This document shows, piece after piece, positions 1-64,000 of a stretch of DNA of 64,000 bases. This stretch comes from Polytrichum commune. Lineage: Eukaryota > Streptophyta > Polytrichopsida > Polytrichales > Polytrichaceae. Where the stretch lies: contig OX485808.1 of assembly GCA_950295325.1 (NCBI GenBank), forward strand, positions 7,876,501 to 7,940,500. Reading direction: 5' to 3'. How positions within the stretch are numbered: position 1 is the stretch's first letter; each line of letters opens with the position of its first letter. Under the pieces are notes generated by a model that searched no databases, was not told the origin of the DNA, and saw only the letters and a program-made list of their open reading frames with translations. A program made the position numbers and the translations under genes.

Positions 1-405
1 GGAAGGGAGAGAATTAGACTTGTGACTCGGTATTAGACTGTGACTGTTCTGACCCGATTCGCTCAAGACGTTTCTCGCTTAGTTCCCGGTTCGTGGTTCT
101 GTAACTTCTGTCACTTGTAACTAGACTTTTATAAAAATTTACTAAGGCCTAATTTTTATAAGGATGGAAATATGTTAAGCAGTATCACCACATGTATAAT
201 GAATAAATCCATATATGGTGAGAAAGTAACAAGTCAAGTCACATGAGAATAGATTAATTGTGATAATAAAGTGTTAAACCCATTCCATCACCCCTTTGAA
301 CTATCAATCGACCTTATCGTGACAAACTAAAGATACATCTGACACTCATTTAGTCTTCCCTGGGTGTTTTTCGAGCTGGAACCCTGGATGAAAAAACTAA
401 CTACA
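1..405 (+). repeat. 3' portion of the 5' LTR (window-truncated)
   Basis: Nearly identical to about 44690-45088. By eye there are a few substitutions and three or more small indels, for example a 9-base TAACTTCTG segment and an AATT difference. It ends CTACA just before the PBS. The LTR start is outside the window. Confidence 0.9.
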
Positions 406-408
406 TTT

Positions 409-426
409 TGGCGCCGTTGCCGGGGA
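409..426 (+). other. Primer binding site (tRNA-Asp type)
   Basis: TGGCGCCGTTGCCGGGGA begins three bases after the LTR end at 405. This is the 18-base PBS known from Tat/Athila-like plant gypsy elements, complementary to the 3' end of tRNA-Asp, where reverse transcription would be primed. Confidence 0.85.
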
Positions 427-634
427 AGGCTACGGTCGTCAAAATTTAGTTGATAAGGCATTGATAGAGGTCACAAAATTAAAACTACAAATCAAGCCAA
501 AGTCATATTTTGCATATATAACAGTGAACAAAATAAATTGAGAATAAGTCCTAGACTATTCTTACAATTTATTTCTACCCTGATAAAGAAAAGCAAAATA
601 GACATGTGCTAAAAAATTTGGAGGATGAATTTAA

Positions 635-1619
635 ATGTGGCCCTGGGACCCCAAGGTGAAGGGTTCCTGGAAGTGTTCAGTCGCCCTCTTCACTTTAATC
701 GTCGAATTAAGTCATAAGGCTCAGACCATTAACAAACCAGTCACGTCAAAGTCAAATACCCGTTTTATTCAGTGGAAATCTAAGGAAACTAATCTTAATA
801 AATGGAGTAAATTTCCTAGGGAGAGATTTCTAACACAAACTGTGTTTGCTCGATCTCCATTAGAGTCCAAAATTAAAACCCTTCCGTTAGAGATACAACA
901 AATTATTGTGACAAAAGTTTGGCAAAATAGAACCATCATTGAAGGTACTGAAGACATAAAAGATTTCAGTAACTTTGTGGAAAAGGACTACCTTTTGAGT
1001 CAGTACCTAGAATACACGTTGTTGGCACCAAGTGGAGAACAATTAATGAAAGAAGCTCACGATGCACTAAAAAAACTAGAGAATGTGGCCTTGGGAATCT
1101 ATCCCGCCAAAGTCAGGAAGTTCTGACGATTGGCTTTATCAAGGCTCACATTTATTTACCGCACTCTATCGTTTTTATAAAGCCTCTTTTTGGGGTGTAG
1201 GAATTCATATAGGACCAAATCACCCTATCTATCCTAAAGGGTTTAGAGATAATTTTCTTAAACTACCCAACCACCTCCAGTCAAAGATCTTTGAAATAGT
1301 CTGGAATCATGGTGAAGGGTTTAATGAAATTATCATAAACAATGGGTACCCAAGGTTGAGGGTGGATCTTCGATTTATGTTTTTGGTTTACAGCCAACAT
1401 AAAGACGAAAATTTTCCTGCCAACAAGTTTGGGTACGGTTGTTGGAACGGTGGAACCTTCACTAAGAAAGAGGCACGTTTTTATTACGGGCCTTTTGAAC
1501 CTTATACAAGTGTGAATATCCCAGATTTCTCCGATTCTTCCTTCAAAGCCAAAGATTACATCAATTTTGAGAAATTATGCCTACATGGAAGAAAACGGTA
1601 TGTAAAATCATATAGATAA
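635..1619 (+). pseudogene. Retrotransposon pre-gag ORFs (two overlapping frames)
   Basis: Two open frames overlap: 635-1126 (163 codons) and 1083-1619 (178 codons). Both begin with ATG followed by codons for WPW and both lie between the PBS and gag. Neither resembles a family I recognise; both look like basic/aromatic structural protein. The overlap with a frame change, and a further frame change into the gag ORF at 1634, suggest either frameshift decay of one long gag-leading ORF or separate small ORFs. The local repetition of the ATGTGGCC-TGGGA context at 635 and 1083 may be an internal duplication. Confidence 0.45.
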
Positions 1620-1633
1620 GTATAAAGGATCAA

Positions 1634-2912
1634 GTGAAACCATATGCATTTTCCATACTGGAACCTGCACATGCAAAGTCTCATGCACAAACAGCCTCAG
1701 TACGGAAGGCAGCCAATGATAAGGCTAGAGAGGATCGTGCTATAGCGAGAGACTATCGGAGGAAGAAAGTGGAGAGAAATAGGGATTGGTTAAGATATGT
1801 CATAAAGTTACACAAAGAACAAACCGATAGTGAAACAACTGAGGGAGATCACATTCCGGTTGAGGACGACACCTCAACAGGCATATCATCACCTCTTAAA
1901 CCACAACAATTAAATTTTGGGTCAACTTCAGGAGAATCACAAAACCAGCCAATACAACCTTCTCAGATTTTCCTAACTCCGCAACCACCACCACCACCCC
2001 CAGTACCACCACCACTTCCAATGGCGCAACCAAATCCGAATCCTCGTATTACTAATGTAGTACACATTCCTTATTTTTTAGGACGGCCAGGTGCTGATCC
2101 TGATACACATATTGCTAAATTTGAAGTAACATGTGCTGCGAATAGCATTCCTCCTGCTAAATTTCAAGAGGTCTTTGCCGCCTCTTTGCAGGAAGATGCC
2201 TTCGCATGGTATTTAAGGCAACCCGCGTTTGCGGATTGGAATGCATTAAAAAATGCCTTCCTAGATCATTTTCGACCCTTAGGTTTTGCTAGTAGTTTAA
2301 AAGAGAAACTACGAACCATAAGGATGGGTATAAATGAACGGGTGGACAACTATTACGGGCGGATGCAAGATATCCTGCAACGTATGGGAGTTCACCAAAT
2401 ACCGGATAACTTCCTTATGAGCATTTTTATTGGAGGGTTGTATCCAATAGAGTTGAAAACATATGTGAAGGAAGGTCGTACGGCAACATATGCGCAAGCA
2501 TATGCTCGAGCCAAAATTTGGGAGGAGTGCCGTTTAGAAGACAACTTAGTCATCTATACGGACAACACTTACTCAAATAACCCTATACCTCCCCATATGG
2601 GAACTTTCCCCATAACTAATCAAAACCAACATTATATAACGGATATGCATCCTTCCACCACTTTTACCACACCTATACTTTCTAAACCGGCTGGGATGAC
2701 GTCCTCAACCCATGACCCCACCATAGCTAAACATGAAGATGCTATCATGAACTTAACTAAACAATTGACATAATTGTCAGTTAAAGTCATGAAAGGAGCA
2801 CCAAAACGACCCCAAGTTACTAATGAACGCACAAATGTATGGTGCACGAATTGTAAAGGGCATGGTCATGTAGCTAACGAGTGTCCTACACCCCAAGGCA
2901 TACGAATCAAAT
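1634..2912 (+). pseudogene. gag: gag, capsid part and first zinc knuckle (5' half, interrupted by element A)
   Basis: The open frame 1634-2773 is entered without an ATG, so the true start lies upstream. It encodes a basic N-terminus, a proline-rich linker (PPPPPPVPPP near 1984-2018) and a retrotransposon gag/capsid domain (about 2130-2530) with motifs AWYLRQP, FLDHFRP and FIGGL. An in-frame TAA (2771-2773), best explained by CAA to TAA, is followed by more coding sequence with a CX2CX4HX4C knuckle (CTNCKGHGHVANEC, 2842-2883). The frame runs directly into the TIR of element A after codon AAA (2909-2911) and continues at 20145. Product: virus-like-particle structural protein of the retrotransposon. 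Confidence 0.85.
2909..2912. repeat. Target-site duplication of element A, left copy (AAAT)
   Basis: AAAT precedes the TIR at 2913 and recurs at 20145-20148. Removing the element plus one copy restores an unbroken gag frame reading ...GIRIK-CTYCGG..., which supports a 4-bp duplication. Confidence 0.8.
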
Positions 2913-2940
2913 AACACTATATTCGTTAAATTGAGACTTT
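2913..2940 (+). repeat. Element A left terminal inverted repeat
   Basis: Twenty-eight bases identical to the reverse complement of 20117-20144. Identity stops at 2941, where the left end continues TTGGGC and the right end continues CTCTAG. Confidence 0.9.
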
Positions 2941-3039
2941 TTGGGCATTTTGAGACATTCACATAAATAAGAACAAGGATAAATGGAACACATATTGGAG
3001 AAAGTTGTAAGATGCGAACACTTTGTGTTGGGTATTTAG

Positions 3040-3325
3040 AACAAGAACCCCATTAATAACTCATATTTGGGATTGTTTAGGATGAGCAATCCAAACCTTA
3101 GGCCAAATTGAAGGGGAAATCTTAAAACATTCATATTATCGCACACAAAATATGAGATCTTGTATGAATATGTTTTAGGTAGGGCACTCCAAACCCTTAG
3201 ACCATATTGAAGGGGAACTATGTGAACCAATATAATATAACATACAAAATATTCCAAACTCATATTTGTGATGGTTTAGTTAGGGCAATCCAAACCTTGG
3301 ACCATATTGAAGGGGAAATCATGTG
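3040..3325 (+). repeat. Element A left subterminal repeats (three diverged 22-bp motifs)
   Basis: Three units of roughly 100 bases each contain a 22-bp inverted motif starting GTTTAG and ending TCCAAAC (near 3075, 3172 and 3276), followed by a segment like CCATATTGAAGGGGAA. Motif length and arm layout match the internal copies with arms GTTTGGGTCG/CGACCCAAAC, so these look like diverged members of the same family. The right end has matching copies (TTTGGAGTGCTCTACCC near 19935). Subterminal repeats of this kind are typical transposase-binding sites. Confidence 0.65.
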
Positions 3326-3459
3326 ACACTTATATTATTGCAAAAAAACATACAAAGTATGGCATGTAAAATGCATAGCATGCTAACACCACACATACAT
3401 TGGATAGTGCGACCCAAAATGATGTTGCCTATGGCCCAAAACCCTACGCCTACTATGGC

Positions 3460-4281
3460 CTATCTAGCCTTGGAGATTGCCTCTTTTTCTTTTGCTTTTT
3501 TTTCTTTTGCCTCTTTTTCTTTTGCCTCTTTTTCTTTTGCCTCTTTTTCTTTTGCTGCGGCTTCTTTTGCTCGCATTGCTTCAACATTCCTGAAAATCTC
3601 CGCCCCGCGACTATAGCCATTCTTGGGGTGACCGCCATCCATAAGACATTTTGGAGTCCGTCGGCCGCCCGAAATATACGTCGAAGAATTCGAATACGAT
3701 GAAGTGGATTGTCTCGCATTTCTGGTCATGGCGTACATACGCTCGAACTCGATGGACGCACTAGACCGCATAGGTTTACGGGTGGGAGCAACCTGCAACG
3801 CGCCATTGCAAGACCACATGTGTTAGTTTAGGGAGGAAGACCCAAACGTGTCACACGATCATTTTTTAAGTGCAAAATGATTGTAATGCGCGGTTAACCA
3901 TGTTTTAGAGAGGGGGGGGGGGTTCACCTTGTCACCGGGGGCGTTCCCATCGGAGTTGGCAAGGAGGGGCAAGGCGTCCCGCAAAGGAATAGGAAGGGTT
4001 CCACTCTTCGTTGGCCGTGCGTCCATCCGCAGCCGCCGTTGAGGTGTAATACTTCCGCCGGGCCGAGAGGGGGATGTCCGGACGCATTTGCGATTTATGC
4101 CCTTGAGCGGCGACGGGGACGGAGATCGCCGTAAGATTTGCTTGGGTGGGGGGCTATCGACGACGCCGGCGTCAATAGGCTCCTTGGAGTAGTCAATGGT
4201 TGACGCGGCGTCGTAAACGGTCTCGTAGAAGAAGCTCCCCAACTCTGACTCGCTGACGATGTCAATCGAGGGCTCCAAACG
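3460..4281 (-). CDS. Hypothetical two-exon gene with (EKEAK) repeats, element A
   Basis: Exon 4281-3928 (118 codons, after acceptor GCGCCAG) joins in frame to exon 3792-3460 (after acceptor GTTGCAG) across a GTGAAC donor; stop at 3460. The first exon has a Ser/Pro/Arg-rich stretch (SPSPSPLKG). The second ends in a charged helix-like tail of repeated EKEAK units from a CTTTTTCTTTTGC-type tandem repeat (3480-3560). No first exon or ATG was found; the gene could be a 3' portion of something longer, or belong to the neighbouring gene by alternative splicing. Function unknown; coiled-coil or nucleic-acid binding is only a guess. Confidence 0.45.
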
Positions 4282-4387
4282 CTGGCGCAAAAAAGGAAAC
4301 GAAACAAAACCCAAAGGAAGAGGGTTTGCTAGAGCGCGTGAAAATCAAGATACATATGAAGCATATATTACACAAAGTGGGCGGGCG

Positions 4388-4416
4388 CATACACACACAC
4401 ACACACACATACACAC
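4388..4416. repeat. (AC)n microsatellite
   Basis: Runs of ACACACAC interrupted by AT, just past the stop of the four-exon gene on the minus strand, within its presumed 3' UTR. Confidence 0.9.
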
Positions 4417-4424
4417 GTGCTGCT

Positions 4425-7400
4425 TCAAATGAGCTTGTTAAATTTCGCGTGAGAGAACAACTCTCTGTACAAATGGTCTCGTGGATCCAAGTATCTCTCG
4501 CCTATCGGATTATTCCTAACAAAATTGTTTACAGGTAGTCCGCTTCCCTTGAGCGCCTGGAGGTATTTACTAAGGTCTAACAAAAATCGGTCCCGGACCT
4601 TCTCGACCGTCCACGTAGGGCAAACTATTAAGTTGGCCGTCGGGTTCAACATGTTCTTTGCGGCGATGTCGTCCACCATGAGCGTGTTCTCCCGGGTGGG
4701 ACGGACGTCGTAGGGGACACCTATCAATGACGGACGCTGGTCCCAAAAAATGGGCTTCAAGACCTTGAGGTATTGGGGGGAAGCGGGGTTGTTTGGTTTT
4801 TTGACGACTTTGCCGTCCGGTGTGTACAATATTCTACAGGCTTCCTGTGCTAGGACCATGCAGGGGGGCTCGATGCCCTTGAAGATGAACTCCACGACTG
4901 CATTGGTGTTCTCGGCCTTCATGGAGCTCCACACGACCACCCACCATCGTTGTTGGGCGATCTGGAGGAAGGTCCGAAGCCACGGGCGGAGGTGAACTAG
5001 CTTGCTCTTTATGAACGTGGGCGGCCCGTCGTAATTCGCGTCCTCGGGTTTGCAAAAGGCCACCGTGGGGGTCCTCGGGCAATGAACGCATTGGACGAGG
5101 ACCCCGTTGAGGTCTAACACCAGGAACCGGGTCTTAGGCGGCAAAGGTGGAACGGGTAAAATGGGGGGGACCATCGCGCTACCTTCCTCGCTTCTTGGAG
5201 AGGCCCGGCGGGGAGCCGCGACGCTATGCTCCGATCCCTGTGGAGACGAGCGACATAAGGCGGGGGAAGACTATGTCATGCTATGTCCACTTAAAGTGAA
5301 TACAATATTTTCTGTGAAAAATACAAGAACCACTATGCATAGGCGGCCATACAAATGCAAGAGGGGGCAAGAGGAAAAAATATACATTTGAACACGAAAA
5401 CAAACATAAGAGCACAAAATAATAATTTTATTGTTTGCAATGCTCTATGTACAAAATGCCTAGGGGTGCGAAGCCGCGTTGAACGATCCGTTCAAACTAT
5501 CCTAATTCAACATCTACAAAATTGTGTGCACGCCTCCAAGTTCGAGTAAAATCGTGGGACGGGCGACGTTAGTGATCGTCGGGGGGGGGGGGGGGGCTGA
5601 AGGGATGCGAGAGCGGATGGACGGGGTGGGGGCAGTTCCTCCTAGCTAGGGGGGACACGACCACGGCAACAAGACAATAGACCAGGAGTTTGGGTCGAGC
5701 GACCCAAACTGAGGAGGTCTCAGTGTATTACCTCTCCCTGGTCATGCCTGGACGCCATGGAAGCCTCCACCGCCTCCGCTTGTCGTTCTCTCTTGCCACC
5801 GCCTTCTCCGACGATGTCAGCACCCCTCTCCTGCAAGCGCTCAGTGTCAGGACCTTCTCCTAACCCAACCTCCGCATGTGCATCATGCATAGGTTCATCG
5901 ATTGGGATAGGAGTAGAGGTATCACCAGGCCCTCGAGGACCTTCAACATCAGGCATGGGTGTGTCTCTTTCAGACCCATGCTGGTCCATTGAAGACTGAG
6001 CGGTAACGGGGTTTGGGTCGGCCGACCCAAACTCTCGTGCATCATGAGATTGGCCTTGTTGCACTGTAAGGGGGGGCGGGTTTGGGTCGGACGACCCAAA
6101 CATGTGGGGGTCGTCCTGCTGATGGGGCGGGGGGATCACCAGGGGCGGCCGAAGTGGTGGGGGGGTCACAGGTCTAGAAGACCCGGGAAGGCGCCATATA
6201 TTGGGGTCATCCGCTTGTTGAACCGGCGGATACGGACGGACGTGGGGGGGAACCATGTGCTGAAAGCTGAAGGAGGATTGCGGCACGGGCTGCGGAGGAA
6301 TGTTCTGGGGAGGGAAGCCGGGGGGCAAGTGTGGAAATGAGCCCGGGGGAGCCACCACCAAACCCTGCGCCCACATGCCTCGAATCACTTGCGTGATCAA
6401 GTCCGCACTAGTTGGAGGTTGCGCCAATGCCCGCAGTCGCTCTTGCTCCAATAAGAGAGCCCTTAGCTCTGCCACTTCGTTCCGCACTGAGGGTTCTTCA
6501 GCAGCGGCCTTTTGCAAGCGGACGCGTTGTTCTTCGTCCCTTAACATCTTCTCGTTGGCTTCTTGCACGGTGAGGACTTCCGGCTTCACCTTCACCATCC
6601 CTGCGAAGGCACCTAGAGAGGGAGGGTCCGACCTGAGCCGTTTCGCGAGCTCCATGTCGTCCTCGTCTTCGCTGCTAATGGCAATTGTCTCCTCGATGGC
6701 ATAGTCGCCATAGAGTTTCTTGCCTTTTAGTTTCCTCCTCTCCCTGAACGCGGCAGTCGCATCCCTGGAGTACATGTCGCGGGCATCATCAACCGTCAGG
6801 ACGGGCACCAACTTACTTTGTGGAGTTGCTACCCGCATTGCCTTCTTTCGTTGAGGGGCTTCAGATTCCTGAGTGAAGCCTGTTCCCCCTTCTTCGACCT
6901 CGCCCTCCACTTTAGCCTCTTCTTCCTCCTCTTCCACCTCCTCATCCTCCTCCCCCTCCTCGTCACGCGGTCGCCGAGAGGATGTGCCTGGATGCACTTG
7001 GACCAGAGGCTCTGGTACAGCAGCTGGAACCCTTATGGCCAATTCTTCAGGGTTGACACGCCTCGCCTTATCCAGCGGGCTCTCACCCCCTTCAACAGTC
7101 TCCTCGGCGTAGCTCCCAGGGATCCAGTCTAGTATATCCATCTTCTTCGCCAATGATTTTTGGGCCTTGTAGAATTGGATGTCATTAAGGTCTACATAGC
7201 TGTACACGTTCAGCCCCAGCATCTGCAGAAATCCCACCAGATGTTATTATATGGCATAACATGTGATTCCACCGAAAAGGGGAAGTACATACAAGACCTA
7301 ATATCAATTGCAAAGGTTATAGTTTGGGTCGAGCGACCCAAACTAGCATCAGTGTTAGTTTGGGTCGAGCGACCCAAACTAGCATCGGTGTTAGTTTGGG

Positions 7401-10378
7401 TCGCTCGACCCAAACTATGAAAACAATTATGGTAAGGAGCTTACCATGCCAGCGAAGACGGGCTTGGTGCCGCCGAAGACGTTGAATATACAGTCCCCTC
7501 TTCTCGTCAAGGCCCTCATTATTCGGAGATAGAATTCCATCCGCAACTCGTCCGAATGGTATATGGCATATTTTGCCTCGTCGTAGAGGGACTTACTTGC
7601 GCCCAGGCCTTCTGGAACTTGGAATAGTTTCTGCATCCGGGTTATGGGGTGGTTCTCCACCTTCAGCAAGGTTGCTTTGAACACAAAGTACAAGCACAAC
7701 AAATTCATGACTTTGGTTTTCTTGTCCTTTAGTGTCGTGTACACCCCCTCCGCCGGTGCAGCAATGTAGTGAGACTTAGACACCGCATACTCAGGCTGCA
7801 ATTTCCTCACAATTTCATACACCTGCTCTGCTCTCCTATCCTCTACTATCCACAACCACATATCGACCTCCCTAAGCTTAGGGCTTGCATACTCCACGAA
7901 CTTCGACATGAAGGGCTCGTAGAAGGGTGTACCCATTGTGCCCTCAAACGTACTCCCAGGAATGCTCCGGAAGTCTATTATACCAAAGGGGAACCGGTCC
8001 GCTGCTCTTACTCGTATTTCTTTCCTGGAATCAAGGCCGGGCCATCCCTGGATTTTAATAGGGTCAAAATCGACAAGGTTGAAATGCGCATCCCCCTCAA
8101 AACTTACAATCTTCTTCTCCTTTATAAAGTTTGAGAAGGCACGCGTCGAGTGTTCTGGAAGAGCCAGGTTCTTCCCACCCTTCACCAGTTTTGACTTTAG
8201 GAAGTCTTCTCCTGCCTCCCTGATCAGAGCTGCCATGGATGCACTGGTGAAGTTGTATTCAGCCTTGAACGCTCTCCAGTTCACCTCGTTCACCTCGTCA
8301 TCGACAAAAATGTTCTTTTCCGGGATTAGCTTCTGCAGCTCCTGGACGATCGTTGTTTTCTTCTTCCTATTCTCCGCCCATTCCTTCATTGTGTAGCATG
8401 AAGGAACAAAGGATTTCGGCTTGGTGAAGACTATTTTGGGGTACACCCAAAATCTCTTAGGGGTCGGGTTGTTGTGCAAGATGTGCGTTGCCGCCTTCCC
8501 CATTTCCGCCTCCGAAAGACCCTGCAGACTTCTAAAGAATTCTCTCATGAGAGGCTTCATCGTCTTGAATCGAGAGGACGAGTTGAAGAGGTTGCATGTG
8601 TCAGGATCCATGAGATCCCCTGTCTCGTGTTTCTCAAACACTGTCTTCCACTTCTGCCAAACCATGTCGGATGATGTAATCAAGTAGATCTCTCCTCTTA
8701 GCTCATTGTACTTCTTTTGCTTGTGACTTGAATTGTCAATTGAGGAGAATTTGTTTATCATTTGGTATTTGAAAAGCTGCACAAGAGCATAGAATGCGTG
8801 TTAATTCTCAATATGTTGTTTCCAAACAAAGAAGAAAAATGATGAACAACAAACTGCGTAGACAAACACAAACTAAAACACAAGGTTTGGGTCGAGCGAC
8901 CCAAACTGTATGAAGAAACACAAGGTTTGGGTCGAGCGACCCAAACTGTATGAAGAAACGCAAAGTTTGGGTCGAGCGACCCAAACTGTATGAAGAAACC
9001 CAAAGTTTGGGTCGAGCGACCCAAACTCTGTTTGAGAAACAATGCTCACCTCCCACTTTGGATTCTTGTCTTTTGCATTCTCCCTTTCCTTGGGAGGCCG
9101 GCCGTAGAACTCCCACACATCCCGCGATGCCATGATGTTCCTAATCCAAGAAGCTTGATATGCCCGCTTCTTGTTATTCATGTTGAAATAGCGGGAGATA
9201 TCGCTCAGCCGGGTTTCGTCGTCCGACCACACGACCAATGCCTTCCATACCTTCAATTTTTCCTTTAGACCATTAGGATCATTCCACTCCGTCATCAGTT
9301 GAAGTTTCTTTGAAGCTTCAACACTGTGCTGACCGTCAATCAGCCAAAAATCGCCTTTCTCTATAGAAGGCCACATATCCGGTGTAGGCATTCTTTTGTG
9401 TCCCTGAGGCATGACAACAATAGTCTGCCTATCATGTTTAAACTGGTCGCTCACCATCTGGGCGATTAACCAATCAACATACGCATCTTCCTTTGCCCGA
9501 ACGCACTTCTCTGGTGGCGCTAGGTGGTATTGTGCGATGTTGACATCAAACTTGAATTCTCTGCCCATGAAAAAACAATGTAAACACTTGGTGTCGAAAT
9601 TGTTGAGTATTTTCTGGATCTCCGATGGCTCCACTCCTTCCCCGGGCTTGGGCATACGTAGCTCCGGTGAAACAGGCTCATCTGTCATGGCAGATACTGA
9701 CTCTCTCGGCCTCTTAGATGGTGTCGTCTGCCGGCTTTGTGATGGCGTCGGTGTTTCACTATCAGCAGGAGTTGCCGTAGGTGTTGTTCTCCTCGAGTCA
9801 GCTGGAACCGGTCGGGGCTTCCTCACTGTTTGAGGTCTTGACGACCCTGCGCCCTCTTCAGCAGTCGCCTTGCGCCTCACAGCTTGTTGAGATTTTGACT
9901 TGCTTTGCTGGGTCTTGTTTATTGCGTTGATTGCCTGCTTAAGTTTAGTGAACCTGGTTGCAACCTTCGTGTTTGAAATGATCGCATCTATGAAGATTGT
10001 ATCCGGTTTAACAATGTCTGGCTCAGCGCAGGATTCCTTCACGTATACCGGATCGAATGGCTCGGCTTGCTCATGCATGAACATGTGCACATTTTCCAGA
10101 GAAGAGTTTTCCAGGATGACGTCAACGTGCTCTCCTAGAGCATGAACTGATGCCACCTCCCATCCCGTCAAAGCATCCCATGTGTGTTGCTCCTCCGTGC
10201 CAACCTTCAAAACAAGGAGGATTTTGAATTGAGCTGCCTTTACTACAAGAAAGGACCATGCAATTACAAGGTCTTCTTTTGCTACGTAGGATTGGTTTTT
10301 AGGAGTTTCGTGCTCCTGCCAGATCGCGTCTGGTGCCGGCTTGAACCATCGTTCTCCAGGTTTTTTCTTGGGGGGCAT
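4425..10378 (-). CDS. Four-exon fusion gene: ParB-like DGQH + N4/N6 DNA-methyltransferase-like + FCP1/SCP-like HAD phosphatase
   Basis: Exons 10378-9050, 8776-7445, 7222-5732 and 5237-4425 have good GT/AG sites, all phase 0, and sum to 4965 bases (1654 residues plus stop). Exon 1 holds a Ser/Thr/Pro linker and a ParB-like motif (FWLIDGQHSVEA, about residues 344-355). Exon 2 carries a candidate motif IV (FGIIDFRSIPGS, about 707-718). Motif I lies near the exon 2/3 junction (NVFGGTKPVFAGM, then MLGLNVYSYVDLND); this IV-then-I order is typical of beta-class N4/N6 methyltransferases. Exon 3 is acidic and proline-rich. Exon 4 has a HAD fold of FCP1/SCP type (DLNGVL about 1426, VVWSS, LMVDD), with Asn where the second catalytic Asp is usual. 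An acceptor (TTGCAG) abuts the ATG, so a 5' UTR intron is likely. No stop interrupts it. Activity is inferred only from motifs. Confidence 0.75.
5688..5709. repeat. 22-bp inverted motif, intron 3 of the fusion gene (centre AG)
   Basis: Arms GTTTGGGTCG and CGACCCAAAC separated by AG. It lies in intron 3 (5731-5238). The same intron has a G-homopolymer near 5581-5597. Confidence 0.9.
6011..6101. repeat. Two 22-bp inverted motifs inside coding exon 3 (6011-6032, 6080-6101)
   Basis: Both copies have intact 10-bp arms, with centres GC and GA. Read on the minus strand they add the related peptides FGSADPNP and FGSSDPNP without breaking the frame of exon 3. Confidence 0.85.
7322..7415. repeat. Three tandem 22-bp inverted motifs, intron 2
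   Basis: Copies at 7322-7343, 7358-7379 and 7394-7415, spaced exactly 36 bases apart; centres AG, AG, CT. They lie in the 222-base intron 2 between the two exons that together form methyltransferase motif I. Confidence 0.95.
8881..9026. repeat. Four 40-bp tandem units carrying 22-bp inverted motifs, intron 1
   Basis: Motifs at 8885, 8925, 8965 and 9005, all with centre AG, each followed by a TGTATGAAGAAAC-type spacer. Identical 40-base spacing indicates tandem duplication. Intron 1 is 9049-8777. Confidence 0.95.
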
Positions 10379-10402
10379 CTGCAAGTAGAAATACATATGT
10401 TA

Positions 10403-11125
10403 GTTTCGGTCGGGCGACCCAAACTCTTTCAAATCATATAGGCTTATGTCTGGGTTTAGTAACATTTATATATGGGGTTACTTTTCACAGGTTTGGGTCG
10501 AACGACCCAAACCTGTGCCTACAATGGCTAATGAATAATATATTATTTGGCTACGAAAACCAATCTTTAAGTTCATGGATACAACAATCATCACGAGCTA
10601 CTGTTCTAGTTGTGGGTCATTTCATTATTGCTTGGGTGTTTGAGTTGTTGTTTATAAGTGTAAGTATTGTTCGTAAGCAGTAAAAATTTACGCAAAGTTT
10701 GGGTCGTTCGACCCAAACTTTGTAGCGGTATGGAATGATCGGCTATGGCCTTAGATCATACCCAAGATGATGATTACCTAAATTATGAATTACCATTTCA
10801 TGCGCTGTTTGGGTCGAACGACCCAAACTCTGCAGATGGATTGGGTCGAGCGACCCAAAGCATGTGCTAGTTTGGGTCGAGCGACCCAAACTCTGCAGAT
10901 GGATTGGGTCGATAGGGTTAGATATTCACCCAAGATGATGATTAAATTAATTATAAATGAACATTTGATGCGGAGTTTGGCTAAACCCTAGACCCAAACA
11001 ATGCTTATGGTTTGGATCGAGCGACCCAAACTCTGCAGATGGATTGGCGCCCACGACCCAAAGCATCTGCTAGTTTGGGTCGAACGACCCAAACCATCTT
11101 CAGAGTTTGGGTCGAACGATCCAAA
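10403..11125. repeat. Cluster of scattered 22-bp inverted motifs upstream of the fusion gene
   Basis: Copies at 10403-10424 (centre GG), 10491-10512 (AA), 10697-10718 (TT), 10807-10828 (AA) and 10870-10891 (AG), with shortened or mutated copies near 10840, 11010, 11070 and 11104. They occupy the presumed promoter and 5' UTR of the minus-strand gene. The copies at 10491 and 10697 sit in longer inverted repeats. Confidence 0.9.
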
Positions 11126-13042
11126 CCAGCAGCAGAGTTTAGTGTTTTAGGGTTTCAAACTGAAGTTTGGGTCGTCTCTCGAAACACTTTTGATTCCAGA
11201 GACCTTTATAATGTGTTTACGCAGCATATACAATGCTTATGCATTGTAGATGCTGCGAAACTCTAAAGAAATTGACACACATAAAGAAGTTGAAGAAATC
11301 ACCTTGCTTTGCAAACTACACAACAAGCTGCGGTTGGAAGCAGTTCTAACAAGCTAGTCTTGGAAGCTGATTCTAGAAAGGATTGGATATTAGAAAACTA
11401 AGAACGCCTCACAAACATTCACTCTGAATTGAAGAAGCTTTCACAAACATTCACTCAGAATTAAACAATCCCTCACAAACATTCACTCTGAATGTAACAA
11501 GTGTTTACAAACATGAACAAAGAAGCTATCTGAAGGCCACACATGCATCCTGATTTTCGAACAATCATTCTAATTCCGAAATCACTCTACACTCACACAT
11601 GAATGTTTCTAAGACCAGGAGGAACTGACACAACCACTTTGAAACAACACTCACACTCCAAAACAACAAAGACGTTCTGAAATGGCTAAAATGTATAGAC
11701 TTTAATACAAAAACAAACCCTAAACTCATACTACACTCAGAACTCGGTCAATGCGCACTCAATGAACAACAAAATAGATCAAAAGAAGAGGAGGAGTGAA
11801 AGAGAGAATGAGATAATGATGAAGAGGGAAGGAGAGAGGGAATGCGAGTTCGACAAGGAGAGAGAGAATGCAAGGGAGGAGGCGGCGCTTTCAAGAGCGG
11901 CGGCGCCTCCAGAAAGTATGAGGAACGTACAAAGGAGGAGGAGCTTGGAGCGGAGGAGAGAGAAGGAGAAAGTGCGGAGGGGAGAGTGAAAGGGGGAAGG
12001 TCACTCAAGGGCGGGACCCATTCGGGCCGGCGCCTTTCGTGTCCGTTCGGCTCATGGCCGCCACGTGTCACGGGGCGCTCCATGGCCCAAACGAATACAC
12101 AATCTGAGCCATTGGAGAGCCCCAGGCCCATCGACGGTCGATAGGCCTCGCAGGTGGGTATCCTTTAGCCACCTATCCCATACCATCCTTGAGGATACTA
12201 AAAAACCTTTATAGCCTAAGGTTTTTAATTTAATGGTCCCCCGATGGATTTGCTAATATCAAATAATGAAACTGTATTGGTTTTGTAATTTTAGTAATCT
12301 ACACATATGCATGAATCGAGAATGATAGATACTAGACTAAGAGGAGTATTTAATAATTATATTGCAATCCTCGTAGGCAATTACATAATGGAATAATATA
12401 ACTATGGTAACCATTTACACAATGAATGGTTTCGAGTTATATATTGTAATTATCTATGAAGGTTGTTGGTAAAGGACAATGCTATAGCCTACGATGGATC
12501 CGTTAACACATACCATTGAACTAAATCTAATTATACAAGTTTATGTAGTGTCATTCATTATAATATGGAATTATGCAATATTAAGTGTTGACAACTTAAT
12601 ATCATTGTTGTTTGCGAAAAGCAACAAAGATGTTGTTTGATTTATAGCATGATGGAACATTAACATACTTATTTACAAGTTTACATATTTATGAGATACA
12701 AATATATTGAAGCGGGTGTTTTTGCTGAAGAACCCAATTAAGAACTCATATGAAGATGGTTTAGGTAGGACGACCCAAACATTAGACAATGTTGTTGTTG
12801 TTCATATATTTAGTTGAGACAAGATAAAGTCTACAAATATTGAATATAGTGATAGTAAATGAGAGAAGCACCATGTATACAAATATGAAGCTATCAAATA
12901 CTAATATGTGGAGTTCAACATTATATGAAGCCATTTAAGCAATCACTTTGTTGTTGGATGATCCCTCCACATATATTAAACAACATATCTTATTAGGAAA
13001 TGAGGCACAAATTACAGTAGATGGTGTTCTATATGGAAGCCA

Positions 13043-13591
13043 CACGGGTAGGTCATTCTAAGGCATTTTTGTGCACCACGTGTGGCTCAGGGTTTTTTGT
13101 TTTGGGGCTATTTACCTTCAAGGGTTGAATTAAAGCCTCCCTATAATTACTTGAATTTCAAAAATGGCCCATTTGTTTGCACCCTTCCATTACTTATATT
13201 GTCCAAGTCACTGCAATTTTTTGTACTCTATATTCCTTTTAAGTAATAAAAGCTAATCTACTTCCTGTTAAGGGAAACCATGGAAACAAAGAAGGGTGCA
13301 AACAATAATATCATTGCAAACAAAGTTATGAAGAAAACACATAGGAGACCATAGCAAACATTATACTAAACATACCTTCTAGGAACCTTATCTTCAGCCC
13401 CTATATTAATTTTACAAAAAAATAATGGCCCACATTTTATGTCCATCTAACTTACTTATAATGGGATTGTCTACATTTAATGGCCCCTTCATTATTTGGA
13501 ATTCCTTTATAATTTTTATTTCAAATGATTTCAATCCTCTCTATATTATGCCGCACGTCGTTTTTAAAATGCACTAAGTGACCTACCCGTG
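13043..13591. mobile_element. hAT-like MITE, 549 bp
   Basis: Perfect 13-bp terminal inverted repeats CACGGGTAGGTCA / TGACCTACCCGTG. Flanks GGAAGCCA (13035-13042) and GGAAGCAA (13592-13599) form an 8-bp duplication with one mismatch. The interior is AT-rich and non-coding. An 8-bp duplication fits hAT; the family assignment is inference. Confidence 0.7.
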
Positions 13592-13616
13592 GGAAGCAAC
13601 CCTGAACAACTACGAG

Positions 13617-13648
13617 GGTGTAGGGTGTAGGGTTTAGGGTTTAGGGTA
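13617..13648 (+). repeat. Short TTTAGGG telomere-like run
   Basis: Consecutive GTAGGGTGTAGGGTTTAGGG-type units followed by one further TTTAGGG, the plant telomere repeat, directly after the MITE flank. Too short to be more than an interstitial telobox-like stretch. Confidence 0.6.
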
Positions 13649-14755
13649 TATAAATGTGTCTTGTTGCACTCGAAGCCATAAATGAATGGCGCATAGGTCA
13701 AATGAGGGGGCCAAGTCGCTTGTGGTTCTAAAAACAAATGTATATAGATATCACAATAGTCTAATTCATGAACATGAACGTTGGTTACATTTCATGTTAT
13801 GTTTGTTATGTATGTTATGTTACGTCGTAGATGCGTTCATATTTAGTGTATAAATCTCTAAATATCTTATTTAGTGTAGTGACACTAGAACACACCAACA
13901 TGTATTTAAGGACATGTTCTGCTCAACTTGCATTGAATAGATACAACTATATATGTTTAGATTTTTCATCAAACATTTGTTAAAACAAATAAAGTTGATT
14001 ACATTTTTTTTGGCAAGCCAAATCAATAAAAACTATAGGTACAAAACACAACTACAATAAGTATGATATTTAGTGTTTGATACACTAAATACAAGTGAAT
14101 ACACAATATATCAATAACCATATGAAAGTAATAAACATTAAATATAAGCTATAGTAATATGTGGCATTGACATGTTTGAATTTAGTGTTAGTAAGGATGT
14201 GAAAAGAAGAAATATACGTGAGAGTAGAAGGTAGCAACACATTTACTTCTAACACTAACTGTCATGGGATTGAAAATTAATGTTGAGCATGTAAGGGTGG
14301 TAACCATAGTCCGCCAAGAGCCTAAGACTAGTGTAAATGCAGCCTACAAAATTTGTGACTTAGCCTATAAAATTTTGAAAGTGTAGGACAAAGAGCCTAT
14401 GGACAATTTTAAAACATAGGATATCAACCTATGTGGTAAAAAACATGTAGGAAATTTTGCCTACAAAGTTTTTAAAAGAGCGGATTTTAGCCATTCATCC
14501 TTCTTCAAATTGGGAAATTAGTTGGCCTAAGTACATATCTTTAGGCTAATACTCGGGGCTCTTGAGTGGCACATAGGCGGATATCAATAATAGCCCTGAC
14601 TCCCTCCCCGTCGATCTTTACAAATACCACAGCCCAAGCCCCATCACCGCATAGAGGTTGAATCAGAAGATGGTGAGGACTTTCACCCTTAAACTCATTT
14701 GAATTTTAGCAACCTTTCATAACTTATAATCAACTCTTTAAAAAGGAGTTGGTTA

Positions 14756-14826
14756 ATCCTTGGCCTTCAAACGTGGTGAAGGGCTTAGCCAGGTTCAATT
14801 CCTGCCAAGGATACCACTTAGTACTC
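14756..14826 (+). other. tRNA-like relic lacking an anticodon arm
   Basis: Acceptor-like arms ATCCTTG (14756-14762) and CAAGGAT (14816-14822) pair over 7 bp, followed by ACCA. Between them are a D-arm-like hairpin CTTC/GAAG and a box-B-like GGTTCAATTCC. Only about 7 bases lie between the D-like and T-like arms, so there is no anticodon arm and it is not a working tRNA. A tRNA-derived SINE fragment or chance similarity are both possible. Confidence 0.35.
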
Positions 14827-15519
14827 AAATTTTGAATTTAAAGCCTACAACATTAAAAGATATGAAGGATTTTAACCTACTAAAAATTAGTTTTAAAGGC
14901 AATTGGCAGGTAACTTAAAAACTCAAAAGGTTTTCAACTTACAAAAATTTGATATTGTAGGATGCAACCTATGCCATGAGGGAAATAGCCTATGCCCTTT
15001 TAAAGAGGTAGGCAATTAACCTCAATAACTTCAAAAACTTTTCGGACACTGGTGGTAACAACACTACATATAATCAAATCCACACATCATATTTTGTGTA
15101 GTTATTTAATAGCGGAATTAGGAGGTTAGTTGTCCAAGGTCATTTGATGGTTGGCGCCACGAAGAGGCAAGCTAAATATGGATGCTCTATTACCAACAAG
15201 AAGCGGGAAATTTTGTCAGAAGGTTTGAACTTAGGTTTAGGGTTTACGTTCGGGCGGGAAAGGGATCCAAAGAGGAAGGCCAAGGCGGAGGCGGGTAGTA
15301 TAAAGTACCAAACCCCCCAAACTTTGCTCCTTTTTTCTCATCTCTCCATTCTGAAATGGTTGCAAGCTCTCTCAAGTAGTGGTGGAGTGCAAGGTTCGTG
15401 TATGCATCCGTTGATGAGTAGCTAATTACAACAGCCATGCACGGCCTGAATTCTTCCAATTAGTATCCACGTAGCTGAATATGGAAGATTACCGCAATTT
15501 AAGGCGGAATTTGCGGAAT

Positions 15520-16354
15520 GTTTGGGTCGCTCGACCCAAACCCACCCCCATAGTGAGGTTTGGGTCGAGCGACCCAAACCCACCCCTATCACGGGCTGGG
15601 CCTGGATTAGCAAGCCCATCCTGTCACGAGGTTTGGGTCGCTCGACCCAAACCCACCCCCTCTCACGGGCTGGGCCTGGATTAGCAGGCCCATCCTGTAA
15701 CGAGGTTTGGGTCGCTCGACCCAAACACACCTCCATTGTGAGGTTTGGGTCGAGCGACCCAAACCCACCCCTGTCACGGGTTGGGCCTGGATTAGCAGGC
15801 CCATCCTGTCACGAGGTTTGGGTCGCTCGACCCAAACCCACCTCCATTATGAGGTTTGGGTCGAGCGACCCAAACCCACCGCTATCACGCGCTGGGCCTG
15901 GATTGCCAGGCCCATCCTGTCATGAGGTTTGGGTCGCACGACCCAAACACACCTCCATTGTGAGGTTTGGGGCGAGCGACCCAAACCCACCCCTGTCACG
16001 GGTTGGGCCTGGATTAGCAGGCCCATCCTGTCACGAGGTTTGGGTCGAGCGACCCAAACCCACCCCTATCAAGGGCTGGGTCTGGATTACCAGGCCCATC
16101 CTGTCACGAGGTTTGGGTCGAGCGACCCAAACCCACCCCTATCAAGGGCTGGGTCTGGATTACCAGGCCCATCCTGTCACGAGGTTTGGGTCGCTCGACC
16201 CAAACACACCTCCATTGTGAGGTTTGGGTCGAGCGACCCAAACCCACCTCCATTGTGAGGTTTGGGTCGAGCGACCCAAACCCACCCCTGTCACGGGTTG
16301 GGCCTGGATTAGCAGGCCCATCCTATCACGAGGTTTGGGTTGCTCGACCCAAAC
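15520..16354. repeat. Array of about fifteen 22-bp inverted motifs upstream of the transposase
   Basis: Motifs recur at about 38- and 72-base spacing, first at 15520-15541 and last at 16333-16354. Centres are mostly CT or AG (one CA), often alternating, with spacers like CCCACCCCYATCACG and GGGCTGGGCCTGGATTAGC. Long open frames across the array translate the repeat in both directions and are not genes. It ends about 190 bases before the first plausible transposase ATG, so it occupies the promoter region. Confidence 0.95.
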
Positions 16355-16546
16355 CCACCCTCATGCACACAATGGGGATGTGCATAGACGGATCCTGAAT
16401 AAACTGTTGTGCGCTCCATCTTTTTGGAACCCATCAATATAATATTCATACAACATGTGTTATGATAAGGTTTCTGTGTTTTTCTATTGGACCCTATAGC
16501 TTTTGTCAATTCTTTACAAGGTTCCATGTTCATGTGTGTAGGCAAA

Positions 16547-19500
16547 ATGCATGGGTATACTGGAAGAGGGTATTCGTCTGGAGAAGACATGGCCACTTGG
16601 CCATCTGCATCTGAGGAAGAGCTAGACATTGTCGGGGAGGCTACTATGGATGAGAGTTCAGATGAAGAGCATTTCGATATACCTTCGCGTTCCGTACCGG
16701 ACTGTCCCATTCCAGAGTGTGCCGTGCTTTCAAGAGCTTCATGGGTGAATTTGGATGTGTTACTTCTTAATGACAATGGGGTTGTTGTGGCGGAGGGTAT
16801 CTGTCGTAACACCCATCCACAAGATTGCATTGATCAAAATCCGCTTGGCACCGAGGACGTTGGGATTGTCATATTGGAGTCACTCGTTCCTTCTGAGGTG
16901 GATCCCACTCATAGGTTCTCCCTCCGCAGGTGGCCATTGAGGAATGTCACGACTGATGGAGTTAGCTTGCGTGAACATGAGCAACGACACATGCAACTCG
17001 AAAAGGAAATGCAATCAAACATGCGGCCACGCAAGGGTCAAAGAAAGTACGAAACTGTGGCACGTCCTTCTCCATCTGCAACTGATTGTAAACGTCAAAG
17101 GCTGCTTGGGGAGGAGTCCATAAGAGAAGTTGCCACAAAGGATTGTTGTGTGCATTGTTGTTGCCAATTGTTTCCAAGGGATAAATTGAAGGCCATCCGT
17201 GAAGAAATGTGGCTTGGAGATTTTCGTCTAAGATCCACAAAAAAACTTGATGTCCATAGGGCAATACATGTGAATGGGACGGGTCGCAAGGTAATCACCA
17301 TTGAAAGCATAGACGTGTGTTGTAAGGCATGGTACACCATTTACGGTGTGTCGAAGGTGGACTTCTATAGACAAGCTGCTTATGCCAAGGAAGGCCGCCG
17401 GTCCCGTCACCATGGGAACGTGGGTTTAAAGAAACCTAGGGAAGCAACAAGGCAAGCAACGGCAACTCTAGCAACCATCATTGTCCCCCTTGCTGATGCA
17501 ATGCCGCACAAAACACGCACACTCACAACCGGTGAAAAGGTTGTGGAGAAAGTTCTTCCCACAGGCACAAAATGGAAAGACATATTGTTGGACGTTAATG
17601 CAGTTGGCGAGAAGATTGGGTTGGAGCCAATTTCATTGTCAAAATTGAGTGCAATCAAGAAACAAAACTTTAGCGAATACATTACAAAAAGACGAGGGGA
17701 CAAATTTGCCAGGTGCTCTAATTGCGAGAAGTTGAAGCGCCTTCGGGATGCACACACGATGGGTACCGAGTCATATGCAGCGCATCAATTGAACTATTTC
17801 AAGCACGTAAACATGCAAGAGGCACACCGTAATGATTACTACACAAATAGAGCTTTGTCCATCTCCAGGCCCTTGGAGGTTCTTACGGTCATCCATGACA
17901 AAATGGACCATGCCAAAACAGCCTCCCCATGTTTTGCAAATCGAATCAAGGCCACGGATGGGTTTTTTAAGTTGCCTGTATCGGTTACAGGTGAACTTCG
18001 AAACAATGTCATGACATACCCTAAATGTTGTGGTTTTTTATTCCGTGATGTACTGGAGAACATGGATTCCTTCATAATGGTTTATTCATACATAGATGCT
18101 AATCACGTTAGGTTGGCATTGCAGGAATGATTGCACATGGACACGGTGATGTCAAGTTTGCTCATTATGCTCTTGATTTGTATCCAGCGGATTCAAACCA
18201 CACGATAGGATCATTTGCAAGGCTTTTACGTGATTTAGAGAAACCACCAGCCTATTCTTCAGGATTGTTATTTGAGAACACGGGTTCAACACCTTTATAT
18301 GAAGCGGTGTTGGATGGAAAAGATGTATGCTTGCATTCGTTGCCCGAGCCACCCAATGAACCCGTGATTGCCAAGAAGTTGCCTCCAACTTTGCGTGTCC
18401 AATTGGACAATTGTGCCAAGGACAATAAAAGCAGATATGTATTTGCATATTGGTCGTTGTTGGTTGCGAAAGGCATTTTCAAGGAGGTTTTTGTGTCCTT
18501 CCTATTGGTAGGCCACACGCACGATGATATTGATGCATCTTTTGGGCGGTGGAGCATGAAGTTGCGGGAGGAGGATTTTCCTACAATCCCATTATTGATG
18601 AAGTCGTACATGGATTTGGATAACGTTCCCGTCATCCCCCATATGATTGAGGAGGTGCCAGACTTCAAGGCATTTATAGAACCTTATATTCGAAATGGAG
18701 CTCACCGATTGATCGGGCATACGAAGGCACAACAATTCCGGTTCTACATGCGTGACGATGGTATCCCGGCCATGCAATACAAGTTGTTGTGCACGACACA
18801 AGACTGGAGCCCGCCGGAGGGTCTTCTTGTGTGGCGCGTGGATGCGGATGGGAAGACCATGTTACCGGATGGGGAGCCTAGCCCTTGTAAGCCAATAGCC
18901 ATGAAGAATTTGGAGGATATTTTGAAAGGTATATCAGGCTTCATACAATATTGGGAGAGTTTGAAGATAGCGGATGTTGGCGGATCATGTTGGCATCGTT
19001 ATGGGAGTTGGATACATTATTGGACACGTGTTCGTGCCGCCTTGGTAGACCTCCACCAAGATAGCCCTCATACTTTGAGGCATGGATTTTGGCCACAAAC
19101 ATGAGTCGATGTACAAGCTTCAGAGGCTAGTCTTTTGGGAAATGGAGAGGTTCGAGAGGAGTTTGATGTGGATGACCATTACGTGGGGCCTGCTAGTAGT
19201 CGTCCGCCACCATCTTTCCGCATTGCAGTGGATTGTCATGAAGGATATATGCTCATTTTGCGTCCTGGAGACGAGACATATGTGAAGCCAGTGTGGGTGG
19301 CAAGAGCTTTGTCCAAACCCAATTCTGTAACTTCCAGCCCTCATTTTCGACAAATACAAGTGGAGTACTACCGACCGACGGCAAGGAATGAAGATGTGAT
19401 TCGGCATTATGCAGGCTGGGATACAAACCCTAACTTTCGGTGGAAGGTGGATTCTGAGCACGGTCCATCTTGGGTAGATACAGATTCCATATTCATAGCA

Positions 19501-19611
19501 TGGAAACCACGGAAAAATCATAGTGGATCAGTGTCCATCCCTCAAAAGTACATAACTTTTGCAAAAGACAACCTTGCTCGGATCGCAGAAGAAGCAACCC
19601 ACGTTGAATGA
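16547..19611 (+). CDS. DUF7869-type transposase of element A (one in-frame TGA)
   Basis: The frame to 18130 gives an acidic N-terminus, a Cys-rich CCVHCCCQLFPRDKL segment, a WYTIYGVSKVDFY region and a C-x2-C pair (ARCSNCEKLK). The frame at 18127 carries the catalytic-looking core: YPADSNHTIG, QLDNCAKDNK and LVGHTHDDIDASFGRW, which matches the DUF7869 pattern (DNC...NK, GHT..D..FG) of an RNase-H-like transposase. A TTGCAG acceptor at 18124 suggests a short intron joins the two. The same frame passes an in-frame TGA (19102-19104) into a C-terminal domain (19135-19611; PVWVARAL, VEYYRP, WVDTDSIF). The relic at 46.3 kb reads TGT at that position, so the TGA is probably a recent mutation. The start ATG (16526 or 16547) is uncertain; a TGTGTAG acceptor just upstream suggests a 5' intron. 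Confidence 0.75.
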
Positions 19612-20116
19612 GAAGTTGGTAGGATTGTGTTAGCATGATTATAGTGTAAACAGTAATTCTACGAACATATATTACTCATATGTGTGCTCTTCAAAATTGG
19701 GGCAGAGTTTGGGTAGAACTTACGAATACTATATTGTTTGGGAGTTGGATGAATATCCATTTACTATATTTCAATACAAATGTGAAGTTCATTTTTTTAT
19801 TAAGTTTGGGACTAAATTGTCCATTGAAAAAATATGCATTTATTACATGCACTTTGTATGTTGCAATGTCTATATTCTATGGAGCATGCTAATAATAGAA
19901 ATCATTATATATATATTTTTGGGTGAAACTTGTTTGGAGTGCTCTACCCAATGTGTTTTTGTTGATGAAATTGGTGTTGAGTGCTCTACCATATGTGCTT
20001 ATGTCCGCACATCATAGGTGTGGGATATTAGAACATTTAATATATTTGAGATTGTTGACAATATAGTTTCAGGCATCTTCATGTTGTTTGATCCATATAT
20101 TAATTTGAGACTAGAG
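19612..20116 (+). other. Element A right subterminal region
   Basis: Non-coding and AT-rich. It contains diverged half-motifs (GTTTGGGTAGAAC near 19707, TTTGGAGTGCTCTACCC near 19935, GAGTGCTCTACC near 19980) that mirror the left-end repeats, and a small inverted repeat TTGAGACT/AGTCTCAA at the TIR edge. Confidence 0.7.
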
Positions 20117-20144
20117 AAAGTCTCAATTTAACGAATATAGTGTT
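20117..20144 (-). repeat. Element A right terminal inverted repeat
   Basis: Exact reverse complement of 2913-2940. It is followed by AAAT (20145-20148), the second copy of the target duplication. Confidence 0.9.
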
Positions 20145-20882
20145 AAATGCACTTATTGTGGGGGTAGCCACTCGGTGAGTGAGTGTTGGAATCTAAGACC
20201 CCAACGTTCTGTTAATCAAATTGATGATAACAGAGACCGTCCATGGCAAGAAGAAAGGTCATGACCAAGGCCAAATTCTAATTACAATCCCAAAAGAAAT
20301 TTTAATAAACGGCCTGTACCTATTATTTTTCCAAACCGACCCAGCTGGGGACGGACAAATGGTCCACCCAACTGGAACGGGCCTCCATACAATGCTAACT
20401 CTCGAAACTACAATACTGGTAATAATGATAAAAGGAAAATACCGGTTTGTTATAGATGCCAGGAGTTAGGACATTATGCCAATGAATGTCCCAACCCCAA
20501 AAAATCACAAGACTATGTTCCTTTGTGTGGTAATTGTAAAACTGCCGGTCATCCTACCGATGAGTGCCCTGAACCTAAAAAGGATGAAAGAGAGTGGAAG
20601 ACAGGCAAGCATGTCCGAATTCAGGATGATAAAGAGGACAGAGGATCTAGAAATGTAAACCATGTCCAACATACGATACACCGAATCACCCCACATCCTG
20701 GTACGACTGTCAACGCGGTTACCACTCGATCAAAACGAGTAGTAGACCCCTTACCAGTCCCGGATGATAATAATGATGAAAAGAGTTTGTCATATGAGTC
20801 CCAAACCAATGGAGACCCACTTGTCCATTTATCACCAATCCAAGTGAAAGCTAAAGGGGCGGTAAATTCGAACCCCACAGTG
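20145..20882 (+). pseudogene. gag: gag nucleocapsid continued: three more zinc knuckles, up to element B
   Basis: Continues the frame broken at 2912. Knuckles: CTYCGGSHSVSEC (CX2CX3HX4C, common in Athila-like gag), CYRCQELGHYANEC and CGNCKTAGHPTDEC (both CX2CX4HX4C). A basic, Asn/Arg/Pro-rich RNA-binding stretch lies between the first and second. The frame through 20523-20882 is open and meets the CACTA end of element B after codon GTG (20880-20882); it resumes at 32005. Some frame decay occurs between 20210 and 20500. Confidence 0.8.
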
Positions 20883-20894
20883 CACTATAAGAAA

Positions 20895-22029
20895 ATCCTG
20901 TTTTTTGTGACGTCAAAAAAAACGGGAGTGCGCGTTCACTTTGACATGGAGGTTCTTCTCTTGGACGTCACCTAAAATCCATCATGTCAGACAGGAAAAA
21001 AACGCGTCGTGGACATGCGAAAACATGGGGAATTTCAGCACATTTTTATGTGACGTCACATAAAACATGGTGTTCCATAGTGTCCACGTGAAGACACGTG
21101 GACGCCACCGGCATGCCACGCAAGCATGTTTTTTGCGGGCAGTGCCACGTCGGCACGCTTTTTTTTCCGCCCCCTCGGTGACGTGGATGGCCTCGTGGAC
21201 CCTCTTGAGATGACGTGGAATGCGATTAAAAACTGACGTGGCATTCGCTGTTGATGACGTGGACATTGCATTACGTGGCGATGTGTGCTGTTACCGACGT
21301 CCTCTGCGACACGAAAATGTCACATGAGACATTTTCCTCGATGTATGCATGTATTTTTTGGGTGTTTTCGGGGTAACTTTTAGTTTTCTTGGACATCCTT
21401 TTTGACAGTGGGATGTTATGTGTGACATCAAATGGGGCATTACAAATTATGGGGATGTCCTCTGGCCAAAACCATAGCTTGTTTGGGAGTGATGATGCCG
21501 TTTTCAAGCTTAGCCCGCCTTGACGTGGTTGATTGCCTCAAATTCTCAAACACATTACTGACATCAAGTTGTTTGGCTATTAGCAGGACCAAATGTCAGA
21601 TGCACGTCACTTATGCCATCTACGAGAACAAACACCGACGTCAACTGTTCCACCAGACAGTCGGAACAGACACAAAGAACGCGTGGAACAAATGTACACC
21701 AATGCTTTCCAATTCCGTAAATGCAACGTTTTCATTGATACAACATATTGCAACCAAGAGGCTGCATTTACACATCAATCGCTAGTTGCCCGAAAACTTA
21801 AACATTGTCCATGATCGAGGCATCCATGTCTATAGTCGCGAGTCTACACCTCCACGACTAAGTGGATAATTCATGAGCACTCGAATGGAGAGCCGCGTCG
21901 TTATTGAGAACGTCCACTCATTTCTTCTTTTGTGTCTGTGCCTTCGTACTAGTCCCCACCTGCCCCATTCCACCACCATTCACAAAACCGCATGAATTAC
22001 ATTAGTGGTCATCCGAACATGAAATGGAC
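20895..22029. repeat. Element B left subterminal region (GACGT-type repeats)
   Basis: Non-coding, with many short direct and inverted copies built on TGACGTC, TGACGTGG and GTCCACGTG between 20910 and 21310, plus weaker copies beyond. CACTA elements carry such subterminal repeats as binding sites for the TNPA-like protein. Confidence 0.7.
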
Positions 22030-25000
22030 TCACACGAACGACGTGATTATATTCGAGTGCTCCACACTCCTCCTGCAATCATGCAAGCAATGTAGGCATG
22101 CAAACACTAGTTTCCTCACCTTCGCAAGATTTTGGGGAGGTTTAGGCAAACCAACCGCTTTTGGTGCACTGAGTTTGGCCATTGAGGATTTCGCTTGTGC
22201 GCTTCTACCCGCACGGCGGGGTCGGCCACCTGACTCCTCCGGTACGGGCACCTCATCCTGTAATAGCATTCCGCATTAGTACTCGGAGGTTTCAAATTAT
22301 GGTCGTTCTGTTCTGCGATAATTCAAACTGTCAAGGCAAACGTCCAGCCTAATGTACATGTTGACATCCTCAATAACACCACGAAGAACATGCCAGACAA
22401 ATACATGAAGGCATAATTTTTTAAACGACGATGAGAGGGTTTCCAGTATGTCTAATATGGGTGGGTGTTACTTGATGTTACCTGATCCAGAGATGCAATC
22501 TCTTCAAGCACGTCCGCATTGCCGGATATCTCAGGGTGTCCTTCCTCGACGTCCTCCATAGCTTGCACTGGCACTTCCTCGTTAGTGGGTTCTACAGGGT
22601 CATCAATTACAGGTGTCTGTGTCGTTTTTTTCGGCACTTCGATAATGTCCTCAATTATAGACGCGATAATGGTTTCAGAGCTGGGAGGCACTGCTTCTAC
22701 GTCTGTGACTGCATCAGTCGCAGCATCCTCGGAAACGTCGCTCGGGACAGGAATCACGGACGCCACACGCATGTCCGCACCGCCCACCGCGCTAATAACT
22801 GGGGTGGGAGCTTGTTTCTGTGCCACCATCACCAGATCCTCCGTCGTTGACGTCAATGCCGAAATATCGAGCATCTTCGCAGACGATGAAGGCTCCGTCA
22901 TGCTATCAATGTTAGTCGGATGTTTCTGACTCTGATTCTGAAGAATCATTCGCATCATGTCCTCCATGCGCTTGTTTGAGGCTGTCACATTCTCTCCAAG
23001 GCGTGTGACGCTGCCCTCCAAATCCGTCACTCGAGTGCGCATCGACTCCATTTCCGAGCCATGATCGGGACGCGCTCGGCGCTTTTCCTCCTGTATGCGT
23101 TGGTATTCTTTGGCAACCTCGGCGTCAACCTCCGCATCGTACGGTGCCCTGTTCTTCAACATCGCCTGCATGGCACATTAAAGTCATTACGGATGAAAGG
23201 GAACGTCGACAACAATGCGTTCCAACAGGTGCAGGTCCCGTGACGCCTTTGGAAGTGCCATGATTAACATCGAACATCAACTCAAACAACTAGAGTTACA
23301 TTGCCGGCTCATCGGACGTCTAAGTAAACGTGTTGGATGACATCTGTTGTCGACATTGACATTGTAGGGGATAAGGGCCATCACAGATTTATAAAGAGAA
23401 TTGCAACATTGTCAGCCATGTCAACATAGACATAGTGGCACTCTTACCAGATGGGAGACGACCTCCCTTTCAATAGCTTTCAGTTGAGCTGTGGTCGATC
23501 CTTTCCCTTTTGAAATTGAGTGCATGTGCTGAGACTTCAAATGCGCAGCCTCGGTGGCGCGCATACCTACAAGTATTTTCCAATGCTCTGCATCTACATC
23601 GGCTGGTTTACCCGCATTGTTGTCTATGAGTTGGTTTAACCTCCACCGGGTGTTGATGAGTACCTTTGTTATAATAGGCCGCATCCACTTCTCGCACATT
23701 TTGTCACAATGCCCGCACATCTCCCAGTCTGCATGCTGGACACACACGTCAATGTCATCACATTCACTTCACAAGCGACCAATACTGGGTGCCCACACTA
23801 CACCCACGTTAGAAAGGGTACAAACCAGTATGTCACCACAAGAGAGAAAATTGATATCATCGACGTCCCTATGGACGTCGATAGCGATTGTCGAGCGTTT
23901 CAGTACACATGTCCACAAAAACGCACGGACGTCCTGTTCGGCATCCACTCACAGATTGTCAGCATGACACTCTGTGCTAAATACATGTCCACCCTGACGT
24001 CAGCGAGAATATCATGCCTGCCTACATAGACATACACCCTGTTGCTCATGTCCAGAATGATGTTTGGTTGCACTTAAAATGTCAGATTCGGATTTCACAT
24101 CGCAAATTAACGCGACACATGCATGCCAAAAAATTGATGTGCAAAACTTACCTGTGTATAGGCGTTTGAATAATCGCTTCCTCTCGTGCCGTGGATGGCC
24201 TTCCCATCCCGTCGTGGGATCCAGGTCCTTTGCATACTTCTTGATGTCGGCGCACAGGATAGCCTTCATGGCGCCAAAAGGCTGCCCTTGCGCATCCAGC
24301 TCCACACGTTTCTTCAAGGCAGTGCTCCCCCCTCCCTTACGTGTTGGTAGTGGATGTGATGTTTCAATCCCATCACTGTTCTCCTGATCGCCGTCTGATT
24401 CCGTGCCCGAGTTGGTTGCGTATCCTCGGCTACAACAACCACATTCCACAACAACATGGTCTAATGTTTGAGTCGTCCTACCTAAACCATCTTGAAATGG
24501 GTTCTTAAAGACTGCAGATTTGTTTTCTTGGTTTTCCAGCTGCAATTTCAAGACTTTGGGGGCATGTTATATACCGCTAGAAAGATATTTTCAATACCTT
24601 TCCAACGGTATATAACATGCCCCCAAATTCTTAAAATTTCAGCTGTAAAACTCACAAAACAAATCTGCAGTCTTTTAGTGACTGCAGATCAGGGTGGTCA
24701 AAAGCTCATGGTCCCATAACCGTCGTCAAAACCCCATGTTGCAGGTATAAAGGAAAAAATTCATGGAGCTCCAGGGAGCTGGAGCGTGGCGTGGTTTGTG
24801 TTTGTGTTTGAGTTTGAGTTTGTGTTTGTGTTTGTGCGTTGCTACATTGATCCAAAATTGTGCATTCTTCTGCCCTATCCCTCTCCTGGCATCCGATACC
24901 TCTGCTGGTGGGGACGCTCTAAGGACTTGCTAGAGACAACTACAGGTGACGTCTACTAATTGCGCAGACTGCAATACCGATTATGCCCACGCCCCGACTC

Positions 25001-26051
25001 TGATTCCAGCAGAGATCGAAATGTCACTTTTCAAATTGGACATCCACTGTGACACATGGGCCTAGACGCGGCTCAATTGAACTGGTCGAACAGGCGCGGA
25101 CATCGCGACGATGAAGATTGGTTGTGCTCAACACCAGGAAGAGGTCAGGAAAGGAGGAGAAAGACCCACTTACCTCCAAGATTGCTCCGGCACGTCCTCA
25201 GCCGCATCCTCCTCCTCCGATGATACCTCGATTATGCGGCGGCGTCTTGCCGGGGGTGAGCCACGCCTCCCAGCCACATGCCGCGGGTCCTCTCTGGCCT
25301 TGGATCGCCGCTCTCCAGCTGCGCGCCTGTGTTCTACCAATGTTGCTGGAGACATCTCCTTGCGCTTCCCAGTGCGATCCCGTGTCCGCAGCATCTTGGA
25401 CACCCAAAAGCAACACAGCGCGTCGGAAAAGCAACACAAGGGCGTGGAAAGGCAGCGCAGCACCGTAGGGAAAACAACACATCGGCGTTGCAGCAGACAC
25501 CACAATGGAGACTAGCGGACGTAGGTAAGAGGATCTATGCACCTCGGCATCGGAGAAGACCTATGGCCGACTATGACCCTATGCCCAACCCACTGGAGGC
25601 CGTACAGGCACCTAATACCGGGGGCTGCCGCGTGTCCGCATGCGGGCTTCCCAGTGCCATTGTCGGAGAGCGGCGAAAATTTTTGCCGCACAGCAAAATT
25701 TGAACTTGACCATGACCTAAATTGTGATGCATGCATATGAGATGGAAGATTTACCTGTTTTGGAACTGGGTTGATAGCGATGCTCGATGACTCAGTGGGT
25801 GTTGTGAAATTTTCACTCCCAAAGAAGTTGAGCAAGCGTGAGCGGCGGCGATGGTGTGCACGTTGGGTTCTTTGAATTGTGTTGGGTTTTTGGGATGGCA
25901 TCATTGCATTCTTCTCTTTGCATTCAAACACCAAAGTGGACAACACTGCAGCGGCCTCAGAGTCATCCGCATCCACCCTTTGCGGATGTTGTGATGTGTC
26001 TATAAAACGGACAACCCTACCAGGCTTTCGTGCTGAACGCGACACCGCCAT
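22030..26051 (-). CDS. TNPA-like / plant Transposase_24 protein, multi-exon
   Basis: Likely exons: 26051-25755, about 25395-25174, about 24440-24152, about 23747-23448, 23165-22482 and 22257-22030; most donors are GTAA[GA]-like. The segment with HWKILVGMRATEAAHLKS resembles the plant Transposase_24 (Ptta/En/Spm) family. The next exon has an EVDAEVAKEYQRIQEE coiled coil and a heptad-like MESMRTRVTDLEGSV stretch, and the last exon an AT-hook-like GGRPRRAG. This is expected to be the accessory DNA-binding partner of TNP2, acting on the subterminal repeats. Exact 5' ends of exons 2-4 are not fixed. No internal stop was needed in the joined model. Confidence 0.65.
24505..24677. repeat. Fold-back hairpin within an intron of the TNPA-like gene
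   Basis: An imperfect inverted repeat of about 173 bases with a perfect 22-bp core pair (24555-24576 against 24606-24627; arm starts TTTGGGGGCATG) around a 29-base loop that is itself partly self-complementary. Outer arms (AAAGACTGCAGATTTGTTTT and its complement) pair with a few mismatches. A fold-back MITE or an RNA hairpin. Confidence 0.8.
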
Positions 26052-26658
26052 GCTGCTAAGGGATGTTCAAGCAATGAGCGTACAAAGGTGAAGCCGCAAC
26101 ACTTAGGATTTAGAGAATGTCGGCGAGCCTTCTCAGGGTCCTCTGGGGCATCCACTGCCTGGAATACCCTCTGGGACACGTGGGAAAATGTCAGTTACAT
26201 TGTTTTTTTACTGGTGTCGTAGATACCAGTGTTTTCTTGGACGTCATGTAAGACACCCAATGCGACATGTGCTTAATTCGAACACTGTGCGCTCCCCATT
26301 GTGTGCGGGAATGAAAGATCCAGGTCATTGACGTGACCATTGTGGTTTCGATGTTCTGCAGCAGTCAAATCCCTCACGTGGGTGTGTATGGAACACACTG
26401 CCGTATAGTGTGTAACCTTCATTTTGGTGTCCAGGAAGATGTCACAATTGACGCCGACAGATCAATAGCAATGTCCCCATGGACATTCTCAGTGACATCC
26501 ACCCTGGAAGAGACACTCCGCATAGTGTCAATGAATGGTGTCCTCTGTTTATATCAATGCTCATGCGCAACACGACCACGCGGAGACCTTGCGGAAGCGC
26601 TGCAAGGTGTGTAACATCGGCCCAGTGAGGTAACATCTTCCAATTCGGGACACGCAAC

Positions 26659-29600
26659 ATGGGTTCGGCTGTGCGTCGTGGTGCAACCATTCGTTTGACG
26701 GACGATGGACGCACACTTCGTCACGTGCCAATAGGGGATTTGATACTTCACACGGAGCTCCGCGTGGCGACAGAGAACAATGTGCACACATTTAGATGTC
26801 CTTGCAAAGACTGCAAGGGTGGACGCAGAAAAACCATACAAGTTATACGGCAACACCACGCGGCAGTTGGCCGTGATCCATTTCTAACCAAGCCTTTACT
26901 AGGCGGTGACCCCGTCGATGGATACCCACCGTCTGGAATGTGGGTGGAGGACGTCTGTTGTGACAACGACGTTGTAGAAGACATCCCTTCGAACACATTA
27001 CCTGAACCCGTGGACGCCGACAACGGGGCACTTCCCCCACCCCTCCTGGATGAATTCCATGAAGTTGAACGTCAGGTGCTGGAGGCACTGGGCAGAGGGG
27101 ATGCACTCCACGAAGAGGCCGTAGCTGAAGGACGTTTGCATATGGAGAACGAGGAAGACGGCGACATCGAAGATGAATTGGATGGTTTGTATACGGAAGC
27201 CACGACTCCAGTGTACCCGGGTTCAAAAATGAGTGTTGTGTCCGCCACGATCATCATAATGAACATGTGCTCGGTGTTCCGTGTGAGCAATACATTTACC
27301 GATGAGTTGTTCCAATTTTTGTCTGGAGACTTGTTACCAATGCCCAACAAGTTGCCCAAAATTCATTATGCGGCTCGGAAGAGCATCCGTCGACTTGGAT
27401 TGACCTACAACAATATCCATGCATGCCCCAATGGTTGTATTCTATATGACGAAGAATATGCAAATCATGATTTATGTCCCAAGTGCACGGCGCGACGATG
27501 GCTGGATGGCAGCAACAACATTCCCGCAAGAGTAATCCGTCACTTTCCCCTAATTCCTAGGTTGAAACGGATGTGGCGCTCGTCTGAGATAGCGCGTCTA
27601 TTGACAGGTCACACCAAACACGTCAGCAGTGATGACATCATGCGTTCTGTGGTTGACAGCCCTGCATGGAAGCACATCAACAATGACGTCGCGTTTGGCA
27701 ACTTTGGGCGTGACGATAGGAACATGAGACTGGCTCTCACTTTGGACGGAGTGAATCCTTTTAAACTAAACAACACCAACTGGTCGACGTGGCCGGTATT
27801 GATTTTGATTTACAATTTCGAGCCATGGTTGGTGACCAAAAAGTTTTTTATCTCGTTGTGTATATTGATTTCTGGGAAGAAGTCGCCGTCCTCTTCAAAC
27901 ATTGATGTGTTTATACGACCGCTTTTGAAGGAGCTACAAGAGCTTTGGCATGGTGTTGAGGCTTTAGATTTCTCCCAACCACTCGCACTTTCACTTTGCG
28001 TGCCATACTTATGTGGACCATTTCCGATTTTCCCGCTTTCGGCCTCATTTCTGGTCTTACTTGTAAGGGCTACAAGGGGTGCCCTTGTTGTGGACCAAAC
28101 ACCGATGCGAGGATGGCAAAAACCGGAGACATGCTTCCAAATCGGAGCATTAGGGGCACCAAAATTGTTTACGGCGGCATTCGTCGTTATTTACCCCGTC
28201 ACCACACGTATCGCCGGAATAAGAGATTCAATGGGGAGGAAGAGGAACGTCCTAGGCCAAAACCGATGTCGGGGGATGATATCATTCGATACGCAGCTTG
28301 GCGTGATTCATACCTACAGATGGGCGGGAGAGAGAACGGACCCAACGATCCTGTGCATGTCACAGGCGTCAAAAGACTTAGTGCGTTGTTCGAGCTGGAA
28401 TACTGGCAGGTGATTCCCGTATAACAATTAATGTTTGCACATCCTGTCCACAGATGTTGAAGTGGACATCGCGACGTCCGTCTCAGTCACGTAGTTTGTA
28501 ATGATGTCCACCAAGACATCTGACCTGACGCTTCAGGCCATGATGATTACCAGCTTTGCTCATACGGATAGACGAGGCATGTATGTGTCCATGAAAGTGC
28601 TGGCAATGTGTCTGAAATTGCCCATGTGTCTTGTGCAGCACCTGCTAGAGCGTCACATCCTCGATGTTATGTATTGTGAGAAGAATTTGTGCGAGAACTT
28701 GTTGAAGACATTGTTTGGAATGAATGATAGTCCTGGAAGCAGGGTCGACGCGGAGGACCTGGGAATACGCGAAGAGATATGGTTGCAACCCCCACGGCGG
28801 CCACAGGATGGGTACTATATGCCGCACGCTCCCTATGTTTTTAGGCCACATGAACGCGCGGAGTTTGTTGGAATCGTCTCCAATATTCGCACCCCCACAA
28901 ACTACGTGGGTAGCATTCACAAGCACCTAGCGGATGGGAAATTGCAGTACATGAAAACGCACGACTACCATGTTCTCATGCAACAGGCAAGTCAAGAAGG
29001 ACACCCTCGGGGATGTCAATGTTGTAATACAATGTATCAATGTGTCATAGGAGTATAGGCACACACCGCATGATGTCTACTGAGACCTCATTCCAAACAT
29101 GGTTGACGCGTCAACATCCTGGGGGACGTTATCCTCAAACTGTTCTCGCACTCCATGTTCTTCATGACGCTCCTAGATGTTCTGTCTGATGTCCAGGGGG
29201 GCGCGACACAATCGTTCTCTGACTTTCTAAATACATGTCTTCTTCATTCTTCCAGTGGCTATACGCAACCTATTGGATGAAAGCGTGCGCGTAGCTATTA
29301 TCAAACTGAGTAGAGTGTTTCAAAGACTATGCGCCAAGGAGGTGAAGAGAGGCGACAAGGAGGGCACAATGTTGGATGTGGTGATGGCGACGTGCGTCAT
29401 GGAGAAGGAGTTCCCTCCCACATTTATGAATGTCATGACGCATTTTCCCGTCCATTTGGTGGAGCACTTGTACACGTGCGGTCCAGTGCATTGTCGATGG
29501 ATGTATCCCATAGAACGGTACATGAAAACGTTGAAAGATTACGTTCGAACATTTGTACATCCGGAGGGTAGCATAGCGGAAGGTTATCAAATGGACAACA

Positions 29601-30907
29601 TGTTTGGTTTTTGCATGAAGTACATGCATCAGTACAGAGGAACTACACATCGTGTATGGGACGCTGAAGAGGATGCAACCATGAACGATGAGATTCTCCG
29701 TTGCAACTCACAACAAAAGCGAAAGATGTCCAACGAATTCCGCAACTATGCGCACGCTTTTGTTTTGGACAATGCGTCGTCATTGAAGCGTTGCAGAGAG
29801 TTAGTGGAACCCATACTTACTTTACTTCAAGCCTCGATGATATATACTGTCACCCAATGCAAAATACATGTGCCATGTCAACTGTGACATGCAGCAGTGC
29901 ATGAGGATGTGTTGGACATGATGTCCCAAATGACATTCTTTCTGAGATATACGCGTCACATGTGATATTGCAGATGATGGCCATCACACTTTTGCATCAC
30001 CTTTATATACATGCAAGGGCCATTTCTAACCACAATTTAATGGCACACAACCTTGTGCAGGGAGTTTATGGCAGCTAGAGTTTCGTGTTGGAAAGAGAGG
30101 GAGGCCTTTCGGAAAATGTGTCGCCGCCGGCATCCAACTTTGGCAGTGCGGTATCCGTTGGAACTACACAATCTTCCTCCCTTTGCAACATGGTTGACGT
30201 CGCATCTGTCACGTCAGCGTTCCTTCGGCGAAGTTGTGGACGTCGATGTTGCGCAATACGCGCAACCTCCCGAGCGATATGCAATCTCACACCGGAAAAT
30301 GTATGCGTTTGGCATGCACTTCCGAGTACGAGGTGCTGAGGGTGGCCTCGTCACGCGCGATTCATGTGTGGTGGCCTCATTTACACGACAAATACCATGG
30401 GGCTTGAGAAATGGGCGACCCATAGAGACAACCGAGGAGTATGTGGGCTACATCGAAGAGATCTTGGAGCTAGACTACCGAAATCATTGCACCACTGTGC
30501 TAGTGTGCGATTGGGTTCGCCCAAGTGCAGATCCTCGACACCCTAACATCACACGGGATCAATATGGTTTCACCGTTGCGAACTTCAACCGCATGGATGG
30601 CAAAGTGCACTCAAACTCTTTTGCATTTCCATTGCATTGTCAACAAGTTTTTTTCTCCAATGACCCGACGAGGCCAGGATGGAAGGTTGTATGTCGCACG
30701 GACGTGAGGGGTAGACGTGGGCAACTACAAACCAACCAGACCTTACCGCGCATAATCGATGTCGGCCACGATGCTGACTTTGTGGGTTTACAACCACAAA
30801 TGCAAGATGTAGAGCCCACTAGAGAGCCCGCAACGGACGGCGGCATGCACATCCCAGCCTCATTGGATGTTCGTGGGGAAGAAGAAAACAAAGGAACACA
30901 GTATTAG
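26659..30907 (+). pseudogene. tnp2: TNP2-type transposase of element B (frameshifted)
   Basis: An N-terminal CPCKDCKGG...HH segment resembles Transpos_assoc. The Transposase_21/TNP2 core follows: CPNGCILYDEEY, CPKCTARRW, LALTLDGVNPF, WPVLILIYNFEPW, PLLKELQELWHGV, then in another frame WTISDFPAFG...CPCC. The frame change near 27978 is a 1-nt indel. The exon ends YWQ|GTGATT (about 28410). The next starts HLLERHILDVMYCEKN (after acceptor CTTGTGCAG, about 28638). A later exon (29255-29887) is DUF4218-like (PPTFMNVMTHFPVHLVEHL, GPVHCRWMYPIERYMKTL). The last (30059-30907) is DUF4216-like (VLVCDWV, YGFTVANFNR, QVFFSND). The donor near 28990 looks like GC rather than GT. Role: cutting and joining of CACTA ends. 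Confidence 0.9.
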
Positions 30908-31989
30908 TGGTTACAACCCAAAGCACCTACAGCAACGTCACATCACACATGGCATGCAATGTATAAGGTTGCGTCACAAGGGACGCCTTGCTGGAGAGGA
31001 ACCGACTGTCAAGGCTGATGTCTACTCGGGTGTCCGCGGAGACGTCCTTTGTGTTCAAACAGACGGATGGTCATAATTTTCTAGGCACTAAGATTTTCCA
31101 GTAGCAGTTGCTCGTCTATATGTGGAATGTGGCCACGAGATCCAACGTGGGCACTCCCACGTTTGGCGCATGTATTTTTGGAATTGTGAGAGCAATGAAG
31201 TGCCATATTTTGCTTGCAAAAGTCTTCCCTTGATTTCCTCGTGTCTAAATGTACAAATATATAACCTTTGAAATCCTTTGAAATCAAAATCAACATATGA
31301 CAAACTAAATTATAAACAAGTGAATGAGAAAACATTCCTTTTGTAGCAAAACTTGAAATTTCATAATTTTTCTATTTTAATCCAAAGGGCATTTTTCCAC
31401 TTTAATTAATTATTCGGCTAACATGTGTTGAACCAGCTATATATGAACCTACGGTATGCAATTGTGGTCCCGCATGTCTACCTTATGGCAATTAGAGAAT
31501 GACTCAACCACCCCCGTGTTTTTTGGCTCATCCGCTACAAATATTTGAACGGAATTCGGGAGAATAACATGCATGCCAAGAACCATATTGATGCACCGTG
31601 AGAAATTTATGTGGCATTCCCTCAAATTTTTGGGAACAAGTTTGTCTTTTATAGCCAACCACACATAGTTGAACATTCTCCAACCTTTTTTTCCCGGGCA
31701 GCACTTTAAGTCTGCCCGCCGCAACTTTATACATGCCGTGGATAGACCTGTGGGGATGACGTGGCGTTAGCGGCCTTACAAACGGCCCGACGCAGGACGT
31801 CAACATGTTTTAAATGACATCCACAAGAACATGGCTATCCTTCCTGACATCGCCATGTCCTAGCCCATGATCTGTCATGTTTCACGCAACGTCCAATAAA
31901 ATCTGCAATTCTGTGGGCGTTTATTGCCGAACATAGTGACATCTCGGAAGACATCACTCGTTTCCCCAAAACGACCCCAAAAACGCGGG
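30908..31989. other. Element B right subterminal region
   Basis: Non-coding. Contains copies of GACGTGG, GGACGTC and GACATC-type motifs, densest at 31750-31960, matching the left end in opposite orientation. No gene seen. Confidence 0.65.
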
Positions 31990-32001
31990 TTTCTTATAGT
32001 G
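31990..32001 (-). repeat. Element B right TIR
   Basis: TTTCTTATAGTG, the inverted match of the left end CACTATAAGAAA; target copy GTG follows at 32002-32004. Confidence 0.95.
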
Positions 32002-32004
32002 GTG

Positions 32005-32797
32005 ATACAGCCGGTGCCAGTAGTGGCACCTGTTACTCTTCCACATAGGGACCTTCGCCCAGATTTTTCAGGAATCAGGAAGGCTCCAACCTCTGCAACC
32101 AGACCCGGTCAGGAAACTATGTTACCCCCTTATAAAGTAATTAATACAGGAAGTAGTAGCAAGAAGACTACCTCCCGGAGAACTCGGGTAATGGAACTAG
32201 CCACTGGATTACATTAGTATGACATCATTAGCGATTTAGATAATATTAGACCACAAATCAATATGAGACAGTTGCTAGCTATAGCCCCTCATTGTAGGAG
32301 TAAGTTAAGTTCGTCCATGATCAGAAAGAAACCAAAGACGGTAGATATTCATGACGTAACACTAAGTAAGGACCCTGGAGCTCCCGCAGTGGATGTTATT
32401 ATTGACGGTGTATTAATACCTGGATTCCAGGTTGATACAGGGTCAAGTGTTAACCTAATGAGTGTGGACCTTAAATGAATTAGGAATAACTAAAATGAAT
32501 CCAACACCGATTATCCTAAAAATGGCAGACCACACCCGTACTAAACCATTAGGGGAACTACCCCAAGTATCGGTAATAGTTGCCGGAAAGGAATATAAAA
32601 TTGACTTTATTGTTTTCCGAACCTTGGATGCCGTGCAACCTATTCCTGGCATCCTAGGACGTCCATGGTTAATCCTTGCCCAAGCTAAAGAAGATTGGGG
32701 CAAAGGGACTTTAACCTTAGGATGTGGGTCCGAGAAAATGAGTCTGCCATTGTTTCCTACTAAATATCAAGGGGAAACCCAAGACAATGGTACATAA
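32005..32797 (+). pseudogene. pol: gag-pol linker and aspartic protease
   Basis: The frame from 32005 continues gag to 32217. The protease follows, with active-site motif VDTGSSVNLM (about 32434-32463) and the later ILGRPWL motif (about 32655-32675) typical of gypsy proteases. The frame shifts between these motifs, near 32460-32478, and an in-frame TAA at 32795-32797 separates protease from RT sequence. The enzyme would cleave the Gag-Pol polyprotein; this copy cannot make it intact. Confidence 0.85.
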
Positions 32798-35137
32798 TTT
32801 TCTTCGGATGAGTCTGATTTTGAGACTGACTATGCACTTAGCGAAGCCATCCATAACGTCAAGAGTCATTCCGATCCAATCTCATTGGGTATGGGAGAAT
32901 ATTATTTTCCTTTAGGTGACGGAGATTTGGATGATGCAATTCTTCAGTGGCAAAAATTAGTGTGTAATATTGTCACTACGATTGCCCCAGACACGGATCA
33001 CCCACCTCAACCTCTTGATAAAGGAAAAGCCTCCCCTTACAAAAAACCGGAAGTACCACTAGCTTCTAAGGAGGACTGGGAAGATGCAATGTTTTCATCT
33101 TCCACTCCAATCAAAAGCTATGTTTCTAAGGATGTGTGTAAAGAAATGAATTTGGGTACGGAGGAAGCCCCTAAAATCATTAAAATTTATGAGAAAATTT
33201 CTCATACCGAATGGAAATATTGGTATAATTTCTTTAAACGAAATATACACGTATTTGCATGGACTTATAAGGATTTACGCGGTGTACCACCGGAGGTATG
33301 GGTGCAAGCACGGTAAAGTGGACAAATCCTGATCCCTGCCTAGTGTTAAGTGAAAGTGATTCAATTTTATGTACTAACTTTGAATTTTGTGAAGAAATAA
33401 ACCATAGACATTTTTAAAACATCTTGATTTACAAAGCCAAGCAATTTATGATGACAAAAAGAATTCCAAGAAAAATCTACCTATTTTAGAAGACGGTGCA
33501 AGTGGCGTGCAAGTAGGTGATATTGAATAAGTGATTGTCTAAAATTTGTTTTAAATATGATAAAATTACATAAAATTGATGGTTTTTTACAAAGTTTTGT
33601 GGTGATGCCCTCAAGTAGATAATGAATTCAAGGAATATAAAAAAAAATCTAACTTCAAAATAGTTAAGGTCATAAAATCTACATCCAAAACCAAACTCAA
33701 CCATTTGTTTTTTAGCATCATTTTTGATGCTAAGTATTGAAGATCTCAACTTGATATTCTACATTTGAGTATTTAACACAACAATAGAGGTCATCATAAA
33801 AAAAATTCCAATTTAAATAACTCTTTGCTACTACTTTTAGGCCTTTGACCAAAAAATTATGGTTTTAGTATACCAGAGCACTTTTTTTGGTCCACTTTAC
33901 CATGCTTGCACCCGTATGTGAACACAAAATTGTGTTAGAAGAAAGTGTTGCCCTAGTAAGACAAAGACAATATAGAATGAACCCTAAATATTCTCTTTTA
34001 GTTAAAGAAGAAATTGATAAGTTATTAGAGACAGGGTTCATTTACAAAGTCCCTTATAGTGAGTGGGTTTCACCCATTGTTGTGGTACATAAGAAAAATG
34101 GGAAATTACGGATTTGTCAGGATTTTCGTAGATTAAATAGTGTCACTAGAAAGGATTATTTTGCACTCCCTTTCACTGACACTATGTTAGCTGCGGTATC
34201 GGGTCATACAACCTATTCGTTCATGGATGGATTTTCCGGGTATAATTAAATTCAAATCTATGAACCCCACCGTTGGTACACTACATTCACCACTGATTGG
34301 GGGACCTTTGCATACATGGTTATGCCATTTGGTTTATGCAATGCGCCCGCCACATTCCAACGCGTAATGACCGAGACATTTCAAGAATATTTATGTAAGT
34401 TTATGGAAATATTTTTGGATGACTTCGCGGTATTTGGAACTATGGAACAACATGCCGATTATCTACAAAAGTGTTTTGATAAATGCATAGAATTCGGTAT
34501 TTCCATAAACGCGGCCAAATCCGCCTTCCTCGTTCCCTTTGGCAAGTTAGTGGGACATATTGTGTCTGAGAAGGGAATAGCTACGGACCCGGATAAAGTC
34601 ACTATTATTGCATCTTTACCAATTCCCACTACGGTCTCGGAAGTGAAAGGATTTCTTGGCCATACAGGTTATTATTGCCGTTTTATTCATAAATATGCTA
34701 TTATAGCAATGCCCTTAACAGAATTATTAAAGAAAACAGATACACCACCGGTATGGACGACAACATGCACTAATGCTTTTAATACTCTAAAAAGAAAATT
34801 AGTGACTGCCCCCATATTAATACCACCTAATTGGGAGAAAGACTTCCACATATATGTGGATGCCTCCAACGTGGCCATAGGATCAGTTTTGAGCCGAAAA
34901 GACGATAAAGGGCATGATCATCCGATATATTTCGCGAGTCGTCAATTAGTGCAAGCTGAAAAGAATTACTCCGTCACAGAACGTGAGGCATTAGGTATGA
35001 TTTTCTCAGTACAAAAATTCAGACATTATTTATTGGGAAATAAGATGATTTTCCATGTTGATCATGATGCCTTAAAATACATGGTAAATAAACCGCAATT
35101 AAGTGGGCGTATTGCTCGATAGGTCTTACTTTTATAA
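32798..35137 (+). pseudogene. pol: Reverse transcriptase and RNase H (interrupted by element C and stops)
   Basis: The frame from 32798 runs to VPPE-V at 33299, where element C intervenes, and resumes at 33914 with CEHKIVLEE. RT motifs: WVSPIVVVHKKNGKLRICQD, FMDGFSGYN, MPFGLCNAPATFQRVM and FLDDFAVFG (the YxDD box as FLDD). RNase H: IYVDASNVAIGSVLS, YSVTEREALGMIFSV, HVDHDALKYM. Stops TAA 34247-34249, TAG 35120-35122 and TAA 35135-35137 replace expected Gln, Trp and Gln codons. Apart from these the frame is intact. Confidence 0.93.
33300..33913. mobile_element. Element C: 614-bp non-autonomous TIR element in the RT gene
   Basis: Terminal repeats of about 24 bp beginning GGGTGCAAGCA, with one mismatch (33300-33323 and 33890-33913). 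Target duplication GTAT at 33296-33299 and 33914-33917. Removing it and one GTAT restores the RT reading frame GVPPEV-CEHKIV. The interior is AT-rich and without a gene. Superfamily not assigned. Confidence 0.9.
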
Positions 35138-36535
35138 GAATTCGACTTCACTGTTGAAGTTCGTCCTGGTAAAAGTCATGCCAATGCCGACCACCTGTCA
35201 CGTCTAAATGAGGAATTAGATGACGAACCCATTGATGATTCATTTCCCGATGCCCAATTATTCTTTGTTGACGTTATACCTCCCGAATATGCTGAAATAA
35301 TTACTTATTTACAAACTGGTACACTTCCGGAAGAATATAATGAAAAACAGAAACAAAGACTAGCTTATAAAGCAGGGCTATATACAATAATTGCTGATAC
35401 CTTGTATAAGCAAGGAAAAGATGGTGTTCTTCAACGTTGTATCACTAGTTCAGAAATTCCCCAAATTTTAAAGGCGTGTCACGATAACCCGGCCGGTGGA
35501 CATTTCGCGGGAGATGTCACCGCACGCAAGATATTACAATCAGGTTATTGGTGGCCGACACTATTTGCGGATTGCATTACCTATACTCGGCAATGTGATT
35601 TGTGCCAACGAATAGGTAAACCTACTACCTCATCCGCTATGTCTTTTACACCAATTTTAGCGTTAGCACCTTTTGAAAAATGGGGTATAGATTTCGTTGG
35701 TCTTATCAACCCACCTAATCGACACGGTCGTCATCGATACATTTTAGTAGCTACGGATTACGCTACAAAATGGGCGGAGGCCGAAGCCACTAAAACTAAT
35801 GACAAAGTGATTGTTGCCAAGTTTTTACGTGAAAATATTATGGCACGTTTTGGATGTCCTAAGGAACTTGTAAGTGATAGGGGTACTCATTTTGTCAATG
35901 ATGTTATTGAGGAATTAACCTCTAAATATAAAATCAAACACCGATTAACTACGCCCTATCACCCACGAGCTAATGGTCAAACCGAAAAGACTAATGGCAT
36001 TTTATGCAAAATTATTACTAAGACGGTCCAAGGGTCTATGACTGATTGGGATACTAAATTGATTGACGCATTATGGGCATACCGGACGGCGTATAAAGTT
36101 ACTACTAAATTTACGCCATTTCAATTAGTATACGGCCAAGAGGCAATTTTACCCATTGAATTGGAGCTACCTTCATTAAGAATTTCCATCAATGAGCGAT
36201 TGGGGCCGGTAGAATCCTTAGAGGCACGTATTAATATGCTTGAAAAATTAGATGAAACTCGTAGTCAAGCATATTCAAATACCGCCGCCATCCAAAAATG
36301 GCGTAAGTCTTACTATGATAGTAAGATGAAGGACAAAAAGATTACACTTACGGACCTCGTATTATTATACGACAGCCGTTTTCAAAAATTTCCGGGAAAA
36401 TTCCGATTACATTGGTTAGGACCTTATAAAGTACGTGTCGTACATGCCAATGGCTCATTTGATTTGGAAGATTTTGCGGGAAATGTCCTACCCACCCGAC
36501 TTAATGGAAATCGTTTGAAGATCTATCGTAAGTAA
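35138..36535 (+). CDS. pol: Integrase domain of the gypsy element (open)
   Basis: Open from the last RT/RNase H stop to TAA at 36535; the longest undamaged part of pol. Features in order: zinc-binding H..H..C..C (HDNPAGGHFAGD, CDLCQRIG); catalytic core with Asp in WGIDFVG, Asp in LVSDRGTHF and Glu in HPRANGQTEKTNG; then a GPF/Y-like C-terminus (FRLHWLGPYKVRVV) ending NRLKIYRK. No chromodomain follows. It would insert the cDNA into the chromosome. Confidence 0.93.
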   Translation, partial: EFDFTVEVRPGKSHANADHLSRLNEELDDEPIDDSFPDAQLFFVDVIPPEYAEIITYLQTGTLPEEYNEKQKQRLAYKAGLYTIIADTLYKQGKDGVLQRCITSSEIPQILKACHDNPAGGHFAGDVTARKILQSGYWWPTLFADCITYTRQCDLCQRIGKPTTSSAMSFTPILALAPFEKWGIDFVGLINPPNRHGRHRYILVATDYATKWAEAEATKTNDKVIVAKFLRENIMARFGCPKELVSDRGTHFVNDVIEELTSKYKIKHRLTTPYHPRANGQTEKTNGILCKIITKTVQGSMTDWDTKLIDALWAYRTAYKVTTKFTPFQLVYGQEAILPIELELPSLRISINERLGPVESLEARINMLEKLDETRSQAYSNTAAIQKWRKSYYDSKMKDKKITLTDLVLLYDSRFQKFPGKFRLHWLGPYKVRVVHANGSFDLEDFAGNVLPTRLNGNRLKIYRK

Positions 36536-36540
36536 CTGAG

Positions 36541-39500
36541 GACAATTCCTTAGTTTAAGGGGGAGGGAGGATATATTAAGTTGATAAAATAATAATATGA
36601 TATAATATATGAATAAATTTTGAAAATTCTACTGAAAAATTTAAGCAAAAAGCTACAAAGCTAGGTCTCAAAAGAATGTAAAGAGATAGGAATTGTGGAA
36701 GTAGACAGTCTAAAGAGCTTAACCAAGTCTAAAGAAAAGAAGGATGAAGTGACTTAAAGAAGTAATTATGAAATGAATAGGGGTGAAACAACCCTAGTGT
36801 GAAAGAAGTCACTTTTAGGTAGGATTGACGGTTGGGCCGTGAGCCGTCAGTGTGTCACTTGACTGCGGCCATGGCCAAAACGTTACAATCAACCTCAAGT
36901 TGGTAGTGAGCACAGCTGAGAGAGGAAGAGGAAGTTGAGTCGAAACCCACATTTGTGTTCAAAAGTAAGAAGTGTGAAGCTGAGAATTGAGCTAAGTGAT
37001 AGTTGTAGTGAAGAAGAGAGTGCGAGAGGAGTAGTGGAAAGGTCTCTCTCGATTGTGGAGCGGCAGAGCAATTTGGGGTGTCAAAGGAGGAGGGAGATCG
37101 CAGAGGAGAACCAGTTTCGGAGCATGCAAGACATTCTCCTCAAGTACGTGATTCGTCCTCAAAGCTCTGGTTTTCAAAAAGTAAGCTTATTGAACACAAC
37201 GAATTTGTTAATAAGGAGGCCAAAATTCAAATTTATGTATAATGCGAGCCCTAACTACTGGGTGTGTGTGTTCAAAGCTCTCTCAGAAGGAGAACCATAG
37301 TAATGTAGTAGAGAAAGAAATGAGTGCCTCATTGCCTGAGAAATGTAAGAGAAAGAGAAATCAAAAGAGTGATCCGAGTGAGAAAGAAGCATGAGAGGAG
37401 ACAGAGTGACCAGTGACTGAGGAAAGAATAGAAAAAATGTCCAAGATATGAATATAGCTTCTTTACAAAAAAATTGTTCCTTCAGTCCATTCTTAGGACT
37501 CTGGCCAAGTAATTTTCTCAATAGTGAGCAAGGTTAAGCAAAGAGGGACCTGAGAAAGAGTGAAAGAAAGACTTCTATGAGTGAATCAGAATTAGGTGAT
37601 GAGTGAACAATCAAGAAAGCAAAAGAGAATGTTGCTCATAATTTCAGGAGGAAGTGCCAAAAGAGGAATCTTGACAAGAACATTTTGAAGAATTGATGAA
37701 GAGATATGGAGTCAGAAAGAGAGCCAATGTAGCAAGTAGCAAGAGTCGAAAGTTTGTGTAGTTAGCTTTTTGGTTACAAACAAACCCAGGGAAACAATCA
37801 GGGAAAACTTAAAAGGTGACTTTTATCTCATCTAGGCGTCTTGGACAAGGTTCATTAGGAAAAACATAGAATTATTTCACTTCCTTTTAACTTAGAACTG
37901 ACAATTATCTTAGGGGTAAGGGATAACAACTCTAAAAACTCTCTTTGTCAGTACATGCAAATGTGACAGTCTCTCACCTCACACTAATTCCCAGGCAATA
38001 GTCTGGCAGTGAGTTCATTTTAATTGGACCAAGTGCGGTGCACAATCATAGGCACAGCCATCGGCAATAGTCTTGCATAAGTAGCACTGTAGAGTCTTGT
38101 TCTACCAAAGCCAGGGGCACTTTGGTATAGGCAATAGTCTTTCATTGCTTAATATTCTTGCATAAGAGCAACATAAATATTAGTCCTTACATGATATAAC
38201 CTCTTTATTAATTGGAATTACAATAGGTTGCAGAGCATATGGATTTCAATTATCTTTTGAATTTATACTTGCATTTCACCCCAAAATTAATATCGAGTTC
38301 ATGTTATGGATTTCTGGGTCAATCGTTACCCTACGTACCGTAGTAAGCATTCTTACTTGCTGTTCTAGACTTGTCTTTTCTTTTCTCTACTGGCCTGCCC
38401 CACTTCTCTTGGCAGCCAACAGTCCTTCGAAGGGTGACCTTTCACCTTATCAGGGCCATCGTCTTTTTGGTCCTCTCTCTCTACAGTAGGGTTAGAGAGA
38501 AAACATACTCTCAAGTCATATCCTACTATCACATCCACACTATTCTCTCCAAGGACTCCAGACTATGGCCTTGCAATAATTCAGAAATCAGGTGCTCTCT
38601 TCCTTAATCACAACATATTTCCTTATCCTAGTAGATTCATTGCCTAATGATCATCACAATTATAATCTTTCCATGCACCAAAGCAATTGACCATACTTCA
38701 GGTTATCATCATCAGGAATTAGACAATGTAAAGACTATAGCCTCTGCCGAATTATTCCAGTTCATTGTATTTTAGATAGTCTATCAGAGTCACATGATTA
38801 ATTATGACCAAAATACCCTCATTCCTAAGAGTGCATAACAAATCAGCTATATCAACTCAACACAATCCAACAATTTGAGAAGTGGTCAGTTCACATTCTT
38901 ATTAGGACAAGGACAAAATCACATTCAAGTTCTGCATCATAAGCCATTCAGTCTCTCACAATCATTCTCAGAGTCATTAACACACTATGGCCTATAACAT
39001 TGCACAAAATCATCACACATCACCAAACTACATTCAAAATATGTTAATCCTGGAAAAGTACATCAGGGAGAATGATAATAGTGAAGTAAGACTATTCGCT
39101 CTCCAGTACAAACCCCCTGGAGGCTTCTTAAGTATTGATATACAGGCTATAGCCTGTAATTATCCATATCACTCAAATGTAAGACTTGATCTTCAGACAA
39201 TAGCCTTTGCAAGTACTATTCACTCTCTTGGCTCCAGAAGGAGAAGACCTCTCTCCCTTGATATAACCTCCTTCACCTACTTATACTCCTTTTCCCAACA
39301 GGTTCTTTTCTACTGACACCTTTTACAATCAGACTATAGCCTTCCAGATTGTCTTTTTTGGTATCTCTGGGTTACAGGCCGTTCATACTTACAATCTTTT
39401 AATGTTTAAGTTCAATATAAGCCAGTTTCACACTCAAAAACTTCTTGGCAAGCAAAAAATGTTATCCTAACTAATTTTTCTTATTACAGTTTGCAACAGA

Positions 39501-39924
39501 AAAAAAGAAAGATTAGAATTAAGAATAGAATTTGCTCTTTCAATTCTTCTCATAGCAAGGCCCCTGCTGCCATAGTGTCTTCTTCTTCATGACTCAATCT
39601 CTTTCTTCTCCGTGTTAAGCGATTCCAAAGTAAAGATTGAATGGTCAAAACAAAAATGTCGGAGTAATGTAGTGGTAAATGGGCCAGAACTTTTAGAAGT
39701 CACACTGAGATAGTTCTATCAACCCGTCCTGTCCAAATAGCGGTCTCTGATTCTAAGTCGCAGGCCATAGGTTAAGGTGCATTGTGTCTTGAGCAACAAA
39801 AACTGACCTGTGACAATGACTGCAGGGTGAAGGACTGATTACCGACTTTAGGTAAAGGCTTAAGTGAGTGACACTACAAGAGTGATAGCTCAATTGAATA
39901 GGTGATAGTAAGAGTCTATCAAAT
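36541..39924 (+). other. Long non-coding segment between pol and the 3' ORF
   Basis: Starts with a purine tract (AGGGGGAGGGAGGATA, about 36557-36572). No credible gene. It contains several scattered copies of short motifs such as GCAATAGTCTTGCA (37990-38165) and ACTATAGCCT (38730-39345). Such long 3' non-coding regions are known in Tat-like elements. Confidence 0.7.
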
Positions 39925-42550
39925 ATGGCACCAACTGCTCCGGTGCAGTCCCTTACTCTGGCGGAGATTCCCAGAAGGCTTCAACAAATAATGACGAAGA
40001 ATCAAGCGAATTTGGAGAAGGCAGGGATATGGGAGTTTCCGCTTTGGGTGCGCGATGTGGAGAAAATGGTACATGATGGGAAAGTCACCCAATTTGTCAA
40101 TACATACCAGCTCAAGACGAAGTCAGCTAAGGTGGATGGAATAACAGTGGATTTCTCCACTCAGGCAATCAGCCAAGCCTTCTTGTTGCCAAATCAAGGA
40201 GCAAAGACTGAGGCATTACCTGAACTAACCAGGGCAGAGGCCGAAGAGATTTTTGAGTACAAATTTCGGTGGGGGAAAGACACGAAGTGGGGGATTGGAC
40301 TGACTCGTCACCATTGGAAAATGTGGTTTGATCTGGTCAACAACTACTTTTTGTTCAGACCTGAGGAGGGGAGAATGAAGCAAAAATACGTGGTAGAAGC
40401 TATTCGAACTTGGGAGGGGCACGAAATGAATTGGTCCCTCATTGTTCAACATAGGATCAATGAGGAGATTCAGGTGCGGAAGGCGCAGAGTCCGCCGATT
40501 CTCTACCTTTATTCGGCCTTTTATATCACCTGTTTGTGTGAATTACCTCTGAGACCGGTCAAATTGACATCACCACGACCTTCACCAGTCAAACGACCGA
40601 TGTCTCCACCCTCTCCGACTTCGGAAGAAATTGAAGTCCAACATGCCATCATGACTACCAGAATTGCAGATCTGAACAAGCTAGTAGCCAAAAAACAGAA
40701 CAAGTTGGAGCTGGCACAAGAGAAAAATGCAGGAGTGTCTCCAAAAAATTAATCAACTACTCCAGGAGAAGTTGAATGACCAGCGGCAATTCGCGGAGCT
40801 CCAAATCCAAAATACGGCTCTTAAATTGCAGCTGACTGAACTACGAAAAGACTATACTAGGCTGCAAAAGGAGGGGGCAGGGAGAGTGACTCCGAAGCCC
40901 CTGATAATGGAGAAGTCTAGTAATACTATGGACTTTAGTCTTTTGGACCCTTTGACATCGACAGTCCCCGTGGTCCCGAGCCCGGTGGCAGTAGGGGGTA
41001 AGTTTTTGACCGATGAAGTGTGTGCAAAGTTTTCGGAGTTAGAAAATAGGATTTGTTTGAACTTTAACTTGCACCAGTTTTATGAGATCCATCGGGACTT
41101 GCTCTTAGCCATGACAGGGTACGAGTTAGGGGATGTCTTGGATAAGACCCAATTTTTCGCAATGTGGTCATTCTGTGAGCGGTTTAAAGTCAAAAATTTG
41201 CTCACAGAGGTCCTAGCTAGGAAACATCTTCGGTTAGCCGATCTCTTTTCTGCATTCATCAAGATGGGGGATGTAGGGGGTAGAATTTATCTCTATTATG
41301 CGGAATGTGAGGAGCGTCTTCACCTACGACGGGGATTGAGAAGGCTCACTGAGGATAGGCAGGCAAACTGGGCCGATTATAGCATCGTCATGTCTCAACA
41401 ATTTTACAGTCCAGGCAGAGAGATAGTGGTCCAGTGGAAAGCGAATCTCGAGGCAGTTGCACCCTTGGTGAAGCATGAAGAATATCTTGAGAGGGTCTTA
41501 AGTTTTAGTCTTCGCCGAGTCTACAATTTAGCTCAGGTAGATGATTTCACAGCTACTCATTATCTGTACAATCGGGAGAAGGCCATAGATAGGATAGATA
41601 GATATTTGAAGGCCATCGAAGGAAAGAGGGCCCCAGTGCTATCTGTTCAGGCACATGTGGATTTTTGTTTGGCACCCCTGGGATACTGTCCCCGCTTTGT
41701 TCGCACCATCGACATGCCAGTGGGAGGATCGACCGCAAATCAGCGTTACCTCGGGCACTACAAAGAATTGTTTGACGAAGAGGGGGAGAAACCCATTCCT
41801 ACATGGCCAGCTTTGGCATGGATTTTGGAAAATTACGGGCTGTCCCGAATAGAAAAAGTAGCAGCTGACATCGTGTATCGGCAGCAAAGTGGACCCTAGT
41901 CCTTTGAACCACCTCCAGCGGTACAACTCCATCCTCAATATTGCCCTTGCGCACGTCGTCATAAGTGGGCACCAGATTCAACAATTGCGTCAGTAGAGTA
42001 CAACTGGCCGCATATTCAAGGGGCTCCTGGTTTCAACACGCCAAGCCAATGCCGGGATGCCTACTCAAGGTTTCATGAAGAGCACCGGAATCATAAGGAC
42101 CCAGTATGCTTCCGAGTTGCAGTCTTTTGTGCGGCCCTTACCGAATGGTGTCATCGATGGAATTTCGCTATCAATGTTAACTACTATCATGAATCAAGGC
42201 AAGAATTTTTCATGTTGTTGAAGTTGCAGTTTCGACCCTCTCGTTGGTTGAGGTTGCTCGAAGCCATGGCCCTCACTCATTTCATTGAGGGAGTTCATAC
42301 CAGCCTGGTCAATGAATTCCCTTTCACAAGGGTGGGTCCCTTTGATGGATTTATGAAATGGCAGAGGATGAATAATCCACACGTGGTGGCCCAAGATGAA
42401 GACTTGCAACGTGCTATTCTTCAACTGGATGCGCGAGAAAGTCGACATCCTAGTGGATCCAGAAGTCGAAGAACTACACGTGAAGGAGAAGAAGACGACA
42501 CCGAGGGCTCAATCAAGCGACTTCGGATTGGCAGGGACGCCAATCAGTAA
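39925..42550 (+). pseudogene. Additional 3' ORF of the gypsy element
   Basis: ATG at 39925. The frame to 40752 shifts at an A5 run near 40725 into a second frame that runs to 42550, broken only by TAG at 41897-41899; about 870 codons in all. An N-terminal segment (GIWEFPLWVRDVEKMVHDGK, WGIGLTRHHWKMWFDLVNN) is followed by a Pro/Ser linker, a coiled coil (MQECLQKINQLLQEKLND, LQIQNTALKLQLTELRK), an Arg/aromatic-rich domain and a basic tail with KRLRIGR, NLS-like. It sits just before the polypurine tract in the position of the extra ORFs of Tat/Athila/Ogre elements. I do not recognise the domain. Confidence 0.7.
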
Positions 42551-42559
42551 AGGAGGGGG
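42549..42559 (+). other. Polypurine tract
   Basis: AAAGGAGGGGG directly before the LTR start, where plus-strand DNA synthesis would be primed. It begins in the last two bases of the ORF stop codon. Confidence 0.75.
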
Positions 42560-42562
42560 CTA

Positions 42563-45088
42563 TGTGATACCATTTTTTGGACAGAATGTGTAATTTTTAG
42601 TCTTGAAGGGTAGATGAATGACAAATTTCACTCAAGACTGTTAAAATAGTGAAGAACTAGGCAATTAGTTACTTAGAAGCGGAAACATGCAAGTAAGATA
42701 GAAATTCCCTTGCTGCCCATAGTCTAGAAGATATCAAGAGTCATGGAATTCACATGTGACAATTGGAAGCAACATTTAATATCTTAGCTAGGGTCAGTCA
42801 CCACCTTTCGGTATAGGAAGATAAGTAGAGGAAGGAAGAAGACAAAGGAGAGTGAATCCAATTTTCTGAATATCCTCTCGGGAAGAGAGTGAATGTTTTT
42901 AACTGACCTTGAACTCTTGTGATCATCAACTATACATGGGTGTGAAACCCATTGCTTTCTTGTAAATCATACTTGGAAATATAACAACCTGTTTTTGAAA
43001 TCTCTATCTCTTGTCAAGTGTGTGCTTGTGTGTGGGGATGTCGAGTGTTGTTTTCTGGACCGGAATCAATTTGGGAGTGTGATGCTCTCAAATGAAAGAT
43101 TGTGGGAATTGTGTCTGTATCGAAGTCAGTTTGAGTGAAGAATTTCTTGGACAGTATCTTAAGGTTTTAGCCACAGAGGAGTAATTCCTCGGTGATTATA
43201 AGTGTCCGGGTGTGAAGCCCGAGGATTTCATTGTGATACATATCTGATTAAAATTCAGATTCTTTTATTCCTCACACACTTCAACTCTCTTGTCTGCGAA
43301 TATTGTATACTTGAAATGTGTGCAGTGCACTAACTTCTGGGTGAGAAAGAGTAATATGGTTTCCCCTTGACTCTCTTCCCTGAGTGTGAAACTCTGGTGC
43401 AAGGGAAGTGTGTGATTCACCCACACTGAGTCCAACCAAATACCCACAAACCAATAAAGAGTCACAAGTTGACAGACTGGTGACTCGAGTTTGCAAATGG
43501 GCTTGTGAAGAGTTCCATTATATGAGTGCGAAGCTCTTATAGAGATAAAAATAGGATTTGTGTCTGTAGTGAATACATAATGAATGAGGAATACTTTGAT
43601 AGTATTTTAAGGTTGGAACTCTAGAAGAGTAACTTCCTGATGAGTGAAGTAATTGGATGTGAAGTCCCGGGTGATCAATAATCTGTTAACTGGTAAGTAT
43701 TAATTGCATAAAAACCGATTAATAGATTGATACGAAGAGAATCACAATTTACATTCAGATTCTCGGTCCCCCCGCTCTCGCGGAATGAAAGAACCTAACA
43801 TATGTGTATGTTTGACTTATTCTCGTAATACCACTGATAGATGTTCCAATCAGATAAGTGAATCACTGTAAGAAACTTCAGGGTGGGAAAAAGTTAAATT
43901 AAGTAAGAAACACGATCAACCATTTCGTTGTGAGAACCTTAAAAGTTAAAGTCGGTCATCTTAGTTCTGGCAGCAAGAGGATAATTGGAAAGAGATTTGT
44001 TCACATTCCTCGACTCCTCAATTACTTCTAGGATATGATTGGTGAATTACAAGTCCCATTATCCGATGCTATCTTTTTTCTAAATCAATCGGGAGTGAAT
44101 CCTGGTTCATTGTATGAGTTACTATTGATTCGAGATGTGCTATGAATGGATTACACTGACAGTTAATCTCCTGTGAATTGAAGAATCGATTTTCGAGAAG
44201 ATAATCTGTGGGGTACCAGTTTAATGTCTTAAGTCACCCAGAGCAGGGAGATAACTTTTCTTCTAGTGCTCTCCAAGCAAATAAGCCAGGGGTGTCTTAG
44301 GCGGATCTCCCGAATTTTAAGAAGGGAGGAAGGATTCTGTAAAGATTGGCTCCAAGAGCAGAGCTCGATCTAAGATATTGCTTGAAAAATAGTTTGTCCA
44401 CATGAACGCGAGGATAGAGCTAACGGGGAAAGATTGTGAAAATCTAATCGTCTTTAACAGTAGGTGACGACGAGGTGAAAGAGAAAAATCCTTGGGTGTT
44501 GATGCAGGTGATCGTTGTGTCTGCAAGATAACTTCACTCCAGAGCCACAGCGGAGAGAATTGAGTGGCTAATGTGACTAGACGTTTCTCTGACACTATAA
44601 GATTATTACTGGACACTGGTTACTAGTTACTTGGAACTGGTTACTAGACGTTTCTTTGGTTACTTGTGACTAGACGCTTACTTGGAACTTGGAACTGGAC
44701 GTTTACTTGTGACTCGGTATTAGACTGTGACTATTTTGACCCGATTCGCTCAAGACGCTTCTCGCTTAATTAGTTCCCGGTTCGTGGTTCTGTCACTTGT
44801 AACTAGACTTTTATAAAAAATTTACTAAGGCCTAATTTTTATAAGGATGGAAATATGTTAAGCAGTATCACCACATGTATAATGAATAAATCCATATATG
44901 GTGAGAAAGTAACAAGTCAAGTCACATGAGAATAGATTAATTGTGGTAATTAAGTGTTAAACCCATTCCATCACCCCTTTGAACTATTAATCGACCTTAT
45001 CGTGACAAACTAAAGATACATCTGACACTCATTTAGTCTTCCCTGGGTGTTTTTCGAGCTGGAACCCTGGATGAAAAAACTAACTACA
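42563..45088 (+). repeat. 3' LTR, about 2.5 kb
   Basis: Begins TGTGATACC just after the polypurine tract and ends AACTACA; TG...CA termini. The last 400 bases match the 5' LTR remnant. The middle holds an internal diverged duplication about 440 bases apart (43100-43220 against 43555-43680; shared GTATYTTAAGGTT and GTGAAGYCC motifs). The exact start is inferred, as the other LTR start is outside the window. AAGGG at 45089-45093 would be the target copy. Confidence 0.8.
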
Positions 45089-45412
45089 AAGGGGAAGGGC
45101 CTTAGGTTTAAATGTTTGATTTAGAACATGTTCTTGTTGGTTTACGGGGTGAGGGTTTAGTGGATAGGATAAGGTCCTACTAAGTAGGAGAAGGTTAAGG
45201 GGTTTGTGGTCTTGGGTGTCCTCTCCTCCTCTTCCTCTCCTCTCCCTCTCTCCCTCTCTCCTCTTCTTTCCTCTCAAGGAGGTTGAGCTCTTAGAGCTCA
45301 GAAGAATGCGGGAATTAGGGGGAGAATTAGTAGAATTAGTGGAATTAGGTAGGTGCATTAGGTGGAAGACTTATGGTAATTAGCGGAATTAGGTAGGGGG
45401 ATTAGGTAGGTG

Positions 45413-45914
45413 ACTTAGTGGCACTAAGGGAGCTGGTTTGCAGCTACACTGGGAACTAAGGGGGTTGGTTGCAGCTACGACTGGAACTAAGGGAGTTGGG
45501 TTGCAGCTACGACTGGAACTAAGGGAGTTGGGTTGCAGCTACACTGGGAACTAAGGGAGCTGGTTTGCAGCTACGACTGGAACTAAGGGAGCTGGTTTGC
45601 AGCTACGACTGGAACTAAGGGAGCTGGTTGCAGCTACGACTGGAACTAAGGGAGTTGGGTTGCAGCTACACTGGGAACTAAGGGAGCTGGTTTGCAGCTA
45701 CGACTGGAACTAAGGGAGCTGGTTTGCAGCTACGACTGGAACTAAGGGAGCTGGTTGCAACTACGACTGGAACTAAGGGAGCTGGTTGCAGCTACGACTG
45801 GAACTAAGGGAGTTGGTTGCAGCTACAACTGGAACTAAGGGAGCTGGTTTGCAGCTACACTGGGAACTAAGGGAGCTGGTTGCAACTACGATTGGGAACT
45901 AAGAGAGCTGGTTG
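45413..45914 (+). repeat. Minisatellite, about 16 units of about 32 bp
   Basis: Units of the form AACTAAGGGAGCTGGTTTGC plus AGCTACGACTGG, 31-33 bases each, with variants (AGTTGGGT, ACACTGGG). It decays into GGCCGGTTA repeats to about 45955. The surrounding 45089-46300 has no gene. Confidence 0.95.
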
Positions 45915-46309
45915 CATAGGCCGGTTATAGGCCGGTTAGGGGCCGGTTAGGGGGATTGGTCATGAGTATGGGCTAGTAAATTAGGAAGGGGGAGAGGAAT
46001 TAAACTAGGGATTCCACTCACTAGCGAACTAGAATGGGTGGCCTCATATAAATTAGAGGGTAGTATAAGGGGAGGAGCTTTTAGTAGGGATTTGATTGTG
46101 GGATTGTGAATTAGTGTAGTAGGGAAGGGATAAATAGAGAAGAGCATTTTTCAATGCTTGTACTCGGATTATGGAATAAATTGGTGTGCAAGATTTGATG
46201 GGAAATGTAATGGATTATCACGAATTTGGTAAGATGGAGTTATGGGAACACAAATGTGATATCCATTCCCTCACCCGGACTAGGACGCTTAAGGGTGGGT
46301 GGTTTGGCC

Positions 46310-47368
46310 TCACATGGCCACAAACATGTATCAATGTACAAGCTTCGGAGGCTAGTCTTTTGGGAAATGGAGACATTCGAGAGGAGTTTGATATGGACGA
46401 CCATTACGTGGGGCCTGCTAGTAGTCGTCCCCCACCATCTTTCCGCATTGCAGTGGATTGTCATGAAGGCTATATGCTTATTTTGCGTCCTGGAGATGAG
46501 ACATATACGAAGCCAGTGTGGGTGGCAAGAGCTTTGTCCAAACCAAATTTTGTAACTTCCAGCCCTCATTTTCGACAAATACAAGTGGAGTACTACCGAC
46601 CGACAGCACGGAATGAAGATGTGATTCGGCATTTTACAGGCTGGGATACAAACCCTAACTTTCGGTAGAAGGTGGATTTTGAGCACGGTCCATCTTGAGT
46701 AGATACAGATTCCATATTCATAGCATGGAAACCACGGAAAAATCATAGTAGATTAGTGTCCATCCCTCAAAAGTACATAACTTTTGCAAAAGACAACCTT
46801 GCTCGGATCGGACAAGAAGCAACCCATGTTGAATGACAAGTTGGTAGGATTGTGTTAGCATGATTATAGTTTCATATGTAATTATAGCAATATATATTAC
46901 TCATATGTGTGCTCTTCAAAATTAGGGCAAAGTTTGGGTAGAACTTACGAATGCTATATTGTTTGGGGTTGGATGAATATCCATTTACTATATTTCAAAA
47001 CAAATGTGAAGTTCATCTTATTATTAAGTTTGGGACTAAATTGTCGATTGAAGAAATATGCATTTATTACATGCACTTTGTATGTTGCAATGTCTATATT
47101 TTATTGACCATGCTAATAATAAAAAAACATTTTATATGTTTTTTGGGTGAAACTTGTTTGGAGTGCTCTACCCAATGTGGTTTTGTTGATGAAGTTGGTG
47201 TCAAGTGCTCTACCATATGTGCTTATGTCCGCACATCATAGATTTGGGATATTAGAACATATAATATATTTGAGATTGTTGACAATATAGTTTCGGGTAT
47301 CTTCATGTTGTTTGATCCACATATTAATTTGAGACTAGAGAAAGTCTCAATTTAACGAATATAGTGTT
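46310..47368 (+). pseudogene. Right-end relic of an element-A relative
   Basis: Closely matches 19090-20144: the C-terminal transposase domain (HYVGPASSRPPPSFRIAVDC, PVWVARAL, QIQVEYYRP), the subterminal region and the same right TIR ending ATATAGTGTT at 47368. It has in-frame TAG after NPNFR and TGA after HGPS. It reads TGT where element A has the 19102 TGA. Upstream of 46310 the sequence is unrelated to element A, so only about 1.06 kb was kept. Confidence 0.9.
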
Positions 47369-49020
47369 ATTTGGGACATAGTGTGAGCCCAATATTGTGC
47401 CCACATGTGTTCTTAATCTTCAAATCATTAAAACCTTAGGCTTTTGAATCATTTTGAATACTCAAAAAGATAAGAAGAGTGAGGCTTCTAGTTTAGGTTT
47501 GAGTTGAGTTTAATGACCAGTGTAGGAGTTACTTGGGTTTGAAGCTAGAAGGATTAATTTGGGGATTAATTAACCATTAGGTGAAGCTTAAGTTAATTGG
47601 GTTGTGACTTAGGTAGCATTTGTTTTAGGATTGTAGCTTAGGCTGTAGTTAATTGTTTGTTTTAGGGTGAGAGCTATGTGGTTTAAGGGGGGGGGGGGGA
47701 CCTTCCCAAGAGATTAGACCTCGATTTCCTTAGATAGCAGATTAGGGGAATAATCAACCGGTGGCTGCGGTGCGCTGGGACATCCACTCTCTATGTAGAA
47801 AAGAAAAAACGGCAGGAGGAGGCAGGGGGCAAGAGAGAGGAGATTCAGGATTGGCATCATGTGTGTGTGCTGCTAGTGCCGAGGAGAGGGAGACATGCAA
47901 AGCTAGCAAAAATTTGATCGGAAGGGGTGGCACCAGTAACCAGAGCGTTGATGTGGCAGTTGCCTCGGCTTTGGGGCAACCGAATTCTTCGAGAGCTGGC
48001 ATTGGCCGGTTTGTGTCTTCTTTAGTCGATTCTTTGGGATGCTCCTGGTGCGGCATTGTTGTATTGTGAAAATTAGGAGCTTGATGCCGGCTACGGGAGG
48101 AAGAGTCTGTTGAAGAGGGTAAGGGTAGTCAGCAAGGCACTGGACCAAAATTAATCGGTTCGTTCAAAATCTGTGAGAGAAGGGCAGAGTATTCAATTGC
48201 GTGGGCAGGGCTATGCAGATTCGTAGGCTCAGAAGGAGGATTCTGGGAAATCTATAAGCGTGGATTCCAGCTCGCAAGGTGAGCATTGGAGCTGGTAGAT
48301 TGACCTTGGACGCCGCAGCTAAGCGTACCTTGAGGGCTCCTTGGCAGCGAGGTTAGGCATTCAACCTGATTGCCGGCTTGGGGGCAACCAAATCCAACAG
48401 ATCCCCTGCTGGTCACTGAAGCAAATGCTGAAATCATAGACCCACAAGGTAGCCAGGTCGAGGAGCGAGGGACAGAGGACTTGTTCAGGGTTGAGGAGGC
48501 TGTCGGGTTGAGCACGATCTTGGGCCTTGAGGCCGCCGACTGGTGTTGTGATTGAGGGGAGTAGGGCTGCAGCAACTGCATTAGGGAGAATCGACCCTCC
48601 CCAGGAACTAAGGGACATAGTGTAGGTGGAATTTTAGGACCTTAATGGGGTTTAGGGGTTAGGCAAGGGTGATATTATGGAGCACATTGGTAGGAAGGGG
48701 CCCAGTGGAGAATGGAGTTGAATTTAGTCCAAACCCCAACTTGTTAGGCTAGGGTTGGTTATGCATTAGCTTAGAATTGATTGTGTTGGGAAAACTTAAG
48801 GGTTTAAGTGTGAAGACCAAAACCTAGTGGAGAATCACAGTGGTAGGATGAACACAAGGCGTGGAGTATTTTCTAAATACTGATTGCCTTGTGCTCTTGG
48901 AATAAAGAATGGTGTGTTTGGATTTTACATTATTGGAGTATGGAAGCTGAATCATTGGCCATGGGGGGGTGGTGAGAACATGTGAGCTAGAGGCTCTCAC
49001 CCGGACTACGACGCATAAGG
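47369..49020. other. Non-coding, no gene recognised
   Basis: Short ORFs in both directions overlap without homology I can name. There is a G-run (47690-47700). The segment ends with a boundary motif CTCACCCGGACTA, also present at the 46.27-kb junction. Confidence 0.5.
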
Positions 49021-50190
49021 GTGGGGGTTTATGGCTGACACATAGGAGGTACTTGAATTGAAGTCATCCATACCAAAGATTGCGGAGGGCATTTGATGGC
49101 ACAGAAGAGAGGAGAGCACCACCTTGCCCTTTAATCGGTCAAGACATAATGTGCCATGCTTAAGGAAGGGAAAGGTGGCTAAATGCCTCAAAGGACAACA
49201 AACCAAGAGGAGAGAACAATCCAATACACCAGACAGGAGTGAAGAGGTTGTCTGCCCTATATGCTCTCCCGTATTGGTAGGTCAGTGTGAAGTACTCTAT
49301 GCACAACTCCTGCAGTGCATGAAAAAAACTACTATTTGTAGACACTGCATGGGTCCTTGATGACTACATGTTTTTATGATGACTATCAGTAGTCATCGTG
49401 TCCAAAATTCTATTGAAACAAACATATAGAATGTGCTGAAGGAGTAGTGATGTCCAATCTAACAATGTGTGGGGAATGGTGCCAATATCTCTTGATTCGG
49501 CATGTCCTAGACCCAATGCATTGCGAAAAAAACTTGTGCGAGGACATCTTCAAGATAATATGGGGTTTGAAAGATACACTGAAAGTACGACTGGATATAA
49601 AAGAAGTGAACATAAGGCCGCAACTTCATCCAGTGGTTGATGGTGGAAATGGACTGACATTGTTACCGGCTGCTCCATACGTGATGTCCAAGGTAGAGAA
49701 GACAGTCTTCATAAAGACTATTCGTGAGCTAAAGACTCCGAGTAATTATGTTGGGCAATTGTCAAAGAAAATCACAGCAGATGGAGAGTTGCAGGGGCTC
49801 AAGTCCCACGACTACCACATTTTGATGCAACAGATTATGCCCTTATGTTTGCAAACATTACTACCAAAGGAAGTCCGAGTGGCGATCATACGCATATGTA
49901 GGGTCTTCACACGTCTTTGTGCAAAGTCCGTGGACCCATCAACAATGGCAGAGTTGTTGGAGGAAACAACAACCATGTGCATGTTAGAGAAAGTCTTTCC
50001 ACCGTCATTTTTCGATGTGATGTCGCATATGCCAATTCACTTAGTGCAATAGCTGGTGGTTTGTGGGCCAGTACACACACGATGGATATACCCAGTGGAA
50101 CGGTACCTGAAAACATTGAAAGGTTACGTACGGCAGCGCGCGCAACCAGAGGGCTCCATGGCAAGAGGCTACATCATGGACATGGTTGTC
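49021..50190 (+). pseudogene. TNP2 transposase fragment of a second CACTA element
   Basis: From about 49040 the sequence translates like RRAFDGTEERRAPPCPL, matching the KRFNGEEEERPRPKPM part of element B. The frame 49447-50052 gives LIRHVLDPMHCEKNLCEDIF, HDYHILMQQ, VRVAIIRICRVFTRLCAK and PPSFFDVMSHMPIHLVQ, then after TAG VVCGPVHTRWIYPVERYLK. TNP2 and DUF4218-like parts are fused without the introns and subterminal ends of element B. It stops matching near 50190. Confidence 0.85.
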
Positions 50191-50213
50191 TATCCCGCCG
50201 TTATAACGGTGTC

Positions 50214-50243
50214 GTGTCGTGACGGACCCCTCCGTCACGACAC
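50214..50243. other. Perfect 13-bp stem hairpin with CCCC loop
   Basis: GTGTCGTGACGGA / TCCGTCACGACAC around CCCC, at the point where TNP2 homology ends. It could be a terminal hairpin of another element; no T-tract follows. Confidence 0.85.
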
Positions 50244-50429
50244 AATAGGGTCCACGTAGGGTCAACCTAGGGGGAAGCTAGTAGGGTGGGTAAAATACTT
50301 ACCTTCTTGCCAAGGTGGCGTCCTATGTGGCAAAAAAGGCCGACGTGGACGTGGATATGCCTAGCGCCAGGTAAACCATTTTGCCATTATGTTTATCATT
50401 CTGTTAAAATCAAAGTAGTAAAATATGAC

Positions 50430-50523
50430 TAAGGAGGGTGTGGGGCGGACGGGGGACGAGGGTGGGGCGGACGGGGCGGACGGGGCGGGAACGGGGGGGG
50501 GAACGGGGGCGGACAGGTCGGGA

Positions 50524-50581
<58 letters not shown>

Positions 50582-50700
50582 GGTGCGGACGGGGTAGGGA
50601 ACGGTTTTTTTTTTTTTTTGTTGGACAGGGGTTGGGAACGGGGGCGGACGGGGGGGAACGGAGCAGACGGACGGGCGCTAGTAATTTTTTCCCCACTTTA
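50430..50700 (+). repeat. Low-complexity G-, T- and (TTC)-rich tract
   Basis: GGGGCGGACG-type repeats surround (TTC)9-like and T-homopolymer runs of about 30 and 15 bases. ORFs across it (Ser/Phe or Lys/Glu runs) are artefacts. Confidence 0.95.
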
Positions 50701-51256
50701 CCTCTACTTTGCTGACGGGGAGTGCTATCTTATGAGTGGTGAGCAATGAGCGGTAACTTATGAGTAGTGAGGAAGATGAAAATTTTGGTAATAGGGCCAC
50801 CAATATCCTATAACCGTGGAATTGTGGCCTTAAAAATGATGATTTTAGGGTTTAGTAATAAGAGGGTTGAGAAGGATAAACAACATGAAGTCCAAAAATT
50901 TATTCATCAGTAGTAGCACTAGACATGAAACTATCTTTTGCCTCGTCATCTATATATATTCGAGCACCTTTGCATTGCGAATTGATTTTGGAACTATAGC
51001 AAGATTCTTCATTTGGATCCGAATCTTCGAGATTCAACATTGCAATTGCAACATTCTCGGCATATGATGGAAGACGCGGGCTACGGCTTGGACTTCGTAG
51101 GAATTGTCTATGTGCCCAAAACGGGAGACATGTCCTCTTTCCAATCGTATTCCTGAAATCAAATCGATGAAACATGTAAATAATGTGAAGAAATAAAAAT
51201 GAACCAATGAATTGAATGAAACGAATGAATTGAATAAAAATTTATTGTATTAAAAC

Positions 51257-54200
51257 TTACTCACACTCAAATTCAAGCATCTCCTCATCTGACAGGTTAT
51301 CATCTTCTTTTGTGAGATCTTGTATATTCTCCTTAGATGACCCCTCTTTCAAAACGTTTTCCAAAAGCGGTTTCAATATGTGCTCAAATATGTCATTATC
51401 ACCCTCAAATGCAAGAAGATGTCTGCCACATGCGCGTGTTGCTAGGATAGAAGCTCCAGTGGAACATGTCAAATCAACAACGCGTCCATTCGATGGTGTA
51501 AACAATTCAATAAGATCTTTAAAAAAAACGCGGTGATTTTTGATATGGCCCCCTCCAAGGTCTTCCCGATTTTTGAAGAAGCATATTTTTTTCATCCACA
51601 AAATTGAAAAGCAAGTTTTTGCTTTTCAATCCAATGCCCAAAAAAAGTGGAGTTTGGTTGTCTCGTGAATTTTGTGGTAGTAAAATCCCTTACCAAGACA
51701 TGAGCCATAAATGCCGGAGTCTACAAAAAAATGTAAATTGTGTTAAAACTATATACAATGCAAATAACACCAAAATAATTAAATAGAAATAATTGTGATG
51801 TATTATATTTACGGTGTAGGTTGGAGACTCCGGATCCTTGAACACCATGTACGAATTGAGGCAAATAAAAGTCCTAAGAACTTTCATGTTGCCGTTGTGT
51901 AAGGTTGAATTCAAAACCTTCTTGGTTTGCATATCGATAGCAGAAAATACTATGAGGACGCCATCATCAGACAAGATGGACTTGCACAAGGACATTGTTG
52001 CAACCATCCAGTTCTTGTCATATTTATTCCAAAGAGGAATTTCAGCAGGTCTATTGGAGAGGTTGAAGTCAAGACCGTCGGGAAATTGGAGAAAAACCAA
52101 GTCAACGGCAAAGGGAGTCGAACTTCCCATGACATGAAATTCGCGATTGTCATTGAACTGAAATACCACAACATATCACAATATAAGGCACAAAATAAAA
52201 CCCAAATGAAAGTAAGAACATTAGAGAAAATACCAAAACAATAATACTTACGTTTTCAATAAATTCCCGCAATTGGATCCACTCAGGAGGGCCTACATCC
52301 ACCCCTTCAGACTTGTTCTTGACAGCAGTAGATCGAGCAAACGAGAGCGTGAGAAAGTTCTTCAGTATGAATACCTCTTTTTTCTCAAAATATCCGTTGG
52401 CGCACGATGAATAGCGTCATAGGTGCTGGAGTAATGAAATTCCAATACATCGCACCCAAACTTTGAATTTTCGCCTCCAAGTGGATTCTTATTCAAATCA
52501 TTGGAAATAACAAGCAATTCTTCATGTTGTGAAATTTCCGATTGACCTTGTATTTTGGTTTCATGAACATATTTCCTCTTACAACGTTTTGTCTCTTTTG
52601 GTTTTGGCTCTCCAAGTTTAAGCTGCACAATTTGTGCTTGCAAAATTGCAGTATCACGAGGATCCACATTTTTAGCATCATTTATCTGACGGATTGCCTT
52701 CTCACTTAACGGACATGCTGTCGCGCACCTCTCCATGAGGAGTGGCCGAAACACCATGGGCACAAGGGGGACCCCGGAGTGACACCCGGGACTTGTGGCG
52801 CCGTTGGTGAGAGGGCCCAAGTGATCCTAGTGTGGATGAGGTCCCCGGGCGTTGGGAACGCCTCCCACCCACGAAGACTAGGAGGCACAAGGGTAAGGCC
52901 ATGAGCTATGCGTAGCTCATGGCGTAGTGATTCTAGAATGCTCAAGAACACCTCAATCGGAGGTGTGAGCTAGGAGTTATGGCCATTTGAGTGGGGTGCT
53001 GTCCCGGGACAGCGCCCTGCTACAGCAGTGCCTGGGAGTGATTCCCGGGACTGCCAAGGTTCAAACAGGCATAACTTCCTCACCACTTGCCCGAATGGGG
53101 CAAGTGAGGAGTCCATCGGCATCTACGTGAAGCGTAGATGAAGATGGAGTGGTTGGTTGCTGGAATCAGACATCATACAAGGAAGTTATGATGGTCTGAA
53201 GCTGCTGGGGGCTTCTAGGCCCAGCGGCTAAGGGAAAATGTCCACTTGGCCCCAACTCTTGGTAGAGAGACAAGAGGTTGGTTGACGGTGGGGTAGGGGC
53301 CCCGCGTAGAGTCCTAGAGGCTTATATGGGTGAGGTGGTGTGGCCTCACCCACCCGAGGCCGAACGGCACGGCCTCCATGGGCTTTGGCCCATTGTGAGG
53401 CCATAGTTGCCTAGTATGCTTCGGGTTGTTGTAGTGTTGCTCCGGCAACGCGATGATCAACATAAGATTGGACTTCCATGGATGGAAGTCCACATCTAAG
53501 GAGTGGTTACCGATTAAAGGGGTGAGTCCCGAAATCAAAGTAGGAGGGTTGGTTCCCCTCCTATGAACTAATGGTCCGGGGTTAGAGGAGCTAACCATTA
53601 GCATGGCGGTATGCGAAGGGTTAGCCACTCGTAACCTTTGCTAGAATTGAAAATTGGCAAGATGGTCAAGGGGGGGCTAGCAAGGGTTGCGACACATGCA
53701 TCCTTAGGACAATCAAGATACCAACCACAATCCTCATAGTGTGGGAGCGACCAATCCAAACAAATCTCAGTAGTGAACATGCATGAATCTCCTGTACCAG
53801 TGTCACGCCAATTTGGGAAAAAACGAGGTTCCCCTATAATGCATTTATGTAGAATCAAAACATATCGAAAATACCTACACACAAAAATATTGTAAGTCAA
53901 ATATTCCATGACAATTTGACAAATGAAATCAAAAAAATCAAAAAAATAATAAGATTAGGTTGTACCTGTATAATACACGTTTCATAGCAAGATCAATATT
54001 AGGTTGCTCATCCCAACCGTTGTGTTTTTTAACTTTTCCGCTTTGGAATTCACGATAGAATATTGAATTGAAAGCAGCAAACTTCCAAGTTTGGATATAC
54101 TCGGAGAGAGTAGGCACATCTGCAGGCAACTGAAGAGGAGATGAAAGAATACTTTAAAGCTCTTCGATAGCCTTTTTTTCCAACTGTGCCCAATATGTAG

Positions 54201-55659
54201 ACTTTGATAACCAATCATCAAGTGCAGAATCAGAGAGTAGCGATTTCGGGAAATGCAATGCATCTTTGTCAAATCTATTGCCATTCCAGAGCTTGAGCCA
54301 TCCAACTTTGACTTCTGCATCCACATTACTGACAGCAACACGATGAAGTTTCTCTTGTAGCATTTCAGGCACCGAAAATGAACCCCAATGGCGCTTAACT
54401 TCTTCAAGGAAAGCAGAGGTAAGGTTGATGTCGGCAATCGCTAGTTGTTTCGTAAAACTAGAAGATAACATTGCACGTTTTTTGTTGACAGCTGCGGACA
54501 TTGCTTTTGAAACTCCGTCTGATGTCCGTTCAAGAGGATGAGTTTCATTATACTAGTTGAGAGCAATATCGCTAGCCTCAGCAAGTTCTTGCTGAAAAAT
54601 CAAACAAAAGTCAATATTTATAAGTACATATAGATGTAATGTAAAATGAAGATGAATAAACATAAGGCATATTATTATTAGCAATGGTAGAAGAACTTAC
54701 ACTGTACATGTAATCCAAAAAAATTGGTCGTGTCAAAGAATACCAAATTTCGACGGACTTCTCCTCACATCGTTTATAACTCTTTCGATCCAGTTGCTTT
54801 CTGAAGGAAGTCAAAGGCATGGTGCCAATACTTTGCATCCGATATAAAGTATGCACCAAATTGGTGGATACGTGAGAATTTTCGGTTGACCTAAAAAAAC
54901 ATTAAATTTATTAGATTCATGATGATATAATTTGGAAAACAAAATATAAACTAGAAATAAGTGTAAAAAAAAAAAAAAAAAACATTAATTGTTGATGTCA
55001 TGCATAGCAGTCAACAAACTTGAAATGTCGTCAGGCTCGGGCGCTAAAATGATAGAATCCACAAAGACATGACGTTCATAATCTTCGGTATATACGCGGT
55101 CAATATAATTTCTCCAAGCAAAAAATCTATAATTTCCATCTCATATAAAAAACATCTTATTCTTGTATGACGTCAATGACAAATCTGTATCCAATTGAGA
55201 TTCAAACAGGGCATTAGCTTGAGCCCAATTTGGGCTCCAAGATGCGCGAACCTCATCATCCACGAATTGACAGTTTCCCTTAGAATCGGTGGCCGATATA
55301 TAAAACACACGGTCATCATCACGATAACCATTGAAAAAATCAGCCTCCAATTTAGTAATGTCACCCTTCAAAGCATGACGCACAATCGGCATAGGAACCA
55401 TGCGACATAAGAGTACATTCAAGCGAGCATTAGGTCCAGCACGGATTGAGGAAATTGTGGAAGTGGAATTGACCTTTCGTTTGTTCGTAAGCTCCCACAC
55501 TTTCTCTTTATAAGTTTTATTGTCACCATCATTATCTTCATCCGAGTCAAAATCATCGAGAGATTCATTTATTTTTATATTTTTCTTATTATGAAGATTT
55601 GACGATATGTCATGATGATGATGAACTTGTTGAGATGGACGATCTTGAGTTGAATGCAT
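51257..55659 (-). pseudogene. Decayed multi-exon ParB-like / N4-N6 DNA-methyltransferase-like gene
   Basis: Segments on the minus strand: 55659-54990, with a ParB-like region where FFI-TGA-DGNYRFFAWRNYI shows a Trp-to-stop change inside the DGN(H/Y)R motif; about 54894-54690; about 54596-53950 with stops TAG and TAA; about 53880-53690; 52760-52362; 52160-51830 with motif IV-like DLVFLQFPDG and DDGVLIVFS; and 51570-51257 with motif I VDLTCSTGASILATRACGRH followed by LLAFEGD. Order ParB-like, then IV, then I matches the fusion gene at 4.4-10.4 kb, but no HAD domain is seen. An insert at 52771-53666 splits it. The motifs fit a beta-class DNA methyltransferase; substrate unknown. Confidence 0.7.
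52771..53666. mobile_element. Candidate 0.9-kb insertion inside the methyltransferase pseudogene
   Basis: A GC-richer block bounded by the direct repeat CAAGGGGG (52763-52770 and 53667-53674), lying between two coding segments of the same gene. No terminal inverted repeat is visible. TGGCGCCGTTG at about 52796 resembles the start of a tRNA-Asp PBS. The G-run makes the duplication weak evidence. Confidence 0.35.
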
Positions 55660-55699
55660 TGTGGAATCATCATCAGTAGAAATAGGAGTCGTTCTCTCC

Positions 55700-58600
55700 C
55701 CGGGGAGAGCACTCGCGAAAATTTATTAAACCATGTGCAAAAGTATGTAGGGTACTTTTTATTCATATGTGATAAAATTTATACAATTCTTCGATATAAT
55801 GAAGCCCTCTTCAATTACAAAGTTGTGTGTATAAATAAATAAGGGTACCATATAATGCATCAATTTATCTAAATCTTTCAATCTAAAATAGGGTTGGGAA
55901 TAGTAGGTAGAGAAAAAAATGTTGAGGCAGAGGTATACAAAGCATTTTATGGTGGTCAATGGATGAAAAACTATCCATTTTCAATCCAAATTCCCGAATG
56001 AAAAATTTGGATGACGAGGGTTTTGGTGTTCTTTGCTTTGTGCGTTGCCTAGGGTTGCTTGCACCACCAATGCAAGGCTGCTTGTGAGGCAGGATTTGGT
56101 GTTGAAGTTCTTGACGTGCATTTTGTGGTTGTGTGCGGTTTTCTGAATTCTAGTGGTATGCTTGTGGTTTTCGGAGTTCTAGTAGTTTCTTTGTGGGCAA
56201 CCGACGCCGAAGTTTCTCACGATACTGTACCAGACGAGAGACACTCTGCACAAGCACAGTCTTGGCTGAGATCTCCGGTAGGCAATCAACGTGAGCCTTC
56301 ACAGCGTCCAAAGGTATCAATTTCCATCCATCTGCAGTTCGATTTTGGACCTCTTCAAGCACCCAGATGTATACTTGCACAAGTTACAGAATCGAAACAG
56401 AAAGTTAGGTTTTGACGACTTATGAGCTTGTCATCATCATGAGCTCAGTGTGCTAAGTTGCTTCCACGGGTAGGTTCTTAGTTGATGTTGGTAATCTGAG
56501 GCGCATGTTTTTGTGTAGGTAAATTTCTACGGGCCGTTGTGCCCGTAGGAATCAGCACAGAGCCTCCAGGAAGGAAGAAGAAATCGACGAAGAAACGGCG
56601 GAGATGGGCCCCATTGTGCCATCTTTCCCTTCGCACACTCTTTCTTTATTCCCCTGTCACTCGTAAGGATCACCTTGGCCTTCCTACCTGCACGCAATTC
56701 CAATCTCTCGCTCTCGCCCCAGCCCCAACCTCCGATTCAGGTACCCACGCCCTGTGCATTCGGCCAAGCAATGGCTTCAATTCACTCCTGGATTGAGTGT
56801 GTTGGTGCGATCCAGGAAGTGTTTGAACGCCGCGTTCTGAATGGTTTTGATGCCTCGTTTGCTTAGATTGTGCAATAGGCTTCAATTGTCAAGCTGTACT
56901 TTGCCTTGTTTTGTTTCGATGTTAATCAGCAGCAGATTGCAAGTGCGAGTATCCTGTTGCAGATTGTGATGCTAGGTGTGGCATTTGTCTTAGGGTTTAT
57001 GTTGCGGCGACATAAGATTGTGGTCGGACAAGCTCAAGCACAAGATTTCTGTCAAGGCTTGCCGGTCAATTTCGACACCGAAGTCCTGCTTGTTCTCGTG
57101 TGTGAGTTGGATAACCCCAATGGCATCCCCCGTTTCTAAACTGGACCGAATGTATTTGTTGGTCAACCGAGTCTTTAAGCTTTGGTACAAGAGGTGACAA
57201 AAATGGTGGTGACTTTCAAGGGAGCCAAGGAAGAATTGGCTTCTGTTTGTGGTGATGTGAGTGTTTTGTTAGAGTTGAGATCCGGGAGCAAACCATGGGT
57301 AACTAAGCATTCTTCAATGTGATCCTCCATCAATGCATGGAGGAGGTCGAAATCAGGTTGGCCATGGAAATACCTCACCTGGATGCCTCATTTAGAGTAG
57401 CGCTTATATCTCATCGAGTTTAGGTCCCTCATAATGTCTAAAGAATAGCATCTTGGTTAGGGCTATGCATCAAATTTTGACAACTGCTTCTGAAGAGAGG
57501 CTTACGAGTTGGTGTATATGGCACGATTGTGTTATCTGGTGCACAAGTGCCTGTGCATTCATGTGAGGAACATGGAATGCTGCTGTCCCCTTTTTTGTGC
57601 TGAATTTTGTGTGAACATGGAATGCTGCTGTCCCCTTTTTTGTGTGAATTTTGGCGACACCGCATCACACTCAGCCTTAGCGAAGCTTGGCCTAGATTCC
57701 TGGGCTCATCTGTGGTCGCATTGACTTTTTAATATGTTTTACTAAGGAACATGCTTGAAACAATTGATGCAGAATGGGACTTAGTGGTTTGTAGGGAAAG
57801 ATGTGTTGCTAATGAGCATCATCAGTGGAATGCCCTGGATTTTGTTGTCTTTGAAGTGCACGAGGTTGAAAGGCACGGAGATAAATCCTTGAAAGTTTGT
57901 CTAAGTGGCACAAATCGATGACTAGAATTGGAGTCAAGCGTATTTGTTTACCTACTATGCATGTGCTCTGTCATTCATTTGTGCTTAACAGAGCACATTG
58001 CAATCAAATAACACTTGTGCAAATGGATGACAGAGCACATTCTAATCAATTAAGCACGTTTGTCCATGTTCTCCTATGCATGTGCTCTGCCATCCATTTG
58101 TCAATCAATTTCAGTACTGTGGAAAAACAGAAGTGAATAAGAACCTTCTCAATATTTCGGGAATGGATTATTCAGAAAAAAAATTTCCAGTGTCTTGATC
58201 ATATTGAGAACTATTTCATAGCGTCGTACATGTCTTGAACTGGTACATTTCAAAGTAGCAGTTAGTCTATTTTAGCCACCTGCTAATATGGAAAGATTTG
58301 AGCAAGTAAGGAAGTTGTGTTCGCCTTAAAGTCACTCATAGACTAGTTACTCAAACCTAGGGCTCATAGACTAGTCTTTCTGGAATCTTTAAGTAGTTCC
58401 CATCTTATTGAATGGCATCCAACTTTCACAACCCAATCTAAATGAATGGCATCTAGAAGCTGAAAATGGTGACACATGATAAATGCACACGGTTGTGCAA
58501 AGTGGAAGACTCCTATATTTGTTTTGGTCAAGCTTGTTCCTTGCCTTTCCTCCCCGCACATTTCTTTTTCCTGGTCTTTGCTCCAGCTCTCTTCATAGCT

Positions 58601-59119
58601 CATGGTTAGGTGAATCATGCCTCTTGATAAAACTCCATGCTGAAAAGCATTAATTGAATCACAGATTTATGAGAGATTAAGTCATGACACTCTCAGACTT
58701 AATTTAAGGGCTCGGGACAAATTAGGTTTTGTGAAGGAATTACTTACCACATTGTCATGTGATCCTGTGAATTGTCTTGATGTGCTTAACGGTCTAGGGC
58801 GCATTAATCTAACATTACGTTTTTGAGGCTTTGTTTATTTGCTTGCTTGTGTGTATGTTTGTGGCACGGTTGAGCTTTCTTTAATTATGGGCCCCTGTAT
58901 AGCAGTGTATTTAATTTTCTTTCATCTCTATATAGTAGTCCATCTGCTGGTTCTTTTTTGTGCTGCAGAATGTTTGGACGAGTGTATATGATGATGATGA
59001 TGGGCCTAGGGTATACTTTTTTGAGAGTATGCTTGAATTTGAGTAAAAATTCGAGCATGTTATGTTGTTGATTTTGGCAGGCACGCGGGCTACCAGGTTT
59101 TCTGGAGGCAGAACATTCT
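55700..59119. other. Region between divergent genes; no firm gene
   Basis: Probably promoters, 5' UTRs and introns of the two divergent genes. A possible 5' exon (56539-56790, basic KKKSTKKRRR) is weak. Minus-strand ORFs at 57378-57175 and 57190-56990 look protein-like but are unassigned. A 45-base direct duplication lies at 57568-57655 and an inverted repeat (57961-57984 against 58017-58040, GTGCTCTGTCATTCATTTGT) further on. Confidence 0.5.
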
Positions 59120-59134
59120 TTGCAGGTCTTAGAG

Positions 59135-62100
59135 ATGGTGCTACGGACACGGGTCCTTGCAGTTGAAGAGGATGGCTCGACACCCCAGGAAGTTGGGAAG
59201 ATTGATCTAGTAGAGGGAGAAACCTATGCTGGGCTTCGTGTAAGACTTGAAGAAAATGAGGTAGTAGAATGGCCTTTTCAATACTGGGATGTTGAGGACA
59301 GTTGCAAGATCAAGGTTAAGTTGGAGCGATTAAACAAGATACCTCCCATTGTTTATGTTATACCAACACATGGCCCTGATGAACAACTTCTCAAACGCCG
59401 GAGAGTTGGAGATGGATCCTTTGTGGAAGGTTTTGTGGCTACTGTCTCCATGGAAGATGAGCGGGTGGAGTTTCTAGAGGGAGATGAGGGTATTGTACAA
59501 GAGCACCCGAAAGAACCAGCATCGAATTCTAGAGTCAGAGTCAACAAAGAGGGAGGAATCGATTCAGCATCTACAAATCTGCTCCAATCGACACTCATTT
59601 CGAATGAGGCGATGACGATGTACCATAGAGCAGAACATAAGTTGCGAAAGGATCTTAAAGACCAAGCCCTCTAGGATCATCTGTGGTCTTTGAAGTCCTG
59701 GGATCACAATGGAATAGCTATGGTGAAGTTATACTGTGACGAATGTGATGTTCATTTTGGAGGCAACACGGGTGAACATAACAAAAATTTAGTTACCAAT
59801 TTATTTTCTAATTTCAAGCGCAGTCACATAGGTAGTATTGCACACATTAGAGCTTGGTGTAGAAGGAATGGTGTGCCTTGGGAGAATCATCCACAGTCAG
59901 CAGCAAAACCGAGGCAAACCATAATCCTCACAGTCGAGGATCACCGAACACTAGTTCGAGAGGGGATAGATATTGTAGATGCCATAAACGACAGTGTGGA
60001 CTCGGACAAGAAGCCGTTCAAGTGGGTTGGTGGTGATGTTGAGTCACCACATGTTTGGTCATTGTGGTACAGGGTGCAATGTGGTTTCTGCAATGAGTTC
60101 TTCCAGTTGTGTCCTCCAAAGAAAAACCTCGAAGCAAACCTCCTCGGTCACCTGCACGGAACGAAGCATGCTGAACAAGTTGAAAAGGCTAAACTAAATG
60201 TTGGGAAAGGCACACCAGTCTTGCAGGGGAAGAGAGGAAGGCCAAGCCGCTCGTCAGGGACAAGCTCAACTTCAAACCAAACACACCTCCACTCTTTTTT
60301 CAAACATGGAGGTGACGGTAATGAGGAAGGTGAATTCTTAACAAGGGATAGGTCTAATTTGTTTCAGTACATGTGTTGGGGGTTTAGGGGGCCATTTTGT
60401 TCGTATGCAGGAAAGAAGTACGAGGTCAAGGGGTTGTTACATGATTCAATTCCTGGTGTTAAATGGTTTCCAGAGCCCTACATTAAGGGGAAAATCTTGA
60501 TGAATGGAGATTTAGTTTATGTTGAAGGTTGTTTTAGACATACGGAATGTTTACGTTTTGCAGCTGTAGAGCCTTGGATTGGTTTGACTTGTCCTAAGTG
60601 TGCTAGGATACCTCAAGAGAATGATTTTAATCTTAGAGTTAGGCGTGAGGACCGAAGTATTGACAAGAGAGGGTCTCGGTCTTGTGAACGAGGTAGGCGT
60701 CTAGATTACTTATTGATTGCAGAGTTGGGACATCACGGTAGAGAGCTGGCAAAAAAATTTAAACTAGAAAAGATGTACCACTGGGTAGCAAAGGTGAGGA
60801 TTGTGCAACTCAAGGCCAAAAGACCCACATTGCGTGAGGCTGCACGGGAATCCTCTGCATCTGGAAATGTGCTAAAGTTTTGCAATGATATCCTTGCTGC
60901 CCATAGAACTGGAGCCTTTGGAGGTAAACCAACTCTATGGGACTTCATGAGAGAGGTTGCTGCGAATCTAAACCGCACCGGTCGAGGACACAGATTTGGA
61001 GAAAATACGAAATGTTATGTAGAAACTATGAGGATGTTTGGTGGAAAACGAATGTGTGATTTATTTGCACTTAACTATGATGGTCCTAGTTTTGATACTG
61101 TCAAGCGTGATACTAGAAAGGGAGTGCATTTCGTTTCTGGTGAGCATGCTCAAATTTTCTCTAATGTTGCGGATATCTATAGAAAAGCTAAAGAGGCCCA
61201 CGGAATTGTAGGGCCAGTGCCAGTCATACTGGCCGAAGATGAAACTAAGGTAAAAGGAAGAATTTCATGGGAGAGGAAGAGTGATGCGTTGGTGGGGTTC
61301 TGCGGTTCAAAAGAGAACCATGTATGCAAGTCTGGATACAAACTTGTTGTAGGATCCGGAGAAGCATGGTATAGTAGAATTGTAGAATCTTTTCGAACTA
61401 ACAAAGTGGGTGGATTTGCTAGGGTTATAATGGTTAACCCCCTTCACAACAAATTACCACGGCTTGTTTTGGTGGTATGCTGTACGTATGGGTGTTTTAA
61501 CTCCAATTGGGTGAGGAATCAATGGACCGTAATTGACGAGTTGTGGACCACGGAGTGCAAAGAAGCTGTGGGGCCCATTGTTGGACACGCAAGCGATGGT
61601 GACTTTAGAAGGAGGCAATTGATGTTGGAAGACTACAGGAAGCAAGAAGGCGTGAGACTGAATGTGAATTGGGAGGGGTGGTTGTTATCTGCTGGGATTG
61701 ATTCAGATGGTGACGCATACGGGTTGCATGACCAAGATTATATCCACAATGGCAAAAAACTTATCAATCCTCTAGATTCAAGGGTGCGGGATCTCATTCT
61801 TGGAGGGGACGTTGCTCTTCATGAACACATTGGGATGGTGTACAACCGATTTTCATATGATCATCATGGCCTCAAGCAAGAGGACGTGAAGCGCAGTGAC
61901 CGCCAGAATTGGGGTTCTGCCCAAAGGTTGTGCCAAGAGAAGGTTCGAACTTGTCTACAAGAGATGCGGTCAGAGGGAAGTGTGCACCGGGAAAGAACCC
62001 TTGGAACAGAGAAGTATTTGGAAGCGTGTGCAAATTACGTATCCATTTTTTGTTCCCCACGCCTAGACCTTAGGTCAAGGTTAGTTTTGGCTTCTAAGGT

Positions 62101-63669
62101 TTCTTTTTTTTTTAGGCTTTGGAAGTTGTGGTTTAGTCATGGAGACCACGGAGTTATGGGGAATTCGAGGTCGTTGTCTGCCAAAGATAATTTTGTGAGC
62201 CAACAATGTTTTGTAGACATCCAAATGAGTTGTCACTTTGTTGTCTTACTGGTGTGCCATTTTAGAGATCGATATCCTCATTTGCCTGTACCACTACACC
62301 TCACTGGATTAGATTCTTGTGAAATTTTTTTTTCACGAGTTGGAGGTATGCAAGGTATGGAACGTGCTTACGATTTTCACGAACTCCTCAGTACAGCTAA
62401 CACTGTTAACCGCTTGTCTGCTATCGAATATGGCAGTAGTGGTATGAAATTCAAGAAGGTCCATAATAAAATGGAAAATGTGTGGGGTAAATTACACCCA
62501 CTAAGTGAAGGGGAGGTTGGTTGCAACCTTGGAGATTACAGTTTGATCGAATCTGATGAACATGTTGTAGCAGCCTTAAAGGAGGGTTTGAAGGAGGCAC
62601 AAACAATGATTCGAGTGTTGAACATGGCTCCTTCAAGTCAATGTACTGCAAAGAAGAAGACATGGTTCTACACTCCATGGTTGTTAGAAAAATCCGACCC
62701 TAAGCACATGGCCTTCATACCAGGAGAGAAACCAATACAAGGAGAAGATGGGGATGCTGAAGTGCTGAGGAGTGAATTGGAATGTAACAGATTGGAGGAG
62801 TTACTAGAAGAAGGCTTGACACCCACCACTGAAAATGCAGAGGGCATTGGCGAATTTGACGGTGAAATTCTGCAGCAACTTGAAGATGACATGGGTCAAG
62901 TGGTCAATGACATGCTGAATTCCCAGGAAGTGTATGCATCAGACCCCAGTGGAACTCCACAAGTAGTACCCTTCGTTCAATTTTCAGGTCATACGATCTA
63001 CAAGTCAACTCTTGTGTCCCAATTGAATGGGAACCCTTTTTGTCGAAAGATAGGTTGACTAGGGTGAAGAATTCCATATATTTCAACAATAGTGACGACT
63101 ATGTGACAGCAGCATCGTCGTCAACATCGATGCTCCTTGGCCTTGGATCGGATTGTGGTGTCTACTTTGTGCATCGAAGTACCACTAGATTGTCCTCTAC
63201 AATAAAGAGTGCTATAAGGAGAAAAAGGGGGAGACCATGGAAAGAGGCACCCAAACGAGGGAGACCACAAAAGGATGCATCTCCAACAAACATCCTAGAG
63301 GGTGTGGATGAGGGCAGGTGGTGGATAGGGCGTGTGCAAAAAATACGACGGAAGGTAGGCAATAGCTGGATGAAACTAACTCAGCCTATTGACCTCCAGA
63401 ATCGACATGAGGTTTCGCGTAAGAGAGGAAACGACTACGGGACCATTGAGATAATGTTGACATGGTTTTCTAAACACCATGGTCATTTAAAATTTAAATA
63501 TGACCATAGTGATTTCACTTATGTTGACATAGATTCTATTATCTCCACTGTTACCATGTCCTTCGAACAAAGAAGTAGTGTTTATTTGTTAGATCCTACT
63601 GATGCAACTTCACTTGACGAATTTGTCTCAAATAAAAAAAAACCTGAAAATCTAGTGTTTATTTGTTAG
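59135..63669 (+). pseudogene. DDE-transposase-like protein with zinc fingers and AT-hooks (one TAG, one frameshift)
   Basis: ATG 59135 follows acceptor TTTGCAG. The frame meets TAG at 59672-59674 and continues in the same frame to 63058, then shifts by one near a T5 run (about 63035) into 63040-63669. In order: a small N-terminal domain; two BED/U1-like fingers (CDECDVHFGG, CGFCNEFFQL with H...H); AT-hook GKRGRPSR; a CPKCARIP finger; a catalytic-looking core with Asp in LAEDETKVKGRISW, Asp in GHASDGDFRRR and Glu in TGLDSCEIFFSR (D-D-E candidates); an acidic tail; two AT-hooks (RKRGRPWK, KRGRPQK); and a terminal domain (WWIGRVQKI, FTYVDIDSII). The pattern recalls P/Kolobok-like RNase-H transposases; family not assigned. 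Confidence 0.7.
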
Positions 63670-63672
63670 ATC

Positions 63673-64000
63673 CTAGATAATGAATGAATTTATAGTCATC
63701 AGGGTTTAAGAAATTTTTGTTATGTTCATTACATCCGATGTTGGTTTGGAAATGATAGATGTTGGGTTGGAATCCAAGTTATGTTGCTATCCAATGTGTT
63801 CCTAAACACAAAAATGAATTTTGTTGCTATCCAATGTGTTCTAAAACACAAGAGTTGAGAATCGAATTGAGCTTAGATGTTCATATTTTTTATTTTGGTG
63901 CTTCTCTCAAGTTTGCTTGCTTCAAGTTTGTTTGATTTGAACATTGTTTGATGTATGTTTTGGAACAATAGGAGGTCCTAATAATGCTTCAAGTTTTTAT
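63673..64000 (+). other. 3' flank, no gene
   Basis: AT-rich, with a 48-base direct repeat of TTGCTATCCAATGTGTTC (63783 and 63831) each followed by an ACAC-containing segment. No terminal repeat of the upstream gene's element is evident before the window ends. Confidence 0.5.

Follow-up and report, generated by a model that had tools for sequence, protein, structure and literature searches.

A ParB/methyltransferase-fold cargo gene and its putative cognate palindrome in a DUF7869 transposon of Polytrichum commune

Why a plant DNA transposon should carry a gene with a methyltransferase-like fold is the question raised by a 64,000-nucleotide stretch of Polytrichum commune DNA (the window), in which one such element was delimited (Table 1). 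Its 28-bp terminal inverted repeats (TIRs) are identical in inverted orientation with AAAT flanking each side, and the TIR pattern gave 589 forward and 595 reverse matches genome-wide (≤2 mismatches) against 0 for a control pattern, bearing out the perfect TIRs and AAAT duplication described in an earlier sequence-only reading. The genome holds hundreds of copies of the 17-kb element. The common 4-bp duplication expected of full-length copies was present in 30 of the 31 elements examined, identifying a TIR DNA transposon, and the relatives c3 and c9 aligned with the window element end to end, with 96-99% DNA identity in the longer blocks outside the repeat arrays. The earlier reading also took a restored host gag frame as a mark of the boundaries, but the upstream ORF (1634-2773) already stops 139 bp short of the element. 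The Sola superfamily has a 4-bp duplication, a length that the element shares. Fungal KDZ and other TET/JBP-bearing transposons likewise combine a DNA transposon with cargo of a DNA-modification fold, that cargo being a TET/JBP dioxygenase rather than a ParB-methyltransferase, as described in parts of PMC12730594. Membership of the KDZ superfamily was rejected on the 4-bp duplication, against 8 bp in Zisupton (PMC12730594, in part), and on the TET/JBP cargo, for which no Pfam match was found in eight ORFs at E≤0.1.

Table 1. Positions of the element and its features in the window.
Feature	Position	Strand	Remarks
Target-site duplication AAAT, left	2909..2912		
Entire transposon, 17,232 bp	2913..20144		Perfect TIRs and AAAT flanks; whole-length match with c3 and c9
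Left TIR, AACACTATATTCGTTAAATTGAGACTTT	2913..2940	+	
Subterminal ~99-bp tandem repeat	3058..3326		2.7 units
Short EKEAK-repeat ORF	3460..3819	-	Amino acid identity 76-99% in 10/10 other copies
Additional conserved ORF, 151 aa	3859..4314	-	Best match 89-99% identical in 10/10 other copies; 44% match in M3
Cargo exon 4: NIF/HAD-phosphatase-like domain, motif DLNGV	4425..5237	-	Pfam NIF E 6.2e-15; dN/dS 0.12-0.22 between subfamilies
Palindrome copy, intron 3	5689..5708		
Cargo exon 3: low-complexity after its start; two in-frame palindromes	5732..7222	-	
Two palindrome copies in exon 3	6012..6100		In-frame FGSxDPN
Three palindrome copies, intron 2	7323..7414		Spacing 36 bp
Cargo exon 2: helical region and beta-class amino-methyltransferase fold	7445..8776	-	Motif IV position DFRSIPG, motif I position NVFGGTKP
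Four palindrome copies, intron 1	8886..9025		Spacing 40 bp
Palindrome array upstream of cargo gene	10404..11125		5 exact and 4 one-mismatch copies
Palindrome array upstream of transposase gene	15521..16353		13 exact and 2 one-mismatch copies
Transposase ORF 1, probable ATG 16547 (by reading)	16487..18130	+	62% match over 373 residues in M3
Transposase ORF 2, DUF7869	18127..19104	+	HDKMDH, QMDN...DNK and VGHTHDDID blocks conserved in relatives
Transposase ORF 3, C-terminal part	19135..19611	+	94-98% identity in 10/10 other copies
Right TIR	20117..20144	-	
Target-site duplication AAAT, right	20145..20148		

The DUF7869-type transposase proposed earlier was confirmed by the match of ORF 2 (E 2.7e-41); at E≤0.1, Pfam gave nothing else for the three transposase ORFs. 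The inventory of a transposase, an EKEAK-repeat gene and a four-exon cargo gene proved incomplete: an extra conserved ORF (3859-4314) also lies inside the element, as does a 20-bp palindrome in 28 exact copies, whose arrays are the element's most informative feature. The EKEAK-repeat ORF has a 40% match in a sister element, M3 (E 4.5e-4), and the subterminal repeat is a possible transposase-binding region.

The cargo gene joins four phase-0 exons into 1,654 codons with no internal stop, in agreement with the earlier gene model, as is the NIF/HAD match of its last exon. The possibility that the gene might be missing from other copies, or lie outside their TIRs, was examined, and it was found inside the TIRs in 10/10 other whole copies, including c7, which has an internal deletion. 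GT/AG exon borders recurred in these ten copies wherever edges were recovered, with the exception of AA for AG before exon 1 of c5; edges were over-extended or cut in c1, c5, c7, c8, and c10, and stop and length counts for these copies were therefore unused. Exon 1 has a ParB-domain fold (ParB/sulfiredoxin superfamily) and exons 2-3 an amino-methyltransferase fold (beta-class/MT-A70), and the start of exon 3 appears to continue the methyltransferase-like domain. The ParB, methyltransferase, and HAD labels of the first reading thus all held at fold level, and NIF/HAD also by Pfam, but the first two lacked Pfam or NCBIfam backing: the core of exons 1-3 matched neither collection, and PDB sequence searches with the cargo gave nothing of use. 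ParB carries an arginine-bearing motif, in place of which the window protein has DGQHS. No cargo relatives were found in viral_contigs (exon 2 query) or genome_contigs (exon 1 query). Cargo dN/dS between subfamilies was 0.03-0.22 where dS was finite, demonstrating purifying selection on the protein; the frame-broken pairs win-c10 and c10-c5 (exon 2) and c1-c8 (exon 3) were left out, and c2 and c7 were absent. Within subfamilies, dN/dS of 0.15-2.5 on very few changes suggested that single copies are little constrained.

Palindrome 1, of 20 bp (TTTGGGTCG-NN-CGACCCAAA; extended 22-bp form, GTTTGGGTCG-NN-CGACCCAAAC), was present in 17-38 exact copies in each of 11 elements (297 in total), within the cargo introns and also upstream of the cargo and transposase genes. 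No exact copy in the window falls outside the element, and 12,519 sites (≤1 mismatch) were counted genome-wide against 0 for a control. The putative site of the clade-1 cargo protein (exons 1-3), as read from these sequences, is GTTTGGGTCGNNCGACCCAAAC. Between the window element and c4, c6, and c8, synonymous sites of the cargo gene have come close to saturation or passed it in exons 1-2 (dS 1.5-3.7 in exon 2, higher in exon 1), and the spacers of introns 1-2 show an identity of 0.50-0.60 versus shuffled means of 0.43-0.45 (three pairs); exact palindromes are nonetheless present in every such intron of these four elements. In intron 3, spacer identity between subfamilies is 65-74%, above random.

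The palindrome was found to differ together with the protein. Palindrome 2, TTTACGAACG-NN-CGTTCGTAAA, was deduced from read-through introns of the farther clade of cargo relatives alone. Among 113 relatives, palindrome 1 was read in 30 of the 76 in the nearer clade and in 0/37 of the farther clade, whereas palindrome 2 was read in 18/37 of the farther and 0/76 of the nearer; shuffles expect 0.015 and 0.040 instances for the nearer and farther counts, respectively. Neither was read in 46/76 nearer and 19/37 farther relatives, many of these ORFs spanning little intron. Palindrome 2 was afterwards counted in this genome (5,060 sites; control, 0), including M3, the sole palindrome-2 locus fetched, which has 28 sites (≤2 mismatches) and from which palindrome 1 is absent. 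Its cargo gene matches that of the window element at 34-37% (exons 1-2), its transposase ORF 1 at 62%, and its TIR at 24/28 positions. TIR-2 elements account for 265/298 TIR matches, next to the 589/595 of TIR-1. Such a sister family, with other versions of both protein and palindrome, suggests that the protein recognizes its own element by the palindrome, and their divergence together suggests that each family addresses its own code. Two further symmetric variants were considered: TTTCGGTCGNNCGACCGAAA, from intron reads of a few relatives, of which this genome contains no exact copy, and TTTGGGCCGNNCGGCCCAAA; such reads were judged by eye and stand outside the counts for the 113 relatives. 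Exact copies of palindromes 1 and 2 were not found in viral_contigs.

The DNA sites of ParB, Noc, and KorB are palindromic. By analogy, a dimer of the cargo protein would clamp onto the palindromes through its ParB/methyltransferase region and so mark the copies bearing its palindrome; at marked copies, silencing would be counteracted, or transposase and cargo expression set, as VANC does on VANDAL, with each family addressing its own palindrome code. We consider it probable that the transposon is active, or was so recently, and that it carries its own sequence-specific, VANC-like self-recognition regulator, whose binding and function are putative. To a broader proposal we give an even chance: a prokaryote-type ParB plus methyltransferase fold may have become a palindrome-reading self-recognition device in eukaryotic transposons, in which protein and palindrome speciate together, families of one genome are mutually blind, and the unrelated transposon M2 can share a code, forming a parS-like self/non-self language convergent with VANC.

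VANDALs are described in part of PMC12730594 as MuDR elements, and in passages of PMC5735166 arrays of a motif lie within the introns of VANC and VANB, and also upstream of VANA, VANC6 having another motif. Like VANDAL21/VANC21 and VANDAL6/VANC6 (passages of PMC5735166 and PMC10398659), the window element encodes an accessory protein and has arrays in its introns and upstream of the transposase, and related families differ in both protein and motif. The VANDAL motifs described there are short and of one orientation (e.g., YAGTATTAY), whereas the window element has a bipartite palindrome and a ParB/methyltransferase/NIF protein, with binding and anti-silencing putative. ParB-methyltransferase transposon cargo has already been reported in algae, and the window element is a variant: the passages of PMC12477816 describe an accessory protein with ParB-like and amino-methyltransferase domains in the giant Ectocarpus transposon Sola1-1_Ec32, put forward that proteins of this type attach to and modify the transposon encoding them, and mention cases in green and red algae. 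Compared by description, both are giant DNA transposons with these domains in an accessory gene opposite the transposase strand, whereas the window protein adds NIF/HAD and a non-canonical motif IV, and its element has a DUF7869 transposase. Those passages name no cognate palindrome or known target, whereas the sequence examined here shows a probable target in two versions, in two related families of one genome. With two proteins and two palindromes, silencing escape without host harm becomes directly testable; if our reading is correct, it would represent a second origin of VANC-type sequence-specific self-recognition, from a prokaryotic partition/modification module.

The strongest alternative, still unlikely in our estimate, is an active self-marking enzyme that reads the palindrome and places 6mA/4mC on element DNA as an orphan methyltransferase, for protection or transposition control. 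Catalytic amino-methyltransferases carry DPPY, or (D/N)PP(Y/W), at motif IV and FxGxG at motif I. All 50 listed VIA rows are amino-methyltransferases (M.BceJIV, MTA1, CcrM, METTL3, PvuII, and others), and the motif IV Asp is invariant across the 37-sequence alignment A3, but both clades read DFRxxP and FGG[TS]K at the two positions. With motif IV placed by strand order, DFRxxP was found in 33/35 nearer and 38/44 other relatives searched, plus the window element and M3; (D/N)PP(Y/W) was not found there, and [DNS]PP[YFW] was absent from the relatives searched, with the exception of one instance within the proline-rich tail of P0011. The earlier suggestion that the cargo modifies DNA is thus unsupported, and DFRxxPG at the DPPY position suggests that the fold has probably shifted from catalysis to binding, so that the role of the module may be binding instead of methylation. 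Self-marking was also suggested for the Ectocarpus element (PMC12477816, in part), and bacteria have fusions of ParB with adenine methylase, Bce_0392 among them (passages of PMC5512222), which likewise join a ParB fold to an amino-methyltransferase; unlike these fusions and the ParB/Noc/KorB clamps, the window gene is intron-bearing, with a C-terminal NIF/HAD domain and a 22-bp bipartite palindrome.

It is improbable that the palindromes bind the transposase or a transposition-complex assembly factor while the cargo protein works elsewhere: the largest array in the window (13/28 exact sites) does lie directly upstream of the transposase gene, but the two clades have a conserved ORF 1 and TIR and yet different palindromes, the left TIR has separate subterminal repeats close by, and neither palindrome was read in any of the 120 listed of 313 transposase relatives, few introns being covered. 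M2, an 11.3-kb transposon of another kind with a 10-bp duplication just outside its TIRs, contains palindrome 1 together with ParB-like and methyltransferase-like exons of its own, beside a transposase-like gene with no match to that of the window. M2 and the window element thus appear to share a palindrome code under different transposases, and the 10-bp duplication slightly lowered the already small probability of transposase binding. Palindrome 1 is not exclusive to the window's transposon family, also occurring in L069 and in L070, the middle part of M2, in which the proteins of the window element found no match. The methyltransferase-like piece of M2 matched Pfam N6_N4_Mtase at E 0.14, failing the cut-off, and the ParB-like piece had no match.

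A role as intronic pre-mRNA hairpins, in splicing control or as targets of an MT-A70-like RNA enzyme, is marginally less probable again; the cargo introns hold 8 of the 28 exact sites of the window, and an AG acceptor immediately before the cargo start codon implies that the upstream palindromes may be intronic too, but in imperfect copies G-U pairs were not clearly commoner than A-C pairs (22 vs 19; distinct sites, ≤4 mismatches, presumed sense strand). Least probable is a mere selfish satellite expansion with no binding protein, which would fit the tandem-repeat structure, the variable copy number, and palindromes no more constant than other sequence among recent copies (all differences, 29/3640 vs 641/93715; CG transitions, 10/718 vs 141/7229, with protection of palindromic CG not clear; six pairs), but units and spacings vary by position and subfamily (e.g., 36, 40, 45, 57, 64, and 78 bp) around the same palindrome, which also occurs in relatives' introns and twice in coding sequence.

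Several observations count against self-recognition through the palindrome: the weak constraint on single copies, palindromes no more constant than other sequence among recent copies, the occurrence of palindrome 1 outside the family, the relatives with neither read, and the above-random identity of the intron 3 spacers. In addition, in recent copies, C/T-type changes were 1.4-4.2 times (CG) and 1.6-4.5 times (CHG) commoner than at CHH (seven pairs), suggesting that the copies have probably been cytosine-methylated. Two outside comparisons gave uneven results: between the c1 insert and L069, changes were seen at 0/34 CG, 0/12 CHG, and 6/506 CHH sites, and between M2 and L069 at 11/35 CG, 6/23 CHG, and 24/159 CHH sites.

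A genome search (408 Mb, 64 contigs, with the window at C6:7876501-7940500) for the terminal inverted repeat (TIR) of the window element, allowing ≤2 mismatches, returned 589 forward and 595 reverse matches, and a control pattern returned 0 and 0. Ten other whole copies, taken as the first ten adjacent TIR pairs less than 20 kb apart on contig C1, all (10/10) contained the four-exon cargo gene (ParB/methyltransferase/NIF-HAD), the short EKEAK-repeat ORF, a further conserved ORF and the DUF7869-type transposase. When the junctions of 20 further TIR pairs were added, identical 4-bp flanks of varied sequence bounded 30/31 elements (window included). The sequence-only reading had proposed checking whether full-length copies share the cargo gene, the transposase and a 4-bp duplication, and the ten whole copies did not refute it. 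The sole exception, a 36.9-kb TIR pair, may represent two different elements. According to the available portions of one paper, an Ectocarpus 21.5-kb Sola1 transposon carries a ParB-methyltransferase gene, and green and red algae are also mentioned for such transposon genes (PMC12477816); the cargo is thus of an already known kind. No paper on DUF7869 was found in the open-licence literature, nor, in the portions available, a cognate palindrome for ParB-methyltransferase transposon proteins.

Features of the window and of related loci
Feature	Location	Size	Remarks
Transposon	window 2913-20144	17,232 bp	identical 28-bp TIRs, AAAT on either flank
Conserved ORF	window 3859-4314	151 aa	flanked by the EKEAK ORF and the cargo gene; found in 10/10 other whole copies (best match, 89-99% identity) and in M3 (44%)
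Palindrome 1, exact copies	window, within cargo gene		intron 1, 4; intron 2, 3; intron 3, 1; exon 3, 2 (in frame)
Palindrome 1, exact copies	window, upstream of genes		cargo gene, 5; transposase, 13
CACTA-type transposase remains	window 26659-30907 and 49447-50052		Transposase_21 (E 8.9e-34) and DUF4218 matches
ORF	window 59690-63058	1,122 aa	no Pfam match at E≤0.1
L069	C1:470500-480499		palindrome-1 array and ParB-like exon
M2 element	C1:3438314-3449586	11,273 bp	imperfect inverted repeats and 10-bp duplication
M3 locus (sister family)	C1:2448600-2474399		only palindrome-2 locus fetched; right end covered

The window holds 28 exact copies of a bipartite word, TTTGGGTCG-NN-CGACCCAAA (palindrome 1), every one within the element, and in each of the other ten elements 17-38 exact copies occupy roughly equivalent positions. 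Of 297 exact sites, 293 are flanked by G and 287 by C; the full site therefore spans 22 bp, including a variable 2-bp spacer. Genome-wide (≤1 mismatch), 12,519 sites were found, and none with the control. Among three subfamily representatives, the sequences between sites in introns 1 and 2 were little more alike (identity, 0.50-0.60) than when shuffled (0.43-0.45), yet exact palindromes recur there; those of intron 3 were more alike (0.65-0.74). Palindromes showed no greater constancy than other sequence among very recent copies, so that their conservation is visible over long, not short, times.

All four cargo exons are open in the window and c6, whereas a portion of exons 2-3 is missing from c7. 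For the window versus c4, c6 or c8, dN in exons 1 and 2 was 0.12-0.14, with dS of 4.7 to undefined (exon 1) and 1.5-3.7 (exon 2) and dN/dS ≤0.08; between subfamilies, dN/dS was 0.14-0.21 in exon 3 and 0.12-0.22 in exon 4. These low ratios, alongside values of 0.15-2.5 on few changes in very recent pairs (window-c3, window-c9, c1-c8), point to a cargo gene maintained over the family history, though single copies decay. The elements are mosaic, as shown by an exon 4 dS of just 0.24 between the window and c8.

Single-sequence and profile protein searches returned 71 and 77 cargo relatives, respectively, many common to both and none with a descriptive name. Their ORFs often run into introns, making the palindrome readable as protein in three frames. 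Palindrome-1 reads occurred in 30/76 nearer-clade proteins (45 instances; 0.015 expected from shuffles), and LRTxVRK, YERxFV or xTNxRS, the three frame reads of TTTACGAACG-NN-CGTTCGTAAA (palindrome 2), in 18/37 farther-clade proteins (26 instances; 0.040 expected), counts that are not independent tests because the patterns were written after such sequences had been seen. None of these proteins held both reads, and neither was found in the 120 transposase relatives listed. A genome search for palindrome 2 (≤1 mismatch), which is an independent test, gave 5,060 sites (control, 0). M3, which encodes proteins 83-84% identical to relatives P0195 and P0070, contains 28 palindrome-2 sites (≤2 mismatches; 17 exact) and no palindrome 1, and palindrome 2 is absent from all 11 elements of the window family. 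The M3 cargo matches that of the window at 34% in exon 1, 37% in exon 2, 30% in a part of exon 3 and 43% in the NIF region, compared with 62% over 373 residues for transposase ORF 1 and 24/28 for the right TIR; the transposase ORF and TIR have thus diverged less than the cargo protein and palindrome. Both small ORFs are present, the EKEAK ORF at 40%, and the M3 TIR occurs 265 (forward) and 298 (reverse) times genome-wide. Intron reads of P0026, P0034, P0056, P0010, P0015, P0046, P0048-P0050 and P0058 suggest that other sources carry variant symmetric palindromes (GGGCCG, CGGTCG and CGGGCG half-sites); this genome contains no exact match to the CGGTCG form.

Some palindrome-1 arrays sit in sequence other than the window family. 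Two such loci, L069 and L070, lack the window TIR and matched none of the proteins of the window element; they have in common a ParB-like exon (DGNHR; WDGNHRFLAW) within an 87% identical 937-bp stretch, with a palindrome array upstream. At the M2 locus (L072, L070, L071), a further array lies between two ORFs of an unassigned, transposase-like gene holding a SWIM-like CTCPDFTKCPLMHW, and methyltransferase-like exons have a more canonical motif I, VVDLTCSTGASILA. M2 has inverted repeats matching at 25/30 and a perfect 10-bp duplication, ACTTTTCCAC, a length reminiscent of Mutator-like elements. The array, ends and duplication of M2 indicate that palindrome 1 also occurs in a different transposon kind, which carries a ParB-like gene of its own.

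In the available portions of two papers on Arabidopsis VANDAL transposons, motif arrays lie in accessory-gene introns and upstream of VANA and evolve by tandem repetition, and related VANC accessory proteins have different motifs (PMC5735166; PMC10398659). Here too, arrays occupy cargo introns and the region upstream of the transposase, with different palindromes for related proteins. ParB-type proteins act on palindromic sites. Given this parallel and this property, we favor a cargo protein that would read the palindrome and control its own family, most likely as an anti-silencing or expression factor.

Recent copies show excess CG and CHG transitions and are therefore probably silenced by cytosine methylation; sparing of palindromic CGs in these copies was not clear. 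Among the best 40 of 826 candidate left ends (window included), 36 were 99-100% identical to the first 401 bases of the window element, so part of the family transposed recently. Several C1 TIR pairs lie 37-44 kb apart, about twice the usual size (e.g., C1:71171587-71215640); four of the five tested keep the 4-bp duplication, so such a pair may mark one element enlarged by nested insertions or a larger cargo. Copy c1 (L009/L010) carries an insert of about 1.4 kb in its transposase gene, 97% identical to an L069 stretch adjoining a palindrome array.
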